Assembly: GCA_001414345.1 (NCBI GenBank)
Contig: LLCB01000249.1
Location: 25,272-89,271 of the forward strand
Reading direction: 5' to 3'
Origin: Hymenoscyphus infarciens
Taxonomy: Eukaryota > Ascomycota > Leotiomycetes > Helotiales > Helotiaceae
DNA length: 64,000 bases
Below, piece after piece: positions 1 through 64,000 of this stretch. Positions within the stretch are counted from its first letter, which is position 1, and each line of letters begins with the position of its first letter. The translations under genes were made by a program, and so were the position numbers. Under the pieces are notes generated by a model, which worked only from the letters and a program-made list of their open reading frames with translations, had not been told where the DNA came from and did no database searches.

Positions 1-1
1 A

Positions 2-163
2 CGATATAATTATATCCTGGCCGCGGCTTTTGATGCGGGGTTTAATTTGAATCTCCTGATTCTGTTTTTGGCTTTTGGTGCGGGGAGCTATATCAAGATG
101 CCGCATTGGTGGGGGAACAACAAGGATAGTATTGAGAGGTGTTTTGCTATGCCTGAGGATTAG
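2..163 (+). CDS. OPT-family oligopeptide transporter, C-terminal end only
   Basis: Only the last 53 codons are in the window; the gene begins upstream of base 1. The frame reads through a hydrophobic segment (LNLLILFLAFGAG) into a tail with MPHWWGNN followed by ERCF and a TAG stop at 161-163. A proline-Trp-Trp-Gly-Asn motif close to the C-terminus after a last membrane helix is characteristic of fungal OPT (oligopeptide/peptide-metal) transporters, which import small peptides or chelates across the plasma membrane. The assignment rests on this short tail, so substrate and intactness cannot be judged. Confidence 0.7.
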   Translation, partial: RYNYILAAAFDAGFNLNLLILFLAFGAGSYIKMPHWWGNNKDSIERCFAMPED

Positions 164-997
164 AAGGGACGGCCGGGTTGTTTTTTGAGAGCTCTTTAGC
201 TTTGGTTAAACGGAGTTTACTTTTTTGGGAGGGGGATATTGATATGATACCTAGGGATTGGGAGTTTTGGGGTTTGGATGACCGGGAGCCGAGAGGGGTT
301 GGCTACGGAAAATGGGGGGGTTTACATTTCATTGTCGCATCTTACTTATGCGATGTAATTTATAACTGTTTATTATTATGAGAAGGATATGATTCTCATC
401 AGCCCTGTGGGTAACATTGCTTACTGGTGTAGTAGTACATTGATTGGATAGAGTCGGTTCGGCTTTTTCGGGCTCCCCTTGATCACTAGTGGTGGGTCAC
501 AGTCTATTTCGGCTGAACAACCCCCACCAACTCCACCGCTTTTCTCATCTCAACCCCTCGCTAGGTCCCTTGTAGGGCGACCACCAGCCTGCCAACCCAA
601 CCAACCAACTTCTCCTCAACAGCACATCGCAGGGGCTGGACTAAACCTTTTACTGCCGCAGCCGCAGAAAGCCTGGAACGGCGTGAACGGTAACAAATGG
701 ATGCCAAGCTGTCGCACCATCAGCTCCCCACACAGCTCATGAGGGGCAGCAGCGTCATAGGCGTCTTGAGTCTTACAAGCTGAGATGAGCTTCACTTTCT
801 TTACAACATCTCTTTGATTCACAGTGAATCGTACATTCAGTCTCATATATTTCTCTCCAGTCATCCTCTGCGAGGATAAAGTTCTCTCTGTCATTCACAT
901 TGCTTGTTATCGCTACCCTTGTTTATTACCCCGCTTGAGCTTCCCACCCTTCAAACAATCTCCTCGTTTGCTTTTCGATACTAGTACCACTTTCACA
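164..997. other. Intergenic region, no gene seen
   Basis: Spacer between the OPT gene 3' end and the phospholipase D start. It should hold the 3' UTR of the first and the promoter and 5' UTR of the second; the last 150 bases before 998 are pyrimidine-rich, as is common for fungal leaders. Frames open here are short and show no family features. Confidence 0.6.
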
Positions 998-3934
998 ATG
1001 TCTTTCCTCGACAGCTTAGCTTCAAAGATCAAAGACAAGATCGAAGATGTCTTCGACGGAGACGATGAGCAGAAACCTCAAGAGCCACAGGTGCAGGAAT
1101 CTCAGGCTCAGCAACAATCGTTCCCTGGAGCAGGTACAGCGCCCGACAATCGATTCCATAGTTTTGCACCACCGCGACATGGCAATGATGCTAAGTGGTT
1201 TGTTGATGGGTGCGGATATATGTGGGCAGTGAGTGTGGCTCTCGAGGAGGCGAGAGAAAGTATTTGGATTTTAGATTGGTGGTTGAGTCCGGGTATGTTG
1301 AATTCGTAAAGTCAAATTGGAGTCAAGGGAGCTGTCGCTGACTTGATTTGTAAACTTCAGAGCTGTATTTGAGAAGACCCCCCACTGCGAACGAACAGTA
1401 TCGGGTCGATAGAATGCTGATCGCTGCTGCTGAGAGAGGAGTCAAGGTCAATGTTATCGTCTATAAGGAAGTATCACAAATTCTCACCCGTGAGCTTCCT
1501 TCCTCTTTTCCCTGCCAAGCTGGGGAGATCTTCTAACACATTACAGTTGCCTCCGTTCATACCAAGCACGCCCTCGAAGTACATCCCAACATCCGAGTCT
1601 TCCGCCATCCTGACCACGCCCCCAGCACGCAAGAACTCGGAGCCGATATAGTGGAGGGTTTAAAGAACCTATCTTTCAAGCCACTTGAATTAGCGAAGCT
1701 TCCGGAGAAACAACTCAAGTCGGTGTATGGTTCGAGCGACGATATTGTTTTGTACTGGGCACATCACGAAAAGCTTTGTCTCATTGATGGACAAATTGCT
1801 TTCATGGGAGGCTTGGATCTCTGCTTCGGTCGTTGGGACACAAACTCGCATCCTATTTCCGACGCTCACCCCACCGATATCAACAAGGCTTTGTTCCCAG
1901 GACAGGACTTCAATAATGCGAGAGTCTACGATTTCGCAGATGTGGAACATTGGGAGAACAATAAGCTTGATAGAACAAAGAGTTCGCGAATGGGATGGTC
2001 GGATTTGAGCATATGTTTGAGCGGTCCTGTTGTACAGGACTTGAGAGCACACTTTGTTCAAAGATGGAACTTTATTTTCAAGGAGAAATATAATGTTCCT
2101 GGTAAGGAGTATGTTCCGTTGACTCTGGGGGGAAATGGCATCACTGAGAGTTACTATAATGACGATGGTTTCAATTTGACTCCACTCAAGGAACAGCAAA
2201 AGGGTCCCGAATTTGATGCTCCACCTCGAGAGGATTATCAGGAGGAGGCCCCGGTAAGACATCATCATTTCAGTGCTTTCAGACAGCAGTTTTCTCAACA
2301 TCAAGTTCAATCGCGAGACCAAGGACCATCAGGTGTCTCTGTGCAGTTAGTTAGGAGTTGTACAAAATGGAGCAACGGTATACCACTCGAAGTAAGTCTT
2401 CGACCTTCCCCTCAAGCTTCTTTGAATGCCAGCTGACAATTATGAAGCACTCCATTACAAATGCTTACATCGATATCATTAAGCACAGTGAACATTTTGT
2501 TTACATCGAAAATCAATTCTTTATCACTGCTACTGGTGATCACCAGGGAGCTGTCAAGAATCAAATTGGAGCTGCGCTGGTAGAACGTTGTGTTCGTGCT
2601 TATCAACGCGGCGAGCGATACAAAGTTATTGTTTTGATGCCTTCCGTTCCTGCTTTTGCTGGTGATTTGCAATCGGATGACAGTCTTGGAACTAGAGCAA
2701 TTATGGAGTATCAATACAATAGCATATGTCGTGGAGGACACAGCATCATTGAAGGTTCGTACTTCAGTCGCACGAATCTTAAAATAGTAGAGGCATGCTA
2801 AACCTGAAACAGAGATCCAAAAAGCTGGTGTCCCAAATGCAGCAGAATACATCCGGTTTTACAACCTCCGGAACTACGATAGAATCAATGCTGGCAAGGC
2901 GATGTACAATGTCGAGCAAGCCAGTGGCATCAATTATGAGGATGCTAGAAGAGAGCACGATGATTTGGTCGGTGCTGGATATGATGGACGGGGGGAGGGA
3001 ACAGGTGCTCAATATGGCCAACAAAATAGGGACTACGATCGTTATCAACAAGTCGCCTCTCAAGTCGAGGACACCCGATTTGATACCGTCAGTTCCTGTT
3101 ACATGGATGGCGGACCATCAATCAAAGAGGTCCCTTGGAGTGGGAGTGAAGAAGCTGAGTTGGATGCTTTCGTTAGCGAGGGTAACACCCCTTCCCCCTT
3201 TTTTGATTTCACTTTCCTCGCTTACTGACAAACCAATAGAATTATACATACACTCCAAAGTCCTGATTGCCGACGACCGCATCGTGATTTGCGGTAGTGC
3301 AAATCTCAACGATCGCTCCCAACTCGGAAACCACGACTCCGAAATCGCAGTCGTAATCGAAGACTCCACACCCGTCGAGTCCCGCATGAACGGCTCCCCG
3401 TACAGAGCCTCCGCCTTCGCAGCTTCCCTCCGTCGTAAACTTTTCCGAAAACATCTTGGTCTCCTCCCACACCAAGAGTGCGACCGTCCAGACGCAAACT
3501 TCACACCCATAAACAAAGACCCAAACATCTACGACTGGGAATCCCCCGCCGATCTTCTCGTTCGCGATCCCCTATCCGAGGAATTCGAACAACTATGGAA
3601 TGAAACCGCAGCTGTCAATACAAGAATCTTTTCTCAAGCATTCCATCCCGTTCCCAATGATTTGGTGACCAATTGGGAAGAATATGGTTCTTTCTTTGCG
3701 GACTTGTTTATCAAGTCTACCGGTAAGGATAGCGAGGATAAAGATTTACCGGCTAGGTATGCTTATGGACATGTTGTGAAGGAGGAGTTTCCGGGAGGGG
3801 TGAGGGAATTGAAGGATCTGTTGGATGGGGTGAGGGGGACGCTTGTTGAGATGCCACTTAAGTTTATGGAGGGAGTGGATTTCGCTGTTGAGGGTTTGAG
3901 CTTTAATCCGTTTACTGATGAGGTTTATACTTGA
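998..3934 (+). CDS. Phospholipase D, two HKD motifs (6 exons, 879 aa)
   Basis: Exons by GT-AG and frame: 998-1292, 1361-1489, 1547-2391, 2448-2754, 2813-3181, 3240-3934. The summed length is an exact number of codons. The enzyme hydrolyses phosphatidylcholine to phosphatidic acid and choline at membranes. The first catalytic HxKx4D motif is seen in HHEKLCLIDG and the second in HSKVLIADD followed by GSANLNDRS; the conserved IENQFF segment lies between them. The N-terminus (MSFLDSLASKIKDKIE) is a short amphipathic stretch, and no PX or PH domain is apparent, so it is shorter than yeast Spo14. A more upstream ATG at 824 is in frame, but 998 fits the family start better. All catalytic residues are present, so it is probably active. 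It has no obvious tie to the peptide cluster. Confidence 0.93.
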
Positions 3935-4051
3935 TCTCTCGGGGGTGGAGAGTATGACTCTATGTTGGCGGGGAATCAGGATATGTTGGTTGGATGGATT
4001 TTGGGATATGCTATCTGGATATTTTCACGGGCGTATGGGTGGGGGTGCTTG

Positions 4052-5391
4052 GTAAGAGTTAGGGCCACAGCTAGTGGGCCCCCTAAGCGAACCCCACCAA
4101 ATTGATACTTATTACTTAAAAATCTATTATAAATCCAACTTAAAGTCTTTTACCTTAAAACTTATATATATTATTAATAAATAGTAGCTAATTCTTTTAC
4201 TTTAATAATATCCTCTAACTTATAAGTTAATCGCTTAGTATATCGCCTATAACTACGTAGATCTACTAAATCCTAGAGCCTTTAAATCTCCTTAATTAAT
4301 CTCTTCTTAGAAGTTAGTATAAAAGATAACTTCTTTAACTCTTCTTTTATCTACTACTAGACCTTCTCTATTACGTTTAAATTAGGCGAAGAAGGAGGCT
4401 AATTAAAGCTATAAATATTATATTTAACCTTAGCTAAATAAGCATATTCTTTATATACCTTTAAACTATCTTCTATAAAGATATAATTAGTACTAAGCTT
4501 ATTAAATAGTAGAAAGATAACTAGTTTAAGAACTTAATCCCTATATACCTAAGAATTCACCTCTTTATAGTCTTATTCTTTCTCTAGAAAGATAAGAGAG
4601 GACTTATAATCCTAGCTAATTACACTCTAAATTATAACTAATACCCTTCTTAAGTAATATATTAACTAAATATAGTCTAGACACCTCTTTTCATCTATAT
4701 ACTATATTACCTAAACCCTTCTACTCTTTCTAAGCTTAAATATATACTTATCTAACTATATAACCTCTCTCTAGTCCCTCTTTTACCTATAAGTAGCTAC
4801 CTAATCTAATATCCTCTACTAGTAGTATAATAATATAAAAGTAAGACGTTTCTTTACTTATATTTAGCTAATAAAGAGTTAAGGATATATAATATATTAT
4901 TAGTAGCTAGTATAGCAAAGTTTATAGTAGATAGTATAAGGAGAAGTAGATAAGTTAAGAGTGTTTTTAACTTATAAAAAAGATATCTAATAAGTAGTAT
5001 AATTTTAAAATATAAACTAAAGAATTTAGTAGATATATTATTTAGATAGTAATCTTTTTTAATATTACTTCTCTTTATAGGTTATTCGACTTAAATCAGC
5101 CTTATAGATCCTTTATATAATAGATTTAGGTACTCCTAATTCTTTAAAGATAGCACTCTAGGATTTTCTATCTACTTAGGCTTAGCGTACTCTAGTACGC
5201 TTTTATATAGGCTAATTCTAGCTAGGCTTGTATATATAAGAGGGAGAGAGGATTCGGTCTACTATCTTTAATTTAAAGAGTTTTAGTTAAAAGGTTAAAT
5301 TATAGTAGGTTTTTAAAAAGGGAGTATTAGAAATTAAGGTAGGGGGTCATCTCGCTTAGAGAGGCTTACTAGCTGTGGCCTCAACTCTTAC
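4052..5391 (-). mobile_element. RIP-degraded Tc1/mariner-like DNA transposon
   Basis: The ends are inverted repeats of about 45 bp: GTAAGAGTTAGGGCCACAGC at 4052 and, on the other strand, GTAAGAGTTGAGGCCACAGC ending at 5391. Between them the sequence is very AT-rich. Read on the minus strand near 5130-5200 it still shows a helix-turn-helix like that of fungal Tc1/mariner transposases (FKELGVPKS, then RIYKADLSR), broken by TAA codons where CAA would be expected, as RIP produces. No target duplication could be fixed with confidence. It is dead, with no open transposase frame, and sits between the phospholipase D and P450 genes. Confidence 0.75.
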
Positions 5392-5540
5392 TTTTTACTA
5401 ATAACTGACTTGTAAATCACAACTCATTTTGCAAGGCACGGTTCATTAAAAGCCAATTCACTATGCTCGGTTGCTACTCCCTTGATCCCTTTTTGCGTTT
5501 TTTGTATCCTATTATTGACCCAAACCTAGTCTTGCTGGGT

Positions 5541-7537
5541 TTACTCGACAGCTTTGACCCGACACCCATCTGTACTCGTAAGCACCAAAGTGACATCTTG
5601 CTTCTCGGTTCCCACCAAGACATGTTTTTCTATTTCAAAACCCCTAAACTTCTGCAAAATACGTGTAACCACAAATCCAGCCTCTAGCAACGCAAAATCC
5701 TCTACAACGATTCAGTGTCAGCTAAGTGTAGAAGAAAGGTTTCAATTAGCACTTACGACCCAAGCACACCCTTGGACCTCCGTTAAAGGGCAGGTATCCC
5801 CAACCAATGTTTCGAAGATCGACTGAATTATTTGTATCCTCGGAATCCCAACGCTCTGGCCTAGAGAATTTCGGAGTCAGTATACTTCTTTGAAAATATC
5901 TGAGTAGAATGGGAGAGAGCTGTTATGACAGATTGATGAATATCTCATCTCAACCCAAAGAAAGTAGGGTACTCACCGGAAGGTCGCGGCATCCTCTCCA
6001 TACAACTCTTTTGATCGATGCATTACGTAGGCAGTGTAACCAACATTCTCACCTTTCCTCACCATGATGGGCTTGGAACGATCAGGGCCTCCACCGGTGG
6101 GAAGTGTGGTGTTCTTGAGCGAGGTTCGACAATTCAGTGGCACTGGGGGGTATAATCGCAAGACTAACGACTTGTCAACTGATTTGAGAAAAGGACATAT
6201 AGGGGTACGTATGTACCTTCTTTCAAAACCAAGCTCAGATACTTCATTTTCTTGAGGGCGTTTCTGTCTGGTGGTCTTGAATCGTTCCCTAAACCCACCA
6301 CTGAGTTTATTTCCTCTCGGAGTTTCGCTAAGGTATGGGGATGCTGTGCTAATAGACGACTACTCAACGTCAGTAAAGACAACGAAGCTAAAACCGACGG
6401 ATGTTACAGCTTACAAGGTCCAAGATAAACAACATGCCGTGGTATCCCTACCGGCTAGGAGTATGTTTAAAAGCTGATCACGCAAGACCTTGGGGTCACG
6501 GTTCTCCTGAACAAGAATGTCTAGAAAGCTGTGCACTTCTTTTTCTTCGGGTTTTGGTGTTGAAAGTGCTGCATGTACCGCCTCGTCAACGAAATTATGT
6601 ACGATTGAGCAGTTTTTTCGGAATTCCGTGCCGCCGACTAACCAGTACAAACCTCCCAAGCGTCCACGACGGAAAAGAAAATCTTGGGATACCCTAAAGG
6701 CCTCTGAAAATCGAGTCTCTCGAGACTCCTTGGTATCTTGCAAGGAGTTCATCGACTTTCCAAAGAGCAGAAAGGTGGTGGTGTCGAAAGTAAACCGGAA
6801 GAATAGAGGTTGAAGATCAATGAGCTCTCCGGTGGGAATACAGTTCACCAAATGCTCAGTGTGCTTTTCTACTTGCGTAAAGATATTCGCCCGATTGAGT
6901 GAAAATAGCGGTCGTAGCATATCGCGAGAATGTTTCCATGCAGCGGAATCCTGTGTAAATATTCCATCCCCTAGAAGAGGAGCAAAAGTTGGTTTGCGTG
7001 TACCCAGGCTATATGCTGCCAGAAACTGTCAATCGAAAAGATCACTCCAGCTGAGAAGCTTGTCTAAAAATTAATTTTGAAGAATCTTACATGAGAAATC
7101 AGAAGATAACATAACCTCGAGGTTCTCGGGCTCGACAGTGTTGATACTCTTGTCTCCTAGTACTTTCTGCTCAAATGTTGCTCCAACACTATCGAATATT
7201 TCCTGAAACCAGGGTAATGTTCGTTTCTCTTCGAAACTGCGGAAAGCTTCGAAGAGCCTGTCAAATGCGAGAGGCAATCTGTAAGGAAGCTGAGGGGGAG
7301 GGGCACAACCATGAGCTTTTTCAAAAAGAATCTCAGCCTTTTAAACTATATTAGCCTCAACTTAAATTTATCAAAGACATTTCAACTAACCCTTTTCATG
7401 ATTATTCGTTTTACAAAACAGTAGAGTATGAAGAATCCCAAGACACTGACAAGACCGCGGGTGGAAAATAGTCCAACTGGAGACCTGCTAAAGAGCAGTC
7501 CCTTCTCATCTCGACTTGGATTCACTAACAATGACAT
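5541..7537 (-). CDS. Cytochrome P450, CYP52-like (7 exons, 529 aa)
   Basis: Exons from 5' to 3' on the minus strand: 7537-7391, 7337-7091, 7015-6415, 6359-6217, 6163-5977, 5860-5757, 5701-5541, giving an exact codon count. A haem monooxygenase anchored in the ER. One membrane segment near the N-terminus is followed by a Cys-Pro-Pro-Pro hinge. The I-helix has AGRDTTA (about residues 319-325), ExxR is EVLR (379-382), PERW is at 443-446, and the haem-binding [10 protein letters not shown] is at 467-476 with Cys474. The [12 protein letters not shown] segment and overall layout match the CYP52/CYP539 type, known for omega-hydroxylation of fatty acids and alkanes. The ATG at 7537 precedes the membrane helix. 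It appears intact. The NLR and a transposon block separate it from the peptide cluster, so a role there is doubtful. Confidence 0.92.
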
Positions 7538-8405
7538 CGTCGTTTTTCGATACCAACAGAGTGTATTTGCGAATCTTGAATGCAGCTGAAGGACGACTGG
7601 GGAAAGGGGGAAAGGCTATTTTAGGTCACAGAATCCCTGTGTACGAGACGTGGCCGAGTGGGTGGTCAGTCTGTTGCTTATGTTTTAATATATGTTGTGT
7701 GACAACGGTGAGAACGGGGTTGTGATAGGCTAACACCACAACTTCGTTCCCTTCGCCTACAATGATCACGTGCTCTATGATAATCCAAGTCATTTTCTAG
7801 CATAGTGCTTCCCAGGCGAAAAAGAGGAAGTTGCTAGGCTTAGATGTAGTCGTTAAGAGGGTAGTTTGTTTTTGATCGCTTGTACTCAATAAGAGTAGAG
7901 GTTGGAAGGGAGGTTTATGAATTGAGATCAAGGTGTCACTATATCAACAGCCCTTTCGAGTAAGGAAGGCGAGCGAATATGGTCCAATGGTTAACCGCCA
8001 TGATGTAGCATTGTCAGGAGTAATTCACCCGAGGTGTGGTTATACAAAAAAATGCCTGCAATCCCATCCTCAGCTCTCTGTGGTGCGTTCCCCGGGATAA
8101 GTCCAATGTCTCGCCCGGTGAACAGAACCAGCCACCTTGAATTCTTGTTTTGCACGGAACTTTTGCTCGTGCATTCCAATTTCCTCTCACAAATTCCCTA
8201 TGCTCTGAACTAATAGTGCAGCGTTGTATGTGAGCAAGTTACAACCCTCCTATTCCTCGAAACAAATGAGGCGGGAAAATGATTGGGTAGATAGATGTAT
8301 TTTTACAGAACGGCTGATACAGATTAGGTGCCCGAAAATCCCTGTCGCTGTGCCCATAAAATTATCCAGGCCATTTAGTGGCGAGCTAGGAGTGACAATC
8401 AAATC
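7538..8405. other. Shared upstream region of the P450 and NLR genes
   Basis: Divergent promoter region of 868 bp, with the P450 to the left on minus and the NLR to the right on plus. Base composition is ordinary and shows no RIP signature. No RNA gene or conserved coding frame was recognised; frames present are short and lack family features. Confidence 0.5.
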
Positions 8406-11400
8406 ATGGATCCCTTTTCCGTCGTTGTCGGGATTGGTTCGCTGATTGAGATGAGTTTGCAGCTTGGAAAATGTTTGAAGGATGCCTACGATGTTGCTGT
8501 GTCATTTGAGGAGGAGGTTGGGTCCCTACTATACGAAATACAAGACCTTGAATCAGTGAACAAATCAATCGAACATCTATACAGAATGGAGACTGATAAT
8601 ATTGGCCGTCAACGCCTAGAGCTGCCTTTTCAGGATCTGGAGGTGTGGCAGAACACGATCAAAGTGTTGGAAAACTGCACAGAAACCACCAAAGTTCTGC
8701 AAAAGGTGCTTGATGTTGTGATTGGAAAGAATGGCATCAAAGTGAGCGGATGGCGAGACCGGATCAAAAAACATCTGAGGAAGCAGGCAAAAGATGGCGA
8801 GCTCAACCAGATACGAGTTAGACTCTCAACTCACCGGGGAAGCCTGAACGTATCATTAACAATACTCAGCTTGTAGGTCTCACCGTCGCAAATTCCCTTC
8901 AGGAAAGTACAAAAATAACACAGCCACAGAATATACGCACAGAGAGGCTCCCAAGACTCGCAAAAGTTTGGGTTTCAACTCCACAAACAAATTGCCGCAC
9001 TTCAGCACGCGATCCCATCCGTTGAAACAGACCAGGTAGGTTCACATTCCAACCACCAAGTAAACATAGTAATGAATCTAGTTGTATGATTCTCTTCACT
9101 CTGCTACAGCCGTTGCATCCACACTTCGCCTCAATAAACACTTCGATACGCCGAAAGCCGTGTCCAGTATTTACACCGGACGAAAACATCATCTCGAAGA
9201 TCTGAAGAAAGCCTTTGATTTATCGCACTCTTCACTCGATATAACACGACAGAAACGTTTCGTGGTATGCGGTCTTGGGGGTTCTGGAAAGACTCAGTTT
9301 TGCTGCAAATTCGCATCAGACAATAAACAAAGGTAAGTCTAAAGCAGCCGAAAAGGTATTATATGACTCTAAAACCAGCCAGATTTTGGGGTGTGTTTAC
9401 CGTGGATGCAAGTTCGCCCGGAAATGCACAGCAAAGCTTTGTATCTATCGCTAAAGCATGCGGGACGAATCCAAATGAGCGTGCCGCCAAAAGCTTGCTG
9501 TCAAGCAGTTATCGCCCGTGGCTGTTGATCATCGACAATGCGGACGATACCAATTTAGATCTGGAGAGCTACTTTCCTGATGGCGAGAATGGCTTAACGC
9601 TTATAACCACCAGGAATCCCTCTTTTACGATGCATGGGACGATAGGTCAGAAATCGTATCATTTCGACTGTCTGGATGAAGACGAAGCTAATCAGCTGCT
9701 TCTGAAGGCCGCTGATAACCCCGAACCTTGGACTCCCAAGGTAATGCAATTGGCTCTGATAATAACCCAAAAGCTGGGTGCGTTGCCTCTGGCCCTCATT
9801 CATGCAGGCAATGCCATCAAGGCAAAATATTGCGGTTTAAACGATTATGTTGGCTATTACGAAAGGAGTTGGCAACTGATCCGCCGCAACCAGCATCTCG
9901 ATGATCAAGAGGATGATGACGCGGAGTATATGAAGGTTTATGCGAGCTACGAGATTGTATATCGAGGCCTGGAGTCGATGAACTCGCAGAGATACAGAGA
10001 TGCTGTTCAGATACTCAAACTATTTTCTTTCCTCCACCACGAGCATATTCCTTTCGACTTTTTGGTAGCCGCTATCAAACATCCAAGAATGCTCCAAGAT
10101 ATCAAATCCGAAAGGGAATCACGTGATGATGAAGACAAGACACCGTCCAGTGTTGCATCGACACTCAGTTTTGTCCTCGGAACGATTCGAGGTCTTCTGG
10201 AATCGCTTGCGATGAAACACTTCGAAAACCAAAATCCCATTTTCCTGCCAACATTCCTTCGAGATGCCGAGTTCTCCCCTCCTTCCGATGATTCTATTAT
10301 TCGACTACGCGAAGGTCTCCATATCCTTTCCCAGTTGTCGCTGATAACTCATTATGAAGGCTCCGACAGCTATTCAATGCACCCTTTGGTTCATACCTGG
10401 GTTCGAGAACGACCGCAAATGAAAACCCGAAACCAAGCTGTCTGGTGCGAAGTCGCGCTACACACTCTGTCGCGATGCATTCTAGTTCCCCCAATAAACG
10501 CATCAGTTGATTCATATAAAGATCTCACAAGAAAACTTCTGCCTCACATCATCTCGGTCAGGAAACTGCAGGATAAAATCGAACAAGAATTTGAGAGCAA
10601 CCGAAATAGGCGAATCCGGCCCTGGCCAGTTTTGAAGTCACAAATCAGTCCTTGGAGAGCCTTATTTCTTATTAAAAGCGCCATTGTATATAACGAGTGT
10701 GGTGACTTTCTTGAAGCTGAGAATTGCTTGAGAATTGCGCTGGACTTCTATGAGAAATTTCTGGGGCCGGAAAATCCGAGGACAGAACGAATATTATTCG
10801 CGCTATCTGGTTCCTTGTGGCATCAATGTAGGATCCACGATGCCGCAGATTTGCTTGAAAACACATTTAACAGAAAGCTCAAATTATTGGGACCAGAGCA
10901 CTCACGCACTCTCACCCTCATGGCAAGACTTGGTGAAGTTCGCCGACATCAAGGTCGACTACAGGAATCGATTGATCTTCTTACCAAGGCTGTGGAAGGA
11001 ATGAAAACTCAGCTCCCAGACACGGATCCGACATTATATCAAGCAATGGATTATCTTGGAATAACATTACGATCGTGCTACCATTTCGTGGATGCTCGAG
11101 AGTACCAAGAAAAGGCTGTTGCAGGTTTAAAAATGCATCTTGGGGAAAGGGACATAAGAACTCTCATTTCAATGGGGGACTTGGCCATTACATATAAAGA
11201 GCTCAGCCAAGCCACAAGGGATTCCAACCAACGAAGAGAATACCTTGATACCGCGTATAGAGACGCAGTATTCGCTTTCGATCAGCTCGCGGAGCAGCTT
11301 GGTGACAAACATCCACAGACTTGGATAGCACAGGGTGCAGTGAGCCGGATAAAAGCGGATATGGGTAGGATTGACGAAGCGGAGGAGACCTTTAGATCTG

Positions 11401-11912
11401 TCTTGCCGGTCGCCGCTCGTCATCTTGGGGACGATCATTTGGGGGTGTTGATCCACAAACATCATCACTCTCGAATTCTAATTCAACAACAACGATATTG
11501 CGAAGCAGAAACCTTGTTGCTTGAGGTTTCCGACCGGGACAAATATAAAACGACAACTGGCATGGAGGATAGCTTGGATAGATGGGATGCTTTATGGAGT
11601 CTTATAGAATGCTATCAAAAGCAAGGGGAATTTAAGAGAAGTGTCGAGACTTGCGATCAGCTGTTGGGGGCGATGAGAGCGGTTCAGCCTGCAATGGATC
11701 CTTCAAAGCAGGCACAAATCGGCAGCACATTTTTCAAAAGGGTAGAAATGAAAAAAGAAGAGCTGGCAACCACGCAAAGGTCTACGGCATCAGAAGACCA
11801 CATGCCAAATTTTGAAGGCTCGCAGCCGGTCGAGTTATTATTCACTACTCTCTCGGATACCGAAATTGCTACACCTATGGTTGGGAATTTGAGGCAACGC
11901 GAAACTTGGTGA
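8406..11912 (+). CDS. Fungal NLR: HeLo-like N-terminus, NB-ARC, TPR repeats (1117 aa)
   Basis: Exons 8406-8872, 8930-9035, 9082-9332, 9383-11912, an exact codon count. The start MDPFSVVVGIG and the following helices are typical of the HeLo-like/NACHT-associated N-terminal domain of fungal NLRs. The NB-ARC ATPase has a P-loop GLGGSGKT at about residues 255-262, the conserved FWGVFTVDAS strand, Walker B LLIIDNADD at about 322-330 and the LTLITTRN sensor at about 345-354. The C-terminal third carries kinesin-light-chain-type TPR units (for example LGPENPRTE, LGPEHSRTL and LGDKHPQTW at regular spacing). Proteins of this design act as intracellular receptors in non-self recognition and heterokaryon incompatibility, with cell death as the known output for HeLo-type members. 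The gene directly abuts a 14-kb dead-transposon block, a common setting for fungal NLRs. The ligand is unknown. Confidence 0.92.
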
Positions 11913-14900
11913 ACATCTTGGGTCTAGGAGACGTTTAAAACTTTCAGCACCCAGGGATATGACATAGTGAGTTGCGAGTTAAGCTTGAATTTGCCCACTT
12001 TTTTATAATCCGAGCGTTTTATATATTATAATCGTAGCTCGGACCCACTAGTAAAATATCAACCAAATTATTACTTATTCAATTAATACTACTATATATA
12101 TAATATTAAAGCTTTTAAAGATATACTCTAACTCTTCTATATATATTATTCTACTATAGTATCTTAAATTAATCCTAATTATTATACTATAATTAAAATA
12201 GTAATTTAAGCTAGAGTAAGATATAATAACACTAACTTCATAGAGATAGCTAAAGAGTTTAAATATAGTAGTATATCTATATATAATATTAAATAAGAGC
12301 TCTTAGTAGAAGTAGCTCTTCTTATTCTTACTATAAAGCTAAACTAGAGCCTAGATCTACTTAAAATACTACTATAGAGATATTCGTTTAAAAGCTTCTA
12401 GAATAAGATAATAAGCTTATAGTAGATAAAGTAGTAGATTATATATATAAAAAGAGTATAAGAATATTATATAAGAAGTTAGACTAATTTATAAGTTAGT
12501 AGAAGCTTTACTTAATATAAGTATAAAGAGAAAAATTAGCTATATAAGAAGATAAAAGACTTAAATTTCTTAATAAATATATCTCTAATAAAGCTATAAG
12601 CGCTTGAATAATCTAGATAGACGCTAATTAGAATAAGAGCGTATTTAAAGAGATAGTTAAAGTAATTAAGAGTTTAGAGTATATTACTAGTATATATACT
12701 AGATAGATAGCTATTATCTATTATATTCTAAGAAATGATTATAGCTGAGATATTTAAGAAATAGTTAAAAGAAGATATTCTACTATAGTATAATTAAGTA
12801 CCTAGTAACGAAGATACTATTATAGTAAATAACTACGTTATCTACTAAAGCTCTTATATTATAGAGAAGTATAAAAAGAGAGAGATAACTATTAAGTACT
12901 TTCTACTATTTTACTCTTAATTTACCTCTATTAAATTAAGCTTTAAGAAACTTAAAGCCTCTATTTAACGCTATTATAAGTAATTATATCTCTCTCTTAA
13001 TTATAATAGCTTTAATAGCTTTTTATAAGAGTAAATACTCTATATAGATAAAGGAGAGAGTATTAAAAAGAGAGCTTATAGCTATTTTAAGAATTGCTTT
13101 TATATTATAAAGTAGTATATAGTATATTAAATTAGCTAAGAAGTAACGAAGAGAGAGTTAATAAGTATAAAGTAAGTAAGAAATAAGAGATATAGAAGAT
13201 AAGTATATTATATTTATTCTTTAATTATACTAATAGATTATAAGCTCTTATAATAGCCTCTAGCTACTTTTAATTCTATATATTATAATAGCCTTTATAT
13301 ACTCTCTACTAAGCGTAACTATTCTAAAGGTTATTATAAGAGTTAAAGCTATTACTATATTAGTTTAAAGAGAGTAGAAGGTATATAAGTACTCTATAAT
13401 TATCTCTAAGAAGCTTATATATATAATCGAAGTAAGAGGTTGTCCTTTTAAGCTAGCTATAGAATATATTATCTCTAATATCTAAGATAATAGTAGAGTA
13501 CTCTCTAATATCTATAATATATATATCTACTATCTTATACTAATATTTAATATCGTATATAGGTTTTTTAAGATATAAAGAGTAGAGATAGATATAGTTG
13601 TTTTACTTTTATTAAATTAGTATAAAGAAGAACTAGATAATAAAAGATAGATAATAAAAAGTAGATAAAAGAGTATAGATAAAGAGATATAAATAATAAA
13701 TATATAAATAATAAAAGTATCTCTCTCTTTAACTATACTATTAAAATAGTTATTAAAGCTTATTTTAGTATATATTTATTAATACTTAATATTACTAATT
13801 TACTAGGTTTTTATACTTAATAATAAAACTCTAGATATACTAAGCCTAATTTAGTTATAGCTCTATAGATACTATACTTAATTAAAAGATCTTAAACTTC
13901 TTTAGTAAGTTTTAAATATTAAACTACTATACTCTTACTAGATATTCTTATAACTTAGAATCTTTTAAAAATCCTAAAAAATTAAGTATTTATCTTAATA
14001 AGCTAATTCCTTCTTTATAGATATAAATAATAATATAAATAAGTAATATTATATATTAAAAAATTAATTATAATTATTAAAAATTCTATAATTTTTTTTA
14101 TCTTATTTCTATTTCTCTCTCTTGCTTCTCTCTAGTATAGACCTCTTAAATTATACTTATAGAATCTTCTATATTCTTCTTCTTATCTTTATTCTTACTT
14201 CTACTACTACTATTACCTCTATTACTTCTATTATAAATTATAACTCTTTTCTACTCTTTATAATCTAATAGAAGCTACTTTTCAATAGACTCTTTTTAGA
14301 GCCTATCTTCTTAAGACTTTTCTAAGAGCGTTAGTATAAAAGTATCTCTCTTATATACTCTCTTAAAAATACTAATATTCTTATATAACTTCTTCTATAT
14401 ACTAAGAGAGATATCTATAAATACTAATTCTATTATACTTAAATTATAAAAGTTCTTAAAGCTTAGAGATTATTCCTACGCTACTTAGATATAATTGCTA
14501 TATACTATATAATTAAAATAAGTAGGATTATATATACGTTTATACTATAATTCTATTATAGACGTTACTTTATACTTATTATAATCTATAACACTTAAGA
14601 GATAATAGAAGAGAGCTATAGATAATTAACTAAATAGTATTAGAAGTAGTAGAAGTAGTAGAAGAGAGTATAGTAGTATAGACTTCTTAATAGCGTTAAC
14701 TCTTAAACTATCTCTTATAACTATTAAGAAGTTAAAGTATATATTAAAAAGTATATTATATCCTCTACTTATATATACTAGTAGAGGTATATTATCTCTC
14801 TCTTTATTTCTTCTTTTTTATTTATATATATTAAATTTATAATAATAAACGTAGAAGAAGTAGTCGTTAATCTCTAGCTTCTATATACTCTCTTTGTTTA

Positions 14901-15133
14901 TAACTTTATATCTAAATATCTTATTATATATAATATATTTTTAGGTTAAAAACGCTCTAAGAAGCTTTATATTTAGAGATGAAAACTCTATTATATATAT
15001 AGAGAAAAGAGATTATATAAGACTCTCTTTTTCTATAATATATCTCTTAGGTCTAGGAGAGAGCTTCCTAGGCCTATACTAAAACTAGATTATAAAAGAA
15101 TCTCTTAACTATATCGCTCTTTATTCCTACTAT

Positions 15134-15473
15134 TATAACGGCATACCGTCCTATATAGCCGAGATTATATAACATATGCCGTGTTTTAGTAGTTGTTTTA
15201 TATTATCTAATTTAGAAAGGTTACGTACGTCTAGGCTTTCGGACGTACTTCGTAGGGTTCAGGCTTTTATATTAGCCGACGTATGTCGTTATTCGGTTTC
15301 ATATCTCTTTTATATCGTCTAAAACCTCTTATATATAGCAGCCTACTTCTAGAGTTAGAAAAGGCTAGTTTAGCCTTTTCTTCTATATTAGAGCCTAGTA
15401 TTTATATATATTATTTTGCTAAACGTACTCCTATATACCTCTTCTATAGTTATATATATTTTATACTATTATA
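15134..15473. repeat. Left LTR (340 bp)
   Basis: Matches 17955-18294 base for base apart from scattered C/T and G/A transitions. Preceded by ACTAT, followed directly by the element interior at 15474. Confidence 0.85.
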
Positions 15474-17954
15474 TAAAAAGGCTAAACTCGACTTCGCTAG
15501 TAATAGCTTTTATAATATCTCTTTTAAGCTTATTATTACTTCTTTTGTTTTCAAATACAACTTAGCCTAGATTTAGACTAGAACGATAATATCTTTAAAT
15601 AGCCGGGATTCTAGAGATCTCCTAGACAGCTAGTAATACCAGGGTTTAGTATCTATATAGATAGCTAGTAAAAAGCGTGTTTTATATATTAAGAAAGCGG
15701 GATACGCTAAGTATTTATAAAGCTTCTAATAACTCTCTCTATATAGAGACTGCTATATATAGGTTTAGTAAATAAGTCGACTTACTATAGTTATTACGAA
15801 GGCTTCTGAATCTGCTCTTACTCCTTCTCTCTAATTTAATATTATATTAATAGTTCCGCTAAATAGCGTCGAGTAATAAACCCCTTCTAGAGCTACCTCT
15901 CTTTTTGAAAGATAACTCTCTAAACCCTCTTCGACCTAACTCGCAACTATATACTAAGACCTAGAAGATTCTAATAAAACGATAAGCGAGACTTCTTAAA
16001 TACGAATAATATACGGATAATAGGCGAACGAGATAAAGATATATAAAATAAAGAATAAAATGATTAGTTAAAGAGATAGAGAATAAAATTATAAGCGAAC
16101 TTCGAAGTTAAAAACACTCTGCCTCTAAACTCTTACTAATCTAACCCTTTTTTAAACCTTCGTTTAAACCCTTCTTTGCTTTTAAAAGCCTGAATTTAGA
16201 CCTCTTTTACTTAAGAGACACTATTACCTCTAATACCTTCCTACTACTTTCTTTAAATTAGATATAAATCGAATTAGATATAAATCAGTTAAAATACGCT
16301 TTCTATTAAGATAAAACTTAGAAGCGAGCTCTTAGCTAAGTTATCGCTTTTAATTCTAACTAAATATTATCTAACTCTACTAAGCTTCTCTTAAACCTCT
16401 ACTAGCGAACAATTAAAAAGACTATAGTTATAGACCGAGTCCTTACTAGTATAAAGGTTAAAAGAGATAGAAGTAGAATTAAGAAGAAGATTATACTAAA
16501 GAAACTTTTGCCGACTTTAAAAGGTTACTTTTTAAATATAGCTATACTTAGAGAGAAGTATATAAATCGGATAGGTTCTTATATATATAGGATAAGATTA
16601 TACCTTAGCTCTAAAACCTGTCTACTACGCTTAAGAGACGCTAGAATTATAACTTTATTAAAATAGTAAATGATCTTTTAGCTCTAGATAAGGAATAAAA
16701 CTAAAACGCTAAGTTAATTACTAATAAAACGACTACGCTTATTAATATTAGTACTTTAGTTTAAAAGAATACCTCTCTATTCTTATCTAGTTTAGCTCTA
16801 AATCCTCTATAATATAACAGCGACTCTTCTTCTAAAATTAGAAGATAACGAATAAAGTCCTTAAGTACTCTAATTTAGACCTAAATCGTAAAAAGAGAAT
16901 AAGGTAATATAATAACCTTTAGCTATAACTTCGCTTTTAACTAGCTGAAACACCACCTTTTATTATTATCTTAAACATTAGATAATAATTTTAACTTTGA
17001 TAACTTTAGTAAAAACTCTTTTAACTAGCTAAAATCCTATCTCTTTTATTATCCCTAGATACTTAGATAGCATTTTCAACATTTGGTAATAACTTCGTCT
17101 TTAACTAGCTAAAACCCTACTAACTCTAGTATAGAGTCTTATATTCTTTATATTCTTTTTACTTCTAGCTAAGCTAGAAGTTCTTTTTTTTATTTATTAA
17201 AGCGGATGCGAATTAGTACGCTTTTGAAAGGATAGTAACCTCTTAGCTAAGTTATTACTATTTATAATATTATCGACTTTTCGTTTCCGACTTTACTCTA
17301 AGTCTCTGCCGACCTTAGTTTAGATAAACTTATACTCTTTTAATAAATTCGAATTAGAGAATTCGAATTAGATATAAATTAGTATACTCTTAAAGTAAGC
17401 TCTTAGCTAAGTTATTACTTTTATCTATAATAACGTTACCTCTCGATGTTTATATCTAAGTCGACTCTGAATTTAGCTCTGACTTTATTTTAAACTTTTT
17501 TAGACCTATACTCTTTTAGTAAATTCGAATTAGATACGAATTAGTACGCCTTCGAAGTAAACTCTTAACTAAGTTATTACTACCTCTTAACTAAACGACC
17601 TCCGACTCTACTTTAAACTTTTTAAACTTTTTAAACTTTTAAACTTTTTCTAACCTACTAGATAGATTAGACTATACTCTTTTAGCAGACGCGAATACTT
17701 ACTTTTAATATTAAAGGATTAGAAACGAAGTCTCTTTATAAGTATCTATAGTTATAATTTAAAATCTATCTTAATATCTCGTCTCGCTTACGATAAATTA
17801 TAATAAATAAAGTATCTTTAAACCCGGGTTAGCTATAATTTAGACCCTAACCGACTTACGATAATATAATAATATAATACTTACGCTATCCTAATTTAGC
17901 CTTAAATGATAAGATAGATAGACTCGAGGATAAGTCTTTTTTAAAGAAGAGAGA

Positions 17955-18294
17955 TATAATAGTATACCGTTCTATATAGCCGAGATTATATAGTATATAC
18001 TATGTTTTAGTAGTTGTTTTATATTATCTAATTTAGGAAGGTTACGTACGTCTAGGCTTTTAGACGTACTTCGTAGAGTTTAGGCTTTTATATTAGCCGA
18101 CGTATATCGTTATTCAGTTTCGTATCTCTTTTATATTATCTAAAACCTCTTATATATAGCAGCCTACTCCTAGAGTTAGAAAAGGCTAGTTTAGCCTTTT
18201 CTTCTATATTAGAGCCTAGTATTTATATACGTCATTCTACTAAACACACTCCTATATACCTCTTCTATAGTTATATATATTTCGTACTATTATA
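17955..18294. repeat. Right LTR (340 bp)
   Basis: Partner of 15134-15473, same length. Preceded by the polypurine tract and followed by the second ACTAT copy. Confidence 0.85.
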
Positions 18295-20588
18295 ACTATA
18301 GAGAAACCTACGAAGCTATATATATTACTTTAAACTTCTAAATAGCGATTCTCTAGATAATATTCTTAAGAGTGAAGTCTTACTCTTAGATCCTATCTAA
18401 CTTCCTCTTTTATACTCTAGTATATTATTAGCTCTAGCTTTAATAAAGAGCGAGTAGCGTTTATAAGAGTAGTAGCTTATAGTTAGCGTTATATTTATAT
18501 ACTAGCTTTATAGAATACTAGGCTTCTGAATTTAAAGTATATAAGCATCTCTTAGCGTAAGCTAGCGCGCTACTAGGCTTTTAGTTTTAAAAAAGTATCT
18601 CTAAGAGTAGTAGTAGCTAGCTTCGTAGCTAGGCTTTATACCTTTTATAAAGGGCTTTATATAAGCTTATTAAGAGTAAGCTACTTAGAGATATACTTAT
18701 TTATAGTAGAGCTTTTACTATATTCAAAGTTAAGAGAGTCTTATAAGAGAGTCCCGTCTACGTTTATTAGAAGAGTCCTTATTCACGCTTATTAAGAGAG
18801 TCTCGTATTCGAAGTTAGAAGAGCTCTACTCGTCGAGAGTAAGTATCGAGGGATTAGTTACGCTAACTAATAGCGGAGAGCGTTCTGAATACGTAGTAAT
18901 ATTATTATATACGTAAGTAGAAGAGAAAGTTATAAGAGTATACTATAAGTATAAACCGAGCTTATAACTATAACGTATTTTTAAGTTAAAAACGCTCTAA
19001 GAAGCTTTATATATAGAGGTAGAAACTCTACTATATATATAGAGAAAAGAGGTTACGTAAGACTCTCTTTTTCTATAATAATATAGTAATTAAGAGTATT
19101 AGATTATATATAGCAGGTTTTAGAGAAGTTAGTATATATATCTTTAATATATCTAAAGTTCTTTTAAATCTCTACTATCGCTTTTAGCACTTCTATCTAT
19201 AATACTCTCTTAATTACTAAATCGTTAAGCTATCTACTTATTATAGTAGAGCGCTCTCTCTTCGCTTTCTCTACTTTCTTTTAAGTATTTCTTTTATCTC
19301 TCTTTCTCTTACGTAAAAGAGACGCTACTACTACCTTCTACGCTACTTTCTTAACTATATATCTCTAAGCATCGCTATTATTATCACTTAAAGATTTAAT
19401 AGAGAATAGATTACTCTTATAACTTAATTAGTTTACTACTTCGTTATATACGTTAGTAACGCTCTTAGACTTTTTAGCGCTCTCTTTCTTAAGCGTCTTT
19501 ATAGTCTTTAAATTAATAGGATTATTTAGATTATTATTTATACTATAATATACTACTAAAACATACTAGATTATCCTCTCTCTAATAACCTTAGTATACT
19601 ATAAAGCCTTCTTAAAGTTATTCTAATTACTTTAATTACTAATATTATATCTCTTAGGCTTATTCTTTATACTCTAGATAGCTATTTAATAATTAGGATC
19701 TTAGTACTCTCGATTATACTTAAAATAACTATTAAAAAATCTATTAATAACTCTATATATTTTTAATACTATATATTTAAAGTCTATCTCTTAATTTTTA
19801 AGCTTTAAATTCAAGAGCTTATTAAAAGTTCTCTCTTATATATTATCTATATATGTCTTTATCTTAATTACTATAACTAGCGCTTATAGTACTTTTAAGA
19901 TATTTAATACTTTAGAGAAGGTCTTCTTTCTAAGAGTCTTTTAAGCTTTATTACTATTACTCTTAGAGAGCTTAGTAGATAGAAAAGTTCTCTTCTTTTT
20001 AGCTTTTACTAATAAGAGTATAGAAGAGTCCTTTATAAGCTTTAAAGACTTAAAGACTATCTAATATTTAGCCTTATCTTTAGCTTCTTTTCTTACTCTT
20101 ACTCTTACTATCTCTCTCTCTCTCTCTTCTCTTATCTAATCTTTCTCCTCTTTTTTAGTATTAGCTCTTTTCTCTTCTATATATATTATATTATTATTCT
20201 TAATCGGTTATTATAATTTAGTAGCTCTAGAGAGAGAGAGGGAGATTAAGAGTATATAAGAGCCTAGTACTATTAAAGAGCTTTTACTAGAAAGACGCGC
20301 TTCTAAAGCTCTTAAGCTAGCTCTTACTAAAACTCTTATATTAATCGTAACCTTCTTTAGTAGCTTTTTTAGCTCTAGAAGGTAATTTAGATATCTCTAG
20401 CCTAGAGCCTTATAAGTATATATTCCTAGGTATATTAGAGTATAAAAGATATTAATAATAAGAAGTATAAGATAATAAGTGATAATTTAGCTAATATTTC
20501 GCTAGAGGCTTCTAGTAGCGAGTATAATACGTAAAACGCTTAGATTATAAAAAAGTAGGTAAATTCAAGCTTAACTCGTAACTAACTA

Positions 20589-20812
20589 TATATATATATA
20601 TATATTTAATAAGATATTCTAAATAGTAACCTCTTATAAGTTAGTATATATTATTACTTATCTCTTAATATATTAAGTAGTCGTTTAGCGCGTAGTATAT
20701 ATATTAGTATATATATTATTATATTTCAAGTTTATAACCTAGTACTATAAAACCAGTAGTATAGAACTAGTAGACGAGAAGGGATATATACGAACTTTTA
20801 AAGATTTATATC
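20589..20812. other. AT-rich spacer between two dead transposons
   Basis: Runs of TATATA and RIP-like composition between the right end of the pogo-like element and the LINE target site. It probably continues on the far side of the LINE at 26,563-26,705. No terminal repeats identified. Confidence 0.4.
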
Positions 20813-20827
20813 TCTAGAGAGCTAAAT

Positions 20828-23800
20828 ATATCTTTTTTCAGAGACTAAATTTTTTGGTCTAAAACGCTTAATCTCACTTATACTCGATTAAGAAGCGAAA
20901 TTCCTTTTATAGAGTCTCTTCTAGAAAGCCCTCCGTCCTTACCTACGTCTCTAAGAAGAGAGATAAGAAGAGGAGAGGTTCGCCTAATTCCTCTTATTAT
21001 AGCTATTTAATAACGTTTTATCTTTAAGACTTCTAGGTCTCTTAAATAAGATACTATAGCCTAAACCTTCTTTAGAGATATTAGAGAAGTTATAAACTAC
21101 TATTTAAACACTATTCTTAATAGCGCTCTCTTAGATCTCTTACCTCTTCTTTAAACCTTCTATACCTAGGTTACTAACCTTAGCCTCTTCTACTATAAGG
21201 TATATACTAAGGAGACCTTACCTCCTCTTCTCTTAGCCTATAGTACTTACTTAGAGTATAAGAACGCTACTACGCCTTTTCTAACCTTTCTCTCCTTTTT
21301 AAATACTATAAGAAAAATTTCTTATATATAGACTACTAAGGATGTTTTATTACCTAAAAAGATACCTTAAACTACTAAGTCTTTAAAGAAGATAATAATA
21401 ATAATAATAACTCTACCTTACTCTTTCTCTTCTATTTAGAAGAATAAGAATAAGAGATCTAAGCTCTTTGTCTAAATCCTACTTAACTCCTTAGATAGAG
21501 TCTACTCTACCTATACTATTTTCCTAGTACTTTATAACTTAGGAATTAGATATAAAGACCTAGTATATAAGGTACTCTTAGTTAATTTTAGCTTTACTAT
21601 TATCTCTAAAGATAAAGAAGCTTTATAATCTCTCTTAGTAAAGAAAGCTAGTATATAAACTCTTTTTAGTACTACTAGAATAGAGCTTCTATAAGACTAG
21701 ACAGCTTTCTATATTTTAGATATCTCTTAAAAGATAGAATCTATCTAGATTACTTAAGTAGGAGTAATTTAATTAACCCTAGCTCTTACTACTCTTAAAG
21801 TAGTAGTATTAGTAATTAAAGAACGAATTAGAGCTAACTTTATAAGAGTTTATATAGCTACTAGCTCTTTCTTAAATAACCTATTCTATACTACTTAAGT
21901 AGCCTTCTTTAAAGAAGAGGATATAAAAGGCCTCTCTACTATCTTAAATATAACTTTAATTCTAAGTAGTAGAGTCTACTTAAAGCACCTCTTAAAGAAG
22001 TCTACTATAATTTAGTACTTAAAGTACTAGTAATAGTATAATATCTAGAATTATAATAAAAGCTAATAATACTACTTCTATAGTAGTATAAAATACTTAA
22101 AAGACTTCTATCTTTAATATATTAAGTACTTTTAATATAAATTAAAGTGCTTATACTATAGCGGTTCTTATATCTTAGATAATATTATATATTAACTCTA
22201 GCTAAAAGCTACTAGACCTCTACTTTTAGTAGAGAATATAAGATCTATTTAATAAGTATACTCTAAGTAATAATTAAGAAAAGAGAACGATTTACTTTAT
22301 AGCTTTATAGATATAGAAATAGACTACTCTATTACCCTTCCTCCTCCTCTAGACCCTTAGTTTAGTAAGGAGGCTATCTTAAACACCTCCTCTTCTCTAC
22401 TCTTATACTCTATCTCTTAACTTAAGAGCTCTAACACCTACTCTAATCTCTCTCTCTTATAAGTAGACGAGGACCTTTTAAATAATACTATCTTTAAGTC
22501 TTATAAATTAATATATATAAGTCTAGTGAGTACTAAGAACTAGCTCTCTAACTTATATACTCTAGATAAGTAGATATAGTTCTTATATAAGAACTATATA
22601 TTTACTAAAAGGAGATTAACTATTAGATTATAAGATACTATTTAAACTATACTTGCTTTTTACTTATTTATAACTAGAATAAGGACTACTTTTAAATACT
22701 TACTTTTATATAAAAAAGAGTAGGTATCCTCTTAAGCTAATAATTACTAATTATACTCTTACTTAATTACTAAGACCTTATTTATATTAAGATTATACTC
22801 TCTTAAAGCCTCCTACTATATATTCTTAATATATATAATACTCTTCTAGGTACTAAGAGTGCTAGAGAGGCTATTAATCTTATCTTTAACTTAGAATATA
22901 TTTATACTATAAATACTCTTATAACTAGAGATTTAAATTTAAAAAGCTAGCTCTAATAACTAGACTTCCTTAGCTAAGAAAGTATATAGTCTTTCCTACT
23001 TATTAGCTAAGTAGAGAATAGAGAGCTATAACTTTCTACTCTTTTTAGAATATAAATATATAACTTTAATAACACTCTTAACCTTATCTTTTACTTTAGT
23101 AACCTCTTCTAAAGAGGAGCCTCTACTAAGGTAGACCTCTCTTTTAAATATAGCTTAGATTACCTCTTACTTCTTACTTAGCTCTTATATATAAGAAATC
23201 TAATAGAGAAGAACCTACTTTTAAAGCTTAGTACTCTTAATACTAAAACCTTTAAAATAACTCTTTAAAGTAAACTTAAAATATAATAGCTATTTAAACT
23301 TATAGAGTAACTAAATACTAATTTACTAGAGGCTCTGGTAGGATTTATTACTAAGAGCGTATATAGTACATACCTTTATAGTACTAAGTAAGGACTTAGT
23401 TATAGATTTAGATACCCTTAGTAGAATAAGAAGTACTAGGTAGTAGCTACTAAGGCTAGGTAAGTATAAAGATATAAGATAAACCTATAAGCTTTAAAGT
23501 CTCTTTATAAGAGTCTAAGACAAGAGATCTAGAAAGTAAAAAGAGAATACTTCTATAATCTAATTAATAAGGTAATAAGAAACAAAGACGTTTTCAAGAT
23601 TTATAAATAATACTAGAACACTAGAGTCTATAAGTCCTTACTCTTAAAAGACTTAGTAGGCTAATTAGGCTTTACTACTTAAGAAAAGTAAAAGATCTTA
23701 GTATAAGAGCTACTTATAAATAAGGCTAAAGTTAAAGATATTCTATTTAATACTCTAACTACTACTTCCTAGTCTCTCTTATAAGCTAACCTTACTTTAT

Positions 23801-26547
23801 ATAAGGTTAAGGAATTAATCCTTAATAAAGCTTTAACTATACTAAGAGAGGACGAGCTTATAATAAGGGTTTTTAAAGTAGCCTAGCTATAAATATTAAG
23901 CCTTATCCTCTCTTTATTTAAAAGCTATATTAAGATAGGCTTTTACTTAAAGATCTTCTATACTATTATTATTACTATTATTCCTAAGCTTAATAAGAAA
24001 GATAAATCTTTCTCTTAAGTATACTAACTAATTATATTACTCTTAATTCTTAGAAAAGGGCTTAAAAAGCTTCTTACTAAGTAAGTCTCTTAAATAGCTA
24101 TTAAATACACTATTCTAAGTTAAAACTAGTTTAACACTCTTCTATTAAAGGCTACTATAGACTTTACTACCTACCTTACTTTTAATATTAAGTTAGCTCT
24201 TATAGATAAATAAAAAGCCTCTCTTCTTATACTTAATATTAAAGAGGCTTTTAATATAGTACTCCTTAGCTACCTAATTAAAAGACTTAAAGAGTAAGAA
24301 TAGCTATACTACCTTATAGAATAGGTCTCCTCTTTCTTAACTAATAGATCTATAAAAGTAAAGCTTAATAAAGAGATAAGAGACGCTACCTTACTTAAAT
24401 ATAGCCTCTCTTAAGGCTTATCTATCTTGTTAATCCTTTTTATACTATATATCTAATCTCTCTTTTAGCTAAGAGTTAGCTCACTTCTAGTAGTATAGAG
24501 ATTTAGCTATACTAATAACATTAGACTACTTACCTCTAGTCTCTTAAAGGTAGAGAATATTAAGCTACTTATAGAATAAGTAACTAGTATACTTAAGTAG
24601 GACATAGATAAGAGTATTACTTTTAATACTAAAAAGTTAGAACTTATCTACTTCTTTTATAAAAGAAAGTAAAAAAGAAGAGAGATTTAACCTTCCTCTT
24701 TTATTATAGTTAAAGGTAAGATAATAGAGCTTATAGAAGAGCTTTAATAGCTTAGCATCTTCTTTAACCCTTATCTTACTTTTTATAGCTATATTAAAAG
24801 AATAGCTAGTAAAGCTACTTTTATAGCTAATACTCTTAAAAGTATAATAAATATAGTAAGAGGATTCTCTCTATACCTCTTAAAATAAGCTACTATAGCT
24901 TATATCTTTTTAATTACCTACTTTAGATATAAGACCTAGTACCTAGGTTATATAAGGAAAATAAGTAGTATAAGCTCTATAAATAACTAGATTAGCTAGT
25001 ACCTAATACTCTTAAATAGAGTAGTTATAAAGTATACTAGAATTATCCTCCTAGTCTATAAAACTACCTCTATCTTAATACTCTTTATAGAATCTAGCTT
25101 ACTAGCTACTAAGATTACTCTTATTACTAAAAGCAAGGCCTTTAAAGCTAGAACCTAACGTCTTAACTTAGCTTACCTACTTAAGTAATACTTAAATAAC
25201 CCTTACTTAAAGACTAGGCTTATTTACTAGTCCTCTTAACCTCTCTCTCTTTTAAAAGAAATTAATCTAATTTAAAACCCTTTATAGAATAGAGGTTTTA
25301 ACTAATAAACCTATCTCTTTAAGATAGTAGACCTAAGCTTTAATAGTAATAAAGAATCCTATAAAGCTAAATTCCTTAAATTCCTTACCTTAGTCCCTCT
25401 TATAAACTTAGTTATATTTACTAATAGCTCTTACTTAGATAATAAAAGTACTAATAGAGGTATATATCTTATAAGAGAAAGGGTTATATTAAATATAAAG
25501 TTCTTTCCTTTTAGTAAAACCTTAGAAATTTATAATATAAAGGTAAAAGCTACCTTATATAGCCTTAAACTAGCTTTTAAATCCCCTTTTTAGTCCTTAG
25601 CTATAAAATACTAGATTTACCTTAATAACCTTAAAGCTATACTCTAACTAACTTACTAGTCTTATAGCACGTTATAAGGAACTTTTAATAAGGTCTTCGA
25701 CTTTACCTAGCTATACCCTAGGAAAATTTAAATAAGATAGTACTTTAGTTATATAGGAATCTATAGTAATATAATAACCGACTAAGCTATAAGGAAAGCA
25801 GCTCGCTTAACTCCTTCTCCTAGCTCCTACCTCTTACTCTATACTACTATACTTAATTATAAGACTAAGAAGATAGGAATTAAGCTTATAAATCAACTCT
25901 AGTAGACTATACTCCTAGATATCTATAAGAGGCTAGGTCTTACTTCCTAGTCTTTAAAGCCTAGGACTCTTAAGCTATTAAGAGAGGTCCTAGCTTAGCT
26001 AATTATAGCTTATACTAGCTATAGAGACTTTATAGTATACTATCTTCGCTTCTTCTACTTTAATATACTTCTAGAGTTAAAGAACTATAAATATAAGAAG
26101 GTAAAGACATAATTCTACTTACTCTTTTATAAGCTTATAAATAAGAAGAACCTAAGGCTATTAACTAAGGCTAAGAGAAAGCCTTAACTCTTTTTTAGAC
26201 CTAGGTCTAAGGAACTCTTTTATAAGGTCTATACTAAGACTAAATTCTTTATAAAGATCTATCTCTTAAAATAGTTTAATTACTTTATCTCTCTCCTCTC
26301 TCTTATACCTTTATATATCTCTTTTATCTTCTTCTAACTTATTAAACTATTTAAGAATAAGAGCTATTCTAAAAGTAGAGCTTCTCTTTAAACTATCTTT
26401 TATAAATTAGCTTACTCGTTTACGCCCTCTATAGCCTAGGGTACCCCTCTAGCGTCTTTTACCCTCTTTTAAGACTTTTTAGGACCTAGACTACGCGATC
26501 TAGACTCTGCCTAACGTTAAATAGTAATAAATAAATAAATAAATAAA
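20828..26547 (+). mobile_element. Tad-like LINE (non-LTR retrotransposon), RIP-degraded
   Basis: A 15-bp direct repeat TCTAGAGAGCTAAAT lies at 20813-20827 and 26548-26562, flanking the element as a target-site duplication, and the 3' end has an (AAAT)n tail at about 26,525-26,547. The 5.7-kb length fits fungal Tad/I-clade LINEs with two frames. Remnants on the plus strand include a reverse-transcriptase stretch near 24,400-24,450 (GLSILLILFILY, where a GxPQGSxxSPxLF-type motif is expected) and the catalytic Tyr-x-Asp-Asp site at 24,508-24,522, which now reads YTNNI because both Asp codons have become Asn codons by G-to-A change. Stops occur throughout, so it is inactive. Confidence 0.8.
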
Positions 26548-26562
26548 TCTAGAGAGCTAAAT

Positions 26563-26955
26563 CTTTTTTTAGTAGTATATATCTTATTTATATATATACT
26601 AAGATATATAAGGTTAAACGAGGGATTTATATCACTTTTAAATATATATACCAAACACTAGTATATATATAGAATTAAGATATATATAGATATATTACCT
26701 TATAGTTTTTGGTAGTGTATATCCTAGATATGCACGAGCCAAACAGGCTCTTAGACATAAAAAGGATGATTAGGGAGGGTTGGCAAGTGCCTGAGATGGC
26801 TAAAAACCAAAAAAAAACAACGTTTAGCTACTGAAGAGAATTTGACACACTCGTAAAAGTTGAAATAAGAGCAACCACCAATAAATGTAATTTATACTAA
26901 GTCCTAAAGTTCAATAAGTGTCCCGAAAATGGAGCCCGGAGGTACACCTTGGACT
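26563..26955. other. AT-rich tail of the transposon block, then P450 3' flank
   Basis: About 140 bases of AT-rich sequence continue the spacer seen at 20.6 kb. From about 26,705 composition returns to normal; this part is the 3' flank of the minus-strand P450. No gene seen. Confidence 0.5.
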
Positions 26956-28667
26956 TCAAATAGCTGTTGGTACAACCCTTACCCCTTTCGAACTCGGTTG
27001 TGGCATAGCAACGTGATAATCATGCTCGAAAGCAACATCACTCTCGTCCGTTTTCCATAAGGCCATTTCAAAATTCCTAACCAAGGCAGTTGTCACGAGG
27101 TAAAGCTCTGCCCGTGCCAACTCAATACCTAAGCACTTCCTCCCCCCCTTACTGAAAGCACATTGGAATTTCCGAAGCTCACGCCCCTCATCGCCAAGCC
27201 ATCGTTCAGGGTCGAATATAAAAGGATTGGGGAAAACACTCGGAGATGTATGGGCGCTCAGTGTTGTTATGCTTATAGGAGTGCCAGAGGGTATGACGTA
27301 TGACTTTTGAGACTTCGGCGTGGTTACATGAACTGTCGGTGTGTATGTGAGAGGTTGGTACGCGATTCTTGCCTCGCGAGCGGTAACACCAAAAGAGAGT
27401 CGATTTCCTTCTTCAATGACTGCCGATAAATATGGGAGTTGTTCGAGTTGGTTCCAGCTCGCGGTTCTCGGAAGAGTTTCGATTTCGGTACGAAGCTTAC
27501 TTATTATCGATGTATTTGCCAAAAGGTGGTAGAAGATTATGTTGAGCGATTTCGCGGGTGACTCAGTACCGGCGAGAACGAGCAGGGTTCCTTCTTGTTC
27601 AAGGCGCAATAAGGATTTCTCAGACGGTGGTAGAACAGGATTGTCTAGCACAGAGTCATAAACCGACTCCTTTCCAGTGGGACCTAGGGCTTTTTCATTT
27701 TCAGTCGTTAAGCTTTTGTTATTCATGATTCCAACCAGTTCAGCACGAACTCTCTATTTCGTTTTTTTAGTGGCAATAGACCGTCAACTGGCGTTGTCTA
27801 AAACTTACAGCAGATAATTCCAGCATGTCAATCAAGCCGGGTGGCATAATTGGCTTGCTAATTGATAGCGGAAGAGACTCGAGAAAGTCAGGAATCCAAG
27901 GGAAATGTTTGTTGATATTGATGCCCATCAAAAGCTCGTTACTATTTTGACGTTGCTTGGCAGCAAGATCGCCATCAGCTAGGAGGTCCGTTTTGTGGGC
28001 GAATAAGAAGTTCGTGACAATACTATTGTAGTCAGCTTTCTCTGTAGTAAAACATGCTAAAATCACTTACTCGTTAGAAAATGTAAAGAAAGTGTTAGAT
28101 AAGTTGACTGGTGTGCTTGTGGCCGCATGCTCTTGTAGCAAGTCGCATAATTGGCCGACCTTCTCAACAATCAGAGGTTCCAGGTATGCTACATTCCGCT
28201 TGCTGAAAAATGGTGTGAGTGCATCGCGGCGTTTTTTATGAAGATCAAAATTTGCGGTCGTGCCCACACCACCAGGGACACGTAAAGTCTTCAACTGATA
28301 ATCATATTTGTCCCTTCGTGATGTGGATGGCGCATACACCACATCGAGAAAGCCAACATCATTGACGTGGAGTTCATCCGGAGTAATACGGATGATGGGA
28401 CCTAATGAAATGGTGAGAAACCGAGTGAGCTTTCACAGATTCTTGCAATGAATGCTTACCATATTGCTTGTGAAGCTCCTGAATCTTGAAGACGTACCTT
28501 CCACCTTGGATCACGTCAAAATAGAATTCGTACCACCAAGTCAGCGCGGCAAATTTGGGACCTGGAATATGGGATAAAGGATGGAAATAGAGCCTGCGAA
28601 TAGCTTCAAATGCTAGCAATAGCAGACACAAAACCACCGAAGCCTCTAGCAAGCGAAAAAGAGCCAT
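26956..28667 (-). CDS. Cytochrome P450, secondary-metabolism type (4 exons, 516 aa)
   Basis: Exons on minus: 28667-28460, 28401-28071, 28022-27809, 27753-26956, an exact codon count. The N-terminal membrane anchor is followed by a Pro-rich hinge (HIPGPKFAA). The I-helix motif is AGTES (312-316), ExxR is EGNR (366-369), PERW is at 433-436 and the haem site [10 protein letters not shown] at 451-460 with Cys458. The layout resembles the trichodiene-oxygenase/benzoate-4-monooxygenase-like fungal group that decorates small molecules. It is the first gene after the transposon block and divergent from a PTH11-like receptor. Its position at the left edge of the UstYa/peptide region makes it a candidate tailoring oxidase for that pathway; this is inference from location. 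The third exon acceptor (ACAATAG at 28023) was chosen because it restores the frame and the FSNDIVTNFLF motif. Confidence 0.93.
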
Positions 28668-29470
28668 ACTGTAAAGGTCGTAGGTAACTTTGGAGGGAAA
28701 TGTTGAAATTGAGAAGACGGTTCTTCGTCTCTTGCCTGGTGAAGGGGTGTGCTGTAGTTTCGGGGTATTTGCGGTTCATTACCGGGGCTTTCGCCGGAGA
28801 TCCCCCAACCCCAGTACTCTCTCCCCCCTTAATTGCCGGGTATGTTGACGCACAACCATTTTCACAGCCAAACACAGCGCCTGCAGGTATGCATGTAAGA
28901 CTGACGAACATCAAAACATCAAAACATGCCACTTGGCGTGCTAGATGCTGTTGGGGGGTGGGGTAATGGTGCCTAAATAATCCCCCTTCTGCGCTGTGGG
29001 GTACAACGAGGTAGTAGTTAGTTGGTTCTCAATGCAGTCTGAAGGCCCCGATGCAGTTGGTTTCACTGCAGTTAATTTGTATATGCCGTTGGTCTCACAT
29101 TGGCTCGATTACAAAGCCAAATTGCGAGCGAATCTTCTCTGTGCCATATTCGATGTGACCATGCCACTGAGATATAGTCGGTGTGCGAATCGTATTTCCC
29201 TGTCATATTACCAACAACCTTTCTGAGTCTACTACCACACACACTACATTGCCCCTGAGCCGTACACGCAGATCTCCTACCGTTTTTGTACCTTCTTTCC
29301 ATCCAATTTCTATTATTTTAAATTCTACCAATTGCCGGTTGGAACCTTGTAGCACGAGACTTCTTAAGACCCGACTGGCTTCCGACAACAGCCAACCCAA
29401 CCAAGTCAGAAGATATTTCCCCGATTTTTACTTCAACTAAGCCTGCTTCAACTCTCGCGTGGCCGACACG
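28668..29470. other. Divergent promoter region: P450 / PTH11-like receptor
   Basis: 803 bp between two divergent starts, allowing coordinated control. No conserved gene seen. A pyrimidine-rich stretch precedes the receptor start. Confidence 0.5.
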
Positions 29471-30896
29471 ATGGCGAGAACATATGCCACTCCAGCTGCA
29501 GTGCTAGTCATAAGCGTCCTGTTCTCAGTTCTTGGTGTTATTTTTGTAGCGTTGCGCTTCTACACAAGAAGAAAGGCAAAACTTAGCGTCGGAATAGATG
29601 ATTGGTTGACTCTTCCAGCTCTAGTAAGTAAATGATTGAATCTCATTCTTAGCATTGGATAACTTAGTTACCGTTCTAGGTACTAGAATTTGCCCTTGCC
29701 GGACTTTTGATCTGGGGGGCAACGACTCACTCTCTTGGCGAACTTCTACCGGCTCCAAATGTCCCAGGCCCAGAGGGATATCTCTTCTCGGATTCCCCGC
29801 AGCAAATTCGATTGCAAAAGGCATATAATTCTCATTTCTGGTTTCGATATGTGGAGTTAACTTGTGCCAAGATCCAATATTTCTTCGATTTCATTGTTAT
29901 TTTCGAATTTGGATTACTCAAACTCAGTATCCTCTTCTTCTACCGAAAGATATTCTGCAGCGCACTAGTCGGGAGAACTGTCTTTGGCATTATTGTAATG
30001 GTCATGATTGTGTTGGTGGTTGTTTGGACTTCGGCCTTCGGAATTGGGGCTATATTCCTCTGTGGAGGCAATCCAAAATTTGCTTGGGCTCCAGTAGCAG
30101 TTGTTGCGAAGGAGTGTAGCGCGCAATTACCATTCCTCGAAGGTTACGCCATTTCTGATTTTGTTATGGATGTCTTGATATGGTCACTGCCCCTCCCAAG
30201 AGTCAGTAGAACAATCCAGTTGTTTATGCAACGCTGGACCCTGACCAAAAAAGGCTGATTTCCATCGATAGATCTGGGCACTGAACATGACTCTTCGACG
30301 CAAGATTGCTGTGGCAGCAGTGTTTCTTGTCGGCCTCCTGTAAGTTGACTGCTGTGAATATCAAAGATGCTCTATTGACTTTTCCAAAGTACGATTGCAG
30401 CCTCGGCCACACGAATGGCGATTTACATTACATATATTATCAATGCATTTGCACAGTCTGATGGGGAGAGTAAGGCACCCGTTATTTTCTTTTCTCTACC
30501 GACGCCTTCTTTTGATTGCCAATTGCTAACCTCTTTTCAGCACTGATCACCTACCTTCTATTCTGGACAATGATTGAATGTGGTCTTGGTGTCATTGTTG
30601 TTTGCCTCCCTACGTTACGGCCTCTTTGGGGCAAAATGTCTCTTGGGGGTATCCTCAGCGGCATCAAAAGTGCCTTCACTTTGAGATCCTTACCTTCCAG
30701 CTCAAACATAGAGCCCGGATTCCAAGGTCTTGAAAGCGTGGGCCGATCTGCGAAACCATCGCTGTCGTACTCAAGTCTTCGTGGCCACAATGAAGGAACT
30801 ATGATGACAAATATTGTCGTTGGTTCAGATGTGGAGAGACAAGAAAGCGGGGGATTAAATGGAATTCGAGTTCACAACGAGGTGGAGCAGCATTGA
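29471..30896 (+). CDS. PTH11-like seven-helix membrane protein 1 (5 exons, 392 aa)
   Basis: Exons 29471-29623, 29680-30201, 30272-30339, 30390-30469, 30541-30896, an exact codon count. About seven hydrophobic segments are visible, with the family marks of the fungal rhodopsin-like domain: RFYTRRK then DDWLTLPAL after helix 1, the LKLSILFFYRKIF segment, and SDFVMDVLIWSLPLP. The C-terminus is a hydrophilic cytoplasmic tail of about 100 residues. No N-terminal CFEM domain. Members include PTH11-class GPCR-like proteins and the SAT4-like proteins found inside several fungal metabolite clusters, where their role is unproven. Signal sensing or membrane function is inferred. It shares a promoter region with the P450. 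Confidence 0.9.
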
Positions 30897-31623
30897 ATAC
30901 AACCACGTAAATGAGAAGATGCAAATAGGTTCCAAACAATCCTTTTGAGCGTCAAATGTAGTTAATTCGATATGGTTTAGTTGTAACCAACTTCGTTTTC
31001 AAGGGAAATGTGCCCTCACAGAGAACCTTACCCGAATTACTCTCCAAGTATCTCATGGCATGTCGTGCTTAAACTGTGCCTTGGACCATTCCCAGAGACG
31101 TAGTACGTGGCTTTGGCAACGCTCTTGCTGCACCACGCTAACGTTGTTACTCGCTCTAAGCCATCCAACACCATGTCGCCATGACTTGCCCTTGGCGCCG
31201 AAGCGAGACTTGGTAAGGCTGAGTTCTCAAGTATTTTGCCAAGACGGCCATCCTTGTATATAGTCCAACATTTGAATGCGGAAGAGTAGTGCGCAAGTTG
31301 GATACAACACCACCCTTGCGTCGCATATGCATGTAAGACCGGATTACGACGCTAATGGCGAGTGTGAGCCTGACAATTTAACCCTAGGCCGTTCGACAGA
31401 TACTACTCTTGTGACGCATACATGCATCCTGGCACCGAACTATGCAAATCACCGGCCAACTTTCCATTTCCATCACCGGTACGTAAAAACCCAGCCGAGC
31501 ATCAATCGTCGCTTTTCATGTAGAACAAACTCTCTTTTAAAATGCCTTTGATTTTAAAATAGTTATCGTCATCCTAGAATAACGCTACTGGTTTTCCTAG
31601 TATCAGAGGCTTTATGCATCTGA
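30897..31623. other. Intergenic, no gene seen
   Basis: Normal-composition sequence between the receptor and MITE copy 1. Several short frames are open, none with family features. Confidence 0.5.
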
Positions 31624-32386
31624 CAGTGTGGTCGATAGTATTATCGTGATAAAATACTACAGTATTTTAGATTAATATATTATCATGATATCCCAGTAGT
31701 ACGTATCTAAATACGCTATAATACGATCGTAATATCGTGATATCATACGGTATATCTTTTAATAACTCGTAAGCGCTAAAACCCACTTTTTCTTAAAATG
31801 AGGCTATTCACACTTTTTCTATATACTCTTTTATCACTTACTTATTAGACTAAAATAAGTTTTATTTATCGATTTAGTTAATATTTGCCTATAGTTAAAG
31901 GGTAAAACTTAGTAGAATTCAATATACTAGTTTATTATATTCTAGCTAGTAATCTAACGTCGAATTAGTACTTAGTGTTAAGAGATTTCTAGACATGTTT
32001 TCATCTTATACGGGCTACCTTTTTAACCTTATAATATTTAGGTTAATTTAAGAGCTATTTATATAATTCTTTTTTTGAAATACTCTATTTAAATAGATCT
32101 ATAATTCTAGCTATTCAGCTATATATTTTTTGTATTATACGTTGTACTATATAAAGCTAAAATAAAAGGCTGAAAAGAAGTGGGGTAAAAACCGGGGTAA
32201 AAAGCTTAAATATTATAGCTTAGCAACACCACGATATTATCATAATATCGATTAAAATACCAACAATATAAAGGATAATATTATTAGATATCGTAGCATT
32301 TAAATAGTATAAATAGTACGTATTAAAGTGGGTTTCCAACAATATATCGTGGTGGTACAATATTCTAAATACTATCGACCACACTG
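31624..32386 (+). mobile_element. hAT-like MITE, copy 1 (763 bp)
   Basis: Ends are perfect inverted repeats CAGTGTGGTCGATAGTAT (31624) and its complement ending at 32386. The AT-rich interior has no coding capacity. A near-identical copy lies in inverted orientation at 40,545-41,316, with differences mostly C/T and G/A. Flanks read TGCATCTG and TGCATCAG if one extra base is allowed at each end, consistent with an 8-bp hAT target duplication with one mismatch. The CAGTG start is also typical of hAT ends. Confidence 0.75.
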
Positions 32387-32895
32387 ATGCATCAGTACTT
32401 AATAGAAACTTTGTGTTTCACTCCCATCACTTCGGTTCGCCCGTTTCTCTCCTTCTTTCAGCTGACGAAGGGGCGTATGTGCAAGTGCGGCTCTTTAGGT
32501 AACCTAGCAAGGCAGGAAGGATTTACATGCCGGTTATCGTATACGAGAGTAGGGAAGGCATCACGTTGCAGATCTGTATCCCCGTTACCGATAATTCTTG
32601 CCATAAGAATAGTGATGCTTCCAATCCCACTGTAGAATGCTGCTCACTATCACTCTCTTGCATCGGTCGAAGATCCTGGCTTCCTGATTCATGCCGAGTG
32701 CCAATTAAAAAGCCAACTTATATACAACATACGCGCCCAACAACTAGTGGACTATGAGAGCATGGTTGTAAATCTTACCAAAGACACAGACAGAAAGGTC
32801 GAAGATCTTCCTGAGGTCGAATTAGTGGAGTGATGGAAATAGCATCCTGAAATCTCCTTTTAGAATCACGCCGTTGTGTTGATTAAATAATTCAT
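32387..32895. other. 3' flank of UstYa gene 1
   Basis: Unique, normal-composition sequence between the MITE and the stop of the first UstYa gene. No gene seen. Confidence 0.5.
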
Positions 32896-33715
32896 TCATT
32901 TAAAATCTGCACAATGCCCTGTCGGCCAACATGCGCTGTGATCTTTCGCCCAGTTCGTAAGTGCATTCCAGTCTTGACATGCCCTGAACTGCCCATCACC
33001 TGTAAGCCGGGATCTATATGGAATATAGAGCGGGGTATCATCCGCCCTACACTCTATTGATTGGCGTAAAGCGTTATAGCAGTGATTGATATGTATCACC
33101 CGGTCTCCCACACCCCTTCCTGCCATCAATTCCTTAATTGCCTCTCTGAGATAAATCTGTTTCCATGTCAACATTTTTGCGAGGACCGGGCTAGAACTTG
33201 CATACCACGCAATGAATCTCGTGAAATCCACTAAGAACATATACACCTTTCTGGGAATCATCCGGAAAATCTTCCGCCAACGGGAGGCCAAAATCTGCTG
33301 CTTCACCATGAGGAATTGCAACAAAACCAGTGGTATTGAAGGTGGCCCAGGCTACATCAGATACTGATTGATTGATGTCACTGTACCTGGTATAAGTTTG
33401 GAACTGTTCCCAAGTCTTGCCGTGTTTGTAAATTCCAGCTGTACGCGCAGTTAGCAACATCGAGAGAACGAAAACTTGTAGTGGCATACTAAATCCCTTG
33501 TCTTCGAGAGCAAGCCCTAAGCGTCTATTTTGGACATATAGCGTTATATTGCAAATGAGTAAGCCGATCGCAAGGACCATCATCAACGCTGGGTGAGAAA
33601 GCTTGGAGGGGAGAAATGAAAGGGGGCGCGAGGGTACGCCTGCGCCTGGGGTGTCATCGTCCTTACAATCCTCTTCGAAGTGGTGTAAGCTCTGCTCTTC
33701 AGTGGAGTCTGACAT
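32896..33715 (-). CDS. UstYa-family (DUF3328) oxidase-like protein 1 (239 aa)
   Basis: Exons on minus 33715-33490, 33438-33206, 33156-32896, an exact codon count. The first intron is in phase with no stop but has a strong GTATGC donor, GCTAAC branch site and TACAG acceptor. A short acidic cytoplasmic tail and one membrane helix (LMMVLAIGLLICNITLYV) are followed by a lumenal domain with the two family HxxHC motifs: HEIHC (148-152) and HINHC (175-179, followed by YNALRQSIEC). UstYa proteins are thought to be copper-type oxidases that cyclise or oxidise ribosomal peptides in the secretory pathway (ustiloxin, phomopsin, asperipin) and also act in cyclochlorotine formation. The gene is divergent from peptide precursor 1, with 696 bp between starts. 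The ATG at 33715 is preferred to an in-frame one 30 bases upstream. Confidence 0.9.
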
Positions 33716-34411
33716 GGTGGGAAGACTGAAGAACTTCCAGGTCAAGAGAGTACGGAGATAACGATTGCGGATGGAACCAGGCCTGAATGTAATTCGATTT
33801 CACAAGAACGATAGAACCCCTTAGTAAAAGCTGATCTTGTAGGTTTTTGTCGTAAACTTTTTAGCGTGTTATATATCGGTGTGTGGTTGTTGGTGTGGTT
33901 AAGATTGGGGTGCTATATACCCCCAATAAGCGAGCTAGGCGAAAGGGGCGAAGCCACCAAAATCTTGTGACCAACATGGCAATAATTGGCAAAGTTTGAA
34001 CGCTTAAGGAAGATTCATGCAATATCCATCCTTCATTAGAGTTACCCTGCTGCTGACGTGCGAAGTGAACCGGAAGAATCGCCGGGTGCGAGTCTCGCCA
34101 AAGGTTGCTTGTCATTAGCCTGGAACCGTGTGACTCTCGTTGGCTCGGAGGCCCAGGTTATTGACCACTCAGTTTGTTGCAAGCTTCAACAAGGATATGC
34201 CCACACTTTGAGAATAGTTGACGCCTCTTGCATGCAGCCATGATTGGCTTTGGAAGCGTGAAATGTAGGAATATTTAGTGTCGCTTCGATCGTTTTCTGT
34301 CTCCTTGTTTTCTTCCATGGATCGTCACATTAACCACTTGAATCAGGAAATAATCACCTGAGATTCTCAAAAACTACCTTTCTCCCAAGTCAAACCGTAC
34401 CACCAAAAAGA
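33716..34411. promoter_or_regulatory. Divergent promoter region: UstYa 1 / precursor 1
   Basis: 696 bp between divergent starts; joint control is likely from geometry. No conserved operator was recognised by eye, and no other gene seen. Confidence 0.45.
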
Positions 34412-34779
34412 ATGCAGGTCAAGACGTTGTGGTTTGCAAGCTTTTGCTTGATGAGCGGGGTTCTCGCAATGCCCAGTAAGCTGATGATTTCGCAATGAAG
34501 TATGATCAAAGACTAACCTATTCAGAGCCAGCTGTTCACTCTACCAGAGCAATCGAAGCTGTTGGTCTCAACAAAGAGCAATGGAAACGCGTCGAAGAGT
34601 CAACAGATGGCACCCAAATTGGTGAAGGCTGGAAACGGGACGAGGATGTAGAGGATGGCACTCAAATCGGCGAAGGTTGGAAACGGGACGAGAATGTGGA
34701 GGATGGCACTCAAATCGGCGAAGGTTGGAAACGGGACGAGAATGTGGAGGATGGCACTCAAATCGGTGAAGGTTGGTGA
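34412..34779 (+). CDS. Repeat peptide precursor 1: candidate dikaritin-type RiPP (2 exons, 105 aa)
   Basis: Exons 34412-34475 and 34526-34779. Residues 1-19 form a signal peptide with cleavage likely near Ala19. After a 22-residue leader come four units of 14 residues (44-57, 60-73, 76-89, 92-105), each ending in DGTQIGEGW and each preceded by Lys-Arg (42-43, 58-59, 74-75, 90-91). The last unit ends exactly at the stop codon. This is the architecture of Kex2-processed repeat proteins and of dikaritin precursors such as UstA and PhomA. Kex2 cleavage and basic-residue trimming would give four near-identical acidic 14-mers that differ only near their N-termini. No Tyr or Phe occurs in the repeats and Trp is the only aromatic residue. 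UstYa genes lie on both sides. An alpha-pheromone precursor was considered but the C-terminal sequence does not fit. Product and modification are inferred. Confidence 0.85.
34606..34776 (+). repeat. 48-bp tandem repeat inside precursor 1
   Basis: Units at 34606-34653, 34654-34701, 34702-34749 and a 27-bp partial at 34750-34776, beginning GATGGCACyCAAATyGGyGA. The second and third units are almost identical in DNA, which points to recent unequal exchange, while the first differs at several mostly synonymous sites. One unit codes for one 14-residue peptide plus its Lys-Arg site. Confidence 0.9.
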
Positions 34780-35020
34780 ACTAAGATCCATTCGTGGGAA
34801 TTCTCCTTGGCTTTCAATCGGTATTATGAAGCATAAAACATAACTAAGAAAACTACCTTTTTCGTTCATTTGCTCGAATTATCCATTCTACTCCTTACAG
34901 TCCACAAAGTGGCTTTGACCTTTTTACTGTTTTTCACCGAATCATTCTTTCATCTCAAGATTGCGAGAATTTGAGTCGGACAACTATCATTCCATTGTTT
35001 TTAAAAGGCTTTATAGACTA

Positions 35021-35893
35021 TCATGTCTGGATACCATCATCATGGCTCTCGCAATTTCCAAAGTGGTCGTTCAAGGGTATTGGGTGGTCGCTATCCTTGT
35101 AACAAGCAGTGTTCATGCGCGCCCATTTTCTCCTACTTCCCCAATCTACACAATTACGAAGCTGGTTATTGCCAGTCTGGTTTCTTCCCCAGGTGTACAA
35201 TAATGTGTCTCCAGAATTTCCACAGACAATATACTGCAATAAACTGTCAAAACAATGGCGAGAGTGTTGTATTGCAACAGTGGGAGGCTTTCCCGCCGCA
35301 ATTTCGACCAATGTTTTCCGAATAATAGTAAGGCAGTGGATCTGATGATAGCTTTGTCCAATTGTCAGTTTCGTTTTCATTCTTTCAGGAAAAAAAACTC
35401 CCAATGATTGATTGAATAAGAACGTACGCATCAATAATGTAAACTCCCTTTGTATCATTCGAAGGAAGGCTCATCGTGTCCGGAAGATTGTGCTGGACTG
35501 CCCATTGATGGTCGACCGAGATAATTCCAAAAGCAGGAACGATGCGCTCCCAAGCAGCGTTGATTGTCGCTTCATCTTCTGGATCTTCTGAGCTGTAGAT
35601 CTTTGTATTCCAAAGAAATTGTTTCCAGTGGGTTTCCTCCGATGTGAGACCTAAGTGTATAAGCTTCATTCTCGAATGTGAAAAATATTTTACATACGGT
35701 ATTGCTGAACACTACGTCGATTTTGTTCATCCAGTGGTTGCAGTGTATTTGCAAGTGTAAGACTTATACATGCCACAGAAAGAACGACAATCAGTGCTTC
35801 TCTCCACAAGTGGAAGATACAGTCGCCTGTATGCGACCGTCCATTGGGTAGGGGGGCATATTGGAATACAGGGTCTCTTGGTCTGCCGAACAT
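35021..35893 (-). CDS. UstYa-family (DUF3328) oxidase-like protein 2 (259 aa)
   Basis: Exons on minus 35893-35698, 35650-35428, 35381-35021, an exact codon count. The N-terminal tail and one membrane helix (EALIVVLSVACISLTLANTL) are followed by the lumenal domain with HxxHC motifs HQIHC (152-156) and HSRHC (179-183). The spacing and the cysteine-rich C-terminal region (NCVDW, NTACY, GNCES) fit UstYa. It lies convergent with precursor 1 (241 bp between stops) and divergent from UstYa gene 3. Probably it helps oxidise or cyclise the precursor 1 peptides; in ustiloxin synthesis two UstYa paralogues work together, so pairing with gene 1 or 3 is plausible. The start at 35893 gives a normal short cytoplasmic tail; an in-frame ATG at 35968 is the alternative. 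Confidence 0.88.
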
Positions 35894-36364
35894 GATCTCT
35901 TCAACATGAATGTTCTGAAAACTCCCGGATATGGTTCTGAAGTCAAAACCTGAGTGTTTAGTTTGCATTCAATTGAGTCCCCGCCTGGTACCAAAAACAG
36001 GATTTCTCGGCGATGGGGGGGGGGCTGGAATTCCACATTCCCTGTTCGGGTTATTACTCCGAAATCAAACACAATATAACGTACACCGTTTTCCTGATAT
36101 TGTGGGCATCAAGCCGTGCAGCTGATCCTAGTCCAGTGTCAGTAGTTGGGCTTTTTGGGTGCTGCCACCTAATCAGGGGTTCGTTCCAACAGCAGCATGC
36201 ATGTCAGAGGCACATGTTGGTTACAGGCATCAAAACTTAACTGCCAAAAGTTCCAATTTGACTGTCGCTTGTGGCCATTCATCCGAGAGACATAGCGGTG
36301 CTATCTCTCGCTCCTCACTCGCATTTGTCCAACTTTCATGATCGTCTTTGTTTCTTCACACATT
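35894..36364. promoter_or_regulatory. Divergent promoter region: UstYa 2 / UstYa 3
   Basis: 471 bp between two divergent UstYa starts, so shared control is likely. No specific binding site identified. Confidence 0.45.
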
Positions 36365-37164
36365 ATGAGAACGACACTCGTTTATGACAAGGTGGAGCAG
36401 AATCCCAGCGACGAGGTCCCAGAAACCCCTCGTCGTGTGAATAAGGCGAGATACACAAATTATTACGCCGCTGCAGTTGGGTTTACCCTTGGCTTAACTT
36501 TCTCTTTTCTTCTTTTTTTGGCCGTTCATTCCACCAACGTCAGTTGTATCAAGGAGACGCATTTCTGGTCTCCTGCTCTTGAATCTTACGAGGACGACGA
36601 AAGCATGGAGCTCCAACGCTTTAATGGCGCTCTGAGGATGTCAAACCAATTTCGTGGCCCTCCAAGTCAGGAAATCGACAACGCATGGGAGGCGATAACT
36701 TATCCAGATGGCGGCTTGGTGCGACTTTCAAAAGATGAGGTCGCCAAAATCAAAGCGTCGGATTTTGCTGCTCAGTACACAGAAGAAATGGGTGGTGGTT
36801 ATATTGCGGGTATCGAATTTCTCCACCAACTTCATTGTGTAAACATGCTTCGCCAGGCAACATACATGGATTATTACAGCAAAAAGAACGAAGAGTGGAA
36901 AGACCAGGAAACTTTGAGATATCACATAGGTCAGTCCAGATATCTGAAGCGGATGAAAGGGACATTTGCTAACCATTTGTAGATCACTGTATAGACATGC
37001 TACGTCAAAAGGTTTGTCAGCCCTTTTGGACCTTTTACTCGAGCAGAAATGCCGTGAGTGCTTGAATAACGTAATTATAGCTTATGTGTGATCCTGATGT
37101 AGGTATGGTCACATATGTGTGGGCCAAAGGCTGGAAACAAGCCTTCCCAGATTTCAATACGTAA
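36365..37164 (+). CDS. UstYa-family (DUF3328) oxidase-like protein 3 (225 aa)
   Basis: Exons 36365-36929, 36983-37011, 37081-37164, an exact codon count. The single membrane helix (AVGFTLGLTFSFLLFLAV) lies at about residues 37-54. HxxHC motifs are HQLHC (154-158, followed by VNMLRQ) and HIDHC (187-191, followed by IDMLRQK). The second motif spans the junction with a 29-nt exon. The C-terminal segment (MCDPDVGMVTYVWAKGW) is the usual UstYa ending, so the gene is complete. All motif residues are present and activity is expected. It is divergent from UstYa gene 2 and is the last gene of module 1; the following 3.4 kb is repeat-derived. Confidence 0.92.
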
Positions 37165-37540
37165 ATTATGCCTGAAATCCCAACAAGACATCATTAATGC
37201 TGATTGTTAGCAGCCTTCATAAATGCCGACCTTACGACAAGATCCTAAACTGGGCACATGAGAATTCTGTACATGGGAGAAATGTTTCGGATATTATACG
37301 GGTACCAGGAGCTCCTGAAAGAGAAACGCGTCCTTGAGAGTAAATTATTAGACACGAAATATTCCGACTTTTTCCTATACGTTCCAGCTCGTCGTTTGTT
37401 GAATTCTACGAGATTCCTTTATACTATAGAGATTACGTATAAGAATACTGATTTAGTTAATAGTAGAGTATTTATATATATACGTCTCTAATATTAAGAC
37501 GTTACTTTTACTAAAGAAGACAAATATTTAATTATACGGT
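37165..37540. other. 3' flank of UstYa 3, turning AT-rich
   Basis: Normal composition to about 37,330, then RIP-like. No gene seen. Confidence 0.45.
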
Positions 37541-37542
37541 AT

Positions 37543-38002
37543 TTAACACTTTTGTCCTTTAAACAATCGTAAATACTTAGAATATCCTCTAAATTAACTA
37601 AAAAGTAACTGTTCTATCTCTTAAATAATACCTCTTAAAAATAAGAGTATTCTAGTTAGAAAAGAGGGATATTTAAGTTAGTTTATACTTTTTCTCGATT
37701 TAAGTATTCTCTTAAAGCTTAATATCCTTCTTCTTTTATACTCTAATTACCTCTATCTTTTAAATAAAAGTAGTAGATACTATCTCAGGTTATAATCTTA
37801 AGATACTAGCTTTAATTTACTTAAAAATAGATAACGTAATATAGTAAAAATAGTAAATAATAACTAACTTAAATATCTATGTTTTCTTACTAGAATACTC
37901 TTATTTCTAAGAGGTAGTATTCAAGAGATAGAACAGTTACTATTTAATTAATTTAAAGGATATTCTAGGTATTTAAGATTATTTAGATAATAAAAGTGTT
38001 AA
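37543..38002. repeat. Foldback element with arms of about 150 bp
   Basis: The sequence at about 37,543-37,695 reappears as its reverse complement at about 37,855-38,002; for example GAGATAGAACAGTTACT occurs on plus at about 37,935 and on minus at about 37,610. The two arms differ mainly by C/T and G/A. Spacer is about 160 bp and the total 460 bp. Outer limits are approximate. Likely a dead MITE/foldback; no coding frame. Confidence 0.65.
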
Positions 38003-39043
38003 TTACTATTAATTATATATCTATAATCAAGTAAATCAGATTATAAGTATATAAGAGTAGAGATAATAATATTAGATATAGAGTTACTTATATACTCTAT
38101 AATAGTACTTTAAGCGCTATTTACTTTCGATTCTTAATCTCTTATAAAACTACTCTTTTACTAGAAAGAAAGCTCTTTTATAAGAAACTAATATATTAGC
38201 TCTTTATAATACTATCTCTAAATAATTAATATTAATAATCATATATTATATTTAGAACATAGTTCTTACTATAGAGCTATAGTATATACTTTAGATAATA
38301 GAGTATTAGATATAGATATTTAAATACTTAGAAGATAGACTTTAAATACTACTTATAGTTCTTTATATATTACTTTTAAAGCTATTTCCTTTCTTATATT
38401 TTTAGTAGCTTCTTTTAATAAGTTAAGTAACCTTACTTAAAGTAGCTAATAGTACTTACTCTTTTTACTCTTATATTAGTAAGATACTTAGAGAGCTTTC
38501 TAATTAGTCTAGAAAGGTATATAAGAGAGTATAGAGTAAGATACTTAAAGCTAGCTATTAAATATAGAAATTTTTAAAATAGCCTTAAGTACGTATATAT
38601 AACGAAAAGTAATAAAAGTACTTTAAATATTAATTTAGATTAAATAGAGTATTTGTTTATCTTTATAAATCGTCTATTTTAATAATAGTTTATATAACTA
38701 TAATAGTTGAACTTTCTACTATACTATTAATTAGTAGAGAGTATAAAACTTAGGTAAGGAGCTATTAGTAGTTACAGATGCTAGGAAAATAAACAAACGT
38801 TATATCTTACTAGAGGTCTAGTATCTGATTTCACCGAGTAACTAGCTAACAATTATACACTAGGTGACTATGTATAAGGCAGTTATAAGTATGCAAAACG
38901 CCTATAGATATATTCTAGAGGCCGGAAATGGAGAAGAAAGGGCGGGTTCGTTTGGAGATATGTGTTTTCGTCTTAAAATATCCTCGGCCGATACTGGAAA
39001 TGTGTAGAAGAATCTTCAGGTCGTGGGGGGTTCGAAAAGTCGG
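38003..39043. other. RIP-degraded AT-rich sequence, then unique sequence
   Basis: Up to about 38,800 the sequence is AT-rich with the same texture as the dead transposons, but no terminal repeats or coding remnants could be identified. 38,860-39,043 has normal composition and no gene. Confidence 0.4.
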
Positions 39044-40244
39044 CAGTGTTTTAGCTTTCCCCGCCCTGGTTAGCCTAGCACTCTAGAGAGGATAAGCTAC
39101 CTCTCTCTATTAGGAAAGGAGAGGATTAGCTAATTTCACTTATAGGCTAGGCTAAATTAGGTAGGAGAGATACTAAATTAGAATAGGAGAGGTAAGGAAG
39201 ACTAAAAGAGAGAGCTAGATAAGAAGAGGTGTTAAAGAAGATAGGATAAGATAGGAAGTATATAAGTAAAAAGTATTAAAATAAGTAAAAAGTAATAAAA
39301 GGTACTAATATTATAAACTAATTTAAGAAGTATTAAAAATAATAATATTATTAAAGCTGCTAAAAGACGAGATATTATACCTAAATTACGTATTATCCTA
39401 GTAGATTAGTAATAACCTAATTCTCTTTATTCTACTACTTACCTTCTAAGTCCTTTTCTCTCTACTTCTCTTATAACTTTCGATAGATGTTTCGCTAGAT
39501 ATTACTATTATAAGGTCGGATTCGCTATTGTTAATAACGATCGCCTTAAACGATTAAGAAGGAGAAGAGGTAGATTAAGAAGAGGTAGACTAAGAAGGGG
39601 TAGACTAAGAGAGAGTAGACTAAGAGAGGGTAGATAAGAGAGAGTAGGTGTTTAGGTGCTAGCTTAGCTAGAACGTCTATAGAAAAAAGAGTAGCTTATA
39701 TTAGTAATAATTAAGACAATAAATAATAAGAGAAGTAATATATAATATATATGTCTTATATTATTATATAGCGTAGGTATTAAGAGGTATAATTAATATT
39801 ATTAATATATTATCTAGAAACTAGTTAAGGCTTAAATACGAGAGCTTACGTCCGTCGGAGTAAATAGTACTAAATTAAGTACTCTACTAAGTACTTGATT
39901 TACTATAGTAAAACCCCTGTTTTTAGATACTAATTAAAGACTAATATTATAGGCTTTTCTTAGGTAGCACTACTCCTACTAAATCTACTAATAACACTAT
40001 AAATAATATATTTAAGGCTAGTATATACCCTACCTAGCCTCCTCTATAAGCTAGGAAAGGCTACTCTAATACCTTAGATAGGAAAGGATAGGTAGAACAA
40101 ATTTTAGAATAGGATCAAAGTAGCTAGGAGAAGTAATATATTAGGATAAGATTAGGTAGAATAGCCTTAAAATAGAGGTAGGAAGGAGAAGGATCGTTAA
40201 GACAGGATAGGATAACAGATTAAGCAGGGAAACCCAAAACACTA
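39044..40244. mobile_element. Non-autonomous hAT-like element (1.2 kb)
   Basis: The left end begins CAGTGTTTTAGCTTTCCCC at 39044; the right end read on minus from 40244 begins TAGTGTTTTGGGTTTCCC. The two ends match over about 20 bases apart from a few changes, mostly C/T or G/A. CAGTG-type ends are typical of hAT elements. The AT-rich interior has no recognisable transposase. An 8-bp duplication was not found (AAAGTCGG versus GCTCCATC), so the limits are tentative. Confidence 0.5.
39554..39650 (+). repeat. 15-bp minisatellite
   Basis: About six imperfect copies of TAAGAAGAGGTAGAC in tandem, inside the hAT-like element. Units differ by A/G changes. Confidence 0.8.
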
Positions 40245-40259
40245 GCTCCATCCGCTTTC

Positions 40260-41400
40260 TCCAAAGAATCACCGAGTCAATAGGCCTTGAACTTCTTCGC
40301 ACTCTCCTCCGAGAACTCCAGAAGACTTTTGATGGTAAAAGGAGCTCCTATTGAACGAATTTGGAATCATCACGGGGGCAAACTTTACGCTTTATGCAAC
40401 CTTGCAGGATTAATATACAGGGCGCCAGATTGTTCTTGCCAAGTAAGTGAAGTGCTGCCGTCTTAACTGAGCTTTGAAAAGACTGTTCTTGAATCATGTT
40501 GAATCCTTCCAGGTAGGCAGTGTCGAGAGCCAATTTAGTAAAAGCAGTGTGGTCGATAGTATTTAGAATATTATACTACTACGATATATTATTAGAAACC
40601 TACTTTAATACGTACTATTTATACTATTTAAATGCTACGATATCTAATAATATTATCTTTTATATTATTAGTATTTTAATTAATATTATGATAATATCGT
40701 AGTATTACTAAGCTATAATATTTAAGCTTTTTACCCCGGATTTTACCTTACTTCTTTTTAGCTTTTTATTTTAGCTTTATATAGTATAACGTATAATATA
40801 AAAAATATATAGCTGAATAGCTAGAATTATAGATCTATTTAAATAGAGTATTTTAAAAAAAGAATTATATAAATAGCTTTTAAATTAACCTAAATATTAT
40901 AAGGTTAAAAAGGTGGCCTATGCGAGATGAAAACATGTCTAGAAATCTCTTAATACTAAGTACTAATTCGACGACAATAACGTTAGATTACTAGCTAGAA
41001 TATAATAAACTAGTGTATTGAATTCTACTAAGTTTTACCTTTTAATTATAGGTAAATATTAACTAAATTAATGAATAAAAATTATTTTAGTCTAATAAGT
41101 AAGTAATAAAAGAGTATATAGAAAAAGTGTAAATAGCCTCATTTTAAGAAAAAGTGGGTTTTAGCGCTTACGAGTTATTAAAAGATATACCGTATGATAT
41201 TACGATATTACAATCGTATTATAGCGTATTTAGATACGTACTACTAGGATATCATGATAATATATTAATCTAAAATACTATAGTATTTTATCACGATAAT
41301 ACTATCGACCACACTGCAGTAAAAGAACCGATGCCAGAGCCGCGACACGGGATTTTCGAGTTGAATCTTACTTGCTCTAGGTCTCCTTGAACACCGACTC
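40260..41400 (-). pseudogene. Unidentified gene relic, split by MITE copy 2
   Basis: On minus, normal-composition sequence on both sides of the MITE appears to be one former gene. After the MITE comes a frame with SFTKLALDTAYLEGF, and about 180 bases later a separate frame carries IRSIGAPFTIKS and SEESAKKFKAY with a stop at about 40,279. This tail is similar to one at about 56.7-56.8 kb (VRSMGVPFSIRG, SEESLVKFQ). The frames are not joined by acceptable splice sites. Family unknown; product not predicted. Confidence 0.35.
40545..41316 (-). mobile_element. hAT-like MITE, copy 2 (772 bp), inverted relative to copy 1
   Basis: Same terminal repeats as copy 1 and matches its reverse complement over the full length, with scattered transitions. 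AGTAAAAG stands before the left end and AGTAAAA follows the right end after one base (C), so a 7- or 8-bp target duplication is present. The insertion lies inside an unidentified gene relic. Confidence 0.8.
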
Positions 41401-41706
41401 ATCAAAAGTTCACAACGAAGGCCAGTCGACATTCTTCTCGCACAATATACGGACACAAAAGGGGCAATTTGGTCAAACCCACGTGGACGTGGGCAAGAGC
41501 TTGTTGGTTCATGCACTTCACTGGTGGTGGGTGGTAGCTAGTAGGCATTTAGTTTTCGGCGTCTTTCATGTCTTGAAAAGTAATCTCAACAGAGCGAATG
41601 CCCACCAATATTTTATAGGAGTCACCTCCGTTGCACTCAAGTCTGCTGATTCTTGCTTTCACAAACATAAAGTATCAAGTGTAGTAAAGCCAATAACCAG
41701 TTCAAA
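41401..41706. other. Short intergenic stretch, no gene seen
   Basis: Normal composition between the gene relic and the stop of UstYa gene 4. Confidence 0.4.
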
Positions 41707-42823
41707 CTACACCCCCATCAAGTCTTCTCTATGATATTTCCTTGGTTTCAAAGAGTTATTTAGAAGTTCCCAGTTTACACACTCGCGTTTTGCTACTGGG
41801 TTGGCCATTAATTCAGGATCCGGCCCCGATGTCCAGCGATAGGGCATTACTGTAAGTTCGGGTTGGCAAATCAAAGATTGTCGTATGGACTCGAGACAAT
41901 GCACTAGTATTGTAAGCTACTACGTCTCACATGGATTCTTGTACTTACAGCTATGTCCTTGCATTTCCTCTTCAATTCCATTTTCTTGCCACCCGGGATA
42001 GTAGTGATCCTTGAAAAATGTCTGTCGGATTCTCCGCTATGAGAAATTAGGATACTAAAAGCCAGGAAAGTTGTTTAAGTGTTTGGAAAAGACTTACTAA
42101 GCAATGCAAGTTATGATGCTATCTGAGAGTCAGCATTGCCCTTTCTGGAAATATTTGGAGGAGGAAGAAAATAGTGTCTCAGCCATCCCCAAACAACATG
42201 AAAGAGGGAAAAGTAACTTGGAAAACACCCACAACAGTCATGAGAGCAGCAAAGTTATTATCTGTTAAGAGTGCACTCTCATTGAGCCCCAGCTGTTTCG
42301 CTTCATCTCGATAAAGCCGGAAGCCATGGACGTGCCCTGGAGTTGCTACGATGTTCAGAGTCAGTCAGGATCTATCTTCTCTTCTTTGCATATTGGTATG
42401 CAGAAGACCCACGATGGATAAGTCTGTTCCATGCTCTCTCAAGATCATCGCTAGGGGGCCCCATATATACCCCGTTGGTCCAATAATCTGGAGGTGTGAA
42501 TTGGACATCGTATTTGATGCTATCCGTTACTGGAGCTATTGATATGTGAGCCTGTTTCTTCTGAATGGATATGTATGCATACTCCAGAGTGACAAGGCTC
42601 GGGGAATCCCTCGTTGTGAAGTTGAATCTTGACCGGATAAAAAAGCTAACCCAAGTGCAAAGGTCGTGACAATGCCAGATGAAATGCCCCAAAAGATTCT
42701 AGACCTGGTAAAGCTTCTAGCAAAAGTTGGTTTAGGAGCTCTTTGCCCACAATGTAAACAATATTTGAACTCAAACCCCTCCTCTATCAAAAGCGATTCC
42801 GAAGATTCGGTTCGAGAAGCCAT
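41707..42823 (-). CDS. UstYa-family (DUF3328) oxidase-like protein 4 (6 exons, 248 aa)
   Basis: Exons on minus 42823-42634, 42535-42413, 42345-42218, 42118-42098, 42036-41949, 41903-41707, an exact codon count. One membrane helix (GISSGIVTTFALGLAFL) lies near residue 50. HxxHC motifs are HNLHC (149-153) and HSLHC (182-186). The fourth exon is only 21 nt and codes just HHNLHCL. Upstream of it, APVTDSIKYDVQF and MGPPSDDLERAWNRL are standard UstYa segments. The model has more introns than the other four genes, but every junction is phase-consistent; the first intron (GTCAAG donor) is the least certain. It is divergent from precursor 2, with starts 1,286 bp apart, mirroring UstYa 1 and precursor 1. 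Confidence 0.82.
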
Positions 42824-44109
42824 CTGGACAGGATGCAACGAGAAAGAATTTTATAGAGTAAGAGCGAGGAGATCGCGGGGTTGTGTCAACAACTTGCGAA
42901 TTGACTGCGAAGGTACTTCAGGCTCAGATATTCCACGCATCTGGTGGAATATTAGAGCTATGCTCGATAAACACGGAGAGACACAGAGTTACGTCGCATA
43001 GCTTGTATGGTTCATGTATACCCGGTTGAAGTCTCTCCGAGAACCACCTGTACTCAGTTGACAGCACCACAGATCTGCGTGCAGACCAAGTTTTCGAAAG
43101 CTTAGGACCGTGATGACAGGGCTTCTAGGCTTTCACGAAGAGTTAATACGAAGTATCAAGCTGGAAAAATCTGAGTGGGGTTTGATTGCTGCGTCTGCAA
43201 GTAAATATTTGGAAGATCACTAGTGGATTCTCGGCAGACCCGTTGAACAAAACGCCGCAGTCATACATATACGGGCTTGAGCTTATGCTGCAAAGAGAGA
43301 GTCGCACAATTATACACCTTTCTAGCCTTTCTCCGCTTTGTGATTGCCTTCAGATATTTGATAGGCCACCTCGGTAACTGGGAATTCTGATACCTGGGTC
43401 GAATTGAAAATACATACGTGGGTGGCAAAAATTACACCAGATGATTCCCTCTCAGGAGCCGTTCAAATTTCTAGATTAGGAAGGACGGAAATACAAAACA
43501 AGAGCTTTAAACAACGAAGTGTGCCAATGGTGTAGTGTGGTTGCTCGCAGAAAAGGGGCGTACCCGAGTTGCAGGGTAGTTCCTCCACACAATGGCGCAA
43601 TTTGAGTTTATGTCCGGCAGAGGCGTAAAGCTTACTAGCAACAAGCCACAATTTGAAATCGTCATGCCAAGTGGATCCTTTGGAATCTTACTTGGCGGGA
43701 ACGGATATGCACGCTATGTCGTGGATGTACCGATACCGTTATATCGCTAGAATGCTGCTTTAAAAGGATCGGCACTCGCGCCTTCAAAGTTGGCTTTTTT
43801 ATAATCCGGCGCCTGGATAAAATAATGCATCGGGGTAAAAATAATGACAAGGTGAGTTGCAGTATGCATATGTGTGTGTGTGGAAAGACTCTATCCAGCA
43901 AGTGAATCGCGACTTCGCTACGAAGGTATCACGAGTCAGATGAAAGTCGCCGAAATGCTCGATCCAGGCATATAGTAGCTACGTAATTTCTCCCCATTTT
44001 GTTTCTTTCTCACCACCGAAATATTACAATTACCAAACTCCTAAACTTCAAAGTGAAACTTTCAAGAACATAGACCTCTCAAAACCTCATTATATATCCT
44101 TCGCTTAAA
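42824..44109. promoter_or_regulatory. Divergent region: UstYa 4 / precursor 2
   Basis: 1.29 kb without a recognisable gene, long enough to hide a small one. A (GT)n run stands at about 43,872. TATATATCC at about 44,092 is close to the precursor 2 ATG, perhaps too near to serve as a TATA box. Nothing else stands out. Confidence 0.4.
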
Positions 44110-44596
44110 ATGCGTTTCCAAGTCCTCATGTTCGCCTTTTCGCTTATTGGCACAGCCATTTCCCTCCCGGTTGCTCCCGTTGATGCACTTAACGGTAAAT
44201 CACATTTCCAACACCGGTACATAGATAAAGGCCTAATCTCCTTGTTGCTAGATGAAGATTTTGCAGTTTCGGATTTTGACTCTTCAGTGGAGGTCAACTT
44301 GGCTAAACGGGAGCCCGTAGCTCCTGTTGATGCACTTAACGGTAAGTCACGTTTCCAACACCGGTACAGAGATTAGGGACCAATCTCATTATCAACAGAC
44401 GAGGATTTCGCAGTCTCGGATTTTGATTCTTCAGTGGAGGTCAACTTGGCTAGAAGTGCTCCTATTGATGCACTCAACGGTATGTGACCATCTGAATCCA
44501 TAGACAATAATTTAGCCTCATTATTTGCTAGACAAGGACTTTGCAGTCTCGGATTTTGACTCTTCAGTTGAAGTTAACTTAGCTAGAAATATTTGA
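44110..44596 (+). CDS. Repeat peptide precursor 2 with intron-bearing repeats (4 exons, 106 aa)
   Basis: Exons 44110-44194, 44252-44341, 44399-44479, 44532-44596, an exact codon count. The signal peptide covers about residues 1-18. Three repeats follow, each VDALN or IDALN, then DxDFAVSDFDSSVEVNLA, at 54-58/59-76, 82-85/86-103 and, first, 24-28/29-46. Repeat 1 ends in Lys-Arg (47-48), a Kex2 site. In repeats 2 and 3 the pair has become Ala-Arg and processing may be lost. Each repeat is interrupted at the same codon by an intron (57, 57 and 52 nt). Introns 1 and 2 are clear copies of each other, so exon and intron were duplicated together. Intron 1 has no in-frame stop and could be retained, adding a stretch with FQHRY; the unspliced frame would stop at 44,376. 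No Tyr in the spliced product. It lies between UstYa genes 4 and 5, so it is a candidate RiPP precursor; function inferred. Confidence 0.72.
44170..44590 (+). repeat. Tandem exon-intron duplication in precursor 2
   Basis: Three copies of a unit of about 140 bp made of GTTGATGCACTTAACG, a GT-AG intron, then GATTTyGCAGTyTCGGATTT and GTCAACTTGGCT. Copies 1 and 2 are most alike, including their introns. Copy 3 has a diverged, shorter intron. Confidence 0.85.
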
Positions 44597-45483
44597 GGTT
44601 AAGTTGTTTTGAACTAGAAGGGCAGGGGTTGACAAATGATCGTGGGGACTTTGTTTACTTACTGAGAGAGAAGGGGATTGATTTGTGATTTTGTCATGTT
44701 TTATAGTCCCAGAAAAACAACGGGGTTGATGATGCTCGAAGAATAGATTGAAAATACCACTCCTTTGGCTGTGACTTTCGTTCAAACCTTTTTCTCGTTA
44801 TGGAAAAAAAGTGAGATCATGTCTTAACCCGTATCAATATCTGTCTTTCATTTCTGTTGAGGAACCACACCACCACTTGCGCGTAGAGTCCACTCCTTTC
44901 TCGTTCTTAACGTTCCTGAGAATTAGCAAGAGAGTGGCCAGACTTAAAACCCGAAACGATATATCAGCGATCGCCCTCACGACATCATATCGATGCTATC
45001 AATTCCTAGGCTAAGTGCGACCATGACACACACTTGAGTTCAAACGTTAGGGTTAGAAGCCTAATCTTAACAAGTAAGAGAGACGAGCTTTTCTTTGTAT
45101 ACACCTAATGCCTTTCGTAAGTAATGTACGAAATTGTTGAGGACAATTACAATTATTATCAAAGAATATTTACAACAATCTAGAATTTCAGTCGAAGTTG
45201 TTTTAGACTTTCTTAGAGAATGAATATCATTGCCACAGCCCTCTTAAGACAATAAAAAGGGTGGTGTACGCAAAGCGATTCTTACAAGACTGGACGTTTT
45301 GTAGTTAACAATGCCGCAGTGGAAAGAGAAGTTGAGATATGTATATATATTCGTAAAACACGCTGCAACCTAAAGATAGGTGCAAATAACTGCTATTTAC
45401 AATTCCACGTTGAGTTCATCCAACAACTCCAAAACTTGCACCCACTTGAGTTCCACTTTCTTCTGACTCTCGCTAAACTCTTC
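44597..45483. other. Intergenic, no gene seen
   Basis: Space between precursor 2 and the convergent UstYa gene 5. The 3' UTRs of both should lie here. No coding or RNA feature recognised. Confidence 0.5.
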
Positions 45484-46636
45484 TCACACCAATTCCTGGG
45501 CCAACTCATCAGGACTAAATCCAGGCATATATCCATTCTCCTGGAAATAATTCTGCATCTTCGGGTAGTATTGAGAATCCTCATCACAATAAGCGTACTT
45601 CTCAGGCGTGCGTTCGGAAAGTTCCGGGTGAGTAGTGATGCGATGATAACAAGCATTTCTCTCTTTCTCCTTCGTCCAAGCGATGAGTGCGTCGAAGTTT
45701 CGACACATTCGTACTTGGCCCTCGCCAACGTTACCCTTGGGATTCATCATAGCCATTGGAGTGTCGTCGGCATAACACATGAGATCTTGTCGTAGAGTGT
45801 CAAGACAGTGGTAGATGTGGAAATCGGGGTTTTTTGCGATTGGGTTTCCACGCTCGTAGTTGAGAAACGCTCTTCGGATTATTTTCTGTGGGGGTTTTCA
45901 GTGCCTGAAATTAACAACTTTCAGTTTTTCACGACTTACGAGGCAATGGAGTCCGTGGTCTGGCGAGAAATTTCGGTGTCAGTATTGCCATTTCTAGTAT
46001 GTCTGAGGAAGTAACAGGGTTGTGGGGAGGAAACAAAGCTGCCTCAGGAGGAAATAGTGCCTCAATCCTCCTGGAACAATCCAAAAAGGGGAATAAGAAC
46101 TCAGAGAATACGCACAAACTTTGAGGAAGTAAACTCGCTTCGTTTCAGGATCCCATGGAAATGTGACATTCGATTCAGGTAATTCGTGATCTTTCGCCCA
46201 TTGATTGTCCAGAGCCACGGCAATGGGGTCGAAATTGAAAGATTCCCAGTAGACCTCTCGCTGGGTCCAATTGCGACTCTGGGAATCTAGATGACCACGG
46301 TAGACGATTGGTGTGTCGTAGGCCAAACCAGCTGTCATTTGTTAATTATCACAGGTTTCAAGATGTATGAACCGTTTCCAGTGTTTCATACCACAACTTA
46401 CCATATTTACTTTTGCCCAAAGCATGGTCCGTCAATAACAACTCTTTGTATTGAAGGAAAAATAATAGATTTGTTCCCAAAAGGAAGATTATTGCCCCCA
46501 CGAGGACCTTTAACAGGAGGGACGAACCAGATTGCTTTTTTTGTCGAATTCGGAATGGAGTTTGCGATTTCTCTCCTTCCAAGTCGGCTTCAAGAAGATA
46601 CTCGGCTGAGCCTTGGTCACTCGAGTCCATGGACAT
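45484..46636 (-). CDS. UstYa-family (DUF3328) oxidase-like protein 5 (4 exons, 290 aa)
   Basis: Exons on minus 46636-46402, 46331-46116, 45959-45940, 45885-45484, an exact codon count. One membrane helix (LLLKVLVGAIIFLLGTNLLFFL) lies near residue 50. HxxHC motifs are HGLHC (152-156) and HIYHC (180-184, followed by LDTLRQDLMCYAD). The third exon is 20 nt and codes YHGLHCL with its neighbours. The intron before it (46115-45960, 156 nt) begins GTGCGTATTC and contains AGAAATGGCAATACTGAC, the signature shared with two introns of the amidohydrolase at 54.7 kb. The C-terminus is about 40 residues longer than in its paralogues and acidic. It is convergent with precursor 2 and divergent from the second PTH11-like gene. 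A second ATG six bases downstream is an equal start. Confidence 0.88.
45960..46115 (-). repeat. Introner-like intron c (in UstYa 5)
   Basis: Starts GTGCGTATTCTCTGAG and holds AGAAATGGCAATACTGACAC near its 3' end, including a CTGAC branch site. Closely matches introns a and b at 55,352 and 55,726. It carries extra internal sequence, 156 nt in total. Confidence 0.7.
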
Positions 46637-47935
46637 GTTTAACAGAAGATTTTCCGTGTGGTTGAGATTTGCGGTTGAATTGAGGCGATCTGGGTTGGAA
46701 TCTGGAAACTTGGGAAATTATTAAGGGTGTTTGGCATACATCCTTTGTGAAGTAATCCGAACTAACCATAGGAGAGTACGCTCGAGTATAGCTAATAGGT
46801 TGGACATACGCCAACACAGACTTGCTGCATCTGTGCAGCAAAATCTATGACAGGGGAACGAAAGTGGAGAAACAAGAATCGGTAAGTGCGAGTCGTGAAT
46901 TATGCAAAAACTCCAAAGGGGTATGTCAACTGAAGATCTCATACCGATACTCGCATCCTTTGAAATCGCAAGTTTTGCTCTTATCCCTCACAAAATTATG
47001 CGAAACAAGCTCGTACGTCGTTATCACTGTGGTGACATCGTGTTATGTATTATTACGGCGCATTCATGATCAGTTAGAGCGGAGAACATGCCGTATTGAT
47101 TTTACCCGGATCTTGATCTTCATGCTATACAGATCACTACTGCTACTGTATTCGTAAAGATTTTCTTGTGATCTGCGTCGATGCCGACGTTTCTATTTGT
47201 CTGTCTGTCTCATGAGGAGCTCGATATCTTATCGTGTATTGGATGTACTGTCAAAACTCACCATGAAGGTATGAGACGGCCGGCCCCAGTATACTTCACT
47301 GAACGATAGGTTATCTCTTTTGATAGGCTATGACACCTATGATCACCGAGCGCATCGCTCTAATTCCGACTTTCGGACGGCGAGAGACTCGGGGAGTGCA
47401 TTTCTAGACCCGCTTTCGAGTCTCAAGAAGGCTTTACAAAGTACTCTCTGCATTTTGCACTGTAATAGCGGAACAAATTCAGAAAATAAGCTCGCGAAAG
47501 ACATTAAAAGTGGCAGTAACTATTGCCTACCTACCCTCGTTGTTCCATCTTTCCACCTAGAGCAAGTCAAGTAAATTGTCCAACGCACTTGGAACAATTC
47601 AGTACAATTAACCCAGGTATCTTGGAGAACCAATTTCTAAAAGAGTACCTGGAAAGTGTGAATAACCACCGTGAGATATGCTACGCCGTTATCTTGCACG
47701 ACCTTGATGTGGTAAGAAACGGAGCAAAACAAGAATCGACTTCCCGTCTCTCTCCCACACCAAAGGCAAGAAAGCGGCACGGTGTTGTATGCTGTGAATC
47801 CTTCATCCTACGATCTACATCTAATTGAGTGTATAAGGGACTTATTACCACGTGGAAAGTGGAAGAGCAAACGTAACAAGGTCTCGAATTTCATCGAATC
47901 AGTTTGTCACGCCAAATCTTTGCCTATAGTTCGTC
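46637..47935. other. Divergent intergenic region: UstYa 5 / PTH11-like 2
   Basis: 1.3 kb with no recognisable gene. Open frames here are short, without membrane helices or motifs. Confidence 0.45.
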
Positions 47936-49534
47936 ATGTCACGAGATAGTGATCCCACCTTTATTCTTGCAGCTGCCGGGACCCTCTTAGCACTCGGCGT
48001 AACCTTCGTAGCTCTTCTTTTTGTTACGCGGTTTATTCAAAAAACGAAATATGGTGTTGACGACTTTTTGTTGCTTCCAGCTCTAGTATTCCCCTCTTCT
48101 CGAATTTTGTTTACTTGTCAATTGTGTGTTTTTGAAAGTGCTAACACATATCCAGCTCATGTTAATTGGGTGCGCTGTGGTTATAATCTATGGTGAGCCA
48201 GATACTTAGCATCTTCCAGTGTCTTCTTCTTACTGTTTCCTCACAGGCGTCACCACCAAAACACTCGCGCATTCAAGCGTCAAAGGTTCGCCTACATTTA
48301 AATACTACAACCATGGCACCCTACAAAAAGTATAGACCATCCTGTTCCTTGAAATATGAGCTCAGCATGACTAACAATCTTCCAGCTTGAAATGGCCTTT
48401 TTCTTGATGCACGTGTTTGGAATGGGTTGTATAAAACTGAGCTTTGTTTTCTTCTATCGCCGAATCTTCGTAGCAGGGAAACCACGATCGAAATTTGGTA
48501 TAATCTCTATGGTTATGATAGTAGTTATCATACTTTGGACTCTAGCATTCGTGCTTCTTTTCTTCACGAACTGTGGAACTCACCTCTCCGAACGCTTCAA
48601 GTCACTTGCCGATACCAGGAATTACTGTCCCACCGGTGTTGTTGACAATGAAGCTATGGCAATAGCAGATTTTATAACAGATATTATGGTTTACGCTCTC
48701 CCTATTCCTGTCGTAAGTAGCTACGAGTCCAGGTCCTTGACTACAAATTAACTAGAAAACTAGGTTGTCCGGTTACACATGTCAACAAATCGTAAACTTG
48801 CAGTACTCGGTGTTTTTGGAATTGGTTCGATGTAGGTGATGAATGAAACTCCAAGAAGAAAATGTACTGAATTTTTCAAGGGCAATCGTTGCATCAATTG
48901 TGAGATTGGCCCAGTTTGTTAATTTTGTTGCAAGTGAGTACAACGAAATTCCTTTCGAATGCCAGAGCTAAATTTCTCCAGTTGCATCGGGAAAGAAGAA
49001 GATTCCGGTAGTTGATGAAGAATGTAAGAGTTTTTGGATCCCTTCAAGCTCGCGAGACTAACTGCTTCCCTTCCTAGTGTTGGTCACAGCCGGAATCTAT
49101 TGGTCGATGTAAGTCCTAAATATTCCTCAATTGCCCTTGAATTAGATAGGCACTTACTAACTCGCCCCTCTTCCAGTTTGGAGGCAGGAATCGCACTGAT
49201 ATCCTGCTGTCTTCCACGGCTGAATCTATTTTCCTCGTTCCCCTCAATCAAAACTGCCATCGACAGTGTCTGGAGTTTGGTGCCGATTGACTCCTTTCGG
49301 AGCCGAAGCAGCAAAAATCAATCTTCAAGAAACAACCGATCGGACAAAAATTATGTCAAAACAGATGATGAGTCTGTTACGGCACCGCACGCCGAGCTGG
49401 TACCAAACAAAGGAAACAAAGTCAACATAGAAGCTTATGCAATGGGCGATGTAGAAAATCAACACAAAATGAGGGACGGCAATATCTGGGTGGATAAGAC
49501 TGTTTATCAACAAGAGACTATGAGGAGTGTATGA
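47936..49534 (+). CDS. PTH11-like seven-helix membrane protein 2 (9 exons, 382 aa)
   Basis: Exons 47936-48085, 48156-48192, 48247-48329, 48386-48712, 48764-48831, 48881-48933, 48982-49023, 49078-49108, 49177-49534, an exact codon count. Family marks: DDFLLLPAL after helix 1, KLSFVFFYRRIF, ADFITDIMVYALPIP, and near the end VTAGIYWS followed by EAGIALISCCLP. These fit the fungal rhodopsin-like domain, and the last pair is clearer here than in the 29.5-kb paralogue. The C-terminal tail is polar and cytoplasmic. It sits beside module 2 as the other receptor sits beside module 1. Known proteins of this type sense surface or chemical cues, but the cluster members are uncharacterised. A role in sensing the peptide product or in membrane handling is speculation. 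Confidence 0.87.
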
Positions 49535-49771
49535 GTATCGTGAGTAGGGGAGGGAAACGCAGTGTGTGTCTAACATAGTAAAGCCCAAGGGGTTGTCTCG
49601 AGAAAGTAAATGAAAGGCAGTTGTTAATTCCGGTAGCTGCGAAATTGACGAAATCATGTGACCTTTGACGCAAATAAATACAACGTCTCCCCTCTTCTTC
49701 TCTCCTCTCCCACAACATTTTTTAACAACTCGAGCCACGCCTCGCCTATTTGAACTCCCATTCATACAGTC

Positions 49772-51388
49772 ATGGTAGAACCCAACGCACCTACGGAGCA
49801 GAGCTCTCTGTTACCCAGCCAGACCGAGCACGTCAGCACCAACACCAACGGTGCTTCTCACGATGAGCCGGGCGAGCTTTCCAACAAGGCTCTTGGCAGC
49901 ATCTTTATAGGAATATATCTCGGTGCATTCGTGGTGGCCTTGGATTCGACCCTAGTAGCAACCTTGTCAGCTCCAATCTCGACGTCCTTCAATAATATGC
50001 CCTTGTTGAGTTGGTTGGCATCGTCATTTTTTATTGCGAATGTTGTATCTCAACCTTTAGCCGGAAAGCTGACCGACATTTTCGGCCGTCGAAATGGCTT
50101 TGTTTGCGCCAACATACTTTTCGCCCTCGGAAATCTGCTCTGCGGTTTCGCCAGCAAGGAATGGACTTTGATTTTCGGCCGAGTAGTGGCGGGGATAGGG
50201 GGAGGTGCCATACCTGCTATTGGATCTTTTATCATGTCGGATCTTGTGCCCCTTCGGAACCGTGGAATGTGGCAGGGGATTGGGAATATTTGTTTCGGTG
50301 TGGGATCTGGACTTGGAGGCCCATTTGGTGGATGGATCAACGACACTATAGGTTGGCGCTGGGCCTTCCTTCTCCAGATGCCGATCACGATCGTCTCGGT
50401 GGTTGTTGTAGCGCTCAAGGTCGACATTCCCTTGAAAGAGACGGAGCGGTCTAAAATCAAGAGAGTGGATTGGTTGGGATCTTTGCTTTTGGTTTCTTCC
50501 TTGACCTTGCTGTTACTTGGGTTGAATTCCGGGGGGAATATGCTGCCATGGACAAGTCCACTCGTTATAGTCGCCATTGCATCCTCACTCGTGCTCCTTG
50601 TTGCGTTTGTTTTTTGGGAAACATATGCACTCGAGCCCATCTTACCCGTCCATTTCTTGTTGGCGAGAACCGCGGCATCCATTTGTCTTGTAAATTGGTT
50701 TATGCCTATGTCTCGTTTTGGGCTCTTATTCTACGTCCCGATGTACTTTCAAGTACAAGGCTATTCGGCCGCGGAAGCTGGTTTGCGTCTTGTTCCAGAA
50801 TCAGCCGCTATTTGTATCACTTCTATTAGTTGTGGACTTCTTATGCGCAAGACTGGAAAGTACTATCGTCTGAGCATCTTCATGCAAACCCTATTCATTT
50901 TGGGGCTTGCCTTGGTCTCGTCGATGAGACTAGATACACCAGCTTGGCCGCCATTTATCTACCTATTTATTGCTGGTATGGGATTTAGCGGCATGATCAC
51001 CACGACCGTTATTGCTCTTATTGCATCCGTGGAACAAGAGCATCAAGCTGTTATTACCTCAACCTCTTACGCTTTCCGCGGCACAGGAAGTGTTCTAGGT
51101 ATCACTATCGCATCCGTTGTTTTCCAAAATGTCCTCAGACCGCAGCTTCAAAGCCGATTGGGCTCTACACCTGATGCCGCAGAACTGATCTCTCGGATTG
51201 AGAAGAATCTGGGGACGATTCATGACTTGCCTACGGCGATCAAACTGGAAGTCTCTCAGGCCTACATGACCGCTTTTCGAGCTGTTTTCTTGGCTTTGTT
51301 AGGTTTAGCAGTGGCTGGAATGGTGGCTGGCTCTTTTATGAAGGAGCACATATTGCATAGGAAACTTTCTCGTCGCCCGTCCACTTAG
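49772..51388 (+). CDS. MFS transporter, 14-helix DHA2-like exporter (538 aa)
   Basis: A single uninterrupted frame. A hydrophilic N-terminus of about 40 residues with a dileucine-like SSLLPS signal is followed by about 14 hydrophobic helices. The LDSTLVATL segment at 58-65 and GKLTDIFGRR at 98-107 (MFS motif A), followed by GRVVAGIGGGAIP, place it in the drug/H+ antiporter family with 14 helices, near vacuolar basic-amino-acid transporters and toxin efflux pumps. Such exporters are standard in fungal metabolite clusters. Secretion or vacuolar storage of the modified peptide is a reasonable guess from position. The ATG is the first in frame after the upstream gene. It appears intact. Confidence 0.92.
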   Translation: MVEPNAPTEQSSLLPSQTEHVSTNTNGASHDEPGELSNKALGSIFIGIYLGAFVVALDSTLVATLSAPISTSFNNMPLLSWLASSFFIANVVSQPLAGKLTDIFGRRNGFVCANILFALGNLLCGFASKEWTLIFGRVVAGIGGGAIPAIGSFIMSDLVPLRNRGMWQGIGNICFGVGSGLGGPFGGWINDTIGWRWAFLLQMPITIVSVVVVALKVDIPLKETERSKIKRVDWLGSLLLVSSLTLLLLGLNSGGNMLPWTSPLVIVAIASSLVLLVAFVFWETYALEPILPVHFLLARTAASICLVNWFMPMSRFGLLFYVPMYFQVQGYSAAEAGLRLVPESAAICITSISCGLLMRKTGKYYRLSIFMQTLFILGLALVSSMRLDTPAWPPFIYLFIAGMGFSGMITTTVIALIASVEQEHQAVITSTSYAFRGTGSVLGITIASVVFQNVLRPQLQSRLGSTPDAAELISRIEKNLGTIHDLPTAIKLEVSQAYMTAFRAVFLALLGLAVAGMVAGSFMKEHILHRKLSRRPST

Positions 51389-52322
51389 GTAGGGTTGTTA
51401 GCGAACACATGCAACTTGGGGTGGTTGGTTGCGGGGTACTGTGGTTGGATGTTTATCCAATCTGTGTTACAAGAACTCTCATTTACGCATTCGATAAAAT
51501 CGTAACTTTTCCCAACCACAATATATGCTAACGGGAGGGAGGTGACCCCGTATGACACCCGGAGAGCCCGGAGACATCTGCGGCAGATGACGAAAGTCGG
51601 CTGGTTTCCACTTATTGGTTTCCTTTTGTCTACGGCGTAATCCTGATCAGATGATTGGTTGGATACATGTTTCAAAGTGCAACGATGGAGGATGCGTTCT
51701 CTGTAAGTACAGTACTAGGTCCAATGTAAGATCGAGGCGGAGGCAGAGGCTTATCTAACTGGGCAGAGCTTGTTTGCTCGTATACACTGGGTTGGCACTC
51801 CGTACTTCAAGGGGAAAGAGAGGGCTGGAAGGGGAAGGTGAAGGATCGCGAAAATGCCAGCCCAATGCAATGCAACCCTGAATTTCTCGGCCTTTTCCCC
51901 CGCATGTATCTCAACGTGCATTAGACCACTCAAGCTTCTTTTTGCTTGCCGGGAATCATGCTGTACGTCAACCGTTGGTCTCGCCGCTGCTTTAAAATCA
52001 CCTTTTCAACTCCTTGTGGAAGGAATGCATTGCATCAAGTAATCCTTACTTAGCACAAAGCTGCATCGCCGTATCAGCTCGATATTAGGAACCTTGATAA
52101 AATAATATCCAATTCGGGTGGTGATCTTCTTTTTGCGACTCGTCCTCAAAATCATCCAGTCGAAGGTTGGCGATGTGCCTTTCTTGAACAGGTAAGTGAC
52201 TTCTCCCATTCCTTTACGGTTAAACTCTCACGGCTGAATAACCAAGAGAGTCTTTCGCTCATCTCACTCCCTTCAAACTAAACCACGCTACGTGCAATGT
52301 ACAAACCAACGAATTTTCTACA
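51389..52322. other. Intergenic, no gene seen
   Basis: Between two MFS genes on plus. Normal composition; leader and terminator regions presumably lie here. Confidence 0.5.
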
Positions 52323-54240
52323 ATGACTTCTAAAGAAACATCCATCGTAGACCAAGCAATGGAGAAGTCAGAGCCAGACCCGTTATCCCCCTCACAACAA
52401 GATGCGCATTTCGGTCATAAATTGGATGCGGACAAGGCATTCTTTGCTGTTGTTGAACAGCCAGCGGATTTCGTTTTAGATGACGCCACCAACAAGCGAC
52501 TTTTGAGGAGAATTGATTTGATACTGATGCCAGTAATTATCGCTTCTGTGTTCAATATTCACGGTTGACTTGGCTGATACTTAGCTTCAGATTCTCTGCG
52601 TGGTTTATGCCCTCAATTATTTAGACAGTATGCAACTTGCCGTATCCTTTTTTTGAAAACATGGACTGAATTTATAGAGACCACCTTATCCTACGCCAGC
52701 GTGACCGGTATGCAAAAGGATATCGGCCTCAAAGGCCATGATTACCAATGGCTTGGAAGTATCTTCTACTTCGGTACTAATCCTATTTCCTATCATCAAA
52801 CATCAAAAGCTCATCTCCCCAGGTTACCTGGGTTTTGAATTCCCAGCAATCCGTCTTCTCCAACGTCTTCCACTTGCAAAATACTCTGGATTCTGTATTA
52901 TTGCTTGGGGAGTAACACTCGCCTGCTTCTCCACAGTCCAAAATTTTGCGGGCGCAGTAACCATCCGTCTATTCCTCGGAATCTTCGAGGCGAGCGTAAG
53001 TCCAGCTTGGACACTGTTTACTTCACAGGTAAGTCTGCCTTTTCTCTCCCAATTCTCTCCACCAACCAAGAAACACAAAGTAGCTAGTTCTGATACATGT
53101 AATAGTGGTACACCAAGAAAGAACAGTCCGTCCGCGTAGCCTTCTGGATAGGCTCCAACGGCTTTGCTCAAATATTTGGCGGTTCATTCGCTTATGGAAT
53201 AGCGCATCACAGTGCAAAACATCAATACACCCTCGCCCCTTGGCGAATAATCTACCTCTTCACCGGTCTCCTCACCATCCTCGTTGGCATAATCTTCCTC
53301 CTCATAGTTCCCGATTCCCAACTCAACGCCCGCTGGCTCTCAAAGTCTGACCGCATCCTGGCTATCGAACGCGTCCGTATAAATCAACAGGGCATCGGAA
53401 ACAAATCTTTTAAACTCTACCAACTACGCGAAGCCCTCACGGATCCTATTACCTGGGCCTTCTTTGCTATCTCTCTCATTGGGGATATCCCTAATGGTGG
53501 ATTAAGCAACTTCTTTAGTTTGCTGATCAAATCTTTTGGGTATACGGCGGAGCAGAGTTTGTTATACGGATGTATTACCGGGGCTATTCAAATTGTGATT
53601 CTGGTGGCTTGGGGATATGTGACGCAGTGGTACGGCAATCGGATCTTGGTTTCGTTGGGGACTATGGGGGTTGCGATTTTGGGGAGTGTTTTGCTGGTTG
53701 CTTTGCCTATTGAGGAGAAACAAGGACGGCTAGCGGGGTTCTATCTAAGTGGTTTTTTTGTGGTAGCGTTGTCTTCGTGTATTTCTCTTATGACTTCGAA
53801 TGTTGCGGGGTATTTTGAGTCCTTCTTGCTTGATATCGAGAGCCTTGTAAGTACTGATGATCGAAATAGGTACACGAAGAAAACTACCGTGGCGGGACTG
53901 TTCTTTATCGCTTATTGTGTTGGAAATGTCATCGGTAATTCTCCCCATTTCTCCTCTCTTCTTTCCTCCAGCCGATCGAAATTTACAAAGACTGATCATC
54001 ATTCTAGGCCCACAAACCTTCCCGCCAAGTACGGCACCTCGCTACCTTCCGGCCGAGATCACTCTCATCGTGTGTTATAGCATTTGTGCCCTGGACCTGC
54101 TTTATATTTACTGGTACTATGCGCAAGCGAACAAAAAGAAGGAGGCTGTGAGAAGCGCACCAGGTTATGTGAAATTTGAAAGGCAAGAATTTTTCGACTT
54201 AACAGACAAGGAGAATCCAGAGTTTATTTACGAGATGTAA
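52323..54240 (+). CDS. MFS transporter, anion:cation symporter (allantoate permease-like, 516 aa)
   Basis: Exons 52323-52532, 52591-52627, 52678-52773, 52823-53028, 53106-53809, 53870-53934, 54008-54240, an exact codon count. About twelve helices. The RRIDLILMP segment before helix 1, YLDKTTLSYAS in helix 1 (about 80-90), GYLGFEFPAIRLLQRLP and SNVAGYTKKTTVAG late in the protein are marks of the Dal5/Tna1-type ACS family, which imports small organic anions such as allantoate, nicotinate or pantothenate. The fifth intron (53810-53869, 60 nt) is in phase without a stop, but removing it restores the conserved motif. It lies upstream of the amidohydrolase on the same strand. Substrate uptake linked to that enzyme is possible. 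Confidence 0.9.
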
Positions 54241-54744
54241 AAGGTATTGAGTGATGAGTAATGTATATATGGTCGAAGTGGTACTGCGTCCCGAATGTAC
54301 CAATAGAAATTTGCAAATCGCAAAAGTTCCGTTCTTAGTTTTTAAGAAATGATAATCTTGACTACTTTTTGAGATGTTTCAGTCACGGCTGCATACTTAC
54401 TGCCGCTTCCTTATCGTTGTTGTTAGATAAAGAAAAAGGGAGAAAGGAACAAACTCCCCTTACCCACGCTAGGAAAAACCTTTCCCCAGGATGCTTGCTG
54501 CCCAACCAACAACAAACATGCAACCACTCTTGATCCCTGTCAAGAAGGCCGTGAGTCGTATTCAGGCACGGCACAGCTAGTGCATCATATACGCTAGCGT
54601 GGAGTTGATGTCGGCGTCTTTATCGTAAAGCTCTCTCGTTGATTATATTTCCTCCCCCTTAACATCCCCCTTCTACCTTTTTGCGAACCAACTCATCAGG
54701 TACTTAGTAATTGCAAAGCAGCAAGGAAACAATTGATATACACG
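54241..54744. other. Intergenic, no gene seen
   Basis: 3' flank of the transporter and promoter of the amidohydrolase. No other feature recognised. Confidence 0.5.
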
Positions 54745-56199
54745 ATGCAAATCGTACCCACCAACAAAGACAAATTCTCTCGAATCGATGCCAGAGTCCT
54801 GATACCAGGTCGTGGTTCTCCCGTCCATCATGCCAGTCTGATTTACAGCGGGGGAACAATCGTGTTCGTCGGCAAAACAGACGAACTCGCTGCAAAATAC
54901 AAAAGCATCACCCCCGCCGTTGAGGTTCCAATCCTCATGCCTGGATTATGGGATTCCCACCTTCATTTCAATGGTGCGACCATGTACGGCGCAGATGTCA
55001 TGGCAAATACCCACCAAGCTGTCGCTGGCGCTCGTTTGGCGAGAGATGTAGTTGCACTGCTGAATGCGGGATTCACGTCAGTGAGGGAGCTTGCGGGGTA
55101 TGGTGTCCAAATGGCCCAAGTTATTGAAGAGGGCTGGCTCCCAGGACCAAATATATACTCGGCGGTGAGCGTCCTCAGTATGACAGCTGGCCACGGAGAT
55201 CCTCGAAATATTCCCTTGCATGTTTTCCAGGACCAGATAGCACATAATCTTCCAAGTTGTCTTTGTGATGGACCGGCCGAATGCACCAAAGCTGTTCGCG
55301 TTCAGATACGAAACGGAGCTCAAATCATCAAAGTAGCGGCTAGCGGTGGGGGTGGGTACTCTTCTTTTCCTCCTCTTGTTTTCCACAAACGAATACTTAT
55401 AGAAATGGCAATACTGACTCCGAGATCATCCACAGTGACTACCAAGGGAAATGATATTTTGTCCCGACAATTCAGTGACGAAGAGTTGGAGGCAATGGTT
55501 GCCGAAGCGGAGCGAAATAATATGATCGTTGCCGCTCACTGCCATGGCAACAATAGTATAGTAGCAGCATTGCGGGCCGGGTGCAAAACCATCGAGCACG
55601 CGACTTTTCTCGAAGACGACGCAGTAGAGTTGATGGTGGAAAAGGATGCCATGTTGATCGCAACGCGCACCACACTCGAGATGGCAATCCAGCACCCTGA
55701 AGCATGGACGCCAGCGCAGTACGAAGTGGGTATTCTCCGAGTTTTTAATGATCTTCATCATTCTCATATATCGAGAAATGGCAATACTGACTCCTCGCAG
55801 CAACTCAGAGAAATCAAGAAACGCCACAAAGAATCCTATTCCAAAGCCGTGAAAGCCGGTATTCGCATTGCTCTTGGGACCGATATCGCCACCAGTGCAA
55901 TCGACAAGCCCTGGAATCGACATGGAATAAATGGAATGGAGTTCAAGTATGCCATTGAGGCCGGTTTATCACCACTCCAAGCCATTGAAGCGGGAACAGC
56001 GAATGCACCCGATACTCTAGGTCCCAAAGCGCCGAAATCAGGACAATTGAAGGAGGGATATGACGCTGATTTTATTGCTTTGGAAGTGAACCCTCTGGAT
56101 CGGATTGAGATATTGGGAGACGCGAAGAATATAACACATGTGTGGAAGGGCGGTAAGCTTTTCAAAGAAAATGGACAGCCGATCAACATTTTAGGATAA
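54745..56199 (+). CDS. Metal-dependent amidohydrolase, imidazolonepropionase-like (3 exons, 431 aa)
   Basis: Exons 54745-55351, 55436-55725, 55801-56199. Both introns are multiples of three without stops, so the unspliced frame is open, but splicing restores the family motifs (ASGGV followed by SRQFSDEEL, and YEQLREIKKRHKESY). Metal ligands: H72 and H74 in DSHLH, a Lys in IIKVAASGG, His in AAHCHG, and Asp in ALGTD. The protein is a TIM-barrel hydrolase of the amidohydrolase superfamily, group of imidazolonepropionase/prolidase-like enzymes that cleave C-N bonds in small amides or Xaa-Pro dipeptides. Peptide trimming in the nearby pathway is conceivable but unsupported. Both introns carry the introner-like signature. 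The ATG at 54745 is the first true ATG in frame. Confidence 0.88.
   Translation: MQIVPTNKDKFSRIDARVLIPGRGSPVHHASLIYSGGTIVFVGKTDELAAKYKSITPAVEVPILMPGLWDSHLHFNGATMYGADVMANTHQAVAGARLARDVVALLNAGFTSVRELAGYGVQMAQVIEEGWLPGPNIYSAVSVLSMTAGHGDPRNIPLHVFQDQIAHNLPSCLCDGPAECTKAVRVQIRNGAQIIKVAASGGGGYSSFPPLVFHKRILIEMAILTPRSSTVTTKGNDILSRQFSDEELEAMVAEAERNNMIVAAHCHGNNSIVAALRAGCKTIEHATFLEDDAVELMVEKDAMLIATRTTLEMAIQHPEAWTPAQYEVGILRVFNDLHHSHISRNGNTDSSQQLREIKKRHKESYSKAVKAGIRIALGTDIATSAIDKPWNRHGINGMEFKYAIEAGLSPLQAIEAGTANAPDTLGPKAPKSGQLKEGYDADFIALEVNPLDRIEILGDAKNITHVWKGGKLFKENGQPINILG
55352..55435 (+). repeat. Introner-like intron a (amidohydrolase)
   Basis: 84 nt. Begins GTGGGTACTCTTC and holds AGAAATGGCAATACTGACTC before its acceptor CCACAG. 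Confidence 0.75.
55726..55800 (+). repeat. Introner-like intron b (amidohydrolase)
   Basis: 75 nt. Begins GTGGGTATTCTCCGAG and holds AGAAATGGCAATACTGACTC before its acceptor CTCGCAG. Confidence 0.75.
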
Positions 56200-56690
56200 A
56201 AAGCTGAAGAGACTGAATTGAAATGCTCTCGGGCTGCTGTGGCTAGGTGGTGGCGCATGGCAAAAAGGTCACGTGTGTACATTTTTCCCGGTTCAATATG
56301 AAAGCTCCCGTCATCCTTCTCTAAGTAATAGAAGGAGAAACACTATTAGTTCTCCTTGCAGCTTCCATGCACGATAGACATGGCTTTGTAATACCAGACT
56401 GGCTAGTAAGTCATCTGGGGATAAATTGGATTTTATGAATTAGAGAAAAATATATCAGTAAGCCAAGAAGGAAACTCCGAGGTGGCTGAAGACTGATTGC
56501 CTTGCTTACTGGCTCCTCTGCGTAACACAAATCAGGCTCCGTTATAACCAGATAACCTGCTCAACAACCCACGCCTCTTCAACGCGCCTCTCCCAATCTG
56601 CCTGCTCTCGAACTGAATCCTATCAGCGGGACACCTTTAGCTCTAGAACTAACCACAATATGCGTCAGCTCGATCTGCCTCCTCAAAAGA
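56200..56690. other. Intergenic, no gene seen
   Basis: 3' flank of the amidohydrolase and unassigned sequence up to the small relic described next. Confidence 0.4.
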
Positions 56691-56719
56691 ACAATCGAGT
56701 CAATCCGTACAGTTCGAAT

Positions 56720-56860
56720 AGAACTACTCAAGCTTCTCAACCGTACCAAACTTATGCGCAACCTTCTGGAACTTCACAAGGCTCTCCTCCGACAACTTCA
56801 GAAAACCCCTGATGGAAAATGGAACTCCCATTGAACGGACTTGTATGTCGAGAAACTATG
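56720..56860 (-). pseudogene. Gene tail relic, paralogous to that at 40.3 kb
   Basis: The minus strand codes VRSMGVPFSIRG and SEESLVKFQKVAHKFG before a stop. The same pattern (IRSIGAPFTIKS, SEESAKKFKAY) occurs at 40,279-40,365. The upstream part of the gene is not recognisable here. Family unknown. Confidence 0.3.
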
Positions 56861-57269
56861 AAATAGTTGGAAAACCTAGTGAGTAAGATCGCGGGAACAT
56901 ACTTTCATTCGAACTTTTTGGCTGGAACTCAATGGTTGAGTTATAAGGGGAGAGCTAAGGAATTCATTGAAAAGCTACGAGGTTAGGAGTTAGGTATAGT
57001 AAACATCTTGACGATTGTCGGAGTGTAAGTCTCCCGTATTCTTCTTTGAAGCTTGAACCTAATGAGATGAAGTACATGTACATCATCGTTTAAATTGGAA
57101 CAGAAGAGCCAGGAGATGAAAGAGGAAGTTACGCATGAACCAAAAGCCGTCTGTGCTTTCAAAGAGCTCTCTTTCGGTGAGAAAACTCCACAAACACCAA
57201 GCCATGTCAAAGTTGGTTCCTCTTCTCCTGCCCCGAGGAACCGGACAATTTGTTCCCACCTAGCTTGGC

Positions 57270-57907
57270 TCTTTGGTTTCGGATGGCCATCCAACTGATT
57301 ACATCAGAGCAAGAGGTCATCTCTCAGACGCTGCCTATTGGAGCGAATGGGATGATTCTTGGTTGACTTATAGGAGTGCTGTAAAGCTATATCAAGAATT
57401 TAGCGAAAGAGATGTCATTCTAGACACCGCTTCATCAGGAAAATTACACCCCTTTTAACAGAGAAACGATATTCAACCTAGTTGAACATTTGATCCACGC
57501 TGGCGCATTTCGTGAGTTTCCATTTATTTGCCCCAGAGCTGGGTTAAAGCCGTACAGGCATCCGTTGCCATAGTATTTCTCAAATAATTAGAGACATATA
57601 CCTATGAGCAAAATCAACGAATATTTTTCGAGGAATGATAAAACGCTGGCCATTTAATAAGCCCCAGGTAGTCTGCGTACGCAATGGACAAGTGAAACAC
57701 ATGACACCACTCGAGCTAGCCCACAAACTCGGCTACGAATTCCTGTACAATATTTTGGCCCCCGTCGTTCGTCAACCAATACCGACGAAAGTGCTCAGCA
57801 AATTGCAAGAAGGGCTTCACCAGTTAATCGAGGAAGATCTCAAATCATATCCAAATCTAGAATATCTCTATCTCCCAAACCGTACTACAGGTTTTGACAG
57901 AAATTGA
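57270..57907 (+). pseudogene. Ankyrin-repeat-like protein relic with a frameshift
   Basis: The first frame (DYIRARGHLSDAAYW, DILDT-like SERDVILDTASSGK) runs to about 57,447, where a one-base shift is needed to continue into FNRETIFNLVEHLIHAGAF. A GTGAGT-like donor at about 57,511 may start an intron. The last part at 57,667-57,907 has the ankyrin-like TPLELAHKLGYEFLYNILA and a C-terminus of the kind found in short fungal ankyrin proteins. The frameshift and the missing start suggest a decayed gene. The alternative is an odd intron at the shift. Confidence 0.45.
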
Positions 57908-59560
57908 GGTGCAGACTGAAACGAGACTGATTGAGGACTCTCGTGTTTAGAGTCTGAGCTATTGCCGGGAGATTGGGTGCCTATTCTGGGAAGTTGTCGA
58001 ATAAAACTGCTATGCTTTATGTTGATCGCGAAATGTGTCATTTCAATTAGCCGAGGCGAAATGTGTGTTGAGGAGCCACAGCTCTTGAATTTTCTTCTTC
58101 AATAAACCCCACATATAATCTAGTGGGTTTTCAAAGTTAAGATGCGCAACCAAGTGGGATAAGGTCGGTTGTTATCCCCGCCATCACACGACTTTGCGAA
58201 CTGGAATAGGCTTTGATAACAAATACTATCAAAGAATTGAAATTATTGCACGAGATAGTCTAGGATAATTGAAATCATATAAATTCAAAATCAAGCGCAA
58301 ACATTTCTCTGGGATTTCAAAGCTACATTCTTATAACCACCTGCCAATAGCCATACCTTCTCTTACCCCTTCCTTTTATCGACTTCAAGTAAGTATTTAA
58401 TTGCCCTTTTCAGAAGAGGCCAAAAGACAATTGAACAATCTTGTTCTTTGACCTCATCGTTCGACAGATTTACAGATACCTAATCATGCTTTCGGGAAAT
58501 CGATGTGTTCTTCTTGGAATGTTAAATTCCGTAGTGGACAATTATCTCATGTGGAAGTATCACCTGTCCTCTTTCTTAGGCCATCCTGGAGCGATGATGA
58601 AGCTTCAGGTCTATGGTCCTCATCTCCTTGAATCGTCTCTGGGGAATCGGCTGCTCCATTTATTTGAAGAACGCACAATTGATGTGTTGTCCTCGTTTAA
58701 CTGCCGGGCTGTTTCCCAAACAAGTCTGTTGGAGGACGAGCTTCGGTAAAACTGGGTATTTCCAACTGCATTATCGCCTGCTGTGACCCAGATCTTTGTA
58801 TTTTGCCGGAATTTTCAATAGCCTTCGCAGAAAATAGGAAGATTTCAGCAAAGGAGTAGAGGGAGATAGTGGCCCAAAACATTAACCAAATGAGACTGTA
58901 GTTTGACTAGATCCAGAGCATTACTCTAAGAATAGTTTGATTAATTAAATCGAAAATGAAGAAGATCCTGATGTATTTCTGTATTTAGGTTGGAAATGTA
59001 GGGTCCCGGATTGTGGAGTCTGGTGTTGTGTCTTGTAACGACAGCCTATACAAGGACTGATTGATACGTGTTGGAACCACTTCGGAACTCTGGCCCGATT
59101 GTGTTCTGAATTTTACCCGGAATGTGTTTTCATCGAAAGAATTCACATTTGCGTGGTTTGTTTCATCAGTAAAATAAATTAGTATAACGCGCATCTAGTG
59201 CTGTTTTTGTCTTATTTTTGCGTTGAATTTTTTGTCGAGTAACCTTCACTTCTAGTGTTCGGGGGGTTAGGAGCCACTCTCCCGATCAATAGTAAAAGCA
59301 GCAGTAAATAATTTGGGTTCGTCGCTGCTACCTAGCTCGTTAATCTAACTTTCTAGGATAATTCAAGATAAACAGCTTTAGTACCTGCTTTAATTCAGAA
59401 TTAGCCCCGAACAATGTAGCTCGATTATCCCTAGACTTAGGCACTGATACTACCGTTAAATTGTTATAGGGGTTACTGACGATTATTGTAATCAATAGAA
59501 CTTAATTGATGATATGAAATATATACGATATATTGGTATATTGAGTTATGTGGTACTCGC
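57908..59560. other. Long gene-poor stretch, no gene recognised
   Basis: 1.65 kb of normal to slightly AT-rich sequence. A 102-codon frame at 58,441-58,749 has a leader-like pyrimidine tract upstream, but no recognisable domain and poor codon evidence, so it is not called. Confidence 0.4.
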
Positions 59561-60151
59561 TAAACAAGCCCACCTTCTATACATTAGTCCGAGCACCGGC
59601 AAGTTGACGAGGAGAGAGAACAAACCATAACATATGTATACCCGAGCAATAGATCCTCTTTAATTCGCTTCTTAAGATGTCTCCGTGTAGTAATCTTGTC
59701 TTAGAAATAAGCTTCATCCTTACTCCTCGAGTACGCTATATCAAAGCTATCTATATACCCAAATCAGTAAGACTACTCAGTTTCCCATCCTTCCACTTCT
59801 CTCCCCCCTCTCCCCCCTCTCCCCAAAGAATTAAAACTCACATTCTCCAGGAATAAAATGCTTCACACCAGCGGCAAATGCAGCATCAATGAACTTGGGT
59901 TGCTTAGCACACAAATCATCACCAACAGCCGAGATCACAAGATCAAAGCCCTTATAGGAGGCTAGATCCGACAAACTTCCCACTACACGCGCCAATCTAA
60001 CTTTCGCGTATCTCGCTTCCTTTTCCCGTCCTGCATTTGCGAAGGGAGTGAGGAATGCAGCGCGTTCGAATAATGACTTTTGGAGTGAGAGTTCGTGGGC
60101 GAGTTTGGTGCCGATGTTTCCTGGGGCTCCGGTGATAATGACTGCGTACAT
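59560..60151 (-). pseudogene. NmrA/isoflavone-reductase-like pseudogene
   Basis: The minus strand starts with a clean Rossmann N-terminus (VIITGAPGNIGTKLAHEL; the GxxGxxG-type dinucleotide loop) and continues to HFIPGE, where a GTGAGT donor leads to a second exon (SFDIAYSRSKDEAYF, DKITTRRHLKKRIKED, GYTYVMV). In that exon a TAA at 59,701-59,703 replaces the Gln expected in the conserved FQDK motif, a C-to-T change as RIP makes. Beyond GYTYVMV homology fades and about half of the usual 300-residue protein is missing. NmrA-like proteins bind NAD(P)H as reductases or redox sensors. This copy is broken. Confidence 0.7.
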
Positions 60152-60698
60152 GATTGTTTAAGGTTCAGGGAATAGATTGAAATGGGAGGAGGGAGGTGAT
60201 GTGTGTAAGAAAGGTATACAAAGAGTATTGTGAAGCCTTCCACTACTTATACCACCATCTAGGAGTCTAATAGGTACTTAGTACATTATCGTCTGAATAA
60301 TAACAAGCCCAACTGAGTAATTATGAAAGCTCATATATATTCCCCAGAATAACCGAACCGATGGCAGAGATCATACATCGAGTAGAAAAGGAAAGTAGGG
60401 TAACTCGGGTAACTTGACGAGTAGTACAAAATGATTACTATCGTGAACCAGCTCAGCATTAAGCCGCATACCTTACTAACCAGCCCACATTTCACACAGC
60501 AAACCCCCAGACCAATAGCGGATGGATTCCGTTCAGGTAGGAAATGCACTACATGTTGAAAGTGGGAGTCGAGAAATAGCAAAGCTCACCAATATCGCTT
60601 ATAAAGAATTCCACCTAATTAGTCTCAAACAGCCTCCACCCCCGGTCTTCGAAAGCACTAGTTTTGACAAAATTCCCACCCTCTGGATATCAATAGGA
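60152..60698. other. Intergenic, no gene seen
   Basis: Between the NmrA relic start and the stop of the minus-strand membrane protein. Ordinary composition. Confidence 0.45.
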
Positions 60699-62488
60699 TC
60701 AAACGCTCATACGTCTCTTTTTGTTTCGGTCGCCCGTGATAGGGAGGTGGTTTTTTCTACAAGTCCCGTTCGTCTTGCTGTGCCGGTTCTCGTGCTCTTC
60801 ATCACTCATAGTATAAAGTATCGCCCCATGCCAGAATATCGCAAGCGTCGAGAGGACAAACCCGAGATGTAAGCTTAACACAGCGAAAGTGATAGCTGGC
60901 CAAGTTGCTTTGGCAAGACCTGTGATGATGGTACGGACTATAGGATCTGGGAGAACGTAAGCTGCAGCGCCTAGCGAGTACTTTGCAGCCCAGCAATGGA
61001 TGCTATTGAACCATCCTAATTTGAAAAGGTCAGCTTGGATCACATATTAAATTGCTGACACATGTGGTGGTGCTCGGGAGAGGATTTTGAATACGTGCCT
61101 ATAAAGCCCATCACAAAGAAAGCGATGAGCGCTAACCCAAAAACCAAATCTTTGATTCTAGTTAACCATAGCTGTCTTTCCAACATGTGCCCTCGAAATA
61201 ACAGGGTAAGAACACCACTAATCACCCAGAGGATGAGGAATGATGACTGTTGTATGTTGCGACACCCGACGCCCGAAGTAGGACTCGTGTAGGATATCCA
61301 GATGGCAGCACCAGTCGCAGCCCCAACGGGGCAGAAGGATGCTATAACAAGCAAGGCTTTCTGTTTCCAAGAACGAACTTGACTTGGCGTGGTACAATAA
61401 TTCATGCCCATCCCTTCAAGTGATTCATATGCACTTTTAATGTTTCTGTTTTCGATCAAATGGAAAGTGAAAATGGGAGGGCTCAATTCAAACTCGATGT
61501 GGATCATTTCTTGAATAGGGGCGTCTCCTTCTACGGCACCCAGCGGGCCCAATCTTCTCTGTCGTTGAAGGTACGGTCTCCTGAAATGCTGTGCTTCCTC
61601 GAGAGCATCGAAACTTTTCTGAAGATTAAACAGAATCGTCCTCGTAGATCGTTTCGTCACAAAACCTCCACTGATGGAGCTCAACCAAATGATAACGAGC
61701 AGACCCGTCCACAATAGCCCAAAAGCAAGACTATGGCCAGTACGGTTGTTGAACTCCCCTTTTGTCACACGAACAAATGCCATTCCCAGAGCAACGAGGT
61801 AACTTAGGGTACCAATGGAAGTCTTTCCCAGTCCATTCAGTCGACTGTCTGAGAGTTCTCGGGCTGCTAATTGAATTTTGTCGATACGGTACTCCTTCAT
61901 GGTGGTGTCGCCCGACTCTCTACACTCCTCAAGGAGTTCTTCCATCGCCATCAATTTCCCGATCGTAGAGCTATGAGCCTCATCGGACCAAAAAGGATTG
62001 TTCTCCGCGGAAACATAACACAACAATGAATGCCAGTCTTCATTTGCTGCAAGAAGTATTGCGACATCTCTTCTGATCTCCTTTGGAAGCTTGGACTTCT
62101 GACAGAGGCTGTAGATTTCTTGCTGCGAAGCGAGTTTCGATAGAAGGTTGTAGATTGATGTGAGGGGGTCTGCATATATGTGAAAGGCGACAAAGAGAGT
62201 ATTCCGGAATCGTAGAGGAGCGAACTGAAAAGAACCAACCATTATCACCAACGGCACAATCCAAGTTTCCACCCGGGAAATCGTGTCAAGGAAATTGTAG
62301 AGGTTCCATTGAGTTCCCGCGTATTGCTCTGCTGTTTTAAAGGGGATTCTAGTGTAATTCGCAAAGTGTTCAGTGAAGTTCTGGCTGTCGATGGAAATTC
62401 CAACTGGAAGTGCCCCGGTAACAGAAACCCATCCCGGTATCAAGAGCAGGAGATACTCTGTCGTCATCGTCTTAGGCCATCGGGCCAT
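60699..62488 (-). CDS. Multi-pass membrane protein, family unknown (about 560 aa)
   Basis: The main frame runs on minus from 62488 to about 61090 and a second exon ends at 60699. The junction is not certain; a GTATTC donor at about 61,097 with a CAATAG acceptor at about 60,999 keeps the frame. The N-terminus has a hydrophobic signal-like segment (LLLLIPGWVSVTGALP), followed by an external stretch with NxT sites. Six or more hydrophobic helices follow: VETWIVPLVIMVGSF, helices around LSYLVALGMAFV and LAFGLLWTGLLVIIW, ALLVIASFCPVGAATGAA, FLILWVISGVLTLLF and LVFGLALIAFFVMGFIG. The central region is cytosolic and acidic, and the second exon adds helices and a basic tail (NKKRRMSV). I do not recognise a named family; similar architectures occur in uncharacterised fungal proteins. 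No catalytic motif seen. Confidence 0.75.
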
Positions 62489-63579
62489 GGATAATTGTAA
62501 TAAACATGTTTCTAGAAAGCAGAATAGTTCCTTTTTATGCTGCTTTCTTGTTCACGACGTCAGTCACATTAGTGTAAGACGGGGAAAATTCCGCGTCAAT
62601 GTTCTGTCGTTATGAATGTCTTATTCGACAGCAACTTGAAACTGCAACGCCCGTCACGATTCTTTTTCCGGTTATTTTGTGTTACATCCGACACAAATGT
62701 TTATTTATTTACCTCATACAATGACCGCGTAAAGCTCTTGACGAATCAAGTGGGCGCCGGTTTCGTGGGAGCTGAAACCAGGGCGAAAATCAGCCTTACC
62801 GTATACATGGCTTTCCCGTGGTAAGGCTATGTAGGCGGGCGACTAAACACCAATTTTCGATGAAGTCACCGAACGTCTTTGGGGGAGGCTTGTGTCCCGT
62901 GGCTGGAGAAAAGTATGCTGATGTGACGCAGAAAAGGATTTCTACGCATTTTTAGTATCCCGCTGGCAGGGGGTGGTGTTTTCATCTTACGAACGGCCTC
63001 AACATTTTCCCCTCAACTGGCCTTCTAAGGTCGCTCCTTCCCATAATAACCTTGACCTCAGCCCTGGACCTCTAGTGTGGCTCCTACCTATAACGGTCGA
63101 GTCGAGGTACAAGGTGGGCGGTTGAAGTCAGTCGACGAAAGAGGGCGAAGGGAGGAGTAAATCGCATGTCTCGCTCTTGCGGTAGGTCTGCACAACGAAT
63201 AGATGAATAAAATATTAATTATTCATCATAAATATTAAATAAATATATAGTATTCGAGCGATTATTCGAGCGATAAGAGCTTAGATGAATATATTACGAA
63301 TAGTTTCTATTCATTGAGCTTAATATCCGCCCCCTAGGTCTTAGCATAGAGGGTTCGTATAGGTTGAATTTTACTCCCTTTTTATATATATATTTAAACA
63401 TAACTAAACTATAAACTCACTTACTTTTAATTATTATTAATAGATTACTATCGTCCCTACTCTTTATCACTTATATCATGTGAAATACCCCACTTTCCAA
63501 AACATTATACACGTGACCTTTGAACTAAGGTTTCGACGTCGAAAGGCTCTACTCTTTTCCACCACGGGCATGCCGATTT
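62489..63579. other. Intergenic, no gene seen; small AT-rich patch
   Basis: Normal composition to 63,195, then an AT-rich patch with short direct repeats (ATTCGAGCGAT twice near 63,255) to about 63,470. No gene recognised. Confidence 0.45.
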
Positions 63580-63654
63580 AACCGAGCCCCGACCCTTAGG
63601 AGGGCCAGTCATACCGGTTATGACTGGCCCTCCTAAGGGTCATATGACTCGGTT
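63580..63654. repeat. GC-rich near-perfect palindrome
   Basis: The left arm (63580-63613) and right arm (63619-63654) are reverse complements over CCCTTAGGAGGGCCAGTCAT and again over AACCGAG. The spacer is only five bases (CCGGT). Such an arrangement fits two inward-facing transposon ends or a collapsed MITE. It stands directly before a RIP-degraded repeat. Confidence 0.75.
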
Positions 63655-63689
63655 AGAGCGTTACGACGCGACGTGGTTTAAGTCTACCT

Positions 63690-64000
63690 CTCACCTAATC
63701 CGCTTCGCGTATTAGGTAAGAGAGAGTAATAAAAATAACTACTTTTAGTTTATACTAAAATCGCCTTAACTAGTATCTAATAACTCTCTACCTTTGCTAC
63801 TAAAACTATTATTAATATAAAGCTTAAACTTATATTTAATCTTTAAAATATAATTATATCTTCTATATTCTAGGCTTTACTAAATTTTTCTAGAGATTTA
63901 GTAGTAGCTTTCTTAAAAGTTAGATTTAAGAACTAGATAAATACTAGATAGATAAATCTTACTTTATATTTCTATTTATTAAGTTTAAAACTAAGAGATT
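63690..64000. repeat. Start of another RIP-degraded AT-rich repeat
   Basis: From about 63,690 composition again becomes AT-rich with TAA/TAG texture. A small inverted repeat (CTCTCACCTAAT / ATTAGGTAAGAG) stands at its edge. It runs past the window end, so its class cannot be told. Confidence 0.55.

Follow-up and report, generated by a model that had tools for sequence, protein, structure and literature searches.

The stretch of DNA analysed here (the window) comprises 64,000 nucleotides and corresponds to positions 25272-89271 of contig C167, in a genome of 65.6 Mb and 742 contigs whose introns and gene families would mark it as fungal. Our attention was focused on a two-exon gene model on the forward strand (34412-34779), coding for a protein of 105 residues named precursor 1, and on the genes with the UstYa domain (PF11807) that surround it. 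The features of the window, together with repeat-coding arrays and a repeat protein from other UstYa loci of the same genome, are collected in Table 1.

Table 1. Features of the window and repeat-coding loci from other contigs (positions are those of the window unless a locus, L, is named)
Feature	Position	Strand	Description
Precursor 1, exon 1	34412..34475	+	signal-peptide-like MQVKTLWFASFCLMSGVLA and first pro-region residues (basis: sequence, gene model, hydrophobic stretch)
Precursor 1, predicted intron	34476..34525	+	50 bp, GTAAGC...CTAAC...CAG
Precursor 1, exon 2	34526..34779	+	pro-region ending KEQWKR, four KR-preceded units, stop
UstYa_A	32896..33715	-	PF11807 79 bits, E 4.6e-22 (256-aa model); HEIHC, HINHC
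UstYa_B	35021..35968	-	3 exons, 274 aa; PF11807 75 bits, E 9.4e-21; HQIHC, HSRHC
UstYa_C	36338..37337	+	4 exons, 274 aa; PF11807 189 bits, E 1.1e-55; HQLHC, HIDHC
UstYa_D	41707..42823	-	6 exons, 260 aa; PF11807 134 bits; HHNLHC, HSLHC
UstYa_E	45484..46636	-	4 exons, 290 aa; PF11807 80 bits; HGLHC, HIYHC
Cytochrome P450	26956..28667	-	516 aa; PF00067 153 bits
Fungal rhodopsin-domain membrane protein	29471..30896	+	392 aa; PF20684 127 bits; divergent from P450
Precursor 2	44110..44596	+	4 exons, 106 aa; three D(E/K)DFAVSDFDSSVEVNLA units; between UstYa_D and UstYa_E
C169 array			AQQDSDYTIYKEKREP, core DYTIYK, nine DSDYT units; open, KR-rich
C381 array			PYSISADKRSPEPYTIATTDKRE, cores PYTIA/PYSIS; near UstYa match
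C75 array	L047, about 6431-7030		ATDEDLAKYGKR, DEDLAKYG; near UstYa match
C110 array	L051, 2189-2566	-	units ending VGI(A/S/T)KR
C722 array	L055, 3242-3677	-	APNTDIEIPDP...TDFE, with KR and ER
C142 repeat protein	L045, 8080-9119		introns between units; by eye without KR-bounded units

Precursor 1 reads MQVKTLWFASFCLMSGVLA-MPKPAVHSTRAIEAVGLNKEQW-KR-VEESTDGTQIGEGW-KR-DEDVEDGTQIGEGW-KR-DENVEDGTQIGEGW-KR-DENVEDGTQIGEGW-stop. Its four units have 14 residues each and all end in DGTQIGEGW; the KR codons start at 34585, 34633, 34681 and 34729, a regular spacing of 16 residues, and the final W of the last unit stands directly before the stop codon. Moreover, Trp precedes every KR site (n = 4), the end of the pro-region included. 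This C-terminal Trp is the only aromatic residue of the core, and none of the four units contains Tyr or Phe. The repeat part (34585-34779) is therefore present in the DNA as the sequence-only reading had described it, with four units sharing the nine-residue core, each after Lys-Arg and the last at the stop. That reading had also given the protein correctly, but no single open frame spans 34412-34779: between the signal-like exon and the repeat exon lies a predicted intron, which had gone unmentioned and carries a GTAAGC donor, a CTAAC branch-like site and a CAG acceptor. The signal peptide claimed for the protein agrees with a signal-like N-terminus in which residues 6-20 are hydrophobic (mean hydropathy 1.88) and VLA precedes the likely cut, as judged from hydropathy only.

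No family in Pfam or NCBIfam matched precursor 1 up to E 1, and the genome search yielded no convincing second copy; one weak match at C171:86299-86481, which contains two stops and has 28% identity at E 0.06, was set aside on score. The idea that KEQW-KR in the pro-region is the remnant of a fifth unit was also rejected, as its only basis was the shared W-KR and a 60% repeat match there also spans unit 1.

The repeats form a 48-bp tandem array (34606-34776; TRF score 293). As the unit length is divisible by three, the array is also open for 47 codons in a second forward frame and for 70 on the minus strand. Openness by itself therefore proves little, and the informative test is the pattern of changes. 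The four 27-base cores differ at 4 DNA sites, and all 4 are silent, an outcome with P of about 0.0006 under random substitutions and P = 0.004 when only transitions are allowed; as units 2-4 are nearly identical, most of this information comes from comparing unit 1 with the rest. In the spacer, the residue varies at 4 of 5 positions, mainly between unit 1 and the others, while differences between units 1 and 2 number 2, 3 and 7 at codon positions 1, 2 and 3, respectively. The core thus looks selected at the sequence level, the peptide rather than the DNA being kept. A minisatellite that stays open by chance, or a decayed gene, would fit a tandem array open in more than one frame; nevertheless, we consider this hardly credible, as the variable core sites are all silent in the proposed frame, also by the transitions-only test, and a well-formed predicted intron follows a first exon encoding an in-frame signal-like peptide.

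Five genes of the window score from 75 to 189 bits for PF11807, for which the Pfam curated cut-off is 25 bits. Both HxxHC motifs are intact and invariant in all five proteins, and a hydrophobic segment was found near the N-terminus of each (N-terminal parts checked). Three of these genes lie within 1.6 kb of precursor 1, in agreement with the UstYa setting that had been claimed, and precursor 1 has a UstYa gene beside it, the arrangement by which UstYa-type clusters of ribosomal peptides (RiPPs) are recognized. UstYa_A is divergent from precursor 1, with 696 bp between the starts, and UstYa_B is convergent with it, with 241 bp between the ends, whereas UstYa_C, at 1.6 kb, is divergent from UstYa_B. 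UstYa_A was scanned as two exons coding for 256 aa, with the hydrophobic segment at the N-terminus; a further in-frame intron of 51 bp (33489-33439) is likely, and would give three exons and 239 aa with both motifs retained. One predicted intron of UstYa_E is long (156 bp). Searches with UstYa_C alone and with a profile built from all five UstYa proteins of the window returned no related solved structure up to E 1.

Further genes surround this group. The cytochrome P450 is a possible tailoring enzyme of the precursor 1 cluster; a repeat element at 31.6-32.4 kb stands between the P450/rhodopsin pair and UstYa_A. An element of approximately 765 bp is present in inverted copies (31624-32386 and 40545-41316; 93-96% complementary) that bracket the precursor 1 block, and the best 40 of its 417 candidate genome copies include C98:31973-32732, near UstYa matches. 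On the other side, AT-rich sequence at about 37.3-41.3 kb splits the precursor 1 block from a second one (41.7-51.4 kb), where UstYa_D, precursor 2 and UstYa_E are accompanied by an MFS transporter and a further rhodopsin-domain protein. AT-rich sequence at 39416-39634, flagged as a repeat open reading frame (ORF), was set aside by eye. The window is also AT-rich over a long part at 12000-26700 (20-32% GC), which has the look of decayed repeats of the RIP type.

Regarding the promoters, the UstYa_A/precursor 1 and UstYa_B/UstYa_C intergenic regions share three 9-mers, with no excess over a simulated mean of 2.0. The CGG-N8-CCG pattern occurs eight times in the window, where 3.45 are expected and 2 of 100 shuffles reach eight; two of the eight sites fall inside UstYa_A, and in 169 kb from other loci of the genome this spacing again outnumbers all others (27), so that the excess is taken as a lead only. 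A longer form of this type, CCGG-N5-TCGCCGG, occurs exactly twice in the window (28782-28797 and 34070-34085), once in the divergent promoter region of the P450 and rhodopsin genes and once in that of UstYa_A and precursor 1, a weak observation given that the pattern was chosen after seeing the sites.

Precursor 2, the repeat protein of the second block, has KR at one of its three unit ends and a single R at the other two, and its processing by Kex2 is for this reason less clear from the sequence. Each unit is preceded by an intron at the same place, and introns 1 and 2 share 77% identity, which suggests that the exon was duplicated along with its intron. Among the variable codons of the three units, 9 of 10 are silent. 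Family matches of precursor 2 were all below curated cut-offs (best E 0.0098 in Pfam and 0.0028 in NCBIfam) and were taken as chance.

To place the locus in its genome, PF11807 matches were collected exon-wise, giving 41 matches (not gene counts) spread over 19 contigs, with 39 of the matches above the cut-off. The DNA around them was read on 18 of the 19 contigs, C728 being left out, and 6 of the 18, C167 included, carry a Kex2-type repeat array no more than about 2 kb from a UstYa match, a raw count taken without matched random control regions. In 33 kb without a UstYa match (L039-L042), one low-complexity ORF was flagged, which by eye is not a precursor. The arrays on C169, C381, C75, C110 and C722 share with precursor 1 the position of the repeats, some 2 kb or less from a UstYa match, but their cores all differ from that of precursor 1. 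The Y-x-I cores of C169 and C381 are of the kind found in ustiloxin and phomopsin. For the C169 array, the open frame lacks an upstream Met and no gene model was found. The conserved core of C110, VGI(A/S/T), is free of aromatic residues, and Phe occurs in the spacer of 2 of 6 units; of the three C722 units, two have a Phe that immediately precedes KR or ER. Introns within the repeats are a trait of C75 and of precursor 2, and in C75 some units have an intron while others do not.

The stretches read on the remaining 12 contigs yielded no Kex2-type precursor; they amounted to 8 kb each on C82, C348 and C303, 10 kb each on C98, C111, C614, C142 and C10 (on the latter without the match at 82105-82386), 4 kb on C425, and 1.5 kb on each side only on C113, C281 and C58. 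A 63-bp repeat beside the UstYa match of C111 has by eye a coiled-coil-like frame and was not taken as a Kex2 precursor. Other flagged repeat ORFs were likewise rejected by eye (WD40-like in L046, low-complexity in L039 and L056, and alternative reading frames within the arrays). At the start of contig C722, L042 (C722:1-8000) contains a 47-bp unit repeated in tandem about 140 times (3-6688).

Based on these results, we consider it quite probable, from sequence, that precursor 1 is the precursor of a UstYa-modified, Kex2-processed ribosomal peptide, i.e., a fungal RiPP. The repeat architecture alone would fit any Kex2-processed repeat protein (KEP), and the peptides could be secreted unmodified, e.g., as signal or cell-wall peptides, with the UstYa enzymes acting on another substrate nearby. 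Precursor 2, in the same window, could be their substrate, and the lack of Tyr and Phe in the precursor 1 core would be in line with such an arrangement. However, UstYa_A, UstYa_B and UstYa_C surround precursor 1 and are nearer to it than to precursor 2, and five other UstYa-bearing contigs also hold Kex2-type repeat arrays; secretion of unmodified peptides is thus an unlikely explanation, even if one to be taken seriously.

As to the class of the peptide, precursor 1 shows the traits of KEPs at large, namely a signal peptide (judged here from hydropathy), at least three repeats separated by dibasic KR sites, and acidic spacers. KEPs need not be modified, whereas precursor 1 is flanked by three UstYa genes. 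The precursors of epichloecyclins (GigA) and victorin (VicA) are similar Kex2-processed repeats beside UstYa homologues, but with cores that differ from that of precursor 1. A mating-pheromone (alpha-factor-like) precursor would also show a signal-like start, KR-separated repeats and a Trp at each unit end. Nevertheless, alpha pheromones of Ascomycetes are of a Trp/Cys/Pro-Gly-Gln type, and by eye the units of precursor 1 are unlike this motif; nor would UstYa neighbours be expected beside a pheromone gene. A generic pheromone query had no match in this genome, which shows little, as it was run with no positive control. Overall, a pheromone gene seems very improbable here.

A further close comparison is with the dikaritins, whose cores (ustiloxin UstA, phomopsin PhomA and asperipin AprA) contain Tyr or Phe for an ether or related crosslink. 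Dikaritin precursors are, like precursor 1, secreted and composed of several KR-bounded units with the core at the unit end before KR, and have UstYa genes next door. In contrast to them, precursor 1 has a core in which Trp is the sole aromatic residue; in addition, Pfam detected no tyrosinase, methyltransferase or S41 peptidase domain among the 17 window proteins or pieces scanned, several of them single exons, which represent the modelled parts of the window rather than every stretch. The dikaritin-like build put forward by the sequence-only reading holds as far as a UstYa-associated, Kex2-type RiPP precursor is concerned, but the name dikaritin is not supported: since no unit has Tyr or Phe, precursor 1 was not filed as one. 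Its Tyr- and Phe-free core would have to undergo chemistry unlike that of the known dikaritins. Precursor 1 is likely a new example of a known peptide class with an unusual core.

The pattern of silent changes and the UstYa neighbourhood can be read from the DNA itself, while each enzymatic step outlined below is one that we infer from gene anatomy and from ustiloxin-type pathways. The protein would enter the secretory pathway via its predicted signal peptide, a Golgi-type Kex2 would cut after each Lys-Arg, and a carboxypeptidase would strip the basic residues, leaving four free 14-mers, three of them nearly alike. Membrane-anchored UstYa oxidases, encoded on both sides, would then oxidize the core (QIGEGW or DGTQIGEGW), and a ring, if UstYa makes one, would most likely be closed through the C-terminal Trp, because it is the only aromatic residue available in the core. 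The acidic spacer might perhaps be trimmed and the P450 might conceivably add further oxidation before the modified peptide product would be secreted. That UstYa_A to UstYa_C close such a ring from Trp, e.g., onto an Ile, Gln or Thr side chain, in a manner outside the dikaritins, is a tentative proposal that we would ourselves rate as rather doubtful; in that case, C110 would fall within a broader, phenol-independent UstYa RiPP chemistry. The earlier claim that the locus makes a secreted modified peptide is accordingly kept as a candidate, supported by the conservation of the core, the UstYa neighbours and the other loci that combine UstYa genes with repeat arrays.

UstYa oxidases carry out unusual C-H chemistry, and few precursors are known as their substrates. 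Precursor 1 may serve as a simple test, with one conserved Trp core, three neighbouring oxidases and predictable masses. The calculated [M+H]+ values of the linear peptides are 1548.645 for DENVEDGTQIGEGW, 1549.629 for DEDVEDGTQIGEGW, 1507.655 for VEESTDGTQIGEGW, 962.421 for DGTQIGEGW and 689.325 for QIGEGW, from which every ring closed with loss of two hydrogens would take off 2.016. Moreover, this one genome pairs UstYa genes with at least six repeat cores, among them two of the classic Y-x-I kind and two or more, those of precursor 1 and C110 included, without Tyr or Phe in the conserved core, and so provides a set with which to ask what UstYa enzymes recognize and which bonds they make.
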